Origin: Parietichytrium sp. I65-24A
Lineage: Eukaryota > Sar > Bigyra > Thraustochytrida > Thraustochytriidae
Length of the DNA: 64,000 nt
NCBI GenBank assembly: GCA_012862575.1
Contig: BLSF01000073.1
Span: forward strand, 62,001 to 126,000
Direction: 5' to 3'
Shown: piece after piece, positions 1-64,000 of the stretch
Position numbering within the stretch: the stretch's first letter is position 1
How the letters are laid out: each line of letters starts with the position of its first letter
Notes under the pieces: generated by a model
The model's database searches: none
Seen by the model: only the letters and a program-made list of their open reading frames with translations
Told to the model about the DNA's origin: nothing
Position numbers and translations under genes: made by a program

Positions 1-1166
1 ACAAATCTCTCGCAAAGCAAATTACGGACGCATCGGAAGGCGAAAAGATCAAATCCGACAAGCGTCATATCTATCTGTCCCGAGAAGGAGCGATTCCGCC
101 CGATAGTGATGTCGAGGTGCCAGCTGCTGACATGCGCAAGCGCGAGAGGGCCGAGAACGAAAAGAAAACCAAGCTTGCAAACCCTCTGTTTTTCGTCTCC
201 CCAGTGCGCCTGTCGGTTCGCAACCTTTTTACGGGGAGCAAGGATGGAATGGAGAAGGCAGTAGAGGAAAAGGCTCTCATGTCAGCTTTTGTGAAAGCCG
301 CCAACGCGGGCATGGAGCAGGGTGTGGTCTCCGACAACGAAGGCGACAAATCTCTTTTTCCATTCGCGTGGCCGTCCAAGCAACACTTGAAGAAACCCTC
401 CGTCGTAGAAGCCAGAGTGTTGAGAGAAGCTAACCTGATCGAGGAGGCTGACCAAAATGATTCACGTAGAGGGGCCAAGAAGAAGAAGGCCCTGGGACCC
501 TCCAAAGGCTTTGGGTTTGTGGAATTCAAGGAGCACGTGCATGCGCTTGCCGCTCTTCGCGTGCTCAACAACAACCCTGCGTACGCATATCTTGCAGCTG
601 GCGGCTCGAAGGCGATGAAGAAGCCTGCCGGCGAACGCTCTCGCCTCATCGTCGAGTTTGCAGTGGAAAACGCTGCCAAAATTCGCCAACGCCAGGCACG
701 CTTAGACAGCGCTCGAAGCAAGCAAAAGCTGTCCAACAACGCTGCCAAAGCCATGGAGTTTGCGAAGGAGCAGCTCAGAGGGAAAGGTCAAATCGAGCTA
801 GGTCGCAAATTGGCTAGAGCTGAAAAGTGGAAAAACAAAAAGGAAGCCAGGGCGTCCACAGACCCTCGCGAAAACCGCATTCAGCGCAAGGATGGCGACT
901 CTAAGGGCGTTTCCCGGAAACGCCCAAGATCGGAGGCAGACTCTGGTCGCTCAAAAGCCAAGGATGAGAAGAAGCGCGAGAAAGGAGACCAGGGTAGCAA
1001 GCCAGCAAAGAAGCAGAGAAAGGAGAAGAAGGAGAAGAAGGAAAAGGTGAAAGAGCCTCGTGCAGCTCCAAGCAAGGCGCTCGTGGAGCAGTACAAAAAC
1101 TCTTTGTTTTTCGATAATGATGCCAAGTCCACTGAGCAAACCCGCAAACGGTGGTTCGATGTCTAA
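1..1166 (+). CDS. Nop4/RBM28-like nucleolar RNA-binding protein, 3' part
   Basis: The frame is open from the window edge, so the 5' part of the gene lies outside. The first ATG inside the frame is not taken as the start. The retained part resembles the C-terminal RRM and basic tail of Nop4 (yeast) / RBM28 (animals), nucleolar proteins needed for 60S pre-rRNA processing. An RNP2-like RLSVRNL lies near nucleotide 207 and a textbook RNP1 (KGFGFVEF) near 505, separated by a long loop as is usual for the last RRM of this family. The family phrase for a KR-rich LYLAREG segment is recognisable just before it (HIYLSREG near 65). The tail from about 680 is rich in Lys, Arg and Glu, typical of nucleolar proteins. 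Family assignment is good; exact orthology (Nop4 or RBM28) cannot be decided from the fragment. Confidence 0.82.
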   Translation, partial: KSLAKQITDASEGEKIKSDKRHIYLSREGAIPPDSDVEVPAADMRKRERAENEKKTKLANPLFFVSPVRLSVRNLFTGSKDGMEKAVEEKALMSAFVKAANAGMEQGVVSDNEGDKSLFPFAWPSKQHLKKPSVVEARVLREANLIEEADQNDSRRGAKKKKALGPSKGFGFVEFKEHVHALAALRVLNNNPAYAYLAAGGSKAMKKPAGERSRLIVEFAVENAAKIRQRQARLDSARSKQKLSNNAAKAMEFAKEQLRGKGQIELGRKLARAEKWKNKKEARASTDPRENRIQRKDGDSKGVSRKRPRSEADSGRSKAKDEKKREKGDQGSKPAKKQRKEKKEKKEKVKEPRAAPSKALVEQYKNSLFFDNDAKSTEQTRKRWFDV

Positions 1167-1411
1167 ATGCAAACCGTGTTCACAACTTTCCATTTCAAAA
1201 ACTGTGCCTGATCAAAAATGTCTTTCTTTTTTCCTTTTTCTCTCAATTGGAAACCACTGAGGAAACTTCCCACGTGGCCTGTTGAGTATTCGCAGCTTAG
1301 AAAAAAGAAAAGGAAAATCTGCAACTGTACGATGCACGAGATTTGATTGGAGAACAAGAAAGAAGCCAACTACAGATACGTAATTCTCGGAAGCGCATAT
1401 AAATATATTTG

Positions 1412-2118
1412 CTAAGCGTATTGGATACCTCTCTCGCCACGGAGAGGCTCGGTTTCTTCCTTGTTGAACTCCCGGTCCTTCTTCTTTTCTGCCTTTTCAG
1501 AAGCGCCACGCACAATGCTGTACGTCGACCAACAAATGAAGAAAGTGATGATTGCAAGAAGCAGCGAGAACGCGGCCCCAATGCAGTACCACACCCTCGC
1601 GACATCTTCGTCCGGGAGCGAACCTGGTTCCAGGGACAGGTAGTACGCTGTAAAGCCACCGTCCCAGGTGAATGGGCGAATGTAGATGTAGCAATAGTAC
1701 ACGGTCCAGGCAAGAATAATCAATTGGGCACTGCACAAAGCGAGAATCCGTCAGGGCCCAACGAGCCATCGCACATAGCGCCGCATTTTTCAAACAACAC
1801 GGTTTCAAACGTACCAAATATACACCGAAAGAAGAAGGTTGGCGGCCCAGCGCGTGGCAAAGCACCATCCGAGGCATTCCCTGACGCAGACGAGTAGCAT
1901 GCCGACGATTGCGACCACGCAAACGAACACGAAGAACGCGATTCCCGAGGGAAGCTCTTTGCTAGCATGCTTTGAATTGAACAGCCTGTCCACAGCCAGC
2001 AGCAACGAGAAGACGATGCCAACATCAGCAAGCAGCCAAAATTACAAACCACACCAGACCGCAACCCCCAAACTCACACTATCGCCGGCAGCGCAAGGAT
2101 GATCTCCCACGTGAGCAT
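1412..2118 (-). CDS. Small tetraspan membrane protein, three exons
   Basis: Three exons on the minus strand: 2118-2078, 1985-1815 and 1730-1412. They join in one frame of 176 codons. Intron 1 (2077-1986, 92 bp) begins GTGAGT and ends GACAG; intron 2 (1814-1731, 84 bp) begins GTACGT and ends GTGCAG. Intron 2 is convincing because it bridges two hydrophobic frames; intron 1 is less certain. The product starts MLTWEIILALPAIV and has hydrophobic segments at about residues 4-15 (short), 30-50, 62-86 and 117-142, then a charged Lys/Glu-rich tail of about 30 residues that is probably cytosolic. No known family was recognised. An upstream in-frame extension without ATG exists, so the N-terminus may be longer or carry another exon. 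The gene converges on the Nop4-like gene, with 245 bp between the stops. Confidence 0.55.
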
Positions 2119-2328
2119 ATAAAAATGCGAGGAGATTGTAGACAACGCGCCGCACACTCCACACATCTTTCCCGCGCTTTTCAACTTTTCAACTTTTCAA
2201 ATCCTCACACTTCTCACACTGATGATCTTTTTCAATCAAAGAGTGTTCAACTGTTCAACAAAGAGTTCAAAATTCAACAATCAATCAATCAATCTTGTAA
2301 ACTTCAAACTTCTTCCAACTTCAAACTA

Positions 2329-2361
<33 letters not shown>

Positions 2362-3276
2362 CTGCGCTTCGCCAGCCAATACCTATCAATTGTATAATCC
2401 CTTTTAGCCCTTATATATATATGTGTAACGGCGCGTACACTTTAGTTTCTCCCACAGTCCTCGCGGGCGCGTCCTCTGATCACTCGCCTCTTCTACCACT
2501 ATCTAGCCTAATTACTAGCACTCGGCCACCCTGAAGATTGTTGCTCTTGTTTTAGAGCCCTCTCGGCGATGGGGGAGGACTATTGTTTAGAGTATTGAGG
2601 GTTAGTGGACGGGTGGATTTGGGAGGGATAGTCCTGCTTAGCGGTTAATAGGATTGTCGAAGAGATCGTTGGGCGGTGTCTGCGAGTGTTAAATATTGAT
2701 ATCAATAATTATGTTTTATGATAGTAAGATTAATAGAGACGTGCTTCATGGAGTCTTGTGGAATGAAATCCTTTGGACATTAGGAATTGTTTATGAAACA
2801 CGGTACTATAGATGACACTAATAACAGACATTATTATGATGCGCTGTTACAAGACTAGGTGCTTCCATTGTTTGCAATGAGAGAAAAAAGATAATGCATT
2901 AGTATTTTGTTGAATTTTGTTCTGAATTGAACATGTTCATTGTTGATTTCAATTTGACATGTGAATGAATGAAGAACAAATAGAAATGATCATTGACAGT
3001 GAATGAAATTCGTCTGCAATGGCTGTTCATGTCGAGTCGAATTAAGTACAGAAGTCAAAAGCGAATGCATAGCCTCTGCGTCCGCGACGTTGGCGATATT
3101 TGGCGGTGGTGGCAGACTCTCTGCTGGTTGTCTGCTGATATCCGGGCTTGCAAAAGTGGAAGGTGCAATCATGCCTCCAAGCCAAACGCCAAATAGAGCA
3201 GTTGGGGCTTCCAAATGGAAAATGGAAGACAAGATGGTTTTGGAAGGCACAGCAGGCCAGGCGCTGAGAATTGCCG
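2119..3276. other. Intergenic spacer with CT microsatellite
   Basis: No supported gene. It holds a CT dinucleotide run (2329-2355), several TCAA repeats near 2280 and an AT-rich stretch from about 2690 to 3000. The last 150 bases resemble a stretch near 6160-6230 in the next spacer, so the edge next to the first EGF-7TM gene may be part of the duplicated block. Confidence 0.5.
2329..2355. repeat. (CT)n microsatellite
   Basis: An uninterrupted run of about thirteen CT dinucleotides in the spacer between the tetraspan gene and the EGF-7TM array. Confidence 0.9.
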
Positions 3277-4356
3277 CTATTCCTGGAGGGGCGTAATTTT
3301 GGAGCTGTTTATAGATTGCTCGGTCCGGTTCGCAGAAGTGGTGACGGTGACAGCGGAAGAGGCCTTTGCAGGTTTCTTTTGCTCCATGTAGTAAATGTTC
3401 ACCGGGTGGCTCTTCACGACAGTCGACAGTAATAGAAAGAATGTGATGGCCAGTGACTGCAGCGGAAGCAGCGTCGGGATGGTTGTGAACGCAATGTAGA
3501 TGATAGAGCTCAAGGTTAGGGCTCTGGACCTGTCTTTTCCAAGCTTATCCATGTAATCCATCACCTTTTGAGCCTTTGCTGACTCCGCAGACGCCTTCGA
3601 CTTGGACATTGCTCCAATGATCTCTCGAATCTGGCCTGCAACATTGCGCTCCACCAAGGCCATTGATAGCAAATAGCAGAGGAAACCAATGTTTCGAGCC
3701 GCGATTCCGTATCGCATGTACGACGTCTCCGGGTTCATGTGCTCCTGAAAGAGACTGGAGAGTAGGAAACCCATATTCGTGAAGATGTATATGGTGAAGG
3801 TGCCCCAGTACGCTACGGAAAGGATTTTCTGAAGCCATTTCATTTTATCGGGATTCAAACCAGAACTTTTGGAAACCAAGGCAAAGTTGCGCAGACCTGA
3901 AAGGCTTGTGTTTATGAACCCAATGGTGATACTGATCAAGAAGGTCAAAGTCAGGGGCACGTCTCTTCCCAAAGAAGCCCCATCGGCTGGAGCGAGCTTC
4001 ATGATAGCGAGAGAGATCACAAAAATAGCATTTGTCAAGCATAGGGTGAGAATCTGAAAGCTAGGAAATTGCCAAGGCTTAAGTTGTTTGCCTCTTCTGG
4101 CACGAGTCTCCTTGTTTCGAAGATATAGCATGCGTTGCCTGGGTATAGAGCGAATGCCGCGATAGAGTAGCGCGATCCATCCTATTAGGGACAAGGACCA
4201 GAGAACTTGTTCAAGGAGCCTTGGCATGGGACAAGCATATCCATCATAAGAGAGCACGTCAGTCTTGCCTGTCCAGCCCGGATCGCAGACGCAGTACCCA
4301 TCTTGGCAGGTTCCGTGCAGGCACGTTCCGATGCAACGGGGCTCGGAACCATTCAT
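3277..4356 (-). CDS. EGF-like/seven-transmembrane protein, array copy 1
   Basis: 359 residues from the ATG at 4356; the frame continues upstream to 4533 but only through non-ATG codons. Residues 8-42 form a tenascin-type EGF-like module with six cysteines (C8, C12, C17, C22, C24, C42) and the usual pattern GTCLHGTC...CVCDPGWTG. Seven hydrophobic segments follow at about 47-68, 98-120, 133-153, 182-204, 217-237, 280-299 and 300-314. Between segments 5 and 6 lies a charged loop with MSKSKASAESAKAQKVMDY, conserved in all four copies; the C-tail begins with a conserved SHPVN. No signal peptide is seen, so the short N-terminus was probably placed outside by the first membrane segment. The plan resembles a small receptor, but no GPCR class is recognised and no ligand can be named. 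Most similar to copy 2. Confidence 0.85.
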   Translation of the reverse strand: MNGSEPRCIGTCLHGTCQDGYCVCDPGWTGKTDVLSYDGYACPMPRLLEQVLWSLSLIGWIALLYRGIRSIPRQRMLYLRNKETRARRGKQLKPWQFPSFQILTLCLTNAIFVISLAIMKLAPADGASLGRDVPLTLTFLISITIGFINTSLSGLRNFALVSKSSGLNPDKMKWLQKILSVAYWGTFTIYIFTNMGFLLSSLFQEHMNPETSYMRYGIAARNIGFLCYLLSMALVERNVAGQIREIIGAMSKSKASAESAKAQKVMDYMDKLGKDRSRALTLSSIIYIAFTTIPTLLPLQSLAITFFLLLSTVVKSHPVNIYYMEQKKPAKASSAVTVTTSANRTEQSINSSKITPLQE

Positions 4357-6579
4357 CTCTGACTCGCTCAGTTCTCGCACAAGACGCAGTCCCCCCCGGC
4401 GCTGCGTCGCTCGCACAAAAAGCTCTCCCTCGCTCACGCTGCAGATCCCTCTACCGTACGCGATCGCGTTTCGATTATGATTCTGGTTTTGGCTTCGGTT
4501 TCGGTTTTGCAAGGAGAGATACTTGTTTCTCACAAAGTCAACGCCATTCCTTTCTCACTTGGGCACCTATACAAGACGGGGCACTAAGCTGCCTGCCACC
4601 TACATCTTCACCACCTCTATCCTGTTTCATATTCCCACTTGATTTAATGTTTTAATGTTTTATATTCCCACTTCCAGTTCGACATTTTCTTACTCCACTC
4701 AACCTTTTACTCACTATGGCCTGGCATATATAACACTGCTCTCTACTGGTACTCTACTACTCTGAATCGTTCCGTTTCGTTGGCATTTTCGGGGCGCACT
4801 TTGCGATGCCAGTCCAACATTCTAGCAGTACTTTCGACCGCAATGCGTGCCAGGCCCTGATCTCTTGACCGCGGTCTTGCGAGGGCAAACTCACCTTGCC
4901 AAAGCACTTCTTTAATAAGACCGCGTTGTGTGTGGCTATCGTCAACATTAGCACGGCGGCTTATCTCTCAACGCTCATGGCAAGGCTCAGGGCTCAGGCT
5001 TACCCAAGGTTCAACGCATCTGGTATGACTGTGGTGGTCTTGACAGGAGGTTTCCAATTCCTCATGCTCAATATTCCCGCTTGCTATTCAACATTTTTCT
5101 TGTTTTTTTCGCCGATGATGTTCTATTCGAACTTACTGTGAAGTTACTTTTCCGATTCTTTCGCTTCTTAAAATTCATAGCTCTGGCGTTCTTTAAAGAG
5201 GATGGCGCGGTCTTGCGCGAAGATCTACTTTTCTCATTTGGTAATAAATGGGAGAAGCGATCAGTGGAATGCTGAAGAAAGGGGAAACGATCGAAACCAT
5301 TCGTGTCCAAAGTACCGAAACTCTATGCCGGTACTGACTTGAATACCTAACCCTCAAGTGCGACCTGCACACTTGGCAAAAAGGTCGACTGATACCTTTC
5401 GTGCCGAATACTCTCCTTCGCTGGGCGTGGCAATGGGAAATAGCATGCCAAGCAGGCGTTTCCTTTGCCAAGTGTGGGTGAATCTCAGCAGGATAATACC
5501 GAGCTTGATCCGTTATTTCAAGCCTTAACGGAATTGGTTGTGTTGAGGTGAGTTGAGATGAGATAAGATGAGATGAGATGAGATGAGATGAGATGAGATG
5601 AGATGAGATGAGATGAGATGAGATGAGATGAGATGAGCGGATGAGACCCTGTCTTCTCACCCGGGTCGAAGTCACGGAGTCCGAGTCTGGGTCTGGTCGT
5701 AATTCAACGTATCTGGAATGACTCCTCGGATTATTTCTCCTCGAATGCGCCTTGTTTGGACTGCAATGTTTTGAAACAGAGAAGAAGTTTTTGGACAAGA
5801 CATTATTGTGGCCAAATTCCGGGTAGGGAGGGTATGGAGGTTTTGGAAGATAGAATTGGTCGCGGGCGCACGATGTGCAGATTGTACCGGTAAACTTTCT
5901 GACTTCGAACGTCTTTATTCAAGCCCTCCAATCCCAACATAGCTATGTATGGAATCTATCAATCTCTCAAACATGACAGCGGTCTTGGTTTTGAACATGC
6001 TGAATCTCTTCTTTGGGTTTTCTTCTCCGTGCCTTGCATTGTTTCAATCAGGGGAGCTGGAGCATACGCCGGGTTTCTGTGCAACACTTTGACAATATTA
6101 CGTGGCCAAATGTAGCGTTTTTATGCACAATGTCGATAAAGTCAGTGGTGTCGGTGATGTGCTGGCGGATGGCGGGGGCAAAAGACTCTCGCGCGGCTGC
6201 GGGAGACTCCTGATGTCGGCGTCGTCAATATCTATGAATGCTCTCCCCCCCTTTACGATGCTCATTCTGTAGAACTCGAACAGAAATTGTTGGATAGCTC
6301 GATGACATTCCCAAACCATTCCAAAATTGACTTTTCCCCTCGAGCGCGCAGGTGTCGGCAAGTCAAAATTACTTTCGTCCAAACGTCACCCTGCACTTGC
6401 CCCACGAACGCTGCTCTCTATCGCTCGCTCCCGCTTGCAGCCCAATTGTAAGATTTCTTTCGTGCTCCTGTCCATTGGGGTCAGAATGTGTCAAGCTAGC
6501 TCGCTCTTTAGTTGGTAGACAGACAACAAAAGGAAACAAATGCGTTGGTAATAAAAAGCAAACTATGATCGGGAATTCA
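4357..6579. other. Spacer between EGF-7TM copies 1 and 2
   Basis: No supported gene. The 5' flank of copy 1 holds a 13-base block, GCGCTGCGTCGCT (4399-4411), 43 bases before the ATG, that recurs at the same distance before copy 2. A 19-base string TTCAACGCATCTGGTATGA (5010-5028) recurs exactly at 9126-9144 and approximately at 5703-5721. A GAGAT pentanucleotide array lies at 5554-5637. The segment around 6160-6230 resembles 3100-3150. These are signs of old segmental duplication. Confidence 0.5.
5554..5637. repeat. (GAGAT)n pentanucleotide array
   Basis: About seventeen tandem copies of the pentamer GATGA/GAGAT, nearly perfect, with one GATAA variant near the left end. It lies in the spacer between EGF-7TM copies 1 and 2. 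Confidence 0.92.
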
Positions 6580-7650
6580 TCAGGTACCGGAGGTTGCGTG
6601 CGAAGACATTACTGAGCCTTCGGTGGTGAAACCCGGAGTGACACTCGTCACAGACCCTTTCGCAGGCTTCTTGCGCTCCGAGTCATACATATTTACCGGA
6701 TGGCTTTTGACAAAGGAAGCCAAGGACATGAAAAGTGCGATGGCAAGTGACTGAAATGGCCACAGCTGCGGGACAAATGAGAATGCCAAGTAAATGACGG
6801 AGGTCAACGTCAATGCCTTGCGTCTCTCCTTCCCGAGCTTCCTCATGTAATCCATCACCTTTTGAGCCCTTGCTGTCTCAGCAGACTCCTTCGTCCTAGA
6901 CATATTTTCGATAATGCTCTGAATTTGAGCAGTCACCTTGCGCTCTGTCACAGCCATAGAAAGTAGATAAAACACGAACCCCATGTTTCTTGCGACGATT
7001 CCAAATCTCATGTACGAATTTTCCGGATCCATTTGATCTTGAAATGCACTGGAGAGCAAAAAGCTCCACGTGACCGAAATGTAGACACCGAGGCTGCCCC
7101 AGTACACTCTCGTGAGACTTCTCTTCAGTGAAGTCATTTTCTCAGGACTCAACCCAGAGCTTTTGGAGACCAAGCTAAAGTTTCGCAGATCTGCAATAAC
7201 GGTGACTGAAAAGCCAACGGAGATGTTGATCGAGAAAAGCAAAGTGAAAGGTACATCTCTTCCCAAAGAGATGCCATCCGCTGCGGCCAGTTTCATCAAA
7301 GATAATGCAATCGTCATAACAGCGTTTAATATGCTCAGGCCAATTACCTGCATGCTGGGATATTGCCAAAGCATGAGTCGCTTTCCTCTCCTAGCTTGAC
7401 TTGCCTTGCTCCGAAGGTAGAGGGCATGCTGCCGAGGAATAGACCGTACGGCACGAAAGAGAAGGATGGTCCAGCCGATCAGCGCGATGCTCCATAAAAC
7501 GTGCTCTGCGAGCCTTGGCATCGGGCAGTCATATCCTTCGTAAGAGAGCACGTCAGTCTTGCCTGTCCAGCCCGGATTGCACAAGCAGAACCCATTCTGG
7601 CACGTCCCGTGCAGACAGGTCCCGCTGCAACTGGGCTCCGAACTATTCAT
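6580..7650 (-). CDS. EGF-like/seven-transmembrane protein, array copy 2
   Basis: 356 residues from the ATG at 7650; the frame upstream of it uses only TTG and other non-ATG codons. The N-terminal EGF-like module (about residues 8-42) is nearly identical in cysteine spacing to copy 1 (GTCLHGTC, CLCNPGWTG, DCPMPRL). Seven hydrophobic segments follow at matching positions, with the conserved LRNFSLVSKSSGL loop after segment 3, the SYMRFGIVARN segment, and the MSRTKESAETARAQKVMDY loop between segments 5 and 6. The C-tail starts with SHPVNMY. The close match to copy 1, extending into the 5' flank, suggests that copies 1 and 2 are the product of a later duplication than the split from copies 3 and 4. 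Function is unknown; a surface receptor or adhesion-like protein is an inference. Confidence 0.85.
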   Translation of the reverse strand: MNSSEPSCSGTCLHGTCQNGFCLCNPGWTGKTDVLSYEGYDCPMPRLAEHVLWSIALIGWTILLFRAVRSIPRQHALYLRSKASQARRGKRLMLWQYPSMQVIGLSILNAVMTIALSLMKLAAADGISLGRDVPFTLLFSINISVGFSVTVIADLRNFSLVSKSSGLSPEKMTSLKRSLTRVYWGSLGVYISVTWSFLLSSAFQDQMDPENSYMRFGIVARNMGFVFYLLSMAVTERKVTAQIQSIIENMSRTKESAETARAQKVMDYMRKLGKERRKALTLTSVIYLAFSFVPQLWPFQSLAIALFMSLASFVKSHPVNMYDSERKKPAKGSVTSVTPGFTTEGSVMSSHATSGT

Positions 7651-9664
7651 CTCTGGCTCGCACAGTTCCCGCTGAAGGCGCAATTCCCGCCCAGCGCTGC
7701 GTCGCTAACACAAAGCCCTCCTGCAGGGCGCCGATTGATAAGCCGTGCAGTGAGTACCTTGCCCGCACTAGCACTCGCGCTCGCACTCGCACTCGTGTCT
7801 TCGTCTCGGTTGAGAGGCTTCTCAATGCGGTTTGCCCAAGGTCACCGACTTGCAAGAATGACACATAGTCGTTGCGCTTTGCGACAGGATGTCTCCTCAA
7901 AACCACTTTCATGAGCAATGTGTACGAGTTATGTCGGGCCATACGGTAGGCGTCGGTAGCCTTGTTTGGGGTCTTGGGCCTGGAGAGGTCCCGGACGCGA
8001 GACCAACCTACTGCCCAGCTAAGGACTTCTTCTTCTTCTTCTTCTGCGCTTTCTCTTGCCTCGGTCGCAGACTCTCTGCAATGCTTATAGCACAGTCTGC
8101 AAAGTCGCGAATGTTTCGTGTCATTCAACGACCTCCACCTCCATTTTCATAGCTTCTGTGAGTTGATGTCGCTTTCCTTGGCTCGAGCGAAAGAAAAAAA
8201 GCAAGAGAGGAAGGAAGAAGGTGGCACATTCCAATTTGTCCACGCCACGAAGTTGTCTCGCCTTGTACGAGATAGCTCATTCCACCAACCACTCCGCCCA
8301 TTCGTAGAGAAAGAACTTAGGCCTGCCGCCAGCTCCCTCTAAAAGTGTCCGTTGCTCGGCAATTGTTGTGCCCACTGCTGTCGTTTTATGCGACCAGGAA
8401 TCGCCGCCGAGAGTGCTTTGGAAAGATGATACCGCACGCCCAAAAAGAAGCGCATACTATGCTCACTGTCAACAGCAGCGCACTCACTCACTCGCTTCTG
8501 ACTTGTGACTTGTGACTTCTGAAAGCTTTGGAGCGTGATTTCTCAAACGAGACGGCACTTTTGCAAAGTTCAATTTGGACGGGCCAAATGTGCCTAAATT
8601 GGCAGTGGACTAACTAGAACCTCTACAGTGCATACACCTCCAGTCTTCTCACACTGTGAGTTCTGGCTCTAGTATTGCCTCAAAGTTTGCCTTTCCAACT
8701 TTGCTTTCTGCTACCAATCATCCAAGACCCAAGGTAGTGAGCATCAAGAATCTTACTGTGGGAAAGGGTTTCAACGGCTCTGAAGTATTACTTCCAAGTT
8801 AGTTTATTGTTAATCGCTAACTTTGGTTTTACTGTTAGTTAATGGTGAAACTACGTGCCAAGGCATGGCATGGCATTCCACTTGGGAAAACATGTCAAAG
8901 AACATTCTCCTGTTTGTCTTCTGCTTCCGTTGTCTTTTGTCATGTTTTCTCTATCTTTATCTTTGGGTTTCGCTTTGCAATGCGATAAATGTTCTTCGCA
9001 TCGCTGCAAGTGGAAGTTGGAACATCTGCTTCCTGTTCGATCATAAAACACAGTTTGCCTGCCTCGGGGTCTTCTTGTCCTCGGCTGGACATCGGAGAGC
9101 GTGTAGAGCGCAAGCGGAACGAAACTTCAACGCATCTGGTATGATTTTCAGCTGGTATGAAAGAACGAAAAGAATGACACAACATCTTTGAGAGCCCAGC
9201 TACTCGGGCTGTCTAGAGCAAGACATACCCGTCGTTTTGGGACACTGGTGCTCTACAGTCTACGGAGTCCAGTTGGCAGATCACGCATCTCTGTCACGGG
9301 CGGCTGCGCCAACTTGAACCCTATAACGATGCGACGATGATGTAACCGCCGCGAGCAAACTCCCAGGCCAGCCAATCACTGCCGCCCATGAGTCCAACTG
9401 ACGAAGAAAATCAAGTCTACTCAAGTTATGAACTCAAAAAGGCGTGCTATTTGCGCTTGTTTAGAATTCGCTGTTTGCGTCACGTTTGAAACGCTTTGTG
9501 TTCTATAGTGCAAGAGAGTGGCCCGTTTGCCTGCGATCAAAATATGCGCCGCGCTTGTTATAAATATACCAAAAACTGCAGCGCGACCTTACTCCAAATT
9601 TGCCTCTTCGAAGAAAAACTTTCGACATAAACCAAAAGCATGTTTCAACTGGAATACTCTGTTC
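7651..9664. other. Spacer between EGF-7TM copies 2 and 3
   Basis: No supported gene. The copy-2 flank carries GCGCTGCGTCGCT at 7694-7706, matching the copy-1 flank, followed by a run of CGCTCGCACTCGCA-type hexamers near 7770. The 19-base string shared with 5010-5028 lies at 9126-9144. A CTT/TTC run occurs at 8030-8045. Confidence 0.5.
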
Positions 9665-10732
9665 TCATGCATGCTCGCCGGAGGAAAGTACCGAGCTTGT
9701 GGCCACTGTCGATGGCGCAGCTGTCGATGGCGCACCTCCAGTCCCGGTGGGAGCCACTGAAGAGGCCTTCATGGGCTTTGATTTTTCTGCGTTGTAGGAG
9801 TTGATAGGATGACTTTTCGAGAGGGTCGCGAGACACAAAAATGTCGAAATGGGAATCGACTGATAACCCCACAAAGGTGGCATGGTGAAAATGATGTATA
9901 TAGTAAAGGCAACGGCTAGGGTCTTTCGACGCTCCTTCCCCAGGGAGATCAGATAATCCAAAACCTTTTGTGCCTTCATGGTTTCGGCGGACTCTTTGCT
10001 CTTTGACATGCCTTCAATGATTCCTCTTATTTGTTTGGCGACTTTTCGCTCTGTTGCTGCCATCGAGAGCATGTAAAACACAAATCCAAGGTTTCTGACG
10101 ACGACGCCAACTCGCATATAGGAAGTTGCTGGATCTTGCTGACCGATGATAGCGCTAGGAAGCACGAACGACCAAGTCGAGATGAGGTACGCCGCGAGAC
10201 TGGAGATGTACACCTTCTGGAGCGTACCCTTCATCTCCTTCATTTTGGCCTTGCTGAGGCCGGAGCTACGAGCCACAAGATCAAAGTTGCGCAGATCATG
10301 AATCAATGCAACTGTGAAAGCGACACTGACGTTCAGAAGAAATGCGATGGTAAATGGGATGTCCAGACCTAAGGTGCCAATTTGAAACACCTTGCCAAAA
10401 CTCAATACATAGGAAAGAGGGACCGTCACGCCCAGCGACAAGGCGATTATCTGCAGGCTGGGATATTGCCACCACGATATTTTCCGGCCCTTCTTCGCAT
10501 TGTTTGCCTTGGCTCGGAGAAACAGAGCATACTGGCGAGGCCAGCACTTGACTCCGCGCACAAACTGGAGGGTGAAACCCACTGCGACAGTGCTCCACAG
10601 AATCTGCTCCACGATGATCGGCATGGGGCAATCGTACCCATCGAAGGAGAGTATGTCAGTGCGTCCTGTGTACCCCTCATTGCAAACGCAAAAGTTTGTT
10701 TCATTCAGCTTCCCATTTGTACAGTTCGTCAT
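9665..10732 (-). CDS. EGF-like/seven-transmembrane protein, array copy 3 (reduced EGF module)
   Basis: 355 residues from the ATG at 10732; the longer frame up to 10828 starts with GTG and is not used. The ectodomain keeps the second half of the EGF pattern (CVCNEGYTGRTDILSFDGYDC) but has only four cysteines (about residues 4, 15, 17 and 33), so the first disulphide pair of copies 1, 2 and 4 is missing. There are two or more N-glycosylation sequons (NCT, NET). Seven hydrophobic segments follow, with the family loops LRNFDLVARSSGLSKAK, SYMRVGVVVRN and MSKSKESAETMKAQKVLDY, then PPLWGYQSIPI and SHPINSY. The PPLW motif is shared with copy 4 and not with copies 1 and 2. The tail ends in a Thr/Ser/Ala/Pro-rich stretch. 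Confidence 0.85.
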   Translation of the reverse strand: MTNCTNGKLNETNFCVCNEGYTGRTDILSFDGYDCPMPIIVEQILWSTVAVGFTLQFVRGVKCWPRQYALFLRAKANNAKKGRKISWWQYPSLQIIALSLGVTVPLSYVLSFGKVFQIGTLGLDIPFTIAFLLNVSVAFTVALIHDLRNFDLVARSSGLSKAKMKEMKGTLQKVYISSLAAYLISTWSFVLPSAIIGQQDPATSYMRVGVVVRNLGFVFYMLSMAATERKVAKQIRGIIEGMSKSKESAETMKAQKVLDYLISLGKERRKTLAVAFTIYIIFTMPPLWGYQSIPISTFLCLATLSKSHPINSYNAEKSKPMKASSVAPTGTGGAPSTAAPSTVATSSVLSSGEHA

Positions 10733-11610
10733 GTTTCCTCCGTCCTGCTCGGCTTGCGTCGTACTACCCAAGTCTTGCACTCGTTGTGGCAACCTCGCCA
10801 GCTCTCTCGCATACTCGTGTCCCTCCACCGCCAGGCAAGCGCTCCGTTCTGAGTGTCACCGAGTGGAGCTATAAATACGGACCGGCAAGGTGAGTATAGG
10901 TACTGACGCTAGAACATGAAGTTTGGTGCATCTATTTCCTTGGTCAAGAGCGCAAACAGTTTGGTCTGCCCACTAGACATGCTACAGCTCAATACAACAC
11001 CTTTTCAGAGATTCACACGATCTCCGCACTGAATTCTTCTCGGGAAGCACAAGTTCATTTGGGTGTGGTGCCCACAATCCATACTTAAAAGAGTAAAGCA
11101 AAGCGTGCAGCTGATCGAGGGCAAATAAGGTCACCAACGAAACCCGCACACGCGTTCTAGTACCTAGATCAACGGCAGTCGTTCCTTCGCTTACCGTGGT
11201 GTACAATGTGAAAGGAACGGAACTTGCATGTAAATTTGGAGTTCACTCTCCACCAACGAATCTTTTCTCGACAGTGAAACAAACCGCAGGACGTCATAGC
11301 CGCTGCAAATCACTTGAAGATTGCTATGCTTCAAATCTCGGGTCGACCCTGCTTTCGTGTCTTTGGAAGAGAGAGAGAAAAGCCGCTTAGATGTTGGGAT
11401 GTGAACGACGGCACAGTTTAATTAGCAGCGTTTCGTTTCCCGATCCTTCAACCTCTTCTCCTGCAAGCTTAGCAGCATCCCTTTCACGAATTTAATCTCG
11501 CCATCATCATCGCCATCGTAAACTCTGAGCGTTTTGGCCTCACTCGTCTTCAATGAACATGGAGCTCTAATCAGCGGTTACTTCCGCGACTGTCGTGGAC
11601 AAATGGATTA

Positions 11611-11725
11611 GAGTGAATGGATGAATGAAAATGAATGAATGTGGATGAATGAATGAATGAATGAGAGTGAATGAACGAATGAATGAGTGGGAGGGAGTCA
11701 ATGAATGAACGAACGAATGAATTAC
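11611..11725. repeat. Imperfect (GAAT)n array
   Basis: A run of GAAT/GAAC tetramers with interruptions, between copies 3 and 4 of the EGF-7TM array. The reading frame it opens on the minus strand (HSFIHSF-type) is a by-product of the repeat. Confidence 0.85.
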
Positions 11726-12173
11726 TACTGCCAGCCAGCATGTCAGTTGGTCAAAATTAAGACGTTCTGGGTGTCCAACGCTGTCCAACTTGACTCCTCT
11801 CACTCACCGGTACTTGTTAGTCAGTGCTAGTACTTACCACTACGATACCGTACAATTTTTTTCAGAAGTACTACGCGAAACGCTGATTGCCCTAGTGCTA
11901 ATGTAAATCAGGGCATAATAGTGCATGAGGTAAGGATCGGTTGGAGCCGCCAACAACCGTGACTTTGAAAATTGTAACGGTAAAATTGATTGGTACACAT
12001 GTATCAGGAGATGAGATCGACATTATTTTTATTATATTGGATTAACACTGCACGGGGCGGCACTTGAAGGGTCTGAAGAGTCTGAAGAGGAGAGCCCCCG
12101 TTGGGTTTAGTTGTTGTTAGACAGTTTCTTGTGAGGAGCAGTTCTCGGCTTTGGAGCTCTCTGAGCTGTTGTC

Positions 12174-12506
12174 ATGAATACCCGGAATCAAATTCGGGAA
12201 AAGAATCGAGGTTGGTTAGCAGTGAATGTGGCACCTGCGCTGTTTGCGTCCGGTGATTTGAACTCTCCGCCTGGTGCGCAAAATCCGTCGGATTTGTCAA
12301 ATGCACTGCGTGGATTCGCAGACAGATTCGTTGAGACTAGACGAACTTACTCTCAGGTCATCTCACGACCCGGTATGTCGGCAAAACTGACAACTGTTAC
12401 GGGGATGCGATACGACTTCAGGGTTATCAATCGAGAGTACACTGGAAATAGGTTCTTGTTGGCAGGGCTCATGGTGAAGGTCTTTCGAGTATGTAATTCG
12501 GCCTAG
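12174..12506 (+). CDS. Hypothetical 110-residue protein, doubtful
   Basis: An ATG-started frame of 110 codons with ordinary amino-acid composition and no repeats (MNTRNQIREKNRGWLAVN...). It has no recognised domain, signal peptide or membrane segment. Near the 3' end the sequence CGA/GTATGT looks like a splice donor, with a TTTCTAG and a TTGACAG acceptor-like site within 65 bases, but neither joins to a long frame. It lies on the opposite strand to the EGF-7TM array. It could be real, an exon of a gene not resolved here, or chance. Confidence 0.3.
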   Translation: MNTRNQIREKNRGWLAVNVAPALFASGDLNSPPGAQNPSDLSNALRGFADRFVETRRTYSQVISRPGMSAKLTTVTGMRYDFRVINREYTGNRFLLAGLMVKVFRVCNSA

Positions 12507-12954
12507 CTGGTGCTGCAGCTCAATTACTTTTCTAGATGTTTCATTGACAGGGCCCAAGCGAGTGGGAGAATGACACATGCGAGGAAAGATGCTATCCTTC
12601 GAGATCCTCCGGATCTCCTTCGACTGGTCAGCTCTTGTCCTCGCTGAGATGCATGACTTTCGCGAACAGCAAATGACTTCTTTTGTTCATTTCGTTATCT
12701 CTAAGAAGATCTGTCTGTTTGTTAACTCTCGCTACTCCTAGAGAGGTGCGGGCGATGATCTACTTGCGAAGCCAACCTTCGGCAACTCACCCAGGAGGCC
12801 GCCATTCAAACATCTGTTCAGCAAGAGACATTGACCGCAAAGCCCATAGCGGCAAGCTGAAAGAAAATCTCAGTGAATTCGAACTCGTCTTTTTCATTTC
12901 AATCATTTCCAGTAACATCTCGCCTTCCAACTGTGGCGTACAGCCCTCAAAGGA

Positions 12955-13206
12955 CTAAATCACATAGCCCATTGCGGACCTCCTGATTGTAAGTAAGTTC
13001 GCCAGCCACAGGATTTCTAGGTCTAATGTGAAAGTCGGCCGCAAGCCTTTCATTTCCGAGGCAGCCGCTGAAACAATAAGCGCGAAGGTATGGATCCCCA
13101 GCAGCAACAACACAAAACAAATATTGTCGGCATCAATGTACTCCGGAGTGCAAGTCTTCAATCTTACATGGAGCAGAGATTGAAAGAAATATAATGCGCT
13201 AAACAT
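12955..13206 (-). CDS. Hypothetical 83-residue membrane-like frame downstream of copy 4, doubtful
   Basis: An ATG-started frame that begins only 38 bases after the stop of EGF-7TM copy 4, on the same strand. It has one clear hydrophobic segment (about residues 29-48, NICFVLLLLGIHTFALIVSA) and a second moderately hydrophobic stretch. No family was recognised. It may be a remnant of another membrane-protein gene, a part of the 3' UTR of copy 4, or chance. Confidence 0.25.
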   Translation of the reverse strand: MFSALYFFQSLLHVRLKTCTPEYIDADNICFVLLLLGIHTFALIVSAAASEMKGLRPTFTLDLEILWLANLLTIRRSAMGYVI

Positions 13207-13243
13207 GGAAGGAGGACGCCGAGGGTTTAGAACGGGGTAGTTA

Positions 13244-14359
13244 CTACTCCGCCATCACACTCGGCTGTGCAGTGGACATCACAGTGCTGGGCCCTGCGCT
13301 TGACGTGGCGGTGAGAGCGTCCTGGGTCGTGTTGTTTTGCCGCGGTTTCACCGAGTTCTCCTTCTCCGCACTGTAGGCATTAACTGGATGACCTTTTGAG
13401 AGCGTCGCAAGCATTAAAAATGTTCCGATCGGTACAGTCTGGAAAGCCCAGAGAGGTGGGATTGTAAAGATGACATAAACTATGAACGCAACGAGAAGCC
13501 CCTTCCTTCGTTGTGCTCCAAGCTTCTGCAAATAGTCGAGAACCGCCTGGGCCTTGGCAGTTCCCGCAGAGTCTTTAGACTTGGACATGTTTTGAATTAT
13601 ACTCTCGATCTGGTGTGCCACCTTGCGTTCTGTGATTGCCATGGACAGCATGTAGAAAATAAAGCCGATATTTCTCACAACCAGACCAACCCGCATGTAT
13701 GACTTCTTCGGGTCCATAGTCCCCATCAGAGTGCTTGGCAGGAGGAAGCACCAAGCTGATAACAGATAACAGGACAAGCTTCCCCAATATACCTTCTTGA
13801 GAAGCCTTCTCATCTCTTGCACCTTCTGCGGATTGAGGCCCGAGCTTTTAGCGACCAAGTCAAAGCTTCGCAAGTCGTAAATTACCGTGATAGCAAAAGA
13901 CAAGCTTGCGTTGCAAAGAAAGCAGAGTGTAAAACCGAAATCGTTGGCCATGGAGAAATTGTTCAAATTCAACACTTTTCCAATGGTCATATAGTACGAC
14001 AGCGGCACCGTGAGGAAAATGGTGATCCCAAGAATTTGCAAGCTAGGGTATTGAAACCACCGCAACACCACCCCTTTTTTAGCCTGCTGATCTCTGTTTC
14101 GCTTAAAAAGTGCATATTGTCTCGGCCACGCCTTGCAAGCCCTGATGAAGATCAGCGTGAATCCCGCGAGGACCAAGCTCCAAATCGATTGTTCAAGAAC
14201 GATAGGGAATGGGCAATCATAGGTGTCGAAGGAGAGAACATCTGTCTTGCCAGTGTACCCTGGGTCACAGACGCAGTGGAACGTCACATTGTCGCATGTA
14301 CCGTGTGTGCAATCCGAGTTACACCTGTCCAGAGAGTATGTGGCTGTCGCGTTTCCCAT
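13244..14359 (-). CDS. EGF-like/seven-transmembrane protein, array copy 4
   Basis: 371 residues from the ATG at 14359 (MGNATATYSLDRC). The EGF-like module has six cysteines (about C13, C17, C22, C29, C31 and one in YDCPFP) in the same spacing as copies 1 and 2. Sequons NAT and NVT are present. Seven hydrophobic segments follow with the family loops LRSFDLVAKSSGLNPQK, SYMRVGLVVRN and MSKSKDSAGTAKAQAVLDY, then IPPLWAFQTVPI and GHPVNAY, where the other copies read SHP. The tail is Thr/Ser/Ala-rich, like copy 3. This is the furthest-upstream member; about 2.5 kb separates it from copy 3. Function is unknown. Confidence 0.86.
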   Translation of the reverse strand: MGNATATYSLDRCNSDCTHGTCDNVTFHCVCDPGYTGKTDVLSFDTYDCPFPIVLEQSIWSLVLAGFTLIFIRACKAWPRQYALFKRNRDQQAKKGVVLRWFQYPSLQILGITIFLTVPLSYYMTIGKVLNLNNFSMANDFGFTLCFLCNASLSFAITVIYDLRSFDLVAKSSGLNPQKVQEMRRLLKKVYWGSLSCYLLSAWCFLLPSTLMGTMDPKKSYMRVGLVVRNIGFIFYMLSMAITERKVAHQIESIIQNMSKSKDSAGTAKAQAVLDYLQKLGAQRRKGLLVAFIVYVIFTIPPLWAFQTVPIGTFLMLATLSKGHPVNAYSAEKENSVKPRQNNTTQDALTATSSAGPSTVMSTAQPSVMAE

Positions 14360-14819
14360 CGCCGATCAAGTTGAGCCCGCGCAAGGCTTGCAAAGAACCC
14401 CGCCAGCGATGCGTCCCTACACCCGACCGAGCCTCTCCCGAGCTCTCGGGTTTGGTTGACAGAGAAGTGTCTTCGCTTTTGGCAAGCAATTCAAGACGAA
14501 ATCTCTCTTGCGTGGTCAATCATAGTTGAGGATTTGAAGCCACATAGAGTTCATTTATGCACTCTGCCCCAGGAGGTGGTCTCGGATCTGTCCCTACACG
14601 GACAGTGAGTGAGTTTGCTGACCACAGTGGCGGCAATTCATTCGGTAGGAAGAAGATTGCAACGGACGTGAAAAGCTAGTCCTTCCTGATGATCTCGGCA
14701 TTGTTGTTGTCTGGTGGAGGTTTGTCGCTAGGAGATGACGTTTGCCTCAGGGGTGTAAAGCCAGTTGCATATTCTGCAAAAGCGTTAGCAATTGCTTGAA
14801 TGCTTTGCAACCGTGTAGT

Positions 14820-15164
14820 TTAGCAAGAATGTGCGCCTTCTTGTCGGAAGACGGCTTCTGAGGTTGTACCCAGTAGAGTACCGGTTTTGCATAAGTTGCC
14901 ATGATTTGGTCTGGAACTGACCAAGTAGTGGGACATCCTGCTTCTTATCATCTCAGAATGAAATAGCATCTGACTTTCGAGACGAATTGTTTTTTTGCAA
15001 CTGGGACAGGCATGTACGTCCCACGGACCCGCACCTTTGCAAACACATTCAACGCGCAAATCGGCGTAGAGTTCCGCTTTTTCGCTGCTCGTTGGCGCAA
15101 AACGCCAGCCAGAAACACGGTGAGTGTTGAATTTCGTGTCAAGGGATTCCTTCTTTAGCACCAT
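14820..15164 (-). CDS. Hypothetical Cys-containing frame, possible exon or gene remnant
   Basis: An ATG-started frame of 114 codons. Its first 70 residues look protein-like: a RVSGWRFAPTSSEKAELY segment followed by LRVECVCKGAGPWDV and CPSC, giving CxC and CxxC pairs that could bind zinc. The remainder is less convincing and may be intron sequence read through. No family can be named. It overlaps a plus-strand frame of no special merit. Confidence 0.3.
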   Translation of the reverse strand: MVLKKESLDTKFNTHRVSGWRFAPTSSEKAELYADLRVECVCKGAGPWDVHACPSCKKTIRLESQMLFHSEMIRSRMSHYLVSSRPNHGNLCKTGTLLGTTSEAVFRQEGAHSC

Positions 15165-15497
15165 TCACGGACTCTACTGGCAAGACGAAGCTTGCATGGC
15201 TGCCTTTTCTTCGCAGTCATACCGTAAACAAAAACTTCGTCTGTCATTTGTGTCGACGGGAAAAGGACAAGAATTTTGTTGCATTGTGAGTGGGAATATG
15301 AAGTTGCATCGATTGAATCAGCTTGTTTTGAAAGAACGGACTTTTGACGTTTATCTTGAATGCGGTAATGAACTATGCTACGTTTGCTTTGTAGCTTCGG
15401 CGGATAATTACATTTAGGCTATTTAGGTTGCCACATCAGCTCAACGGTAAAATCATGTAAAATCCATGGATGAAAAGAAAGCTTGAGCCTCACAAGA

Positions 15498-15806
15498 ATG
15501 AGTTCCAAACATTCTAAACGACAGACTGAGGAAGGATTTCAGACCGATTCGATGGAACTGGATGAGGTCTTATGGCCAATCTGCCTGCTCACGCTTGAGC
15601 CGACCGGCGAAAATTCGCTTCTTGGCATGTTGACTTTGAGTCTTGACGGGTTCAAGGACACCTTACAGCACATCTTTCATAGTCGCCTGAGTGTCCCTGG
15701 CCAAGACTTCGGGGTATTGAATAGCGTGCTCTTTACGGCTTCCTCACAAGATCTCAGAAGGCACCTGAAATTTTTGCGGCCCGCACCATTCGTTCGCGCG
15801 ATTTAA
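15498..15806 (+). CDS. Hypothetical 102-residue protein, doubtful
   Basis: The longest plus-strand frame in this spacer from an ATG (MSSKHSKRQTEEGFQTDS...). Composition is ordinary, with a hydrophobic middle stretch (EVLWPICLLTLEPTGENSLL), but no domain is recognised. A GTACGT...GTGCAG intron-like segment starts about 10 bases after the stop but cannot be joined in frame. Low support. Confidence 0.25.
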   Translation: MSSKHSKRQTEEGFQTDSMELDEVLWPICLLTLEPTGENSLLGMLTLSLDGFKDTLQHIFHSRLSVPGQDFGVLNSVLFTASSQDLRRHLKFLRPAPFVRAI

Positions 15807-17134
15807 AATGAATGTATTGTACGTCGTTCTTGCTTTCACATCATCTATAAGTTCTGTCCAATTCGCTGTGTTTACTGTCTGTGCAGCCCGGGATCCATCC
15901 ATGCATCCGGCAATCTTTCCTCTCGCCGGGCTCTTTTCCAGTGTCAACGAAGTTTCTTCAAGCTCAGCATTCAGTGGCTGCTTGCCAACTCGTCAGGGTC
16001 CACGTATTCGTTGATGGATCGGACACCGGATCTACATGGAACTTGGAGAGTCAACATTGGCAAACAAAATTCTGCCGCAAAGTAGGAGCACCGGCCCTTC
16101 ATTCGCCGCTCTTTCACCGCAGTATGACGTGCTGCTGCTTTCTTAAATCCAATCCGAAGATCTCCGCCGATCTCCGTCTTTTAGTTTTCACCGTTAACAT
16201 TTTGGCCACCCCTTCGTCGGATCGTTGCATTGTATTATTTGTTGTTGCTTTCGATTTCATGAACAATTGTTGAAGAAGAAGCAAAGGAGTAAAGAAGAGT
16301 GGAGATGGGTTTTTCTTTCTTTCATTCATTGCACAGGCCTGAATGACCACAGCTGCGAAATGAATGTCTAAACTGCACCCTTGTTGCCTTTGATCGCGTG
16401 ATGGCTTCAAATGGACGGACGGAGTGGCGTGGGGGGGGTGGTTCAAGTTCATCGGAAGGTAACGGCAACGATACTCAAACTCTTTTAAAGAAAACATTGA
16501 CGACATGATGATCAATGATTTTACGAGTTGTAACGGCTCACCTACACCAAGAGCATCCAAGAGGAGCAGAGCTAAGTGCTTATCGAAGTTGACCTGGTGC
16601 TTTCTGGATCGTGTTTTTTACGAGCGCTTGTAAGTTTACTCTTTCTCGCGCAAACTCTCTTTCCCTGCACACGTGCTTTTCCAAAATTTTACTCGTGAGA
16701 GAAAAAAGAAAAAAAAAGCATTTTTTGTGAGTTATGCTTTCACAAAGACTCTGCCTCATCATCGCTCAATCTGCAGAATCGACGCTTTTGACCTCTCGAC
16801 TTGAACGCGTGAACTGCGTGATAGAACAGCGTCAAAGATGATCAAACATGAAAACTGACTTCGATTTTTGCTGGACCAAACTGACCAAACGACTATTTTC
16901 GCATCTTTCACAACTTTCACAGACCAGAACACTCTGAACTGAATTCTGCTCTCCAACTCCAACTCCACCGTCCATGTGCAATCACCTGCACAACGCAGGT
17001 ATTACCACATATTACACACAACCAACACTTCTACCCTCCCCATATCTCACCATAGGCAAAGATCACTGGGTAAGGATACCTACCTTAAACAACTAACACT
17101 TCGAGAAGACAACGTTGGGAGAGTTGGGAGAGCT

Positions 17135-17197
17135 CATTCGCCATACATTTCTATACATTCGCCATACATTTCTATACATTCGCCATACATTTCTATA
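17135..17197. repeat. Three perfect tandem copies of a 21-base unit
   Basis: The unit runs from CATTCGCCATAC to TTTCTATA and is repeated three times without change, about 260 bases upstream of the Pin1 start. Because 21 is a multiple of three it opens a YGECIEM repeat frame on the minus strand, which is not considered a gene. Confidence 0.93.
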
Positions 17198-17458
17198 CAC
17201 TTTCCATCCATCACGACGCGAAGGAGGGGGCAAAGAGCGCGAAAGAATTCCTCTTGTGTGACCAAGAAAAGAAAAGAAGGGATAAAAAAAAGCACCGCGC
17301 GAAGCGAGGCTCGAACCGCCATCATCTTACATTCGCACAGTCGCAAAAGCGGCGCCATCTGGTCGATCGGCGCAGTCCGTTTGAGGTTGGTGTAATCCAT
17401 CCAGTTTCCAGTTTCCAGTATCCAGTATCTGCGGGGACACTTTGGGGTGTACGCGAGG

Positions 17459-17932
17459 ATGGCAGAAACACTAGATCTTCCGCACGGATGGGTGGCGAAA
17501 GAGAGCAAGTCACATGCGGGAAATGTGTACTTTTTCAATGAGTTTTCGCGCGTGGCGAGATGGGAGAAACCGGATAAGAATTTGGCCCTTCCGGAGACTG
17601 TTCGAGCGAGCCACATTTTGCTCAAACATACTGGGTCGAGGAATGTGGTCAGCAGACGCACGAATGAACCGGTGACGAGATCCGCGGAGGAAGCCGTGGA
17701 TGGGCTCAAAGCTTTTCAGAAGATTCTGGCCGAAGATCCGAAAAAGTTTGAGGAGATTGCCAAAGAGCACAGCGATTGTAGTAGCTTTAAACGCGGAGGT
17801 GATCTGGGCAAGTTTGGCCACAGGGTGATGCAGCCAGAGTTTGAGAACGCTTCTTTTCATCTCGCCGTGAACGAGATGAGCGGCATCATCGAGACTGACT
17901 CGGGCTTTCACATTATTTTGCGCACCGCGTGA
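17459..17932 (+). CDS. PIN1: Pin1/Ess1-type peptidyl-prolyl cis-trans isomerase
   Basis: 157 residues from the ATG at 17459; an in-frame GTG four codons upstream is ignored. Residues about 6-38 form a WW domain (LPHGWVAKESKS...VYFFNEFSRVARWEKP, with both tryptophans). Residues about 50-157 form a parvulin domain. The catalytic cysteine sits in HSDCSSFKRGGDLG, identical to human Pin1 apart from one residue. The phosphate-binding basic cluster is present (LLKHTGSRN, then RRTN), so pSer/pThr-Pro specificity is expected. The family acts on phosphorylated proteins, including the RNA polymerase II C-terminal domain. Length (human 163) and domain order are standard. The gene has no intron; a canonical AATAAA follows about 115 bases after the stop. 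Confidence 0.96.
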   Translation: MAETLDLPHGWVAKESKSHAGNVYFFNEFSRVARWEKPDKNLALPETVRASHILLKHTGSRNVVSRRTNEPVTRSAEEAVDGLKAFQKILAEDPKKFEEIAKEHSDCSSFKRGGDLGKFGHRVMQPEFENASFHLAVNEMSGIIETDSGFHIILRTA

Positions 17933-18299
17933 GCGGCTTGCTGCACGTTTTTTCTCATTTCTTTTCTTTTTCACCAAGAGCTGAGCAAGTTAGATTCCTG
18001 CTTTTGTTTCCCCTGTTTGCGGGAAGAAAGGTCAGAACGTAGGCTTCAATAAAAAAGCGGTATAACTTGTTCAAAGCGCTCGCCCGCTGCTAAGGCCTGC
18101 TCGCGCTTCACACTTTGAAAAATTTGAATTCTTCGTTTTCACTAAAGGTAAAGAAGTAATACATATTGGACGGAGGAAGAGCTCCCTTGACGTGGCAAAA
18201 ATCGTTTTTCATGTTTTTGGTTGACTGTGAATTTCAATTCTTTCATCATCAATAATAATTTTTTTTGATTTATTAATTCTGAAGTCATAGTATTTATTT
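17933..18299. other. Convergent 3' UTR region of Pin1 and the 512-residue gene
   Basis: Short gap between two convergent stops. It contains the Pin1 polyadenylation signal and an AT-rich stretch near 18240-18299. Nothing else is seen. Confidence 0.6.
18048..18053 (+). promoter_or_regulatory. AATAAA polyadenylation signal of Pin1 gene
   Basis: A perfect AATAAA 116 bases past the Pin1 stop codon on the coding strand. Confidence 0.5.
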
Positions 18300-19838
18300 T
18301 TACAGCTTGGCGTACTTATACGCCCAAGCGGCGCCCATGCCAAGAGAGAACAGCCCCTTGTACTTGTCCACGTAATAGCTTACCACTGCAACCTCGAGAG
18401 CAGTGCGCAGCTTGTATGGCAATCTCCACATTCCTCCATGAACAGAGCCCGACGCGAAGAGGTCCATAGGGTGCTCAAGTGGAGTGCTTGGATGCGCCAC
18501 AGAATTTGAGTTGAAAATGTCATGAATTAGTAGAAGGCACATCACGTGGTTGGCGGTTCCCGGCTCAAAGATGTCCAAAGGCGGGAAAAATTGCGCACCG
18601 CCATATCCAGCGGCAAGAAGAGCGTTCTTGGTCACACTCTCGGTGGAACTTGCAGGAGCGATGTTGGTGCTCACCACTACGCCTGCCTGCCTTGAAACCA
18701 ATGCGCGCCAGTGCTGAATTCGCTTTGCAAGCGCATAGTTTGGACCTTGCTGGAGAACGATGCAGTCTGCAACTTCGGTTGAGCCCTTGTGGGCGTCTTC
18801 GTAGTGGGGCCGCAACATCGAGTTGCCGCTGACCGCTGAGAGGACAGGCCGTATCACCCGTGCGACGTTCCAATCCTCGTAACGTTTTCGCGAGTCTTGC
18901 GCGATATCGCTGCTCACCCTGAAGCAGTCCGTTGGCGAGCACAGGTACGACAGCGCCACGGTTCCCGGAGCGCGGTGGCGGATGACATACTCTGAGATGG
19001 CATCCATTGCAAGTGACACTTGCACAAACTTTGCACCGTCCGCGTACGCGCAGTTTCCCAAAACAAGTTTCTTCGATGGATCCAATGCGGTCACCCAGGC
19101 TGCGATCTCGGGGAGGTGCTCCTGGAGGTCGCATCCAAGAGTTTTCCCATCAAAGGAAGGAGCTAAAAGCTTTCCCCCGCTGGACTTTTGCAGATGCTTC
19201 TGCATCCTCTTCCAGATGGCCGGGCGAGGGAGGTCTACCGCAGCAACCGTAGCTCCGAACTCCATGAGCGGGACAAACGGCCCAAGAGCTGCTCCGGCAC
19301 CGAAGACTACAAAGATAGTGTCGTCGAGTTGGCGATTAATGAGCTCGACGTTGTGGATCGCCCATTTCCACGCATCCACCGCGCTCTTCTCCACCACACC
19401 TTTGTTTTCCCACACTCGAGCCAAGCCCAGGAAAGACTTGGCGTCAAGCTGGGAGCCCCTGAAAGGGACCTGTGCAACGACCCTCTTCCCTTGCCCCTCC
19501 ATCGTCACGGTCTTCAAGCTATCTTTCAAGTCTCCGAAGGCTCCCTCCTCAAGCACTTTTGCCAAGGAGACCGAAGTGCCATTTCTTTCGTACCTGAAGT
19601 TCTTGTAGCAATACGCCAGCCCATCTTCTGCGCTCTTGACAGTCATCTCCGGCGTCCGCGACACGGCGCGCACCGAGTCGGCGATCAAGTCTGCATAATT
19701 CCCGCGCCAATCCGCTTCGCTGAGCACCTTTCGAGCCATCTTCTCGTCGACATTGGCCAAGCTGCTCGCCAGTATCTCCTTGCCCACCTCGGAGGTGGAC
19801 ACCTTGCCCCTCGAGTCCAATGGAAACCCCACCGTCAT
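18300..19838 (-). CDS. Protein of unknown function with Rossmann-like segment
   Basis: 512 residues, single exon, good ATG (MTVGFPLDSRGK). I do not recognise the family with confidence. About residues 172-205 read like a dinucleotide- or SAM-binding beta-alpha-beta unit: IFVVFGAGAALGPFVPL followed by GATVAAVDLPRP, with GxGxxxG spacing and an acidic residue at the end of the second strand. The N-terminal third is charged and helical. The last 18 residues (SLGMGAAWAYKYAKL) are amphipathic or weakly hydrophobic. A predicted NAD(P)- or SAM-dependent enzyme is possible, but no catalytic triad typical of short-chain dehydrogenases is seen. The stop is close to the downstream Pin1 3' end (convergent). 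Confidence 0.8.
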   Translation of the reverse strand: MTVGFPLDSRGKVSTSEVGKEILASSLANVDEKMARKVLSEADWRGNYADLIADSVRAVSRTPEMTVKSAEDGLAYCYKNFRYERNGTSVSLAKVLEEGAFGDLKDSLKTVTMEGQGKRVVAQVPFRGSQLDAKSFLGLARVWENKGVVEKSAVDAWKWAIHNVELINRQLDDTIFVVFGAGAALGPFVPLMEFGATVAAVDLPRPAIWKRMQKHLQKSSGGKLLAPSFDGKTLGCDLQEHLPEIAAWVTALDPSKKLVLGNCAYADGAKFVQVSLAMDAISEYVIRHRAPGTVALSYLCSPTDCFRVSSDIAQDSRKRYEDWNVARVIRPVLSAVSGNSMLRPHYEDAHKGSTEVADCIVLQQGPNYALAKRIQHWRALVSRQAGVVVSTNIAPASSTESVTKNALLAAGYGGAQFFPPLDIFEPGTANHVMCLLLIHDIFNSNSVAHPSTPLEHPMDLFASGSVHGGMWRLPYKLRTALEVAVVSYYVDKYKGLFSLGMGAAWAYKYAKL

Positions 19839-21456
19839 CTTGCTCGTCCAACGCGGCGAGCAAAGAGCTTTGATCCTGTCGGTGACAGTCTTTCAATATG
19901 TACGTATGTATCGATCAACCGATCGATCGAGTGCGTTCGCACGGTGCAAAGGTCGGAGACTCAGCGAAACCAACTTTCTGCAAAAAGTTGAGCAGCTAGC
20001 TAGCTCTGTTCCGGTTTTGACAGTTTTGACCTGGATTGACTTGCAAGCTTCCCTGTTCAGAGTTCAGGTACTGGTGCTGAGTACAGAATTTGCGGCGTGC
20101 AGGTGGCTCTGAATTCGTGCGCAGCTTGCGTCTGGAGCCACGGTGAACGGTGAACGGTGAATGGTGAATGGTGGATGAATGGCAAACTTAGTCAATGTGA
20201 TCAATGTGTCAATGTGTTGTGTCACAGTTTATTGGCGATGATCGATGACGTCTCCCAACTCTGCTTGATCACGATCACATCTGCGTCGGACCAACCCTCT
20301 ATCGCTCTAGCGCACGTAGCTCACGGCGTAGGACAGGTTTGGCGCCTTCATTTTATGCTCGCAATCAGCTGTGAAAGCTAGCTGCGAGCTAGTCGTGGTG
20401 CCGCCCTTCTCGAGGAACGGAAGTGAATGAGAAGGAGCAGCTTTGGAGAACTTTATATACAACTTTGAGAACTTGCTGCGGACGATGGAGGGAAGCTGCT
20501 TCTATTCTGAATTCTGCAATTCTGAACTGTGTTCTTGTGAATTGTGAACTTTGAATGTGGATTGTGGATTGTAGATTGTAAATTGCGAATTACAAATCGT
20601 AAATCGTGAATCGCGATTCGTGAATTGTGAATCGTGAATTGTGGATTGTGGATTGTGATATGTGATGGGCTGAGTGACGGTGAGACTGTGACTTTGTTGT
20701 TGGCTCGAAATCGTTCGAAAGAAAAGCGATGGCCCCAATCCCAACTTCGTAGCGAAAGTGTCGGCCTCATTCCGTGTTCGCGGACGGTGTGGATCGCTGA
20801 GATTGCAGATTGCTCAGGTTTCTTCATTGGAAATCGATAGAAGTCTCTCTTTGCTGAGTTTCCTGTCCAAACTGAGTTTGTTCTTGGCTCGAAACAAACA
20901 TCCCATTCCGAAGGAGATTGCCACTCTTAAGTGACGGCGACGATGGGGTGGAGCGTTAGTGCAATTCGTGGGCTGAGCCAGGGCTAAAAAAGTGTTTGAA
21001 CATTGATGTTTGTTCAACTGAAACGAAACCAAATAAGGAGTATCACCTTCGTCAGTCTTCTTTTCTCTTTTGCGTGTAATTTACCGCCCGCTTAAGCGGA
21101 AAAAAAAATATTATTTGAAAAAATACGAGCAACAAGTAGCGAAAAAAAAAAATCACTTCGAGGAGAGCAAGGCATCGCTTGGTCTGTACATCAAAGAGTG
21201 CAGTGTTCGACAGCGCTGCTAAACTGAAAAAAAGATGTAAGCCTCGCAAGAATACAATCAGAGCAATTTGAGAACCGAGATGATGTGAGACAGGATCGTT
21301 ATCTCTGTGCCAAGTAAGGATGTACATGAAAGGAAAATTTGCAAACTGCCCGCACGATTAGGAAGACGAGGGAACCTCGTTTCACGGAATAAAGAAAAAT
21401 GTTTTGTACTATTTTCAGTCAGGGTAACTCTTTTACATTACGCTACAGCGGCCCTC
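19839..21456. other. Spacer with degenerate ATTGTGG-type repeats
   Basis: No supported gene. From 20520 to 20680 there is a degenerate array of 7-8 base units of the ATTGTGG/AATCGTG type. A short GGTGAAC/GGTGAAT run lies at 20141-20172. The part from 21060 to 21160 is A- and T-rich. Confidence 0.5.
20520..20680. repeat. Degenerate ATTGTG(G/A) short tandem repeats
   Basis: About twenty variant copies of a 7-8 base unit built on AATTGTG, AATCGTG or GATTGTG. The serine/isoleucine-rich minus-strand frame through it is a product of the repeat and not a gene. Confidence 0.75.
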
Positions 21457-21714
21457 CTAATTGTCCTGTGGCACTGCGGACTGAATGCCGAGTTCTTTCT
21501 TCTTCTCCTCGAACTTTTTCTGAAAATCACGGGCCTTGTCTGCGTTCTTCTTCCGTGTCATCTCCTTTTCCAACTTGAAGCACTTGTCCAGCGCCACCTT
21601 GAACTCGTTGCAAGCCCCAAAGTATTTCTTCACCGGATTCTCCTCATGGCACTTCATCAAGTCATCCACCGTGTGCTGGCACACAGGGTGTGGCCGAAAC
21701 AAAGGAGGATGCAT
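21457..21714 (-). CDS. CMC2: Cmc2-like twin CX9C mitochondrial protein
   Basis: 85 residues from the ATG at 21714 (MHPPLFRPHPVC). Two CX9C motifs are present: CQHTVDDLMKC and CNEFKVALDKC, separated by a CHEENPVKKYFGAC-like link that matches the CH...FFG.CN signature of Cmc2. Cmc2 proteins are small intermembrane-space proteins imported by Mia40 and needed for cytochrome c oxidase assembly; human CMC2 is 79 residues and also begins MHP. The C-terminal part is a Lys/Glu-rich helix. Single exon. Confidence 0.92.
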   Translation of the reverse strand: MHPPLFRPHPVCQHTVDDLMKCHEENPVKKYFGACNEFKVALDKCFKLEKEMTRKKNADKARDFQKKFEEKKKELGIQSAVPQDN

Positions 21715-23839
21715 CTTCTGACAATACCCGCCTCAAACTCACTAGCCACCTTCTTCCAAAGCAAAAGAGATTGGGTACAGACTCAGATCCAACACCGCCG
21801 CGAAAGATAACCTTCTCAACGCACAAGCCAAACTGCAAATCCGATCGCTTTGCAACCAAATCAACCTACAAACTTCACAGAGTTACAGAGTTACAGAGTC
21901 ACAAAGTCACAGAGTCAGAACAATCAGTCTCTCAAGTGCGTCAACCACGCGCACGAATATCTATGAACTCTCGCTGATTTGGCGCAAACCAGTTGCATAC
22001 ACACAAACACAAACACTTGTTGCCTGCGCTTTTCACGATACCGTGCAAACGCACGATATTAATTTGCCGAGGACGCCAAACTGTGCTCTCAGTCGAGAAC
22101 AATATGTTCATTCATTCATTTATTCATTCATTGAACATTGATTGAGACTGTGAAAGAAAACTCCGACGCGATTTTATCCTCTTCAATAAGTTAAAATATG
22201 TGAATACGAATTAGACTATGTTTCGTATCAACTAATATTCTTCTTCGCGACTGCTACCAATTCGGCTATTTAGCTAGATAGTGTGAGATTATCTACCAAC
22301 TAGCTACTACTGGCTCACCATGTTGCTACTCAGTTCGCTATATGACTAGACTACTCCCGCTTCAGGGAAGGGAAAAAAAGTGCGAACACTACCGCGTATA
22401 TAGACTGGCGAGTAAGAGTAGGTTCGAAAAAAGAACAAAAAGAATACCACACGCGCAGGATTCGAACTCGGTCCACGTCCTGTAGATCTCCCCAGATTCA
22501 AAAAAACTTCAAAAATGAAGATCTCCTACGCAAACCGCTAGCCACCGCCTACCACCCGCGGTGTGGCCTGTCCCAGTCAGTCAACAAGACACTCGGCCCC
22601 ACACGTACGCCGTCCCCGAGGACACTCACTGTCCCTCCTTCCTTTTTCCCACACATCTGACGGAGACCGACGAGGAGCGTAGCGGCGTGGCGCGGAACGT
22701 TCCGCGGAACGCGGAGCTGTTTCGTGTGTTCTTCTTTGTTCGGGGGCCACTGAGTCGCCAGACATTTGTATTGGCCGCGGTTGGCTGCGAGTTGGTGTGG
22801 GAGCGTTCCCCTCTCGGCGAAATCGGAAAAAGTGTACGCGGGGACAGGCGAAGAGGATTCGCCGAGAGAGAAGCGCGGCGGGCGGGCGGAAGGGTTCCGC
22901 TGAGCTTCGCCTAGTAGTGTAACGGGAGTGCAGTGTGAGTGAGTGAGTGAGTGAGAGAGTGAAGTTGTATCAGACGGCTTTGATTTCATTCTCCATCATC
23001 GCAGTTTGGCTCTCGTGATTTTGATTGCAATTTGGTTGGGCGAGTGGCTTTGAGTCCAATTTCATCATCGCAGTTTGGCTCTCGTGATTTCGATTTCATT
23101 CTCCATCATCGCAGTTTGGCTCTGTGATTTCGATTTCATTCTCCATCATCGCAGTTTGGCTCTGTGATTTCGATTTCATTCTCCATCATCGCAGTTTTGG
23201 CTCTGTGATTTCGATTTCATTCTCCATCGTCGCAGTTTGGCTCTCGTGATTTCGATTGCAACTTGGTTGGGCGAGTGAGTTTGATTTCATTCTCCATCAT
23301 CGCAGTTTGGCTCTCGTGATTTTGATTGCTGTTTGGCTGGGCGAGTGAGTTTGATTCCAACTTCATCATCGCAGTTTGGCTTTCGTGATTTCGATTGCGG
23401 CTTGGCTGGGCGAGTGAGTTTGATTGGAAAAGTCTCGATCGCGCAATTTGGTGCATGTGAGTTTGATTGATTGATTGATTGCAGGCTATTCGGGCACGCG
23501 AGGCGGGTTGATTGTGGAGGCTTTGCAGTCTCGAAACGTGGGGCATCAGGTTGGTGCTGAAGGCGAAGGAAAGGTGCATCGTTCTTCCCGTCATCGCAGT
23601 GTTCTTCTGGTCATATCGTCATCTCATTCGGGGGCGAATTGGAGCTACGAGCTGCTTGATTTCTCGATTGCTCGTTCTTTACTATTTTTGGTCGGCTGGC
23701 TGCTGTGACCTGCGTAGAGAACAATCGATCAACGATTGGTAGTAGTTAGAGTTTTCAAACTCGGAAAGTCTGTTTCTAGATTTGGAGTCACTCCCGAAGC
23801 CAAAGCCAGGGCGCGGGTGTTCGTGTTCGTGGAGGAGAA
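21715..23839. other. 5' region of the CHD gene: minisatellite and tRNA-like box
   Basis: No supported protein gene. Contains an ACAGAGT-type run (21876-21925), a TCATT run (22109-22133), an isolated tRNA B-box-like match on the minus strand near 22455 (see findings), a GC-rich part (22550-22920), a GTGA run (22932-22962), and the eight-copy minisatellite directly before the CHD start. Confidence 0.5.
22981..23395. repeat. Eight-copy minisatellite upstream of CHD gene
   Basis: Eight copies of a core ATCATCGCAGTTTGGCT are spaced irregularly 40 to 70 bases apart. The copies come in a short form (core, GTGATTTCGATTTCATTCTCC) and a long form that adds a TTGGTTGGGCGAGTG part. One core reads ATCGTCGCAG and one has an extra T. 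A partial copy (GTCATCGCAGT) appears near 23591. It lies 450-850 bases before the CHD start codon, in the likely promoter or 5' UTR. Confidence 0.9.
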
Positions 23840-26800
23840 ATGTCGGACTCCGAGTCGTCAGAAGACGAGCATTTCGCGCCAGGGTCAGCGTCCAGAGGTG
23901 GCGACGAAAACCCTCGCCGCAGCTCGAGGTCCAGGAAAACTCAGAATTTCCAAAAGTACTTTGGGTCCGACGATGATGACCTGTTGGACTCGGACGAGGA
24001 GCGCGAAGCAAAGGAGCGCGAGGAGATTGAAGAGGACCCGAACGCAAAGAAGGTGGAGAAGCTTCTTGGATTGCGCCGAGCCGGGGCGGGGCCTCTTCTG
24101 GAGATATTAGTAAAGTACAAAGGTTTGTCGTACTTGCACGTGGAGTGGGTTCACGAAAACGAGTTGCGCTCTCAAGACCCACGAATGGGAGTGCGCATAC
24201 AAAAGTTTAAAAATCAAGTGCGCCAAGGCAAGGTTTCAAATGTTAACGAAGATGGTGAGATCGAATACTTCGACCCCCGATACACTGACGTTGATCGAAT
24301 CTTGGATGAAAAGGAGATCGTAGAGGAGATTATCGCTCCAGAGTATGTTGCGTCGCTCGAGTGGTTTGCTTGGCTTGGAGGGAAGCTCAAACACCCCGAA
24401 GCTAACGCTGATGCCTCGAACAAGCTTCGTGCTTTGTCCCCAATGAAAAAGGCGGTGGCCCACGGTGTTTCAAATTCCTCTAGCGAGGTGCTGCCAGGAA
24501 ATATTGATCTGCTTTCGCCTGCGGAACGTGGGTCTCGGAAAAGGAAAGAATTGCGCAAGATGTACCTTGTCAAATGGCGCGAACTATCCTATCTTGAATC
24601 CACTTATGAGTATGAAGAAGACGTCCAGGATGACTTCAAGATCGCTCTCTTTCATCGCGTGAATCGGGCTCCGACAGACAATAACGCACTAATTGCACAA
24701 GAGCTAGAAGTTCTTTTCCCTGGCCTGCAAAAGCTGAGCGGCCCGCGAAAAAAAGCGCTGCTTCCACAAGCGCAGGAAGAGGGAGGAGAGAAAGAGGAAC
24801 AGAAAGACAGCGCCAAGATGGACGTCGTCGAGGATGACGAACAGAAGGGCGAAGAAGAGGCTATTAAAGAGGAGCGCGAAGACGACGAGGACGGCGGTGA
24901 TGGCGATGGTGATGGTGATGGTGATGACGGTGACGAGGGCCTGCATAAGGGAGAGGCTACTACTCATGAAGAATCTGGTCTTGAAACTGCCCACCTGCCA
25001 CCAGTAGCGAGCCGATTTATTGCAGATAGGAGAGCGACAACAGCCTTGAGCGTCCCACCGGTCCTGCAAGACTTTACAAACCAGAGCGAAATTGGAGGCC
25101 TTATGATCGGGGATGAGCTCGTCGCGGTGCATGGCATGAATGTCCAGTTTTTCACTGTGGACCAGACTTCGGACATGCTTGCAGCGCGTATGGACAGGCT
25201 GCGGCGCGACCCTTCTCAGCCATTCATCACTCTGACATTTCGCAGGTTTGTGAAACGCTATGACAAAGTCGGTCATCCCGTTGAAACAGTTCTATTCAAC
25301 ATCAATTTTAAACCTTCCACGCTCGGAATTCTCCTACGAAACTTTCAGAAAGGTGCGTCCTACATGGTGCAGCGGCCAGCGGTTGCTCCACAGTGTGTCG
25401 CTTACATTGACAAGCTTCTACGGCCATCTGCTCAAGCCAACTTGGCGTCCAGCGAAACAGTCACCGAGTGTGCAAACCTCTCTCTAAGATGTTTAGTCGT
25501 AGGATTCATTTCGAACCTCTATTGGCACTGTTGGGAGAAGGAGGCCGCTTCGAAATACAACCTGGAAGTAGTCAGCAAGATGATGAACGTTTCCCCCGAG
25601 GACTTTAAAAGATGGCTCGGAATGTGGCGTGTCAAGTTATCATCCAGAGGAACCTACGATGTGGGTAATCTTGCACAAGTGGAGAAAGAGATTTGGGTAG
25701 CTATTCGTCGTGTGAATAGTATTCTTGAGTTTGCAACGTACGGCAAGGTGAACCCGGACCGCCTTGATCAGCTCCTGTCGTTTGGCCCACAGGCCAAAGC
25801 TGTGGGAAGGCGAATTTATAATGTTTTGAAAGCGTTAGAATACATGCGCTCCGCGGAGAAGGCAAAGAAGGTCGCCGAAGGTTCAGCGGCTAAGAAACGA
25901 AAGCAGTCGAAGGACGCACAGCAGGGCACGCACAGCATCAACGATAATTTTCGGGTCCATACCATTGTCAAGGTTGCGCCAATTCTTGATGAAATGATTC
26001 TCAAGCTTGAGGAAGAGTTTGGGGAAACCGAATCGGAGTACTCTTACGCTAAATCATACCACGAAGGAGCTGACCTGATCGCGTTTGATGGCAGAGCAAG
26101 GGACCCTTGCCTTCCCGGGCACGAGCGTGTTTACCAGTGGCAGATCCAAGCGTGGCGCGCAGTATCCTTCATCTATTCCCTCAGCAGAGGCGAGCCTATC
26201 TGCTCTGCGGAAGAAATAAAGACCTACCAAGCCTCGCTTCGGCGCTGCAAGGACTCCGCCGCGTACTCTCAGATTCAGCAGAACTGGGATCTGGAGCAAC
26301 GCCGCAAGGCGTGGAGCAAACTTGTTAGCGAGATGCCTTTGTACGACGCACCTTTCATTGGGGAGGTCCCTGTGCAATTCCAGCTCGCCCTGATGCGCGA
26401 GATCCAAGAGGAATTCGAGCGCCAAACCAAGGCCGAGCTTAGCAACAAGGGCCGAGCCGCGGCTTCAGCCCAACAAGAGGATAACCGCATGTCCAAAATT
26501 CAAGAAGGCTTCCGGCAGCAAAGCATTCTTTTACAGCGCCTGAAGACCACCACCTTTGTTCCCTACACCCGGCGTAATCAGCCCAGGTTTAAGCACGGCA
26601 ACATGTTGCGAGAGTATCAGCTTAATGGAGTCACATGGATCTTGCAACATTGGTACAAGGGCATCTCGTGCATCCTCGCCGACGAGATGGGGCTCGGGAA
26701 AACCGTCCAGGTCGTGGCTACCTTGGAGCATCTGCGTACAAAGGCAAACATTCGCGGACCATACCTCATCGTTGCGCCGCTCTCCACCATCGGGCACTGG

Positions 26801-29800
26801 AATAGAGAAATCGAGACTTGGACGGATATGAATTTGTGCAAGTACTACGACAGCGGAGGTGCAGCCGCTCGCGAGGTGATCCGCGAGCACGAGTGGTATT
26901 ATCCAGGTATGGCTGGACAGACACGTCTCATGAAGTTCAATGTCATGGTGACAACATACGAAACATACCTCTCGGACGTGGAGGAGCTCTGTTTGCTGCC
27001 TTGGGTAGGTGTTGTAGTTGACGAAGGCCACAGGTTGCGTAGCTCCAAGTCCAAACTTTTGGAGCAAATTAACCGCATTGGCTCGAACGCAAACCGGCTC
27101 CTATTGACGGGCACCCCATTGCAAAACAACATTTTAGAGCTCTTCAGCCTTTTACACTTTTGCTCCCCCCAGCATTTCCCTGACCAGGACGTGTTCATGG
27201 AGAAGTACGGGGATATGAAGACCAAAGAGCAGCTTGATCAACTGCAAGCGGAAATTGCTCCGTTTATGCTTCGTCGAGTCAAGGAGGATGTGGAAAAGAG
27301 CATCCCGCCTAAAGAAGAAACGATTATCGACGTAGAATTGACCATGCTGCAGAAGCGGTACTATCGTGCTATTTTTGACAAGAATCGTCAGGTGTTATAC
27401 AAGGGCTGCAAGTCCGGGAATCGGCCGCAGCTCATCAACGTGGAGATGGAGCTGCGCAAGTGTTGCAATCATCCCTATCTAATATCTGGGGTGCAGGACA
27501 GCGAATACACGATCCTCAAGAAGGAGGTCAAAAAGAGCATTCTGGAGGTCGCTGAGGACAAGGCTCGACAGAAGCTGGCGCAAACTGGCGCCAGCGAAGA
27601 GGCCAAAGCGGGCGCTGCCGAAGAAGCGTTGAGGTCTGCAGCTGCCAAAATGAACCCCGTTCTTGATGCTGATGAGGACGAAGAAAGCGCGGGTGAGGAG
27701 AGCGACAAGCAGGAGGAAGACCACGATGAAGAAATGGAGCTCAAGCGCATTGTCTCTGATGGAATTGGCAAGGAGTTGGCGCAAGACTCGATCCTAGAAA
27801 TAGCCGAGCTGGAGCGATGCGTGCGCAGCTCCGGGAAAATGGTGCTGGTGGACAAGTTGCTTCCAAAATTGAGGGCTGAGGGTCACAAAGTATTGATATT
27901 CTCTCAGTTTGTTCGTATGCTTGACCTCTTGGAGTACCTATGTCGCGGTCGCGGCTATCCTGTTGAGCGGCTCGACGGGAACGTTCATGGAAACGTCCGT
28001 CAGGCCGCGATCGACCGCTTCAGCGATCCATCGGGCAACTCCTTTGTCTTTCTGCTCTCCACACGCGCTGGCGGCGTGGGTATCAACTTGACTGCCGCAG
28101 ACACAGTAATTATCTTTGATTCGGATTGGAACCCTCAGAACGACGCCCAGGCCCAGGCCAGGGTGCATCGTATTGGGCAAACAAAGGCGGTGAAGATCTT
28201 CCGCTTGGTTACAAAGAATACCTATGAGGAGACGATGCTTCAACGAGCAGCAAGGAAGTTGGGTCTAGAACGCGCGGTTTTGGAAGGCGTCCACGAAATG
28301 AGCAGTCTTGGGAAGTCTAAGCGCAAAAGCGGGGTGAAGGACATGTCCCCTCAAGAGTTGGAAAAGATGCTCCGAGAGGGGGCTTATCATCACCTTAAAG
28401 ACGACGACGGCAAGGCCGCGAAAACTTTTGTCGGGGCAGATATTGATGAGTTGCTGAAAACAAACGCAAGAACCATTAAAGTTGATTCAGTTCCAGGCGG
28501 AGGGGGCCCCAATTCGAATGCGCTCGACAAGCTGAAACACAACACGGTGAACAAGAGCAGCTTCAAGGCAGACCGTGAGGACGGTGTGGATATCAACGAC
28601 CCGAATTTTTGGCAGAAGGTCCTTCCTGACATGGCTACGCCGGATAGTTTGCTGTCAAAGCTGAACGATCAGACACAGGCGTCAAGTCTAGCCGTCCGCG
28701 CAGAGAAGCGTAAGGCATTCATGGAGGATGTTCGCTCACTTGTTCGAGATATTGTGGAGCAGCGCCACGCTGGTGAGCTAGTGAACGAGCATGATATGGA
28801 GACAACCAATGCCCTCCTCGTCCAAATTAGCAACATGCGGAACACGTTTGGCCATGACTCGTTCCACGCAGTGCACAAAAATGACAAGCCATACACCGAA
28901 CTTGCGAACCGCTGGCTTGCCCGCCTCGAGGCTTTGCGAGAGCGTCGTGCCAGGAGATCGACAGGTTTGGACCGGAATGAGAACGACGATGAGCTTTTTA
29001 GTGAGGCGGGAAGCGATGTCGAGGCGGAGGAAAAGGAGCCAGTCGAAACGGAACCCGTAAAAAGAAACGGAGCCAAATACGCCGAATGGGATGAAGACGA
29101 AGGTTTCCTCTCGGAGGGTGGAAGCGAAGCAGGGGACCAACCCGAGGCGCTAAAAGTGGAAGACGACGATGACATTGCCCTTGAGGACGAAGTTCCGGAA
29201 GAGCTTTTGACCGATCACATGACGGAAATCTGTGCTTTGTGTTCAGACGGCGGAGAGCTTATTGTGTGCGAAGGCCCGTGCAGAAGGGCATTTCACTTAA
29301 AATGTCTTGACCCTGTGTCTCAGCGGAAGGCCGAAGCCGAAGACGAATGGTTTTGCCCTGACTGCGCAACCGGTTGCCACAATTGTTTCGTTTGTGACCA
29401 AAGTGGTATGACGGGCGTCGAGAAGGGCGTCTATGAGTGCTCAGACCCGTCTTGTGGCCGCTTTCATCACCTCCAGTGCATTGCCGATTCGGAGTTTGGC
29501 CGAATCATCTCATCCGATCCGCCTGAGTTTCTGTGTCCTCTGCACGCTTGCCATGCGTGCGGGGCGGCGAACAGTGACGAGTCACCTGTCACTGTGCAGT
29601 GCATTCAGTGCTCGAGAGCTTACCACGCTACTTGTCTGAACCACACCAAGACTCTCCGCTTGCACAACAATCTCATCGTGTGCGAGGAGCATCTTGATGG
29701 CAAGGAGTTTGGCGTGGAATCGCACTTTCCATTTGATCGCAATTTGCGCATTCGAACCGCAAAAGCAAAGCAGGCAAAGCGCGGATCACGTCGAAAGAGT

Positions 29801-30871
29801 TCTCGTGGAGCTGTGCGTGCTTCTGGTCGCAAATCGCAAAGCAAGAAGCAGGCGTCGGCGGAAGCCACCCCATCTGCCAAGAAAGAGGCTGTCAAGGTCA
29901 AGTCGAGCAAAAATGGCCCTGATGCGGTTGACATGGAGTGGCGCAAGAATGAGGGTGTGGGTCGAAAAGCCGTGGTACTCAAGACCTGTCAGTTGTGCAC
30001 CAGAGATGGAAAGGTGTACCCTATGAAAGCTAATGGTGAATTTGGTGGGGACAAATCCGATGAGGATCCGATGATTCCTTATCCGTTCCTGCAGGTTAAA
30101 GGCCGCAGCACGATAAAGATCTGGGTGCACCAGGCATGCGCATCGTGGAGCCCGGAGGTTTATATGGACGATCATCAGCAGTATTTCGCGGTGCTTAAAG
30201 CTGTTCGCAGAGGGCGGTTCTTGTCCTGCACATATTGCAATCAGCGAGGAGCAACTCTTGGTTGTTTTAAGTCAGCATGCAACAAGAGCTACCACGTCCC
30301 CTGCGCGCTAGAGTCTGGATGGGATCCAGAAAATGAGTCGCACTTTTTCTGTGAAACGCATCGAGCTCCGACCAAGAAAGCCGCCAAGGGCAAGGGTAAG
30401 AAAGGTGGAAAAGCGGCGTCTTCCGCAGTGGCTGCGAAGAGCGGTGGTCGCCAGAAGGGCAAGCGAAGGCGAGGCGCCGCAGCTGATGATGAGGACCTGG
30501 AAGAGGAGCAGGAAGAGGAGCTTCTTAATGTCGGTTCCGAAGACGCTGCAGGCAACGATGAACAGCCAGCTGGCAGCCGCGCCAAACGTTCACGTCGAAA
30601 GACTATCGCCAGCGAGGCAAGCACCCGAGCTGGGGATGTAGTAAACGGCTCACGAAAGCGCAAGTCGGTCTCATACGCAGAGGACAATGATGAGGATGAC
30701 TTTGACCAAAACGAAGACGGCGATGAAGACGAGGAGGAGGTCATGCCCAAACCCAAAAACCGCGGTTCGCGTGGCGGGGGCGGGGGCAAGTTTCAAAAAG
30801 TTGCCGCTTTAGAGGGCAAGAAGGTCCAGGTAACTATTCGCAGCGCGAGTATCAAGAGTTCGGATTTTTGA
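23840..30871 (+). CDS. CHD-type chromatin remodeller with C-terminal PHD and extended PHD fingers
   Basis: A single 2,343-residue frame starting at ATG 23840. Two chromodomain-like segments lie at about residues 71-150 (LVKYKGLSYLHVEWV) and 235-275 (YLVKWRELSYLESTYEYEED). A PDZ-like segment is at about 390-470 (IGDELVAVHGMNV...FITLTFRR). The SNF2 ATPase spans about 915-1480: motif I ADEMGLGKT (about 947), motif II DEGH (about 1061), LLLTGTPLQNN, and motif VI-type RVHRIGQ (about 1441), so it should be active. Three PHD-type fingers lie at about 1795-1955 (first: CALCSDGGELIVCEGPCRRAFH), then an extended PHD with a pre-PHD zinc knuckle at about 2050-2175. Acidic and basic linkers fill the rest. 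It is nuclear and predicted to slide nucleosomes while reading histone tails. Double chromodomains place it in the CHD family; a subfamily is not certain. Confidence 0.93.
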   Translation: MSDSESSEDEHFAPGSASRGGDENPRRSSRSRKTQNFQKYFGSDDDDLLDSDEEREAKEREEIEEDPNAKKVEKLLGLRRAGAGPLLEILVKYKGLSYLHVEWVHENELRSQDPRMGVRIQKFKNQVRQGKVSNVNEDGEIEYFDPRYTDVDRILDEKEIVEEIIAPEYVASLEWFAWLGGKLKHPEANADASNKLRALSPMKKAVAHGVSNSSSEVLPGNIDLLSPAERGSRKRKELRKMYLVKWRELSYLESTYEYEEDVQDDFKIALFHRVNRAPTDNNALIAQELEVLFPGLQKLSGPRKKALLPQAQEEGGEKEEQKDSAKMDVVEDDEQKGEEEAIKEEREDDEDGGDGDGDGDGDDGDEGLHKGEATTHEESGLETAHLPPVASRFIADRRATTALSVPPVLQDFTNQSEIGGLMIGDELVAVHGMNVQFFTVDQTSDMLAARMDRLRRDPSQPFITLTFRRFVKRYDKVGHPVETVLFNINFKPSTLGILLRNFQKGASYMVQRPAVAPQCVAYIDKLLRPSAQANLASSETVTECANLSLRCLVVGFISNLYWHCWEKEAASKYNLEVVSKMMNVSPEDFKRWLGMWRVKLSSRGTYDVGNLAQVEKEIWVAIRRVNSILEFATYGKVNPDRLDQLLSFGPQAKAVGRRIYNVLKALEYMRSAEKAKKVAEGSAAKKRKQSKDAQQGTHSINDNFRVHTIVKVAPILDEMILKLEEEFGETESEYSYAKSYHEGADLIAFDGRARDPCLPGHERVYQWQIQAWRAVSFIYSLSRGEPICSAEEIKTYQASLRRCKDSAAYSQIQQNWDLEQRRKAWSKLVSEMPLYDAPFIGEVPVQFQLALMREIQEEFERQTKAELSNKGRAAASAQQEDNRMSKIQEGFRQQSILLQRLKTTTFVPYTRRNQPRFKHGNMLREYQLNGVTWILQHWYKGISCILADEMGLGKTVQVVATLEHLRTKANIRGPYLIVAPLSTIGHWNREIETWTDMNLCKYYDSGGAAAREVIREHEWYYPGMAGQTRLMKFNVMVTTYETYLSDVEELCLLPWVGVVVDEGHRLRSSKSKLLEQINRIGSNANRLLLTGTPLQNNILELFSLLHFCSPQHFPDQDVFMEKYGDMKTKEQLDQLQAEIAPFMLRRVKEDVEKSIPPKEETIIDVELTMLQKRYYRAIFDKNRQVLYKGCKSGNRPQLINVEMELRKCCNHPYLISGVQDSEYTILKKEVKKSILEVAEDKARQKLAQTGASEEAKAGAAEEALRSAAAKMNPVLDADEDEESAGEESDKQEEDHDEEMELKRIVSDGIGKELAQDSILEIAELERCVRSSGKMVLVDKLLPKLRAEGHKVLIFSQFVRMLDLLEYLCRGRGYPVERLDGNVHGNVRQAAIDRFSDPSGNSFVFLLSTRAGGVGINLTAADTVIIFDSDWNPQNDAQAQARVHRIGQTKAVKIFRLVTKNTYEETMLQRAARKLGLERAVLEGVHEMSSLGKSKRKSGVKDMSPQELEKMLREGAYHHLKDDDGKAAKTFVGADIDELLKTNARTIKVDSVPGGGGPNSNALDKLKHNTVNKSSFKADREDGVDINDPNFWQKVLPDMATPDSLLSKLNDQTQASSLAVRAEKRKAFMEDVRSLVRDIVEQRHAGELVNEHDMETTNALLVQISNMRNTFGHDSFHAVHKNDKPYTELANRWLARLEALRERRARRSTGLDRNENDDELFSEAGSDVEAEEKEPVETEPVKRNGAKYAEWDEDEGFLSEGGSEAGDQPEALKVEDDDDIALEDEVPEELLTDHMTEICALCSDGGELIVCEGPCRRAFHLKCLDPVSQRKAEAEDEWFCPDCATGCHNCFVCDQSGMTGVEKGVYECSDPSCGRFHHLQCIADSEFGRIISSDPPEFLCPLHACHACGAANSDESPVTVQCIQCSRAYHATCLNHTKTLRLHNNLIVCEEHLDGKEFGVESHFPFDRNLRIRTAKAKQAKRGSRRKSSRGAVRASGRKSQSKKQASAEATPSAKKEAVKVKSSKNGPDAVDMEWRKNEGVGRKAVVLKTCQLCTRDGKVYPMKANGEFGGDKSDEDPMIPYPFLQVKGRSTIKIWVHQACASWSPEVYMDDHQQYFAVLKAVRRGRFLSCTYCNQRGATLGCFKSACNKSYHVPCALESGWDPENESHFFCETHRAPTKKAAKGKGKKGGKAASSAVAAKSGGRQKGKRRRGAAADDEDLEEEQEEELLNVGSEDAAGNDEQPAGSRAKRSRRKTIASEASTRAGDVVNGSRKRKSVSYAEDNDEDDFDQNEDGDEDEEEVMPKPKNRGSRGGGGGKFQKVAALEGKKVQVTIRSASIKSSDF

Positions 30872-31442
30872 TTGTTAGAGAGCGCGGTATGTGGGGCTCT
30901 TAGAATTGGGGCCTCAACTGCTCAATGCGCGCGGCCTTTTTACCGAGCAAGATGCTGAACTGCCTTTAAAGGGACGGACAATTGCCGGATTCCATACAAT
31001 CTTGTGGCCTTTGCTGTTCCTTGCCAAGATGCATTTTTGCGACGGTAGTTTACAAGTTTAGAATTAGGTTTTCTCTTCTTTACACTTTCTTCTTTGCCGT
31101 TGACTTTAATCTGTTTCAAGCTGGCAGCGAGCAAGTCGCTCTGGTGCAGTCCGTCATTCTCCGTCATACCGAGAAGGAAGAGAATAGCAAATTTATTAAC
31201 TAATTGAGAGAAAAAAATGGATTGATCTTGATCAAGATAGGAACAAATGAAAAGACAAAAAGTGAGCGAATTTCAATCTATCCTCATACCTTGTATTCCT
31301 CACTCCGCCTGCGCCTTGTCGAGGCCAAGCGCATCGCCCCTTTCCTCATCTACACGAACAACAAACGCCTATCATCGATCGCCAATCAGGCAGAAACGCA
31401 TTTCAGTAAATGCGGAAGCCATGAGTCATGAACCATGAACCA
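30872..31442. other. Convergent 3' region
   Basis: Gap between the stops of the CHD gene and the minus-strand collagen-like gene. Nothing recognisable. Confidence 0.5.
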
Positions 31443-32057
31443 TCAATCCAAATTCCCATAGCGGTATCCGGCCAGCTCGGCTTGCATCTCGGCGATTTTG
31501 TCCTTGAGGCGCTCGATATAGGCCGCCATGTACGCATGTGTGTCTTCCAAGTATTCATTCTGATCCACGAGCTTGCTGATCAATTCTTTCGAAGCTTCAT
31601 TCCTCGTCGCGTTCATCATCTCCAAATTCGTGCCGACCAAAATCGCAAATGCGATGGGCGAGAACCCGCCCAGCGCCACGCTCGCGCGCTCCGGCCGGTT
31701 CTTCAGCCGAGAACCGGGAATGCCTAGGCTCCCCGGAACCAGCAGCTCCACACCTCCCGCGCCGCTTCCCTGGGTTCCCGGGGACCCGTGGGTTCCGTGG
31801 GTTCCGCGGGTTCCGGGTTCTCCGCGGTTCTGCCCGGCGCCAACAGAGTCACCAGCGTGTACCGAGGGCGCTTCGTACTTTGCGCGGAGGAAGAAGGCCC
31901 GGAACGGCTGCGCCGGGAGCGGAAATGCCGGTGCGGAATTCGTGGCGCGCGCGGGGAAGAAGAACCGCCAGGAACGTTTCAAGAACGTTCCTTGAGGCAG
32001 GCGAGCGGCGGCGATGCCTGATGCGGCCCCTCGCGCGATCGACGGTGAGGCGCCCAT
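31443..32057 (-). CDS. Collagen-like, single-span, coiled-coil protein; possibly mitochondrial
   Basis: 204 residues from the ATG at 32057. Residues 1-60 are rich in Arg, Ala, Ser and Phe with almost no acidic residues, as in a mitochondrial presequence. Residues about 79-101 are a short collagen-like G-x-x stretch (GEPGTRGTHGTHGSPGTQG). A hydrophobic segment follows at about 127-143 (VALGGFSPIAFAILVG), then a charged helix of about 50 residues (150-196) with coiled-coil character. No family was recognised. The collagen-like part comes from a GGTTCC-type DNA repeat (31760-31830), so it may be recent and not form a triple helix. Membrane anchoring with a C-terminal coiled coil is the firmest prediction. 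Confidence 0.65.
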   Translation of the reverse strand: MGASPSIARGAASGIAAARLPQGTFLKRSWRFFFPARATNSAPAFPLPAQPFRAFFLRAKYEAPSVHAGDSVGAGQNRGEPGTRGTHGTHGSPGTQGSGAGGVELLVPGSLGIPGSRLKNRPERASVALGGFSPIAFAILVGTNLEMMNATRNEASKELISKLVDQNEYLEDTHAYMAAYIERLKDKIAEMQAELAGYRYGNLD

Positions 32058-32963
32058 GGCTTTGACTGTGGGGAAAAGAGTGCGGGGACGTGCGCGCGTA
32101 CTTTTACTCTACCTTCTCCTCGCTCTTTTCGCCGCGGCGTACGTGGGGGCGGGCGCGGCGCGGACAGGCTGTGTCTCCTTCTTCCGAAACTCATTGTTCG
32201 CGAAAGTGGCCAGCGTTAATTAAAGCTGGGGATGAAGGTGGTAACTGGTTGTTAGTGGTGTCGGTAGGGGTCGCGGAGGTGGGAGTTAGTTTGGACTGTT
32301 GGGAAATCAGCGTGTGTTTTCTTATGTTTTGCTGCTGTGCGAGAGGGTTAGGCGAAGATGGGGGAAAAGTATACAAGTCTGCGTTTTTGCGCGGATTGAT
32401 TGGCTTCTGGGTTCCAAAAGGGCTCTGGAAGGATGGAAAGAATGGCCGCGCTGGGTTCTTTTCGGGTTCTTGTCTTCTTGTCGCTATTAGTTTTGTGAGG
32501 AATTCGGAGCCGTTCTAATGGATGTGTATAGTGTAAATTATAGAATCGGGAGTAACTTTCTTTGTCTTGCTGACACACGCAGGGACGTCTCATTGCGAGT
32601 ATAGAAAATTGATGTCGGTTTTCTCGTCTAGATTTCTAGGTTGACTTTTTTACGATTGTCTCGAGAGACGCGAGAGTTTCGAGAGAATTGAGCGTTGCTG
32701 TGATGTGACTTGAAGGAGTAAATGGTTCCTGTGAATGATATGAAAGGTGTCGATGAACAGGGGAGTCGTGAAAAACAAGAATTCAGAATTCAGAAGAATG
32801 TCGATAAATGAAGATGCTTGTGGAGTGAGTGATTGATGCAAGCAAAGAAGAGAAGATCACGGCGGATTGTAAAATGAAAGAATGTAAGAAACGCAAATAA
32901 AATAAGGAAATGGAAGGTGCGGACAGAGGCGAATGATGCTGCTGCAGGTATCTCCCGAGATAT
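32058..32963. other. Spacer
   Basis: No supported gene. A plus-strand frame with a hydrophobic stretch (ATG at 32056) overlaps the start of the collagen-like gene and is judged to be chance. No repeats stand out. Confidence 0.45.
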
Positions 32964-33782
32964 TTAAACGAAGAAGCTTGCCACAGTAAGGGCAGCAGTC
33001 AACATTGCCCCAAGTCCGATGTGCGAAGCAGAATTTTCCTCCTCGTCATCGCTCTCGGCCGCTGACACGGTCGGAGCACGGCTGGTGGTTGGGGAGGCAG
33101 TTTTCATGTCTTCGAGAGCCTGAAGCCTTGCATCAAGGACGGTGCTCGCCTTGCCGCTGAAGACTACGCTTGTGTTCGTAGAATAGCAGCTGACAGTCTT
33201 CTGCAAGTACTTCTCGTCGCACGTGTAGTTGGAGTAGATGTTGACCTGGTTATTCGCCGCGCCGCCATAGTACTCGTTGGCGGACATGGACACGCTGCGG
33301 CAAGCGTCCGTCGTAATATCGAGATCAAATGACACATCGCTCAAGGAAGTCAAGAGGTTCTCGGCCTTGAAGTCGCTGCACGGATCCGTGGTGAATCTAT
33401 CCCGCGACGTGCTGCCAACGAAAGTCTGATCAGCGATCTCGACTTGTTCAACAAATCTCTTCATCTTGTACGTGCATGTCTCAAAATACTTGATCTCCGA
33501 AACGTCCGTGTAAGATGAGTTCCCCGTGCAATCTTTGGACCTGTAGTACGTAGTTTTCTTTGACGCTACCCCGTCCTCAGTCACATACTCACCAAATTTG
33601 GAGCCCTCCGTCGCGGCATCTGGCAAACATAGCTCCAAAACATCGCTCAAAGTGATGTAGCTGGCCCCCTCTGTAGTGCATGCATCATCTGTGTACTTTT
33701 GCCTTTTCACCACTTTGTACGTGGCTCCTCTCGCACCGATCGTCAGCGCCACACCTGCCACAAGTCCCACTGCCACCTTCAT
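32964..33782 (-). CDS. Secreted Cys-rich protein, probable GPI-anchored surface protein
   Basis: 272 residues with a signal peptide (MKVAVGLVAGVALTIGARG, cleavage near residue 19-20). The ectodomain has about twelve cysteines and several NxS/T sequons (NSS, NYT, NTS), with alternating pairs of the type YTDDAC...C and YRSKDC...C that suggest a repeated fold. A Ser/Thr/Pro-rich and acidic stalk (about residues 228-250) precedes a hydrophobic C-terminus (IGLGAMLTAALTVASFFV) with no basic residues after it, the pattern of a GPI-attachment signal. No family was recognised. A surface or wall protein is the inference. Confidence 0.7.
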   Translation of the reverse strand: MKVAVGLVAGVALTIGARGATYKVVKRQKYTDDACTTEGASYITLSDVLELCLPDAATEGSKFGEYVTEDGVASKKTTYYRSKDCTGNSSYTDVSEIKYFETCTYKMKRFVEQVEIADQTFVGSTSRDRFTTDPCSDFKAENLLTSLSDVSFDLDITTDACRSVSMSANEYYGGAANNQVNIYSNYTCDEKYLQKTVSCYSTNTSVVFSGKASTVLDARLQALEDMKTASPTTSRAPTVSAAESDDEEENSASHIGLGAMLTAALTVASFFV

Positions 33783-34942
33783 TCCCGCTGTTTTCTGCCC
33801 GTCCGCTTTACTGACGATGAATTCTTAGAGGTCAAACTAACTGAATCTATTCTGCGATGCAAAATTTGGTCCTCGGAAAGCTGTCTGTACGTATGTTCCG
33901 CTTCCTTCCTTGGCTGTATGTCCCCCCTTCCTTAGCTATATCGATAGAAAGACCCCTACCGACCTGGCAGTTCTGAAAACCTCCGAGGGGCCACTTTTGC
34001 GCGTTTCAGGCTGAGACTTAAGACGCAACAAATTGGCGTAGATTCTGTACCACATAAAACTGTAATACAAATCGAAACAAGATTAATGTATCTTAACTTG
34101 GGATGGTGGTTTTGACTAGCGAGTCTTAACGATGGAGTGCACACCCATAGTGTGTGAACTTACTAGAAATTTAATAAGATTTACATGTAGAGATCTGAGG
34201 GAGCAAAAGGAACCATTGTTGTTCGATGGTAAGGCTCGAGAAGGAAAATAAGTAGTAATTCTCTTGGTAGGAGTGATTGGTAATGAGTAGTGGAACCCGG
34301 GTGTCATTCCTGGTTGTTGGTTCTCCAGTGGAGAACCGGAGGTGATTCATTCGTGTCATCGACCGCCGGCGTGGTGGAGTCGAATCGGATAATGCCTTCG
34401 CTTGAACGCTTTCGCTTCCGTGAACCATTCGCGGGAAAAAATATAAGAACATGGAAAACTTAAAAAAAGAAAAAGAGTAAAAGCAGAGCAAATTTATAAT
34501 CTACCTTCATCTATCTTCTGAGATCGCTTCCATAATAACAATTATGGATAAAAAACGTTTCCAATTTGATTCGAAGGGTTTCTTTTGCGAGGAGAAAAGG
34601 AGAAAAGGAGAAAAGAAACCGGCTCAATTATTTCACCGATACACAAAAACTAATTCACCGACACCTCACAACAACTTGTCCCCAAATCCCCGCGCACTCA
34701 CTTCAAGTACCACCCCCGACCACTACCCCCCTCTACCACAAACCTTAATCAACTCAATCAAACAACCCACCCAACGAGCGCGAGAGCGGCGAAGAAAGCC
34801 GTGTCTGAATCTCGTCGCGGTCCGCGGAAGGTGTAGCGGCTGATAGCGTAAACAGTAAACAGTAGGGAGAGAGCGCGGGAGGGCTGTCTCGGAGCGGAGT
34901 TCGGCGTGCGGTGACGGGCAGAGCTACGGAGAGAGAAAGAGG
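33783..34942. other. Divergent spacer before the 2OG oxygenase gene
   Basis: Nothing recognised apart from AT-rich segments and a short AGGAGAAAAGGAGAAAAG repeat near 34590. It must contain the promoters of both the GPI-anchored protein gene (minus) and the oxygenase gene (plus). Confidence 0.45.
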
Positions 34943-36476
34943 ATGGCGCTGCCAGTGTTAAGTCCGGGGAGAAAGACGGTGAGTTGATTCGTACCGAGAA
35001 GTCTTGTGCGTGGTCAGTGCGAAAGGTGGCGAGGTATGGAGATGAAAATATAGATGAAGAAGATGATGATGGGGAATGATGATGAAGAAGAAGATAATGA
35101 TGAAGATGATAGATGATGAAGAAGATGATGATGAAGAAGACGAAGATGAAGAAGATGATGATAATGATGATGATGATGATGAAGATGAAGATGAAGATGA
35201 AGATGAAGATGAAGATGAAGATGAAGATGATGATATAGAAGAAGATGAAGAGGATGATGATGTTGACACAGAAGAAGAAGATGATGATAATGATGATGAT
35301 GATAAAGAAGACGAAGATGAAGATATAGATGAAGATGACAAAGACGAAAATATAGATGAAGAAGAAGAAGATGATGATGATATAGAAGAAGAAGATGATG
35401 ATGATGAAGATGAAGATGGGCTGCGAATGCGGGCATCATGATAGGATCTGGGAAGGTGGTTTGGATGTGACGGGGATGGATGCTTGCTTGAAGCAGGACG
35501 CTCAAGCATGGTGATGAAGATCGAGTGTTGCGACCGGCGGGATAGTATTTGCTCGAGGCGGTTTTGGTAGCCTGCGAACGCATTGATTGATGGTGGAACT
35601 AAGTGGTTGATGCGTTTGGCGTCTTAGGCAGTGGAGTTCGTGAGGGCGATGCGCGAGTATGGGTTCCTGTTCGTGAAGGATCATGGAGTTCCGAAGGCCC
35701 TGACTACGCAGGTGTTGGAAGAGGCTCGCGAGTTTTTCAAGCTGCCGTTGGCGGAGAAGGAAACGATCGCGCTAAAAGGGGCTGCGTCACACTTCCGAGG
35801 GTATCAAAGACCAAAGGTGAATGTGACGAAAGGAGTAGGGGACAATCATGAGGCGATTGACTTCATGCGAACGATGAGCAGCGAGCAGACCGACATGAGT
35901 TTTGCTCTCGGGAAAAATCTTTGGCCTTCAGCGGAAGTGGCGCCAAATCTGAGATCCTCCTTAGAAAAGTACGAGAAGGAGATGCTGCGCCTCGGAGAAG
36001 AGATTATGGACACTATTGTTGTTGGGTTAGAGATGGATGACGCCCCCGTTCGCCTCGACCGTAACCTGTTCTCAGATCCCTTCTGGCTCTACAGAGCCAT
36101 CTCGTATCCCGGCGTTCCGGAGAATTCGTCCCTCGATGACATGCAAGGCTGTGGAGAACACACAGACTATGGGCTGCTAACGATGATCTGTGCAGACAAC
36201 ATTCCGCGATGCCTTCACATCAGGCACAATGGCCGGATTATGCACGTAGACCCCGTGGAGGATGCTTTCGTCATCAACATCGGGGATGTGCTGGAGTTTT
36301 GGACGAACGGCTACTTTACTGCAACGCCGCACTTGGTGACTTCACCTGTCGGAGACAAATCCAGGCTGTCAGTTCCTTTCTTTTACGAACCAAATTTTGA
36401 CGCCGTCATCAGAAAGGACGGAACCACGTATGGCCAACATCTGCAAGGCAAGCTCAACAACAACTTTACGGTGTGA
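34943..36476 (+). CDS. 2-oxoglutarate/Fe(II) oxygenase, isopenicillin-N-synthase-like, two exons
   Basis: Exon 1 is 34943-34978 (MALPVLSPGRKT), exon 2 is 35628-36476; the product is 294 residues. The 649-base intron starts GTGAGT and ends TCTTAG, and the join is in phase 0 leading into AVEFVRAMREYGFLFVKDHGVP, the N-terminal DIOX_N-type motif. This exon-1 choice is a prediction: without it the large frame has no ATG before that motif. In the core, the Fe(II) ligands are HxD (GEHTDYG, about H189/D191) and the distal His (ATPHLV, about H246). The 2OG-binding RxS follows as SRLSVPFF (about R257). Length and order match plant, fungal and bacterial IPNS-like enzymes. The substrate cannot be told from sequence. 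The intron carries a 380-base GAT/GAA tract. Confidence 0.82.
35038..35425. repeat. Long GAT/GAA trinucleotide tract inside an intron
   Basis: About 390 bases made almost wholly of GAT, GAA and GAC triplets, purine-rich on the plus strand, within the predicted intron of the 2OG oxygenase gene. Plus-strand frames read poly-Asp/Glu and minus-strand frames read poly-Ser or poly-His/Leu; none is considered a gene. Confidence 0.93.
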
Positions 36477-36699
36477 CCCATCTTGTCCATATTCCTTCCC
36501 TCAATTCAGATTCAAAAACAAAGAATGTGTTTTCACAGGCCCGAAAAAACAAGTGGTTTGCAACTGTCCTCACGGAGCGAGCGGACAAGAGGCACGTCTA
36601 ACCTTCAACGGCATTTCAGCCATCCGAATTTGAGAACACATACTCTTTTAAATTTTGATTTTTAAAGAAAGAACGATACTGGTACAGGGAGATCTTCAA

Positions 36700-38835
36700 T
36701 TAGTCCAGCTTAAGCTTGGATCCGCTCCACTTTTGCTTCAAGCGATTAAGCATGAGCCAAGTTCCTGTCGTGGCCAGGCAGCCGGTTACCAAGAGTGCAA
36801 TGGTTGTCGCACTGCCAGGTGAGATAAAAAAGCAGCTCAACTCCGGGGTCGACCACATTGGTTCCGTATAGAGGGAAGCAGTCGAGTCCACCACGGTATA
36901 CCAGTTCGACGAGCTGTCGTACTCAATAGCAACAGGGATTGCGTCGTGATAGAAAAAGGATGGGCAAATGCACTTGGAGTCCATGCACATGAGCGAGGAG
37001 CGGCCCGGAGGACACTCTACCGCCCCGGCTTTGATACAGTCCGCGTCGTAGGTGCATGATGCTTCTCCCGGGGCAGGGGCTACTGCATTGGGCAATCTTG
37101 AGAGGTAGGCCTTCACAAATCGCTCTATCAGCTTCATGGCGTTGTTTTCGACGCGACGGATGCGGTAGACGCTGGTAAACAGCGTGATGGGCCCCGTGGA
37201 CGAAGCGGATAACGAAGTTGACGACGATCCTTGCATTGCCTTCCGAACGTCGGCGATGGTCCAGCCAAGTGTCCTCACGACCGCATCACAGCCAAAGTCC
37301 TCTGCGAAACATTTCCACAACTCTGTGGCATGTGTGCTGTTTACAGTGATAGCAGTCTGAGCAAGCCCCGAGTCTCCTCCCGCGGCCACAAACGCGGAGC
37401 GAGCAATCACAGCAGCAACCTGAGCAATCTTTTCCGCTGTGGCGTCTTCGTCATCACTCGAAGTGCTCTTGTCAGCCGACGACTGATAAGCTGGGTTAGT
37501 CTCAGCAAAGTTGGTGTCGTATCCGGTGAACACAATACCAGTCCCGTTCCAGACAGACCCGCTAGGTTGCACTTTGCCTTGTACAAAGCTGTCCAGCGGA
37601 GAAGGCGGAACGCTGTCCACTCTACTAGAAGAAGCCACCTCTATCGAGGCGAGAGAAGAGTTCTTTGCCACCTCTGCGACAACAGCTTGGAGTTCCACGC
37701 TAGCAGTATTTCCAGGGATTGTGTGAGTGTAGTAAGTCTGGGCGGACCCCATTCCTGTTGCAACCTGATCCACCGCAATCACTTGGGAAATATTCGCAAG
37801 CGTTAGATTCGTCCATGCTAGCGAGAGGACAAGCGGCACTCCACAGCCATACTCATTGTACGCGCTATCTAGAGACTTGCACCCATTGCCTCCAATGTCC
37901 TGGACAAATCGCTTTGATCCAATAGCATCCCAGCTCTCGCCCTGGAAGACCGCCACGGCGATTTGCTTTGTCAGATTCGTCAAAATGCTCTGGTCAGAAA
38001 CGTCAGCCAGAGCTTTGGCCGCGAGAAGAGTTGCAACGATACCAGACGCACCGTGGTTTCTCCCGAAAGCAAGATCGTGCAAAAACGCATTCGTATCCAT
38101 CCCTGTCGTTAAAAGCACAGTGTCCTTGGCGTCAGGGTACCCGCCGACAACGCCCCAAACGCTCATGCCGCCGAGGGGGTCGCACTTTCGCGCAGCGAGA
38201 CACTGCGAGGAGGTGACGGTGTCTTTCCCAAGATAAAACTGGAACCTGGAGCCTCGAACAGAAACTCCGGAGGAGAACCCTTTTTCGGCATTTCGCAGGG
38301 CGTACGACTTGATCTCCTCTGCGTCTGCACTCGTTTTGGGCATTGTCACAGAAAACGGCACCAGCATATCCAGAAGCCCGGTTCCAGCGGTATTCCAAGT
38401 TGTTTGGGCAGCCCCATTAGCAGACGGTGAAGAGGTGCTGTTTGCAGGTAGAACAATAAGGTTGTCGATGGCGACAAAATCCTTATTAATGGTCACAAGC
38501 TTGTCCATCACGGACTTGGTGAGGAGGTCCGAGTCGATTATAACCCCCAACGGGCCAAACACTGAGTCTGGAGTTCCGCCGCTGATGAAGGCGTCAATCT
38601 CTGCCTCGGTGGAAATGTAATACAGCATTCCACCTTCGCCAATGTCCAGCTTCTCTTTGGATCCGCAAAGCAAAGGGCCACTTTGAGAAATGACTCTGCT
38701 GCATGGCCACGAGTCGAAAGTAGGGAACATGACATCCAGGATCTCATTGTACGCAGACTCCACTGCTGTGCTCGGCACAATCGACCCGCTCAAAGCCAGC
38801 GACCAAATCGCTACAAATTCTGCAACGCCGCGCAT
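36700..38835 (-). CDS. NCSTN: Nicastrin, gamma-secretase subunit
   Basis: 711 residues from the ATG at 38835; ten upstream codons begin with TTG and are not used. A signal peptide (MRGVAEFVAIWSLALSGS) leads into a large ectodomain with many N-glycosylation sequons. The nicastrin core is recognisable: a peptidase-like stretch with VAVFQGESWDAIGSKRFVQDI, matching the GExxDYIGS-type motif of animal nicastrins. A single membrane segment (about residues 675-697, ATTIALLVTGCLATTGTWLML) and a short basic cytosolic tail follow. Nicastrin is the substrate-gating subunit of gamma-secretase with presenilin, APH-1 and PEN-2; those partners are not in this window. The length matches human nicastrin (709). 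Single exon. Confidence 0.85.
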   Translation of the reverse strand: MRGVAEFVAIWSLALSGSIVPSTAVESAYNEILDVMFPTFDSWPCSRVISQSGPLLCGSKEKLDIGEGGMLYYISTEAEIDAFISGGTPDSVFGPLGVIIDSDLLTKSVMDKLVTINKDFVAIDNLIVLPANSTSSPSANGAAQTTWNTAGTGLLDMLVPFSVTMPKTSADAEEIKSYALRNAEKGFSSGVSVRGSRFQFYLGKDTVTSSQCLAARKCDPLGGMSVWGVVGGYPDAKDTVLLTTGMDTNAFLHDLAFGRNHGASGIVATLLAAKALADVSDQSILTNLTKQIAVAVFQGESWDAIGSKRFVQDIGGNGCKSLDSAYNEYGCGVPLVLSLAWTNLTLANISQVIAVDQVATGMGSAQTYYTHTIPGNTASVELQAVVAEVAKNSSLASIEVASSSRVDSVPPSPLDSFVQGKVQPSGSVWNGTGIVFTGYDTNFAETNPAYQSSADKSTSSDDEDATAEKIAQVAAVIARSAFVAAGGDSGLAQTAITVNSTHATELWKCFAEDFGCDAVVRTLGWTIADVRKAMQGSSSTSLSASSTGPITLFTSVYRIRRVENNAMKLIERFVKAYLSRLPNAVAPAPGEASCTYDADCIKAGAVECPPGRSSLMCMDSKCICPSFFYHDAIPVAIEYDSSSNWYTVVDSTASLYTEPMWSTPELSCFFISPGSATTIALLVTGCLATTGTWLMLNRLKQKWSGSKLKLD

Positions 38836-38999
38836 CCTGGCCAACTCGATACTAAAGCCCTCCAAAGTTCACTATTCTGATCTATTGCAAAATCAGAATC
38901 GATCCAACTCCCACGTCCCGTTCCTGGCACCAATCACAACACAACACAGCTCAACCTCCAAAGCTTTGCAATCTTTGACCTTCCTCGCTCAGCAATGCA

Positions 39000-39034
<35 letters not shown>

Positions 39035-40592
39035 ATCAACGCCAACGTAAACGATGTGTCCAAGCTTCCGCTTCGCCAATATATTATATATAAAGCTTCA
39101 CAAACATATATACATATATATATATATATGTATGTATATATGCGAGCCCTGCTCCTTTCTCTCCACCGCAGTGTTAGCTCCCGCGACTATGCGCACAGCT
39201 AGTGCCACGCCCCCACGATGCCCCTCAACACAGCGTACGCGCAGATGTGTACTCGCGGACACTTTGTTCCTTCCTTCCTTCTCCCCGTGCGCAAGTTGTT
39301 CGCTCCAATGTCCAATGTATGGGGAATGTATGGAATTGTATGGAATGTTTGGGAACTGTAAGGGGCGTGTAAGCTGCGCTAACTGTCAGTAGGACGAGTA
39401 GGCAAAATTTGTGCGCACGCTTGCAATATTCGCGTATTTGTTGATATTTTTAAATACGGAATTTCGTATATCGCTCAGTGGCCCCCTAAGGACCCTACGG
39501 CCTTAGAGCACTGCATTCCCACGTGAGACTGTGGGGGGTACGGAGCGATTGTTTGGATGTAGAAGAGAGTAGGCGTCGGTAAGACTGCAGGGGGAGAGTT
39601 TTGTGCACACCGGGAGAGTAGCGAGATCGTAGCGAGGAGTAGAGAGTGGTGCACGTGGTTAGACAAACGAAAGTTGGCAAGTGCCCAAAGTGATCAAACT
39701 GATACGGTTGATATCTTGAAATCGTCTTGAAATCATCTTCAAAACTTGTGTTTGTTTGGTTCGATCGATTTCGCTTCTTCACTTTATTGATTTTGACTTT
39801 GAATTAAAATGTTAAACCAAGTGTTTTCGCGTTTCAATGTGATGCACGTTGGTACTCTGGCAATCTTCTGCTTTGATGATCGATGAATTGCAAGGACGGG
39901 TGGAAACGGAAAGGTCATGGTTTGCACAATCATGAAGGAGGGTATGAGCCTGGCTGGGCTGTGAAAAGCTTTCTTGAAAGCTTGAAGGAAAGCCTTCTTG
40001 AGCTTTCTTGAAAGCTTGAAGGTGCTGTTGGAACGTCGGAAGTCGTTCTTGGCAATCTTCTTCTGATTTTGGACTCGCAGTGTATGAAGGGAAGAGGGAG
40101 TGTCGGGAACCTTTTTGCAACAAGATTCTCGAATAGGCTTCATGCCTGAAAAGTGTTTGAGTGACGATGCTGTTCGCAGTTTTCTTTTAATCTACTGCTA
40201 TATAACTTCTGAATTCTGGTCGCATCGAAAGAGGAGCTGGAACGTCAAGTTCGAGGTCCCTTGCACCGCAACTATTATAGGTTTTAGGTTGACTGTCAAA
40301 GAGTCTTCAAACTTCTCAAAAGAGTTCGAATGTCGATGCTCTTTGCAGGGTGGGAACGCAAGACGAGTTCATTGAACACTGGCTGTAAGGAAGCTTCGCC
40401 AGGCTACGAACAAGACTTGCAAAATAGCGAACGATCATTCGAACTAGTATGCCCATATGAACGAGACGCAAGGTGGAGAAGAGTTTGTATAAGGATAATT
40501 GTTTGAGTTTCAATCGAGAGTATTTGTTCAGAGGAGACCGTAATGTTTGGTGAAGTATCGGGGGATTGCGGTGGCCTGCTAATAAAAGACGG
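38836..40592. other. Spacer with AT microsatellites and a duplicated palindromic element
   Basis: No supported gene. AT dinucleotide runs lie at 39003-39032 and 39106-39145. A 22-base element AGCTTTCTTGAAAGCTTGAAGG occurs twice (39966-39987 and 40001-40022) and contains an 8-base hairpin arm pair (AAGCTTTC/GAAAGCTT). Confidence 0.55.
39003..39032. repeat. (AT)n microsatellite
   Basis: About fifteen uninterrupted AT dinucleotides; a second AT-rich run follows 75 bases later. Confidence 0.92.
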
Positions 40593-41765
40593 TCAGAGGT
40601 CCATAGACTCGCTCGCGTTGCGGTGGTCACGGGCCATTTCGTGGAGCCGCTCTAAGATTTCCGAAAATGACGGACGTTTGCGTGAATCGTGGTTCCAGCA
40701 CTGTATCATGAGCTCCCTGTAAGCGTCAGGGCAATATGGTGGAACGCGCGGTCGAAGTCCACTCTGCGCGACGGCAAAAGCTACGTCAAGGCCAGGTTTA
40801 CCGTCATATGGCTCGTCACGAGTAATGATTTCCCACATGACAATGCCATAGCTGAACACGTCCACCTTGTTGTTGTATATTTCGCCCAGAATGAGCTCGG
40901 GCGCGGCCCAATAAGGAGTGCCACAAGCAGTCATAGATTCGTCGATTTCGCCAGACTGAAACCGTGAAAGCCCAAAGTCGCATATTTTGACATTGTGCGA
41001 ATAGTCCAAGAGAAGATTGCGCGACTTTAAGTCGCGCTGAATAATGTGTGCACTTTGGTGCAAATAGCGCATGCCCCTCGCGATATCAATGTTGAATTTG
41101 AGCACTTTAGAATACGAGAGAGCGGTGCCCTCTCCTTTGCCTAATAAAAAGTCGTGAAGGCTCCCAAGCTCCAGATACTCCAGAATGAGCATCATTTTCC
41201 CAGACTCCAGCGACGCGCCAAGGAACACCACAATATTCGGGTGGTGCAACTTGGTCATGAGGTCCACCTCCACGACGAATTTATCAAGCATGTTCTTAGG
41301 AATGTCCTTCAGCGGCTTTTTCACCGCCACTGTCATCCCGCACCATTCGCCCCTGAAAACCTCTCCGAACGACCCGGCCGCAATCTTATCGTTAATTTTG
41401 ACGTCCTTAGGATGGATTTCCCATTCCCTTGCCTTCCTTCCGGCTTTCCGCGGCGCTCGTTGCGGGGTGTTAATGGCTATTGGAGACTTGAGCTTCTCAC
41501 TTCTCTCTGCTGGCGCAATTTTGCCAGAAAAGAGTAACCCTGTGCCAAGCTTCCATTTCTGAGAATTTAAATTGAACTTGCGAGTCCTGTTCCCTCTGCT
41601 GACGCTAGTGTTCACCACCAGAATATCTCCGTTTCGAATCACCTGCAGACGAGCTCTGGACGCATACGCTAGTGAGAAAGCCATCGCGTTCCACAAGAGC
41701 AGCACGGCAATCAGAAATACTTGGAGCGCCGTTACGCATTTCTGCTCAACGCAATCCGCCTCCAT
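40593..41765 (-). CDS. Membrane-anchored TKL-family protein kinase with HRD to QRD change
   Basis: 390 residues from the ATG at 41765. One membrane segment lies near the N-terminus (about 12-34, VTALQVFLIAVLLLWNAMAF). The kinase domain covers about 121-385 and resembles TKL kinases (Raf/CTR1-like): Gly loop AAGSFGEVFRG, catalytic Lys in VAVKK, DFG in KICDFGLSRF, and a TPYWAAPEL activation-segment end. The catalytic loop reads QRDLKSRNLLLD, so the His of the canonical HRD is Gln while Asp, Lys and Asn remain. The domain is probably catalytically competent, but the His that stabilises the active fold is lost. The ectodomain is only about ten residues unless upstream exons exist. Single exon as annotated. 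Confidence 0.87.
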   Translation of the reverse strand: MEADCVEQKCVTALQVFLIAVLLLWNAMAFSLAYASRARLQVIRNGDILVVNTSVSRGNRTRKFNLNSQKWKLGTGLLFSGKIAPAERSEKLKSPIAINTPQRAPRKAGRKAREWEIHPKDVKINDKIAAGSFGEVFRGEWCGMTVAVKKPLKDIPKNMLDKFVVEVDLMTKLHHPNIVVFLGASLESGKMMLILEYLELGSLHDFLLGKGEGTALSYSKVLKFNIDIARGMRYLHQSAHIIQRDLKSRNLLLDYSHNVKICDFGLSRFQSGEIDESMTACGTPYWAAPELILGEIYNNKVDVFSYGIVMWEIITRDEPYDGKPGLDVAFAVAQSGLRPRVPPYCPDAYRELMIQCWNHDSRKRPSFSEILERLHEMARDHRNASESMDL

Positions 41766-41930
41766 TGGGCCAGCTCCCAACTATGCTGCAGAATACCTTC
41801 CTAAACCCTCCTCGCGAGCATCTCAAGATCAATATGTGTCGAGCTCGCAACTCCCTCCAGCCGCGAAATGACCTGGCGCCAATCTCCGCACAGTGCAAAG
41901 ACGAGCCCCGCCTCCAGAAACCCAAAAGCA

Positions 41931-41984
41931 AATGAAGCCAATGAAACCAATGAAACCAATGAAACCAATGAAACCAATGAAACC
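41931..41984. repeat. (AATGAAACC)n nonamer array
   Basis: Five perfect copies and one variant (AATGAAGCC) of a 9-base unit, which opens an LVS-repeat frame on the minus strand and an NET-repeat frame on the plus strand. Neither frame is supported as a gene. Confidence 0.92.
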
Positions 41985-43256
41985 AATGGACTAATGAACC
42001 AAAACAACCAGCGCGACAGTGACCGAGAGATCAGGAGCACTTGTACGGAACGAGGCGCAGAGAGCGCGCCGACCGACAAGCTTCCGCTTCCCTCGTTCCG
42101 GCCAAGCGATGAGCCGAGCTCTCTTCCTCCTCCTCTCTGCAACAACTCGGGCTATCTCACGCACTCACTTCGCGTGGAGGCAGACAAGGCGATGAAGACA
42201 ACGGAGACAATTAAGGCAATCGAAACCGACTTATCGTAAGCGCAATTACGCTCTGCGATGGTTGGGTTGTCGATGTGTATTATGCGCGGCTAATGTCTCC
42301 AACCTCCTCTATCTGTGCGATGGACTGGAGGACGGATAGGCAAATCTTGAATGGCCTCTCTCTCTCCCTCGCTCTCTCTTTCTTCCTCTTCCGCTCTCTT
42401 TCTTTCTCTCATGGACCGCGCGAACCAAGTCACCAAAACAAAGTTATCGTTCGCATGGAGACTGGCAACCAGAAACAATTCGTTAGCTGTGTGCCTCCGA
42501 ATTGTGTGTGATTGCTATGAGTGTTGTGAATGTGACTCGCGGCAAGCGGGAACGAACGACTGCGTATATATATAATACAGTGTTTCTCACTTGTTTGCCC
42601 GAGGGGAGCAGAGATGGCTGCTTCTCCCACTTGAGCTCTCTTCCCTCTATGCAACTCCATTGCGCCACAAAGTCAAGATGAATCGTTCGCATTCTATTTT
42701 GTGAACCTTATTCAATCTCCATCCGGAGGCTCAATTAATTAAAAAAAACAGGAAACAAAAAGAAGTCTTCACTGTTAGCTTCATTGTATGGCGTCACACT
42801 GCCATTGCCGCTTGAACAAAAATATTGGACAAAGCGCAATGTGTAATTTTCCGGGGCTTATGCGACCATTAGTATAAAGTATAGCAATCGGTCTCAGGGT
42901 TACCGGACACTTGAAACGTAACTCTGCGAGAAGTGGCTGTGTTAGGTTGATGGATGGAAGATTATAGTTTGTTTTTATATTTGGCTCATGGGATGAGTCG
43001 TTTTACGTGGGCGGGCTGCGTTTCGATACGTGGCAGGACGGCTCGTTGGCAATAAGAAGGATTGCCGCTGTTATTGATGTATTTGTGTCATGACGCAAAG
43101 AAATTGTAAGGCTTCCGTATCGGCTCTTCGGCTCTTCGGCTCTTCGGCTCCTCGCTCTCGCCCATGCTCAGGCTCTACTAGAGCAGTCGGTGAGGCCTTA
43201 ACATGAAAGGCATTGGCGGCGAGAACAGCTGAGCTATCGTTCTCGGCACGCTACAG

Positions 43257-43556
43257 CTAGCTAGCTAGGCTTGTAGAGATGCACAGGGGATCGATCACCT
43301 TCGTGTCATACTTTATGTCTCCGTTGGATGGTTGAAATGCGAGGCCTAGAACGCCTCGAGGGTATAGTTTGAAATTCACGATTTGCATCAAGAATCCTGA
43401 CTCCGGAACTCGCAGTTGCAAAAGAGAGTGTGAAGAAGTCAAGACCGGCAAAGTAGGTAACACCAACTCTTTGAGCTCGGAAAACGCCGACCAACCTTGC
43501 TCATCGGGGACTTTGCGACCTGAAATACATACACGAAGAGAGAGACTTGCTTCCAT
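43257..43556 (-). CDS. Hypothetical 99-residue protein, doubtful
   Basis: An ATG-started minus-strand frame with ordinary composition (MEASLSLRVCISGRK...). It has no membrane segment or signal peptide. The middle part (LPVLTSSHSLLQLRVP and FLMQIVNFKLYPRGVLG) has the alternation of a beta-rich fold. No family is recognised. Confidence 0.3.
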   Translation of the reverse strand: MEASLSLRVCISGRKVPDEQGWSAFSELKELVLPTLPVLTSSHSLLQLRVPESGFLMQIVNFKLYPRGVLGLAFQPSNGDIKYDTKVIDPLCISTSLAS

Positions 43557-44259
43557 CCGCTCTGTTATTGCTTTTTAGCGTCCGCATGCTGAGAGTCTCC
43601 CATCGACCCTTTCTCAATTCTGAGCTTCAGTCAACTCGCAATTCTGAATTCGCGATTCTCATTTCTCGACAATCATCAATTATCAGTTATCACTCATTCA
43701 CGAGCTCGATTATACGCACAAGTCTCTTGAGAAGATAAGAGCTTTCGATGACTGAAAAGTCGTTGTCATCGGAACTTACTTCTCGCCTCCCTGAAAGAAG
43801 ACACTACAAATACTGACTATAGTAAACACCTGCAGTTTGCAGGTTTTGTGTTGTACGTACACTTTTTATCTTCGCAAGGTGAAGAGGATTTGTAGAAAAC
43901 ATTTAGCAGCCGTTTCACAAATAGATTTCTTTCCATGGATCTCTCCCCTGGTGTTCTACCGAGACGGTGAATAAGGCTAAGAAGCATCGGAGATACCATA
44001 CTATTCAAAACCCTATTGATTACATAGCAACAAGTCTCCATTAACAATCACTCAGCGTTTTCCCCTAATTATCGGATAAACAAACACAAGATCCTATTTC
44101 CCCGAAACACTCTTCCCAATCTTCCCAACCTTCACAAAACCCTACGCGAGCCCTATCCGGTCCTACCGCGTACCCCACACGAGCGCGGACGTCCGCGCGG
44201 ACACTTTTCAGGCAGGAGGAAGAAGGAGCGTGTGAGAGGGAAGCGGGGGCACGACCGAG

Positions 44260-46293
44260 ATGGCGACGGTGGGCGTCCTGAGCAGCTTCGACGTGCTGGA
44301 TGCATCGCACATTTCGCTGCTGGAGTACGGGCGAAAGGTGCTGGCAGCGTCGGGGAAATCGGGGAAACCGGAGACACCGGGGAATCCGAGGAAAGTGGTC
44401 GCACTGGTGCTGGAAAAAGGGTTCCGCGAGCTGGTGATACCGGACAGAGAACGAGTGTTCTTCCTGAGAAATGTGCGCTGTGTGAGCGACACGCAACTGG
44501 TGAGACTGGACGGATACGGGATTTCTGACTCGGAAGTGAGTTCCATAGATGGTTCGAATGTGGATCTGAATGTGAGTTCCATAGATGGTTCGAATGTGGA
44601 TCTGAATGTGAATTCCATCGATGGTTCGAACATAGGTTCCAACATTGGTTCGAATGTGGGCTCGAATGTGGGTTCAAATGAAGGTTCGAATGCCAATGCG
44701 AATTCGAATTGGAACGTGGGTTCGACTGAAGGTTTGAATGCAGGTTCGAATGTAGATCTGACTGCAAATTCGGACATTGCGTCGAACATTGGTTTGAATG
44801 CGGGGTCGGATGTTGGCAAGGGTCGGGATTTGGATGCGAGCGGCAATGGAGTTGACGGTGCATTTGCAGTGCTCGATGTTGGGGCTGTGATCAGAAAGTA
44901 TGGGATCAAGTGCCTGATTGTGGACGAGCAGGACGCCGAGGCCGAAGCGGTCAAGGCAGCGCGGAAAAGTGGTGTGGATGTTGTGGTTGTGGATAGAAAG
45001 ACGGTGCATTGCAGCTTTGAGGATGTCATGGGCGTGAAGAGCGAGGCGAAGTCGCCACTAGCCGGGCCAAGAGCGGAAGGTAGCAAACCCGTGGTGTTCG
45101 TGTCCGGGTGCTATGATCTGCTGCACACTGGTCACGTGGCTTTCTTTAACGAAGCCTCCGAGTTGGGCGACTTGTACGTTAGCATTGGCAGCGACGCCAA
45201 CATTTTGGAGCTCAAGCATCACCGTCCCATGTACCCAGAAGAGCAGCGGCTAGTTATGGTTGCGAGCATTTCGAGTGTGTCCGATGCTCGAGTGTGTCGC
45301 GGCAGCGGGATGCTGGACTTTGAAGCGGACCTCGACATTATTAAACCAGACTTCTTCTTCGTGAACGAGGACGGTCACAGAGATACCAAGGCGGAAGCCT
45401 GCGAAAAGCGAGGCATCAAGTACATCGTCGCAAACCGAAAACCAAGCGAAGGCCTCGACGCGCGGAGCTCTACTTCGCTCAAGGCAACGTTGCATGACGA
45501 AGAACTGAAGAAAGACCGCGAGAGCCAAGAGCTGTACGCATTCCCTTGGCGCGTATGTTTGGCTGGAGGATGGCTCGACCAGCCCTGGGTATCGGAAATC
45601 GTTCCAGGCTCTGTCATTGTTGTCAATATCTACCCCCACGAACAGTTCAAAACGAGATCAGGGCTTGCTACAAGCACCCGTCAAGTTGGAATGAAGTTGT
45701 GGGGAACAAAGTCAGGGGGGAAACCTCCAAAAGACGTCCCGCCCGTCGATCTTGCGTACATGCTGTTCGGCGCAGAGAATCCTCCTGGGTGTAAATACGT
45801 TGCAGGCTCGCAAGATGCTTTGGGGCTTATGCTTCCTGGAATAAACCGCCTAGACTTTGATGGAAAGTACTGGCCGCACAACATCGTAGGATGTGACGAT
45901 CCCGAAGGCGCTGCTGCGTGGCTGGAGAGCGTGCTCTGGCTAGTACCTCTGCCTTCCCGTCCTGACAATTACGATCCCCTGGAGCACAAGGACCTGACGG
46001 AGAAGAATGTGTCGCTTCTTGCTGCTGCGAGTGATCGCGCTTGGAAAGCAATCGCTGCAAGAGACGCCCCAATGCTCGGCCAGGCACTCAGCGATACTAT
46101 GACAGCCTGGCGAGCGATCCTTCCAAATACCGTACCTATGCCGATCAGCGATGAATGGTGCAAGCCATATCGCGAATCGAGCTACGGATGTTTGTTCAGC
46201 GGATGCGGGGGAGGATTCCTGATGGTCATATCTGAAAAGCCGGTTGAAAATTCTTTCAAGGTGAGAATCAAGACCGATAAGTGGTTGAGCTGA
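44260..46293 (+). CDS. Duplicated nucleotidyltransferase fused to a GHMP-kinase-like domain
   Basis: 677 residues, single exon, ATG at 44260. Residues about 1-275 look like a degenerate cytidylyltransferase-type fold: VGVLSSFDVLDASHI in place of a GxFDxxHxGH motif, later GIKCLIVDEQDAEAEAVKAARKSG. It is interrupted by a roughly 100-residue SNVG/SIDGSN low-complexity insertion (about 91-190). Residues about 276-410 are an intact nucleotidyltransferase (VSGCYDLLHTGHVAFFNEA, with HxGH, and an RSSTSLK signature in place of RTxGISTT). Residues about 425-677 resemble GHMP kinases (WRVCLAGGWLDQPWVS, SGLATSTR, SGCGGGFLMVIS). A sugar or polyol 1-phosphate made and activated by one polypeptide is plausible; the substrate and nucleotide are unknown. 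Confidence 0.75.
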   Translation: MATVGVLSSFDVLDASHISLLEYGRKVLAASGKSGKPETPGNPRKVVALVLEKGFRELVIPDRERVFFLRNVRCVSDTQLVRLDGYGISDSEVSSIDGSNVDLNVSSIDGSNVDLNVNSIDGSNIGSNIGSNVGSNVGSNEGSNANANSNWNVGSTEGLNAGSNVDLTANSDIASNIGLNAGSDVGKGRDLDASGNGVDGAFAVLDVGAVIRKYGIKCLIVDEQDAEAEAVKAARKSGVDVVVVDRKTVHCSFEDVMGVKSEAKSPLAGPRAEGSKPVVFVSGCYDLLHTGHVAFFNEASELGDLYVSIGSDANILELKHHRPMYPEEQRLVMVASISSVSDARVCRGSGMLDFEADLDIIKPDFFFVNEDGHRDTKAEACEKRGIKYIVANRKPSEGLDARSSTSLKATLHDEELKKDRESQELYAFPWRVCLAGGWLDQPWVSEIVPGSVIVVNIYPHEQFKTRSGLATSTRQVGMKLWGTKSGGKPPKDVPPVDLAYMLFGAENPPGCKYVAGSQDALGLMLPGINRLDFDGKYWPHNIVGCDDPEGAAAWLESVLWLVPLPSRPDNYDPLEHKDLTEKNVSLLAAASDRAWKAIAARDAPMLGQALSDTMTAWRAILPNTVPMPISDEWCKPYRESSYGCLFSGCGGGFLMVISEKPVENSFKVRIKTDKWLS

Positions 46294-46720
46294 GGGAAGA
46301 TATTTTTTTTTACAAGAGTGTACAAAATTCCCTTTGATCTCTCCTTGCATGGTTACGGAAACAAGTCACATAGGAGATGCCTCTTCTGAATTCATCAAGA
46401 GGTAGACTTCATCTGCTATACGACTCCTTGAGCGCGTTTGCCAAAACCTGCAAGGTTGCTTGACTAAAGGAGCGGATGTGAAGAATGGCCGAGCGAGCTT
46501 AAATTCGCCGGGTTTACGACAAAGATGGCAATCAATACATAATTTGAATTCTGATCAATGGTCACGTCACGCTAAACTCAACATTTTACCTTTTTTTTTC
46601 GAGTGCTGATGCTTGCATGTATGAGAGCGGCAAGAGCCCCCTTATTCCTGACTGCAAATAGCTCCAAATTCGCGCTTTCGTATTGCACGAACTGCAGAGC
46701 TGACCTTCCGGTACGAAATA
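46294..46720. other. Convergent 3' region
   Basis: Gap between the stops of the nucleotidyltransferase fusion and the lipase. A T run at 46303-46310 is noted. Nothing else is seen. Confidence 0.5.
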
Positions 46721-49186
46721 TTAAACAACAAGCATTGCTCCGAGAGTACCGTCTCGCACGTCGCAGTGCTCTTGGGCGACGGAGTGCACAACCTGAGCCA
46801 CGACATTTGGGAAATGATCGAGCGCCATGCGGCGAGACACGATAAATTCGTCCAAAACCCTGCGATCGTTCACCCACACTGGAAGGTAGACATCCACATT
46901 AGAAGAGCAGCAATCGCCTTCTAATGTTTCGGTCCTCATGATGTGCAAAAGCCGTCCGGGTGCGTACATCGGAGTTCGACTCAAAAAGTCGTTTCCTTCA
47001 GCTTGAAGCTGAAGCTTTTGAATTTTTAGGGCCAGCTGGTTTCGAGCAAAGGTGTTTGGAACTTCGTCTTCGGGATACATGAGATCATCGGCGCTCGAAT
47101 TCCAAAATATGGATCGCAGAGTCGTCATTTTGTTGACCTTCGAGCGGCGAAGACATTCCAGCATCTGCCCTCGAAGTTTAAGCAAGGATCTCCATGACGC
47201 ATGTGGAACGAGGTCGTTCCCTACAAAGATACTATCGATCCAAGCTTCTGAGCGCTGCGCCAAATCGTGGTCAAAGATGCAACCTGGAGGACTGTACGCC
47301 AGAACATGAAGCTCTGGATAGGCCTTTAGCATCATCAAAGAGAGGATGGACGCCACCCCTGCCCCCAAACTATGGCCAATGACTCGAAGCTTGAATCCCC
47401 TGCAGTCAGGGAGGGTATCCAAATTGTGCACAAAGACACCACTCGACTCCTCACGCAACTCGTCCGCACCTGTCCCGCGATCATCCGAATTGCTTCGAGA
47501 TGTGCCGTAGCTCCGGCTGCCACGTCCATTTAGAAGCGCTTCGAGAATCCCTTTCTGGTCAATGTCGACCCTGATTTTCTCTGCAGTCTTGAGCATACCA
47601 CCGTGAGCGTGCGACGACTGGTCGATAAGGTGCTCGAAGCCCCACCTCTCAGCATATGGGCCCAAATGCTTGGGAGTGACGATCGCGTCAATTAGCATGT
47701 CGGCGGCAGAGAGTGTTCCACGGATGGAGAGCACCACCGTCTTGGTGTCACGGTCAACGGCGATACAATAAGGAGATTCGTGCAGTTTGTTACTAAAATT
47801 CGCAAACACAACGGACGAGTTCATCCTGCCAGCCAAGTTGAGCCGCAGAGCGGAGTAGTTGAGGGAGCAGCAATCATCATCCATGATGTTGGACATGGAC
47901 GCGGGCGGACGTCGCAGGAATTTGCGCTCGCTTTTCGCGTCGGCATGGTGCGACCCTTTTCCGCACGGACAGAGCAACTTGCAAGGTCCCGACACAAAGT
48001 TCATGTACGTGAAAAGCAGTTTGCCATAGATGCCTAGCATGAAGGGAGACATCGATGCCGCGTCTGCTAAGAGAAGCTTCGCCTCGTCGTCCAACGCAAT
48101 GTGGCTTGCTTGAAAGTGCTGCATGCGAAGTCTGCTCTTTGCTCGAGCGCGAATGTCCGCGTGGTTCCAGAGCCAGTCCGTTAGAGATCGCGGCGATCCT
48201 TCCCGAGCGCGCAAGTGCTGTTCCGCCGCCGCTGCTGACGATGAGAGACTCGCCTCCATGGCAGAGTTCGAGGAGAGGTGGCTTTCGTTCAGGCGTTTCT
48301 CGACGAGCGATTGCACGGCCAAAGACTCCCGTGCTCGCTGCTCGGAGCGCAGTAAACACAGTGCAGAGATGAGATCAGAAGGAACAACGTCCATGCCTTT
48401 GAAGAATCTAGCCATGACATTGGCAACATTCCGATATGTCTCGTCCGAGGCGTCGCGAAACGAGCTTCCGAACAGGTTGCACGTGCAAAGCTGGAAAACG
48501 AAACACATTCTTCGGCAGCGGCGCTCCCAGTCCGACCGCGTGACGCTCCAAGACATCCCTTCGTCGTCAGTAGCGTGGTCTATGACCCACGAGTCCTCCT
48601 CTAGTCGCATGTATTCGAGGTCGGTGTCCATGAAAACTCTGCTGTTGGAAGTCGTCAGCCACCCGCAAGTAAAATAGAACAGTGCGTTCGACCAAAGAAC
48701 CACCACCACCAAGCGGATGATCAGAATTGAAGACGATAAGGACCTCTTGGTGTTGTAGCAGGTCGGGGAGTGTTGAAAGACCTCCACGCTGCCGTAAATG
48801 TTCCAGGCCATTTCGATCAAGATGAGCACTGTCAATGCTCGGAGCAGTGGCACGACGTACCGACGTTTCTCGTCGTCCACGATGGTCCCTCTCAGTGAAT
48901 GTATGAGCACCATACCAAACAACGCCGCGGCGGCGAGCGAGCTAACTGCCATACCCACACAGAACGCTCTCAGATGCTTGAGCGATGCGCGAATCGCGCT
49001 CAAGTCGCGGCTTTCATCGTCACAGTCCAAACTCTCTCCGAGATCAATGTGCTCCTCAAACGTCGCTATGGCCAAGCCCAGCAGCGCCAGGATCCCTAGC
49101 CTTGAGAACAGGCCAAGCGCCGATGGCAGCGGCAAGTCATCAGAGCCAAATGAAAACTGCCTCCCAAGCGCTCGCAACGACGGCAT
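46721..49186 (-). CDS. sn1-specific diacylglycerol lipase-like protein (DAGL)
   Basis: 821 residues, single exon, ATG at 49186. Four membrane segments lie in the first 185 residues (about 25-42, 75-98, 110-130 and 150-177), as in animal DAGL-alpha and beta. The lipase class 3 domain follows: the nucleophile is in GHSLGAG (about residue 604), the probable catalytic Asp in GNDLVPH (about 657, compare KDVVPR in DAGL-alpha), and the probable His in LDHFPNVVAQV (about 789, compare HDHMPY). Between core strands there is a long Ser/Arg-rich loop (about 560-585, RGSRSYGTSRSNSDDRGTG), at the place of the regulatory insertion of DAGLs. Expected reaction: diacylglycerol to 2-monoacylglycerol plus fatty acid at a membrane. 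Confidence 0.85.
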   Translation of the reverse strand: MPSLRALGRQFSFGSDDLPLPSALGLFSRLGILALLGLAIATFEEHIDLGESLDCDDESRDLSAIRASLKHLRAFCVGMAVSSLAAAALFGMVLIHSLRGTIVDDEKRRYVVPLLRALTVLILIEMAWNIYGSVEVFQHSPTCYNTKRSLSSSILIIRLVVVVLWSNALFYFTCGWLTTSNSRVFMDTDLEYMRLEEDSWVIDHATDDEGMSWSVTRSDWERRCRRMCFVFQLCTCNLFGSSFRDASDETYRNVANVMARFFKGMDVVPSDLISALCLLRSEQRARESLAVQSLVEKRLNESHLSSNSAMEASLSSSAAAAEQHLRAREGSPRSLTDWLWNHADIRARAKSRLRMQHFQASHIALDDEAKLLLADAASMSPFMLGIYGKLLFTYMNFVSGPCKLLCPCGKGSHHADAKSERKFLRRPPASMSNIMDDDCCSLNYSALRLNLAGRMNSSVVFANFSNKLHESPYCIAVDRDTKTVVLSIRGTLSAADMLIDAIVTPKHLGPYAERWGFEHLIDQSSHAHGGMLKTAEKIRVDIDQKGILEALLNGRGSRSYGTSRSNSDDRGTGADELREESSGVFVHNLDTLPDCRGFKLRVIGHSLGAGVASILSLMMLKAYPELHVLAYSPPGCIFDHDLAQRSEAWIDSIFVGNDLVPHASWRSLLKLRGQMLECLRRSKVNKMTTLRSIFWNSSADDLMYPEDEVPNTFARNQLALKIQKLQLQAEGNDFLSRTPMYAPGRLLHIMRTETLEGDCCSSNVDVYLPVWVNDRRVLDEFIVSRRMALDHFPNVVAQVVHSVAQEHCDVRDGTLGAMLVV

Positions 49187-50315
49187 TTATCGATGTGTCC
49201 GTAAAAGTCAATCAATCAATCAATCAACCAATCAACCAATCAATCAATCAATCAAACAAACAAAGCCACGCGACCTTGGCTTTTCACAAACGCTGTCTCT
49301 GCACAACTCCAAAGCACAACAATCCCAAACCCAACTGCAACCGCAGTACTAACATTAACAACAACAATAACAACTCTGATCCCACACTCGTCACCGCGAG
49401 CCCATCGACTGACTGACTGATTGACTGACTGATTGATTGCCTTATACAAAACGTTGCGCACACAATTGACCAACTGACCACCTTTTCAGTTCTGTTCTTC
49501 CTCTCTTTCTTTCTTTCTTTCCTTCGCAATCTATGCACATATACAATCACGTTCTTGTATACATACACACACTTCAACACCGGATCCGCAACTCGTAGCA
49601 ACACCCTAGCTAACTCCCACTCATTCACGCCAGTCAGCGGCCGTCAACGTTGGACAGCGATTGAGAGAGAACGGACGTACGTCACTTGAGGGAGAACGGT
49701 GTCCCCGCCGAGGAATTAAGCTTTTGCGCTAGCTGGACGGTAGCACTGGCCGACTTGGGGAGAGAGCAAAGTCCAGTCTTCTTCCTCGGTGCTAGCCTAT
49801 TGCTTATGTATTTGTATAGGGGTGTAGGGTCTTATCTGGGGTTAACGAAGCAGTAGAGAAATTACAAACGAACAGTTCTCTAATCGTTATATTTGCTAGG
49901 ACAATAATGTAGCCGTGTCCTAGTATGAACAAAGAACTATGCTATGTTTGAGTCCCGTGGTTTACGGTATTAGCTATTAGCGGGACTGTTGATTAATGTT
50001 TTTACTGGACAATGCTAAGGAACTTCCCTTGGGCTACTTTTGCGACGAACAAGGTTCTCCGGTTCTTCCCGCCCCTCCTAATTCCCGCTACCCAATCCAT
50101 ACACCTCGTCAGGCAATCCTTAAACCCTGCCGCCCCTCGACCCAACCTTCGCACATACAACCCACAGTACGCAGCGCGTCCCACTGTGCATCGCAGAACC
50201 CAAATCCTACCGCGTTTCTACCCGCATTACTAAGCCGCAGGCACGATAGAGGGAGGAGATTGGGCTGGGCGGTCCTAGCAAGTCGTAGAATCACCGCGAG
50301 AGTCGCGAAATTGCG
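49187..50315. other. Divergent spacer between lipase and PSMG1 genes
   Basis: No gene seen. TCAA/CAAT runs at 49209-49262, GACT/GATT runs at 49408-49440 and a TTTC run at 49501-49522. Promoters of both flanking genes must lie here. Confidence 0.5.
49209..49262. repeat. (TCAA)n tetranucleotide run
   Basis: About thirteen copies of TCAA with CCAA and CAAA variants, just upstream of the lipase start codon. Confidence 0.85.
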
Positions 50316-52060
50316 ATGTCAGCGTTCGTGGAGGCAGTGACGGTGGAGAAGGATCCGCCGCGATCGAGGAATACGCTGGACGATGAAGATGAGAGAGCGG
50401 CGATGGAGATGAGGCAGAGGCTAGGCGATGTGGAACCAGAGTTTGTGGTGAGTTTGAGAACACGGGACTTGGAGTTTTGCATTTTTGCATTTTGCATTTT
50501 TGCATTTTTGCATTTTTGCATTTTTGCATTTTTGCATTTTTGCATTTTTGCATTTTTGCTATTTTTGCGTTTTTGCATTTTGCATTTTTGCGTTTTTGCG
50601 TTTGGGTGGGTGGGTTGGTCAATGGGTTGATGGGATGGTTTCTTTGCATGTGTTTCGTGCTTTGATCAGCTTCTTCTCTGCATGAGTTTCGTGCTTTGAT
50701 CAGCCTCTTCTCTGCATATGTTTCGTGCTTTGATCAGCTTCTTCTTGCATGTGTTTCGTGCTTTGATCAGCCTCCTCTCTGCATATGTTTCGTGCTTTGA
50801 TCAGCTTCTTCTTGCATGTGTTTCGTGCTTTGATCAGCTTCTTCTCTGCATGTGTTTCGTGCTTTGATCACCTTCTTCTTCTCTGCGAGATTTGCGGAGG
50901 GAAGTGGGTTGGCGCGAGAGACTGCGAGAATGCGATCGTGGAGAGATTTGTGGAGGCCGACTGCTCGAAGGTTGATGAATGCGAAATGGGGCATGGGCGC
51001 GTTGCGGGGTTTGGGGTGGGGTGTTGCATCGGACGCTGGCTTTCGGCGAATGTGAATCGCTGTCTGGTTGTTCCGTGTGCGAACGGATTTGCGAGTACCG
51101 TTGTTGTCAGCGCTTGGCGGCTTGATGGATTGGAACGAATGTCCGACGTCTTCTCATCGTTTGCTCTTTTTTTTTGAGTAGAGAAATCGAACTCGCGATC
51201 GGAACGTGGGCGTCGTGGAAGGGGTAGGGGATTGGTGGTTAATAGCGTGCTCGTGCCCCGAAGCAAGAGATTTGATGCATGTGCAGTGGATGTGGGGATT
51301 TGAAGTGGCGTTGGCAAGCTGACAAATTTTCGCCTTTGTATGTCTTGGATTCTGTGTGCAGCCGGATGATAGCTTTCCTGAACCAAAAGAGGTGAAAGTG
51401 GTAGTTGTGGCAATTGGAAAAGCGCTGGAAGAACTTGCGCTCGCATGCATTGGCGCCTCAAACGTGCGCAGCGCGGGATCTCTATGCACTAAGGCCCATG
51501 TTTGCAAGGTTACCTCTTTCAAGAGCCAAAAGGGGCAGGAGGAGTCATGGGATGGCCTTCTTGTAAGCTGGGATTCAAACATTTTGGAAGATGATTGCTT
51601 CTCTTGGTCAGAGGCGGTGATGAGACTGGGCAAAGCGCGAGAGGCGCCGCGCTGGATCGTCCTTGATATGTTAAAGACAGTTCAGTACTCTCAGAACGGA
51701 GAGAAGGCATACCCACCTCTCGTTCGTTTCGTGGCGTCAACTCCCAAAGCCACGGATGAATGCAAAAAGGTCTTTGGGCTTCGTCCACTGGAATCAGGCA
51801 ACATAATAACTGGCGCAACAGCTGCCTTGCTGAGTGAGTGCCTCTTTGTGGGCGTACCTCAAGCTTGTTCCCTTATTAGTCTCCGCGAATCATATCTGGA
51901 GGTGGAGCCTCTGCTGGCCCTGATCGACCCTCTTGTCAGTAGTCTGAAAGCAAGTTTTGGTGAGACCGAGATTGAGGTACCTCCTGCCGAGGAAATCCGT
52001 AAGACCGTGTGCAAAATACGAGAGATCCGCGCAATTGATCGCGAGCTGCTTTACATCTAA
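50316..52060 (+). CDS. PSMG1: Proteasome assembly chaperone 1 (PAC1/PSMG1), two exons
   Basis: Exon 1 is 50316-50447 (44 codons, ending GDVEPEFV), exon 2 is 51362-52060; the product is 276 residues. The 914-base intron starts GTGAGT and ends GTGCAG in phase 0. The join gives PEFV-PDDSFPEPKEVKVVVVAIG, matching the EVSLLEKYPCSKFIIAIG region of human PSMG1 (288 residues). The acidic N-terminus also matches. Exon 2 contains the PAC1 signature TGATAALLSECLFVGVPQACS, equivalent to LPAAVLSYCQVWKIPA in human. PSMG1 pairs with PSMG2 to assemble the 20S alpha ring. Similarity is weak overall but its order and length fit. The intron is mostly tandem repeats. Confidence 0.78.
50475..50602. repeat. (TTTTTGCA)n octamer array in PSMG1 intron
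   Basis: About fifteen copies of TTTTTGCA with shorter TTTTGCA and variant TTTTTGCG units, starting 28 bases after the splice donor. Confidence 0.92.
50636..50885. repeat. 31-34 base minisatellite in PSMG1 intron
   Basis: Seven copies of a unit with core TTTCGTGCTTTGATCAGC followed by TTCTTCTCTGCATGTG. Variants read CATGAG, CATATG or lack TC; the last copy reads GATCACC. Confidence 0.93.
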
Positions 52061-53237
52061 AACGCCCAGATTACTATTAGATTCACAGTCAGTAAAACAA
52101 CTGAAGTGCAAAATTTGTCATTGACTGCAAGGCACGCCATAGGTTGGTAACTTCCAGTGGGTAACTTCCAGTAGGCTCCGACAACAATCAATACTTAGCA
52201 CAACGACCGTCCGATCAATTTACTACTAGTAGCAGAAGAAGCTCTCTGCAAGCCTCAGAGAAGCTAAAGAAGCTCACTTCGATGCACGTTTTGAAGGTGA
52301 CGCGTGAATCACATCCACTTACTTTATTCCCTCTCCCGTACACACACTTCCCACTTGAACCAAAAACACACACCATCCCGCATTCCTGTGCGCGGAAAGG
52401 CTGCATCAACTAACCGAATCACTAAATAACCACTAATACTTGGCTTCGATCGCCACACCAGACCCCGCTCTTCTCTTCCACTAGCTAACAGTTCACAAAG
52501 CTTCGCATAATCACTTCTCCACCTGATTGTCACTTTGCAGTCACAAAGTCAAGAACAAAAAACAAACTGCTTCTAGCTTCTTTAGAGCTTCTCAATGCTT
52601 CTCGCTTGAACGAGCCAGCGCGAAGACCCTGGGAGCAGTTGCAAATTCCATCCTGAATTCTGAATTCTGAACATTTCTGAACCCTTAAGAGCTGAAATCC
52701 ATCCAATTCTCGAATGAAATAGACACAGTAACAGACTGGACTCGAACCATCCTTTCCAACTTGCATTTAGCATTATCCATTTAGCATTTAGCATTTTACA
52801 TTTGGCATCTTGCGCTGCGCACACGTTCACAGCGAAGAGCACCGAAAAGCTTTCACTTCCCTTATTCCCGTGCGCGCGCAAAACACCACTCCTACATCCG
52901 CGCCTAATCCCAACTTACTCTCCACCATCGACTTCAGATACCGGACACCATGTCCTTCTCTTCCAAATCCCAAACAAACTTACAACTACAGAACATACAG
53001 AAAATACAGAACCTCTTTTCCACGCAACAGGACTCATACGTTCCGCGTACACATTCATCATACGCGCACAAGCGCGCACTTACGCAAGTGCTTAATAATA
53101 CGCTAGTGGAGGAGTTGCTGGGTGGGACGCAAGACGCAAGACGCAAGTGGTGAGCTGCGAGTGGAAGTTACCAAAGTTGGGGCTCCGGGATTGATTGAAT
53201 TTGGTGCTTATTGTTATGCTTGGAAAGTTAGCAAGGT
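52061..53237. other. Spacer
   Basis: No supported gene. A short ATTTAGC/TAGCATTT repeat is at 52764-52798 and a TAACTTCCAGT duplication at 52147-52172. The promoter of the CoA-transferase gene should be at the right end. Confidence 0.5.
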
Positions 53238-56069
53238 ATGACGACATTTTCGAAAGCGAGCTTGGCCAAAGACGCTTCGTCGGGCTACACTGCGCAACGT
53301 GGGCCTGCTGTTGCTGCCCACGTAGAGAGAGCTTCGGTGCCGGCTCCGGCAATTAGGAGGGCGATTTCAGCCAACTATGTGGCAGCCAAATCAAATGGCC
53401 GCAGCAATGCGACTCTTGGCGTGCTCGCGGCAATGGGACTGGTAGGAGCCGGTGCAGCGATGTACATTTTCATGCAGCGCAAGAGGGCGGCCAAGAAGGA
53501 GGCTGCCAGGCGGAAGCTTTTGGAGGATCAGCAGCCGGTGCCAAAGAGGGTCGACGGTGCCGAGAATGGTGAGGGCGGCATCGCGAAGAACGGCATGCTG
53601 TACGGAATCAGGGTCGTCGAACTGGGCACTGTCGCTGCTGTCCCGTCCCTGTGCCGGATCATGGCTGATTATGGTGCCGAGGTTATCAAGGTGGAGTCCC
53701 GACAAGGAGACAGTCTTCGCCACTCTTTCCTCAAGTATGAGACGGGGCGGTCATTCTCAAGCAGCTTCGAAGTGTACAACGTTGGCAAGTACTCTGTCGT
53801 GTTGAATCTCAGGTCTGAGAAGGATCAGATCGCTCTTCGCAAACTTCTCCAGGAAGCTGACGTGCTCGTGAGCAATGTGCGGCCCGGCAAGTTGGTTGAG
53901 ATTGGTCTCGGTCCATCACAGCTGAGCAAAGACTTCCCACACCTCGTCGTCGCGGACCTGTCAGCTTGGGGGGACTCTGGGCCGGACAAAACGAAGCCAG
54001 GATTCGACATCGGTGCATTTTGGACTGCTACTGGTCTAAGCACGCTTTTCCATGACGAGTCCACCCGCTCGTACTCACTGTATCCTGTAAGCGGAGGAGA
54101 TTTAGCGGCTGGCCAGATGTTGCTTTCCGGAATCATGATGGCGCTCTCGGATCGCATCCGATCTGGGAACGGTCGCCGCGTCTCAACATCGCTCTTGCAC
54201 TGCGGGAGCTGGTGCGTCGCACCGACCTTGCTTGAGGAGCAGCAGCGAGCCGCGCAGCGATTGCCATCCAACGCCACGTCTCCATACTCCTCCGCCACGA
54301 AAAGGCACAACCCAATCCGGGCAGTCTACAGCACCAAGGATGACAGAAACATTGTCGTGTTAGGGCCACGGTCGTCCGTGTTCGGGGCTGGAAGTCCTCG
54401 TAGGGACGAGAACGCCAACGATCATATTGCCGTTGCACAATTTGCCAAGGCTCTTGGAATCAATCTTGCCCCGCCGCTAAAGAAGGAGGAAGTTTACGAG
54501 TGCGCAGTGGAGAAAATATCTGGAATGCCCTTTGACGAAGTCCTGAATCTCCTCGAGCAACACCACTTCAACTATCGCGAGTCGCGATTCTTGCCTGCTT
54601 TGTGGGCAACCCTCAAGCCTGAGCACGAAGCATGCAAGCTCTTGGCCGCTCAAGTTGGAGACGAGGAGAAGATGCAATTCCGGGAGAGTCTTTATGATGC
54701 GCCAGCTGACATCCAAGACCTCGTCAAAATAGTGCGCCCGCCGTACGACTTTTCGTGCAGCACTGGTCATTTTCTTCGCAAGCGTGCGCCATTCTTGGGG
54801 GAGGACTCAAAACCAGTGTCTCAACACGGCTGGCTCGAGCGGCCAAAAGAGTTTTTGCTGCCAAAGGCTTCCCCACAAGGCGCTGCTGGAATGACCAAGG
54901 GCGTGGTGGCGAGACAGCCTCTTACTGGCTGCATTGTTGTCGAGCTTGCTGATTTTTCTTTGCCATTTGTTGACGTGAGCATAAGCTCAGCATCAAATAT
55001 GCTTATGGAGGAGGGGGGGTGCAGAGTCATTCGCATCGAGCCAAAGAGTGGCGGCGACCAGTTGAAACGAGAGAACCCAAAGCTTTACGAGCACTTGAAT
55101 TCCGGGAAAGAGGTTGTTCATATCGGAGACCTTAGTCTTGAAGGGAACGAACAGCTGCAAAATATACTGGCAGATCGTGCTCACATTCTCCTCACCAATC
55201 TCACGCCCAACAAACTAGCGCACTATGCTTTGGACGCTGGTTCCCTTGCGCAGCGCTGCCCTGGGATCATAGTTGTTCATGTTGACGCCTACCGCCAGCC
55301 AAACAACATGTACGAAGACATGGGACATGGGTGCCTCGGGAGCATGTGGGCCGGCTCTGGCCTGTCCTCTTGCTTTGCGGGCAAGCCTCCGTGTTCGATC
55401 GTCACACCTCCAGAACACATCCTTGAAACGCTGGCATCCTTTTACGTCACCGCCGCAGTAAGCCTGGCATGGTTTCATCGCGTGCGGACTGGGGAGGGAC
55501 AGACTGTGAAGGTGTCTTATGACGCGATTGGCTACTGGACTAGTATCTGCCATACTTCATGGGTTCACCGCAACCCACTGGTCGCAGATATCTTCTTTAT
55601 GCGCCAGGACGAGCTTCACGATGTGCACCCTCAACCAACATATGCTTCGTTTCGAACCAAAGACGGCATCTGGGTCCAGCTGCTAGGCAATGAGCCTGCA
55701 AAGCACATTCCTCGAACTTTGAATGCTCTGGGCTATTCTAAAATTGTCTACCTGCGCATTCTCTGGACTTTGATTACGAAGGTGGCCATGAACAACACAG
55801 CTCCGAGCTCGCTGCATAAAGTGCTCCCATTTTGCCAATACCTCAACCACCTCTTTGACGTGGGCATGGGTGCCTTGACTTTTGCAGAGTTCGAACAGAA
55901 TGCTGCTAAATATGACGTATGGATGAATCCCGTGCGAACGCCGGTGCAGCTCCTAAGCTATGGACAGACTCGTGTTAATGGCGTATTTGAGACCATGTCC
56001 CATGGCAACATTCTCCGCGTGACCACCCCGCTCAGAATCTCAGAACCGTTCGACACGGAGCAACAATGA
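53238..56069 (+). CDS. Membrane-anchored double class III CoA-transferase (CaiB/BaiF family)
   Basis: 943 residues, single exon, ATG at 53238. A membrane segment lies at about 54-78 (LGVLAAMGLVGAGAAMYIFM), followed by basic residues (QRKRAAKKEAARRK). Two class III CoA-transferase domains follow: domain 1 at about 118-500 (VVELGTVAAVPSLCRIMADYGAEVIKVE, then LNLRSEKDQ and the PGFDIGAFWTATGL segment with the likely catalytic Asp) and domain 2 at about 560-940 (IVVELADFSLPFVDVS, then EDMGHGCLGSMWAGSGL). Domain 2 keeps the acidic residue in the equivalent place but has diverged in the CoA-binding front part. The family moves CoA between carboxylic acids. The tandem arrangement resembles other double-domain family members, such as the eukaryotic alpha-methylacyl-CoA-related proteins. 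The substrate is unknown. Confidence 0.82.
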   Translation: MTTFSKASLAKDASSGYTAQRGPAVAAHVERASVPAPAIRRAISANYVAAKSNGRSNATLGVLAAMGLVGAGAAMYIFMQRKRAAKKEAARRKLLEDQQPVPKRVDGAENGEGGIAKNGMLYGIRVVELGTVAAVPSLCRIMADYGAEVIKVESRQGDSLRHSFLKYETGRSFSSSFEVYNVGKYSVVLNLRSEKDQIALRKLLQEADVLVSNVRPGKLVEIGLGPSQLSKDFPHLVVADLSAWGDSGPDKTKPGFDIGAFWTATGLSTLFHDESTRSYSLYPVSGGDLAAGQMLLSGIMMALSDRIRSGNGRRVSTSLLHCGSWCVAPTLLEEQQRAAQRLPSNATSPYSSATKRHNPIRAVYSTKDDRNIVVLGPRSSVFGAGSPRRDENANDHIAVAQFAKALGINLAPPLKKEEVYECAVEKISGMPFDEVLNLLEQHHFNYRESRFLPALWATLKPEHEACKLLAAQVGDEEKMQFRESLYDAPADIQDLVKIVRPPYDFSCSTGHFLRKRAPFLGEDSKPVSQHGWLERPKEFLLPKASPQGAAGMTKGVVARQPLTGCIVVELADFSLPFVDVSISSASNMLMEEGGCRVIRIEPKSGGDQLKRENPKLYEHLNSGKEVVHIGDLSLEGNEQLQNILADRAHILLTNLTPNKLAHYALDAGSLAQRCPGIIVVHVDAYRQPNNMYEDMGHGCLGSMWAGSGLSSCFAGKPPCSIVTPPEHILETLASFYVTAAVSLAWFHRVRTGEGQTVKVSYDAIGYWTSICHTSWVHRNPLVADIFFMRQDELHDVHPQPTYASFRTKDGIWVQLLGNEPAKHIPRTLNALGYSKIVYLRILWTLITKVAMNNTAPSSLHKVLPFCQYLNHLFDVGMGALTFAEFEQNAAKYDVWMNPVRTPVQLLSYGQTRVNGVFETMSHGNILRVTTPLRISEPFDTEQQ

Positions 56070-56265
56070 GCCTGGTAGGACTGGCGAAACTCAGTTTTCC
56101 CGTTTGATAAAAGCGGTTTTTCAAGTCTTTACTGCTCATGACGAAAGATTGCCCAAGACGTGCTTTCGACGGCCACAGAGACTTCAAGAACGTCTCTGTG
56201 GGCTGGCAATTGGCGCTACCCTTCGAGACAGACAACAGGTTCCGCCACGGAGGGTCAATCAGAAT

Positions 56266-56690
56266 TCAGATTTTTTCCCCTTGCTTCTTCAAGCGTTTCG
56301 CCCGATCGTCATCGAGCCAGCTTCCGAACAGTATGTGAACGGTACCAGTGCCGCTCTCTCTCGCATATCACCAATGTAGAATTTAGAATTCCAAAATTTA
56401 GCACCGTTTGAACCTCTTCAAATGCATCTTCTTTCGCTGAGACCTTGCGCGATCGAACTCTCTCTTTTCCGAGCGGTTTAGCTATGACACCAATGGCATC
56501 GGACCAAACCAGCGCCGAAAAGGGTTTTGTCCTGACTTTGAGAATTAAAGCATCGCAGCTTGGGCTTTGCACCTCAAACTTGCAAGAACTCCTTGCCACA
56601 TCACGCATTGCAGACAACACTCGAGCTTGAAGTGTTTCGAGCCGCAACTCATCCGACGCAAACCTGAAGCTTTTGAGATACTTGGCTTGT
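56266..56690 (-). CDS. Spliced gene, 3' exons only resolved
   Basis: A minus-strand frame from about 56690 to 56408 reads like a real protein (KYLKSFRFASDELRLETLQA, VARSSCKFEVQSPSCDALIL, WSDAIGVIAKPLGKERVRSR). A second frame from about 56366 to the TGA at 56268-56266 reads GTGTVHILFGSWLDDDRAKR and LKKQGEKI. The two are one base out of phase, so an intron of roughly 45-60 bases probably lies around 56367-56420 (candidate donors GTTCAA and GTGCTA). The start is missing: upstream frames are open but have no ATG, and another exon is probably beyond 56690. No family was recognised. The gene converges on the CoA-transferase, with about 200 bases between the stops. Confidence 0.4.
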
Positions 56691-57934
56691 GATCGATTGA
56701 TTAATTGATTGATTTACAATTGATTTTTTTATTTACTGTTAGTGAGTGAGTGAGTGAGTGATGTCTCCTTTGACCACCTGACCACTGGACCGCACCTCCA
56801 TTTCCGTTGACGTGTAAAGAGCGGCGGCCGTCGCAATTGTCTTTTCCTAAATCAAACCAAACTTGCTCTCATTTCTTCATTCTTAGATTTCAATCATCAA
56901 CAAAGGTCTAAAAGTCTGTTTCCAAACTAGTCCATTCATGTCTCTCCGTTTCAACTCCGCTACGAGTGGGCCTAACTACATAAGACCACGTCCAAAATAT
57001 CTTTTCGGCAATTTTACAACTGGCAACTCAATTAGGCGAAAACATTTAATTACTCCTACTAGGATGCAGCATTTTTGAAAATTTGAATTTAGTATGTGAT
57101 TGTATAGCGAAAACAGTAGCCGTGTACCTCCCAAGCCAGAAGACGTTGAATTTAAAAATGCAATTTGAAAAGTGTATGTTCTTTCAATCTCAATGTGAAA
57201 ACAAACACAACAAAGAAAGTAAGAAAGAAAAAGAGAGCGAGAGAGAGAGAGAGAGAGAGGGAAACCTGCACAACAGAAAGTTGTCTGCTACTGTTCTCGT
57301 TATATGCTAACTATCAGGTGCGGGGGAGGTGCAAAGTGAGACGAGCTACCAAATACACTAGAAGTAAAGTCTCCGATTTGTTCTTTGTTTTCGAATCATT
57401 TTGCAAGATGGATCGATGTGGTTTGATTTGAGCGTTTCGGTTTATTAACCTTCGAATAAGCGGTCAAGTGGGCCATTAAAGTCCTGTTAAAAGCGCCTTT
57501 TTAAAATCATAATGCACTTTCGCAATTTACGAAAGAAGAAGGGACACCATCGCGCCGTTAAAAACACTCGCTCTCTTTCTCTTCCACCTTCATTTCACAC
57601 ATCTCCTCATCTTTTAAACGGGCGAACAAAACGAACAAACTGAACCGTCATCTCACCCTTACTCCCACACAACTAGCTCCTACCGGTTCTTCTCCGCGCA
57701 CATTCAAACGTCTTATCGCCCTCCCACCACAAACTCTACCTCCATCCTACCATCCCAGATACACCAAATCACTATCACAGTGTAGCAGCCCGAGTAGCCC
57801 TTCAGCATAGATGAGACTCCTATGGATATTCCTAAAGGGAAGGAGGGCTGGCACTAAGGGCTGTTGTGAGGGAGACAGAAGCCATCTTTCTTTTATCATT
57901 TTGTTCTGAGAGAGAGAACGAAAGACAGAAAGAC

Positions 57935-57965
<31 letters not shown>

Positions 57966-58275
57966 GAGAAAAGAGAGAAGAGTAAAAGTACAAAAAGAGA
58001 AAAAGAGAAAAAGCACAGAACCAAAAAGCCGAGGAGAGAGAAGGAGGACACATACACCGAGGACACTTTCCAAACACCGAGGACACATCCCATTCCTAAC
58101 CTAACCTAAACGCGCACCCCTTGCATCACTCACTCACTCAATCAATCATTCACTCATCCCCCTCTCTCAGTGAGAGCCTGGCTTCCATTTTGCGGGTGAC
58201 AAGCGGGCGACAAGCGGGTGACAAGCGGGCAGCGGAACGGTGGGAACGGTGGGAACGGTGGGAAAGAGGAAGAAG
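56691..58275. other. Spacer with several simple repeats
   Basis: Possible 5' exon of the gene at 56266-56690 not resolved. AGTG run at 56740-56761, GA run at 57237-57260, GAAA run at 57935-57965, GGTGGGAACGGTGGGAACG run at 58238-58262. No other gene is seen. Confidence 0.45.
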
Positions 58276-60183
58276 ATGGGGCCTGGGACGGGACGATGGG
58301 ACGGGCTGGCAGTGGAGGAACTGAGGAAAGTATGCGAGAAAATGGGGTTGCCAAGCGTGGGAGGAAAGTATGAGCTGATGGGAAGGCTAGATGACTTTCT
58401 CGCGAATGAGAATGCGAATGCGAATGAGAATGAGAATGCGAATGAGAATGTGAATGTGAATGAGAATGGGAATGTGAATGAGAATGGGAATGAGAATGTG
58501 GTTATGAGGTCAGTTCGTTCAAAAAATGTGAATGTGGCTGCGAATGCGAATGCAAATGCAAATGCACATGGAAACGACAAGAACGAAAACGTTGGCGATG
58601 TTTCTGCGAGTGTCGATATTGATGTGGATGCCGAAGCTCATGTTTCTGAAGAGGTGGATGCTGCCTCGGATGAGAATGGGTTGGGACAGCTGACTCCAAG
58701 CAAGAGAAGGCAACGGCCGCGGAGGCATTCGAGGTTGTATGAAAAGTGGAGCGAAGCCGAGACGGTGGGACTCCCGCCGGTAGCTCCAGCGTCGGTCAAT
58801 AGGGCTCGAACTGCGGCTGCGCGGGACGTTGCACTGCCAGCGGCGCACGCAGCCTCCACGCGCCAGCGTAAGAGCCGAAGGAGTGGGTCGTGCCCATCGC
58901 CAGTGAAATATCGCGGCTGGATGGACTCTGACTCGGACGCAAGCTGTACAAACGTTTTGCAGGACATTTCCAACCTAGTACTCAATGACAGTAGGTCAAG
59001 CACGCCAGAGATGCCGCCAAAGGCACGCTCTGATTCAGACCCTCGCGATGGGGAGAATCAGCGGCCCATCCCGCACTTTAGGTACAAGCGGGCTAGCAGC
59101 TGCGATGCATCCTCACAGACCGGGCCAAGGAGCAGAACATCGACCCCTGAGAGGCACCTTTCCGCCTTCCACAAGGTGCCAAGACGGCGTTCCAGTAGCA
59201 GGACGCCCAGCCTCCCTCTCACTCCCGCAGCACCTGGCGCTGAAAGGACCAGAAACTTTCTCCGTGCGGCGCTTTTGGAGACATTCTACGGTAAATGTGG
59301 CGTAAACGGCCCAGAGAGCAACGGAGAGTTGGAGGAGTACATTGTTTGGACGTGCTGCACGGCTATCAAGCCGGCGCACGCCTCTTTCCCTTTGTTGCAA
59401 GAAACACCCGGAGCTACTGTGGAGGCCACGTTGCCTAGTGCGGCTGAGGCGCACCGATACGCAGTAGACCTGTTTTTCAGTAAGCTGGAAAGGCACGGAT
59501 GCTCCTCTTCGGTAACCGTTGACTCCCCAAAAGCTCGGGACAGCCTCGTCCTCGTGGCACAGGTTCGAAGTGGGGATTTCTTTACTGTGGGGTGTAGCTC
59601 CAGGGCAGAGTTCCTTGTTGCAAAGCGCAAACTCTCGCCAAGCCCGCCTCCTCGAGGGAACGCGGCAACAACCCCAAGCCCGCGGACAGCACGTGTTCAT
59701 AGAACAATTGGCAGAACTCCAATCTGCACGCCCCAGCAAACACAACTCGAGCAAAAATACAGCAAGGTTGAGGAAGGCGATGATTTTGATGGACCATTTG
59801 CGGTGTACGTGGAAAGCAACTTTCAAGACGGTGTGGAGCGCGAGTTTGTTGGAACCATGTTTGAAAGTAAATCTCGGGCAAACCAGCGAGTCATCGAACT
59901 CTTTTTCGCTCACATCAGAGAGCAGCAAGTTCCGGCTGACAAAATTGCTGAGGTCTGCACTGATGGGCTACTAAATTTGGTGGTTTTGGATCAAAGCAAC
60001 GCTAGCAGTTCAGAAACATGTCACATGTTTCAGGTCAAAACTTGTTCCGGACGGAATATTCTGCAAAGCACCTCGTGGTCCGCCGCTCAAAGTGATTCGG
60101 AGGAATCGTTTGCCATGTCGTCTTGTTTGCTTGACGAAGAGGACGACGTGGATTCCGAAATCATGCGCGCTTTGAATCCTTGA
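58276..60183 (+). CDS. SAP-domain protein with Asn/Glu repeat and two similar C-terminal segments
   Basis: 635 residues from the ATG at 58276; upstream in-frame codons start with GTG. A SAP DNA-binding motif lies at about 11-42 ([20 protein letters not shown], then KYELMGRL). Residues about 45-115 are an [12 protein letters not shown]-type repeat coded by AATGAG/AATGCG hexamers. A basic, Ser-rich middle contains several RS and SPxK-like sites. Two segments, at about 325-420 (ALLETFYG...[15 protein letters not shown]) and 500-580 (FAVYVESNF...[13 protein letters not shown]), look alike and may be a duplicated small domain. A nuclear, chromatin- or RNA-associated role is inferred from the SAP motif. 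Confidence 0.75.
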
Positions 60184-60632
60184 AATCGGGATCGCTGTGA
60201 ATTAGACGCATGCGGCGTCAAGGACCGGCGATGAGCACGATTTGCCTTGTTCCGAAGTTGGCAAACATGAGCCAGCGATTCGATGCCGGAAGATTTAAAC
60301 TAAATACTTAATTGACATCTTGACTAAGAGCAACCAACAAGAAGAAATTGATCCCTTTTTTTCCCTTGATTGATTGACGCACTTTGCGCCACTTTAGGAT
60401 GGAAATTATCTGTAAACTAAAACGCTGTGAATGGATGGAACACATCGATGGGTGTTAGTAATCTTTCTATTATATAAATATATGGTGGAAGGAAAACATG
60501 GCCTTCGCAGCCTTCGCAGCAGTCCAACGAATGAAAAGTCCAAGTTGAGTGGCGATCGCGTCAGGAATGCCAGTTTGTTTCACACCACACTCGTTCGCCC
60601 ATTTTCAAAAGAGACCTTTAGTTGCCTCGAGC
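60184..60632. other. Convergent 3' region
   Basis: Gap between the stops of the SAP-domain gene and MMSDH. AT-rich, with a TATAAATATATGG string at 60473-60485. Nothing else is seen. Confidence 0.5.
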
Positions 60633-62512
60633 TCAGTTTTTCTGGCCAAGGATTGGCATCGAGGTGCCCCAGAGCTTTTGGTCCTGGGAGCTGCTCCAGT
60701 TGGAAGTCACAGACTTGATCTGGGTGTAGAACTGGACAGCAGACTTTCCATTAAAGTTGACGTCGCCGCGGATGGACGCGCGAGATCCGGTAAAGGCAAA
60801 AGGGCTCACTGGCACAGGGATTGGCACGTTGATGCCCACCTGGCCAACATCGATCTCGTGCTGGAACTTGCGAGCGGATGCGCCGGACTGGGTGAAGATT
60901 GCACAGCCGTTGCCCCATGGGTTGCTGTTGGTGATCTTGATAGCCTCCTCCAAAGTGTCGCACTTCATGATGCAGAGCACTGGGCCAAAGATTTCCTCCT
61001 TGTAGGCAGTGTGTTCTGGCTTGATGTCGGACAGGACGGTTGGGCCAACAAAGTATCCGTTCTCGTAGCCCTCCACCTTGACTCCGCGTCCATCGAGAAG
61101 AATCTTGGCGCCCTCCTGCTCGGCGCTCCCAATAAGCTTCTCAATGCGCTGTTTTGCTTGCAGGTCGATCACTGGGCCTACGTCAACTCCGGACTGATGG
61201 CCGGCTCCGACCTTGAGCTTCTTTGCGCGCTCCACGATTTCTGGGATCCATTCCTGGGATTCGCCCACGAAGATTGCAACACTGAGAGCCATGCAACGCT
61301 GTCCAGCAGCGCCAACTGGAATCACCCGACAAAGTCACAGTGTCAGTAAGAAAAAAAGGTTCGTCTTGGCAAGCTCCACCCGTCCCTTGCGCGCGCCCAA
61401 GCAGAAACATTTAAGAGGATTCATGGAGAAAACATGAGAAAAGGGTACTTACATGCTGCTCCGACAAGAGCATCAATGGTCATTTGCTTGTCGGCGTCCG
61501 CGAGAACGGTGCCGTGGTTCTTGGCACCCATGTTGCTGACGACGCGTTTTCCGTTCTTGGTTCCGCGGTCAAAGATGTACTCTCCTGCCTGGTTGCTTCC
61601 AACAAAGGTGATTGCCTTGATGTCAGGGTGGTCGCACATAAAGTTGACTGTGTCGTGCGCGCCGTGGATCACGTTGAGCACGCCAGCAGGGAGACCGGCT
61701 TCCACGCACAGCTTGGCGAACATCATGGTGGTCATTGGATCCTTCTCAGATGGCTTGAGAAGAAAGGTGTTTCCAGTGGCGTTTGCGATCGGTGCCATCC
61801 ACCCGCAAGGAATCATAAATGGGACTGCAGAGATCAAGTAGCACAGATTTGGGCAAGAACACAACGGTTGGCAAGTGAGAAAGAAAGAAAGAAACCACGA
61901 CAACACATGAGGGCGCCTACGTCAAAAGGCAACCCTCTCAACAAACAAACAAACAAAATCAAATAAAAAAGCGACCAGAAACTCACAGTTGAAAGGCGCA
62001 ATCCCAGCACACACTCCAAGCGGCTGACGAATGGTGTACGTGTCAATGTTAGCCGAGAGGTTCTCCAGCGTCTCGCCCATCATGAGCGTGCTCATCGCGC
62101 AGGCATGCTCGATGGCCTCGAGTCCCCTGAACACATCTCCCTTTGCATCGGCGAGCGTCTTCCCCTGCTCGCGGGTCACCACCTTGGCCAGCTCGTCCAT
62201 ATTATTCCTGACCAGCTCCTGCAGACGCAGCATTACGCGAACTCTGTTCGGCGCGGACGTCTCCTTCCACGACTGGAACGCTTCCTTCGCGTAACGAGCA
62301 GCAGCGTTCATCTCCTCGTCAGTGCTCTGCGGAACCTGCGCGATCACCTCGCCAGTGGCCGGGTTGGTCACATCGATCCACTTGCTCGTGCTCGAGTCCA
62401 CGAACTCGCCATTGATGAAGTTTTGCACTTTCTCCACCTTGCTCGACAGATGCCGCACGCCGCCGAGCCCTCCTTGCCGCCTCACAGCCTTGACCACCTT
62501 GGACGACAGCAT
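60633..62512 (-). CDS. ALDH6A1: Methylmalonate-semialdehyde dehydrogenase (ALDH6A1), three exons
   Basis: Exons 62512-61987, 61824-61453 and 61315-60633 join to 526 residues. Intron 1 (61986-61825, 162 bp) and intron 2 (61452-61316, 137 bp) are GT-AG (GTGAGT...CTGCAG, GTAAGT...TTCCAG), both in phase 1. The joins restore APFNFPFMIP and [14 protein letters not shown] exactly as in the family. The N-terminus ([15 protein letters not shown]) is a mitochondrial presequence. The nucleophile is the Cys of GQRCMAL (about 307); other ALDH motifs include LLKPSEKDP and [12 protein letters not shown]. The enzyme converts (methyl)malonate semialdehyde, NAD+ and CoA to propionyl-CoA or acetyl-CoA in valine, thymine and uracil catabolism. 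Confidence 0.96.
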
Positions 62513-63550
62513 CTTTCTGCGTTCCTTTGTTCTCCTTTGTTCCTTCCTTCCTTCCGACCTTGGCGTTGGAGAATGCGTCCTCGCGTACCCTTGTACCCTT
62601 AGGTTTTTTTGCTTCTTGGTTTGGTTTGGTTTGGCTCTTGTGTCTCTGTGCCGGTGGCTCTAAAAAAAGGGGTTGCGGAGATTGCGGACTCGGAATTTGG
62701 TGGTACTATGTGGTACTTATCAGAGAGGTTCAGAGGGTCGCTTTCAAGAGCCTTAGTAGTCGGTTAGCGACGGTGGTAGCAGTGCTGTGCACGCTGGGCG
62801 GACCTCTCGACGCTGTTGAGGATAGCTAGCAGTGGTTAGCGCTGGGGGTAGGGTGGTTGGCGGGATTACTCGAGGCGTAGCGGGGTGATAGGGAAGGGTA
62901 GTGCGCGAGTCTTAGTAGTCTTAGTGTGGCAAGGATATTTTTGTACACGCTGTGCTTTTGGGGTAGTAGTACTCAATTAGTGTAAAGTGTACGACGCCAA
63001 GCTTTATGCAGGTAAAAGCTTGGTAAGGGGGCTTAGCTTGTTGAATACTGTAATCGCTACACTATTTGTGCCAAGAGGTGTAAGATTGTGCTACGGGTAA
63101 GGTACAAGCCCGGGTAGAGAGGCTGCGTAGGAGTGGGAGGGAGGGCTACGGAGTGGTATAGTTTACGGTAGGAGTGTGAGTCCGACAGCCGCAAGCCGCA
63201 CGATATCTCCGACTATAGTTATATGTGCATACTGACGAATTGTATCCGCGGTTCTATGTGGAGTTCTGTCGTGGAAGGGAGTTCTGAATGATGAATGGAA
63301 CAAACGTTGAAAATTGTTGCTGCGATCGACGAAAGATTTGCCTCGAACAAATTCACGAGCGTTGAAAGCTGTCTGTTTGCAATCGACAAAAGGTCTGCCT
63401 CGAGCGTGTGCCATCTCGAACATTGGATGGATGACATTGGTCAGTGCAAAGACTTTAGGCAGAGGTAAGGACGAGTTGGAGCATGGAATGTGTCGACATC
63501 AATCTAATCAATCTATTCTGTTCTCGAGTTCTAAATTCTAAATTCTAGTT
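62513..63550. other. Spacer
   Basis: No supported gene. A TTGG run (TTTGGTTTGGTTTGG) lies near 62618-62632. G-rich stretches around 62840-63180 show no coding pattern. Confidence 0.5.
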
Positions 63551-64000
63551 CTAGTCAGCGTTGCCTGAAGTGACCGTGGTTGCTGTGACTGCAGTGACCT
63601 GCGTTGACCCTGACTTGTTGGACGTGGATACCTTGACGTTGCCCGTGGCGATGTCGTACACACGCGGCACGAAGAGGATGCACAAGGTGAGCGACATGCA
63701 GAGAAACGTCAACGTTGAGGAGATGAAGAGAAGTGCGGACAGGTCAGAAACGACAGAAACAAGAACGAGGTTAAGAGCACCGAAAGTGAGGATGTTGTAC
63801 ACCGAGATCGCAATCTGCTTGCTGTCATTGGCCTGGGAAATATGCACGTTTCGGACTTGCCATGCGAGATAAGCGCCGAAAAGAAGTATCACTCCGAGCG
63901 ACGCGATCAAGATGGTTGCAAACGTTGTTTGATTCGCTCCTGTGCATTTCGGAGACATGCTCACCGTAATGATTTGGGACTCGATGTCGAGAGTCTCAGC
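63551..64000 (-). CDS. Class C (GABA-B-like) GPCR, C-terminal part
   Basis: The frame is open to the right window edge, so 149 C-terminal residues are seen. The segment just before the first listed Met reads LDIESQIITVS and then MSPKCTGANQTTFATILIAS, followed by the family C signature LLFGAYLAWQVRNVHISQAN and NDSKQIAISVYNILTFGALN, and a last membrane segment ending in LCILFVPRVYDI. These match membrane segments 5-7 of metabotropic glutamate/GABA-B receptors; the DSK.IA.SVYN block is particularly typical of GABA-B-like receptors. The Thr/Ser-rich tail is short. The Venus-flytrap ectodomain and segments 1-4 lie outside the window. Confidence 0.87.
   Translation of the reverse strand, partial: AETLDIESQIITVSMSPKCTGANQTTFATILIASLGVILLFGAYLAWQVRNVHISQANDSKQIAISVYNILTFGALNLVLVSVVSDLSALLFISSTLTFLCMSLTLCILFVPRVYDIATGNVKVSTSNKSGSTQVTAVTATTVTSGNAD

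Follow-up and report, generated by a model that had tools for sequence, protein, structure and literature searches.

Candidate EGF-capped seven-helix receptors in a tandem gene array of the thraustochytrid Parietichytrium sp. I65-24A

Four tandem genes in the window (the whole 64,000-nucleotide stretch of contig BLSF01000073.1 analysed here) encode proteins that combine a very small EGF-like cap with seven predicted membrane helices. With moderate confidence, we read them as divergent GPCR-like plasma-membrane receptors that carry a minimal EGF cap, have multiplied by tandem duplication and are probably G-protein coupled. None of the scans of Pfam, NCBIfam and PDB sequences assigned the membrane part significantly to a named seven-helix family, in agreement with the first-pass annotation of this DNA, which had called the class unrecognised.

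Results

The array and the wider family

The four genes are listed below. Protein lengths are the likely ones, counted from the ATG that aligns across the four genes.

Gene 1: 3277..4356, minus strand, 359 aa, EGF-like/7TM protein; ectodomain about 4222-4356; open frame 3277-4533.
Gene 2: 6580..7650, minus strand, 356 aa, EGF-like/7TM protein; ectodomain about 7516-7650; open frame 6580-7683.
Gene 3: 9665..10732, minus strand, 355 aa, 7TM protein with a reduced EGF module (4/6 cysteines); ectodomain about 10625-10732; open frame 9665-10828.
Gene 4: 13244..14359, minus strand, 371 aa, EGF-like/7TM protein; ectodomain about 14204-14359; open frame 13244-14359.

All four are intronless and lie on the minus strand, confirming the first-pass annotation of same-strand intronless genes of 355-371 codons. 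The proteins share 43-61% pairwise identity, and a copy on contig C172 matches gene 1 at 85% identity. The dN/dS was 0.18-0.20 for gene 1 against gene 2, and these two copies are under purifying selection; synonymous sites were saturated in the pairs involving gene 3 or gene 4. In the tree, proteins 3 and 4 grouped together (support 100/98) and protein 2 grouped with protein 1 and the C172 copy (95/90), which bears out the earlier pairing of copies 1/2 and 3/4. Local or tandem duplication, as had been proposed, is supported as the best reading of how the copies arose. The common layout described earlier also held, but the motifs attached to it vary: the loop motif LVxKSSGL reads LVARSSGL in copy 3, the third-loop motif is variable (MSRTK in copy 2) and the SHPVN end is replaced by SHPIN and GHPVN in copies 3 and 4, respectively.

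The array belongs to a family growing by duplication, but it is only part of it. We read 31 genes of the EGF/7TM layout in the 42.5-Mb genome, and a cap-free profile comparison linked the membrane part in 27 of them, which puts the family at 27 linked genes or more. Outside the 27 stand C31 (best link 31.2%), C19 (40.3%), C2:196k (0.6%) and L050 (C2:1167k, 4.1%); two weaker candidate places (C101 and C7:667k) were left out of the family count. The direct link between the window group and a group of four reached only 22.3%, so that the join runs through a group of nine. A second array, of six genes, lies on contig C69, and further members are scattered and more divergent. One additional member search gave 0 new members.

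The EGF-like cap

The ectodomains of the window genes measure 36-52 residues. One EGF module per gene had been claimed; in the alignment this holds for genes 1, 2 and 4, with six of six EGF-spaced cysteines, but gene 3 keeps four. It lacks the first and third, which are disulphide-bonded to each other in EGF folds. Pfam EGF_2 was found in 16 of 24 alignment rows at E values no higher than 1 (best 4.3e-7). In the protein-level scan gene 2 alone of the four passed the cut-off (22.3 vs. 22.1 bits), and in a genome-wide EGF_2 search genes 1, 2 and 4 did. Only residues C31 and C49 are nearly invariant in the 24-row alignment. Ectodomain cysteines and sequons were counted up to a hydropathy boundary that sometimes fell short of the last cysteine. 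The segment between cap and helix 1 ends at the last cap cysteine and reads [WY]-T-G-x-[ST]-D ... C in most members. In the branch on contigs C69 and C1, 2-4 EGF cysteines are left in all seven genes, and the membrane part is retained. Two distant members (C3:394k and C3:397k) have N-termini that read as signal-peptide-like before the cap.

Membrane helices, orientation and conservation

Hydropathy averaged over the four window proteins gave seven peaks (lowest 1.46), a number that shuffles reached in 0/1000 cases at a threshold of 1.4, in 1.5% at 1.2 and in 45% at 0.9. The first-pass annotation had counted seven segments and had named two outcomes as evidence against itself: fewer than seven in all copies, or an unambiguous hit to a named 7TM family. 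No such hit was found, and the averaged profile and both structure models give seven, but single-protein hydropathy (19-residue window) gives six in all four proteins, missing TM6 or TM7. The dispersed group of nine shows eight peaks at a lax threshold. Seven membrane helices are predicted for the window proteins.

Three loops on one face carry 9-11, 5-7 and 9-12 K+R, the third of them, as counted in genes 1 and 2, containing the missed TM6; on the opposite face there are 1-3 K+R per loop and 2-3 in the N-terminus. This positive-inside pattern predicts an orientation with N outside and C inside.

In the four window genes the stretches most alike are helix 5 and cytosolic loops 2 and 3; the tail, the outer loops and most of the helices have drifted. 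Cytosolic parts exceed helices in conservation by 0.13, a value that 5 of 282 circular shifts attained, and the same difference is weaker across 13 relatives (37 of 282). Cytosolic loop 1, at 0.477, is barely more conserved than the helices (0.461); it has about 30 residues, which is long for the first cytosolic loop of a GPCR.

Searches for relatives

The Pfam scans covered the four window proteins, 24 rows from 22 genes, seven further sequences, and L049 and L050; exon 2 of each of the two-exon genes C69_c, C69_d and C1 lay outside them. The filters of the four-protein scan remove most matches with E over 0.1. The 24-row scan contained no seven-helix receptor among 25 of its 35 matched families. 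An exon of a relative on C69 weakly matched the nematode GPCR family Srh (E 0.16, below the cut-off). Weak matches to Reticulon in gene 4 (E 2), to a membrane protein family in one row (E 0.0034) and to fumarate reductase (E 0.58) were taken as chance. For PUFA synthase, looked at as a lineage marker, the PfaA model had 13 partial matches, all of them under its cut-off.

A viral origin was rejected, as scans with the four-gene alignment (22 pattern stretches) and with one distant member (99 pattern stretches) each gave 0 relatives. A bacterial relative was likewise rejected: the one locus obtained from 27 pattern stretches encodes a cysteine-rich bacterial protein that shares the EGF-like stretch only. 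We found no description of the family in the literature searched, which included few subscription papers and, in the parts seen, PMC10445921, PMC3727952, PMC5784254, PMC12223298 and PMC10101102. The part of PMC8027222 consulted mentions, for a diatom, a transmembrane protein of the mating response that has an EGF-like domain, and gives no number of helices for it.

Structure models

AlphaFold models of gene 4 (pLDDT 62.3, pTM 0.56) and gene 2 (pLDDT 59.8, pTM 0.57), built from four sequences each, are of low confidence. Each has an EGF hairpin and seven helices, with a short eighth helix in addition; in gene 4 the helices span residues 53-94, 105-129, 139-171, 177-211, 221-260, 264-298 and 308-320, and the short one 328-335. 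For both models the first 20 Foldseek rows against the PDB were GPCRs, with a best E of 0.011 and none below 0.001 in the PDB or a viral library, whose best row was a protein annotated GPCR family 1 (E 0.018). Unrelated helical proteins appear among the lower rows for the gene 2 model. GPCRs are abundant in the PDB, which bears on their lead in these lists. By VIA, the fungal pheromone receptor Ste2 came first for the gene 4 model (7ad3_A, Z 12.6, rmsd 5.4, 272 aligned), tied with bitter-taste receptors, and first for the gene 2 model (Z 15.1, rmsd 5.1, 249 aligned), where the first non-Ste2 row was about 2 lower; Z up to about 13 is within the range for helical bundles. The models suggest a GPCR fold for the membrane part.

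GPCR machinery of the genome

G-alpha proteins are encoded at 13 or more loci of the genome, which also has 52 matches to RGS and 82 to class C GPCRs (7tm_3). The machinery needed for a GPCR reading thus exists, which is a precondition only. Profile comparison of the family with the class A, class B/Frizzled-like, class C and cAMP-receptor-like sets of the genome gave no link (at most 3.4%); this test is weak, because the recognised GPCR sets, compared with each other, gave no link either (at most 1.7%). By hhalign the family reached at most 1.2% with class C, and the branch containing the window genes 0.4%.

Discussion

In the reading that we favour, with its putative surface location, ligand sensing and G-protein coupling, the cap would sit outside the cell, tethered to helix 1, and the seven-helix bundle would cross the plasma membrane. 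The basic cytosolic loops and the short helix after TM7 would be turned towards a partner in the cytosol, most likely one of the many heterotrimeric G proteins that the genome encodes, and the paralogues may report different cues to that common partner. Loops 2 and 3 and helix 5 kept while the outer parts drift are what would be expected in such a case. We put forward more tentatively the idea that the family might form a separate GPCR class outside the named ones, with a built-in minimal EGF cap; it would be a tandem-duplicated chemosensory-like repertoire that diversified within this protist lineage beside the very large set of class C receptors, with the numerous G-alpha and RGS proteins serving both.

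It is unlikely, in our judgement, that these are instead non-GPCR seven-helix proteins of the Golgi or trafficking routes, like the GOLD-domain proteins TMEM87A and Wntless, with a lumenal EGF cap that holds cargo. The small ectodomain would suit them, TMEM87A (8hsi_A) came third by VIA for the gene 2 model (Z 13.2, rmsd 4.2, 229 aligned) and Wntless (7kc4_B) was Foldseek row 46 for the gene 4 model (E 0.089, prob 0.97). However, Ste2 outranks TMEM87A for the gene 2 model, TMEM87A is absent from the best 50 VIA rows for the gene 4 model, no GOLD-type family is among the Pfam matches listed, and tandem arrays of drifting copies would fit sensing better than housekeeping traffic. Adhesion or structural surface proteins, whose cap would attach to the cell wall, the matrix or another cell and whose helices would mainly be a non-signalling anchor, also seem improbable. 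EGF modules often mediate adhesion, and in one branch 5 of 9 members have an acidic C-terminal tail ending in [FY]V, which we take to resemble a PDZ ligand; yet one helix is enough for anchoring, and the C69/C1 branch has kept its membrane part while losing most cap cysteines.

A channel, transporter or membrane enzyme is the least probable explanation. A rhodopsin-like pump would fit the microbial rhodopsins in both VIA lists, but the modelled TM7 of gene 4 contains no lysine (the conserved K322 lies after the helix) and thus no retinal site. A CREST-type hydrolase such as TMEM8/PGAP6, which likewise has an EGF-like cap directly before seven helices, would fit adiponectin receptor 2 in the gene 2 list (6ks1_A, Z 11.8, rmsd 4.7, 239 aligned). 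CREST proteins have a conserved catalytic His/Asp/Ser set; H324 is the one His common to all four window genes, which also have D40, D140 and D275 in common, but no His or Asp is invariant across the family in either the 9-row or the 24-row alignment. Since these alignments span distant sequences, they test only for a shared set. Neither family is among the Pfam matches listed.

If the proteins are receptors, about 30 members of a single family in one genome escape a standard domain scan, which picks up nothing but the tiny EGF part and often scores even that under the cut-off; counts of signalling receptors in protists would then change. The caps (intact, reduced and nearly lost) would also form a natural series for asking what such a minimal module contributes to a seven-helix receptor.

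Comparison with known systems

G proteins and three GPCR domains are enriched in thraustochytrids, according to the part of PMC6050695 consulted. Class C GPCRs are abundant in thraustochytrids, this genome included, but none of the 82 7tm_3 places is a family member and the ectodomains have no room for a large ligand-binding domain, so membership was rejected. EGF-TM7/adhesion GPCRs (CD97 and EMR, class B2) likewise join an outer EGF-like module to seven helices. They have a GAIN/GPS region and a 7tm_2 core, in contrast to the window proteins, for which neither is among the Pfam matches listed; the three 7tm_2 places of the genome are other genes, and the helix part has no profile link to the class B/Frizzled-like set. 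A GAIN domain is larger than 36-52 residues and is ruled out by ectodomains this short. The distinction from adhesion GPCRs drawn in the first-pass annotation stands. EGF domains on glutamate-type GPCRs of non-animal opisthokonts are reported in the part of PMC12716839 seen, so the mere combination of an EGF cap with a seven-helix receptor is no novelty. The window family and Ste2 (class D), first by VIA for both models, are only 7-10% identical over the aligned part, and Ste2 is not among the Pfam matches listed for the four proteins. Ste2 has no EGF cap, but it is a seven-helix bundle with its N-terminus outside, as predicted for the window family.

An EGF-like/7TM gene family

The four minus-strand genes belong to one gene family with a common layout. 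The first-pass annotation had described four open frames of 355-371 codons, and their positions and sizes were confirmed, protein lengths being counted from the ATG that lines up across all four:

3277-4356, minus strand, gene 1 (359 residues)
6580-7650, minus strand, gene 2 (356 residues)
9665-10732, minus strand, gene 3 (355 residues)
13244-14359, minus strand, gene 4 (371 residues)

Mutual protein identity was 43-61%. One EGF module per gene had been proposed, and Pfam reads the cysteine-rich start of all four proteins as EGF-like, but gene 3 hardly so. EGF cysteines 1 and 3 are absent from gene 3. In the protein scan of genes 1-4 only gene 2 scored above the EGF-like cut-off, whereas searching the genome put genes 1, 2 and 4 above it.

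With region boundaries taken from a low-confidence model, the invariant columns across genes 1-4 were 13 of 23 in helix 5, 19 of 39 in cytosolic loop 3 and 10 of 22 in cytosolic loop 2; the EGF-like cap came behind these, with 16 of 52. Conservation was lowest in the tail, with 2 of 37, and in the outer loops.

The window has a GC content of 50%. Other genes in it were the following:

36700-38865, minus strand, Nicastrin (large and small lobe), gamma-secretase subunit
40593-41780, minus strand, protein kinase (PK_Tyr_Ser-Thr) with a hydrophobic stretch before it
53238-56069, plus strand, protein in which a single reading frame carries two CoA-transferase family III stretches
63551-64000, minus strand, class C GPCR gene whose 3' part lies in the window and which continues past its end (C73:125662-126534; 7tm_3, E 3.2e-32)

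Family extent, duplication and gene structure

A search of the genome to which the window belongs (42.5 Mb, 172 contigs), with gene 4 as query, gave 30 places with an E-value of 1 or less; distant members used as queries added four more, and a further two that were taken up. We read 31 genes, 29 of which are in the tree (the two others are loci L049 and L050). Profiles were compared without the EGF part. The group of 13 containing the window genes matched the nine dispersed members at 97.5% (E 6.4e-12, 251 columns), and these matched a group of four further relatives at 97.3% (E 2.8e-11), while the direct link between the groups of 13 and four reached only 22.3%. L049 matched the group of four at 94.6%, and reversed-profile controls gave 3.1% or less. 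The three groups and L049 therefore make 27 linked genes, family gene counts being lower bounds. No confident profile link to the family was obtained for the genes on contig C31, on C19 and at C2:196k, or for L050.

Only the last two cap cysteines (C31 and C49 of gene 4) are nearly invariant in the 24-row family alignment. All seven genes of the branch on contigs C69 and C1 retain 2-4 ectodomain cysteines. An acidic C-terminus with [FY]V occurs in five of the nine dispersed members; we take it to resemble a PDZ ligand.

The tree paired genes 3 and 4 (100/98) and placed gene 2 beside gene 1 and a further copy found on C172, a contig of 10 kb (95/90), in agreement with the pairs 1/2 and 3/4 proposed earlier. 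Gene 1 and the C172 copy were closest (100/100), with 85% protein identity; approximately 1.35 kb of C172 matches at 89%. This could be either a copy made recently or an allele that has diverged. Genes 1 and 2 gave a dN/dS of 0.18-0.20, and gene 1 with the C172 copy 0.45-0.56. Another array, made up of six minus-strand genes, is found at C69:60-76 kb. Growth by local duplication is supported. Four genes of this second array and the C1 relative are interrupted at one common place, where genes 1-4 are uninterrupted. In four of these five, exon 1 ends in AT|GTAAGT and an AG acceptor was found by eye, with the frame kept (phase 2); the fifth (L014:1325-2188) was read only to the first donor bases.

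Helix number, orientation and fold

Seven membrane segments had been proposed. Hydropathy averaged over genes 1-4 showed seven peaks (the weakest at 1.46), but single-protein hydropathy (19-residue window) gave six segments in each. Seven peaks occurred in 0 of 1000 shuffled profiles at a threshold of 1.4, and in 45% at 0.9. Two AlphaFold runs with the four window proteins as input gave models of low confidence (pLDDT 62.3 for gene 4 and 59.8 for gene 2 as target). Both have seven helices, with an EGF hairpin before them and one more, short helix behind. Positive residues cluster in the loops on one membrane face, which places the EGF part outside and the tail inside.

In Foldseek against PDB, each model had only GPCRs in its top 20 rows; the lowest E-values were 0.011 and 0.036, none being below 0.001; lower rows for the second model included some unrelated helical proteins. 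A second fold comparison (VIA) ranked the fungal pheromone receptor Ste2 first for both low-confidence models. With the first model it scored Z 12.6 (rmsd 5.4, 272 aligned), level with the bitter-taste receptors (12.5). With the second it scored Z 15.1 (rmsd 5.1, 249 aligned), followed by TMEM87A (13.2) and bitter-taste receptors (13.0). Rhodopsins come after, at 11-12. A GPCR-like helix bundle is likely but not proven from these models.

Receptors and G-protein machinery in the genome

G-alpha had 24 matches (17 above cut-off) at no fewer than 13 loci, several matches being exons of one gene on C45, and RGS had 52. For a unicellular organism, that is a large repertoire for G-protein regulation. 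Class C GPCRs (7tm_3) had 82 matches, some two per gene and one being the gene at the window end; class A had five (three above cut-off), class B three, in the same genes as three class A matches, and the cAMP receptor two. These counts agree with the enrichment in G proteins and three GPCR domains described for thraustochytrids (PMC6050695). Taken with the genome size and the GC content of the window, they make a labyrinthulomycete the likely source; the PUFA-synthase model added nothing to this placement.

Two adjacent rhodopsin-class (7tm_1) matches lie in opposite orientations at C28:220324-223534, one with three stops within the matched stretch, perhaps an intron. Three long proteins on C11, C74 and C119 have a membrane part matching 7tm_2 and an ectodomain that is cysteine-rich by eye; in a scan that covered two of the three, the C11 protein also matches Frizzled/Smoothened (E 6.3e-12). 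A Frizzled-like receptor in this protist is possible.

Comparison with named receptor classes

The class had been called unrecognised, and Pfam scans of genes 1-4 at E up to 10 indeed listed no seven-helix family among their matches, and none was among the families listed for the 24-row alignment; one exon of a relative matched the GPCR family Srh weakly and below the threshold (E 0.16). The family appears to fall outside every named class compared here, in a kinship test of low power at this depth. A GPCR-type fold is probable from the models, and the proteins would be located at the surface, sense ligands and couple to G proteins. Overall, these proteins look like divergent receptors of the GPCR type whose EGF cap is minimal.
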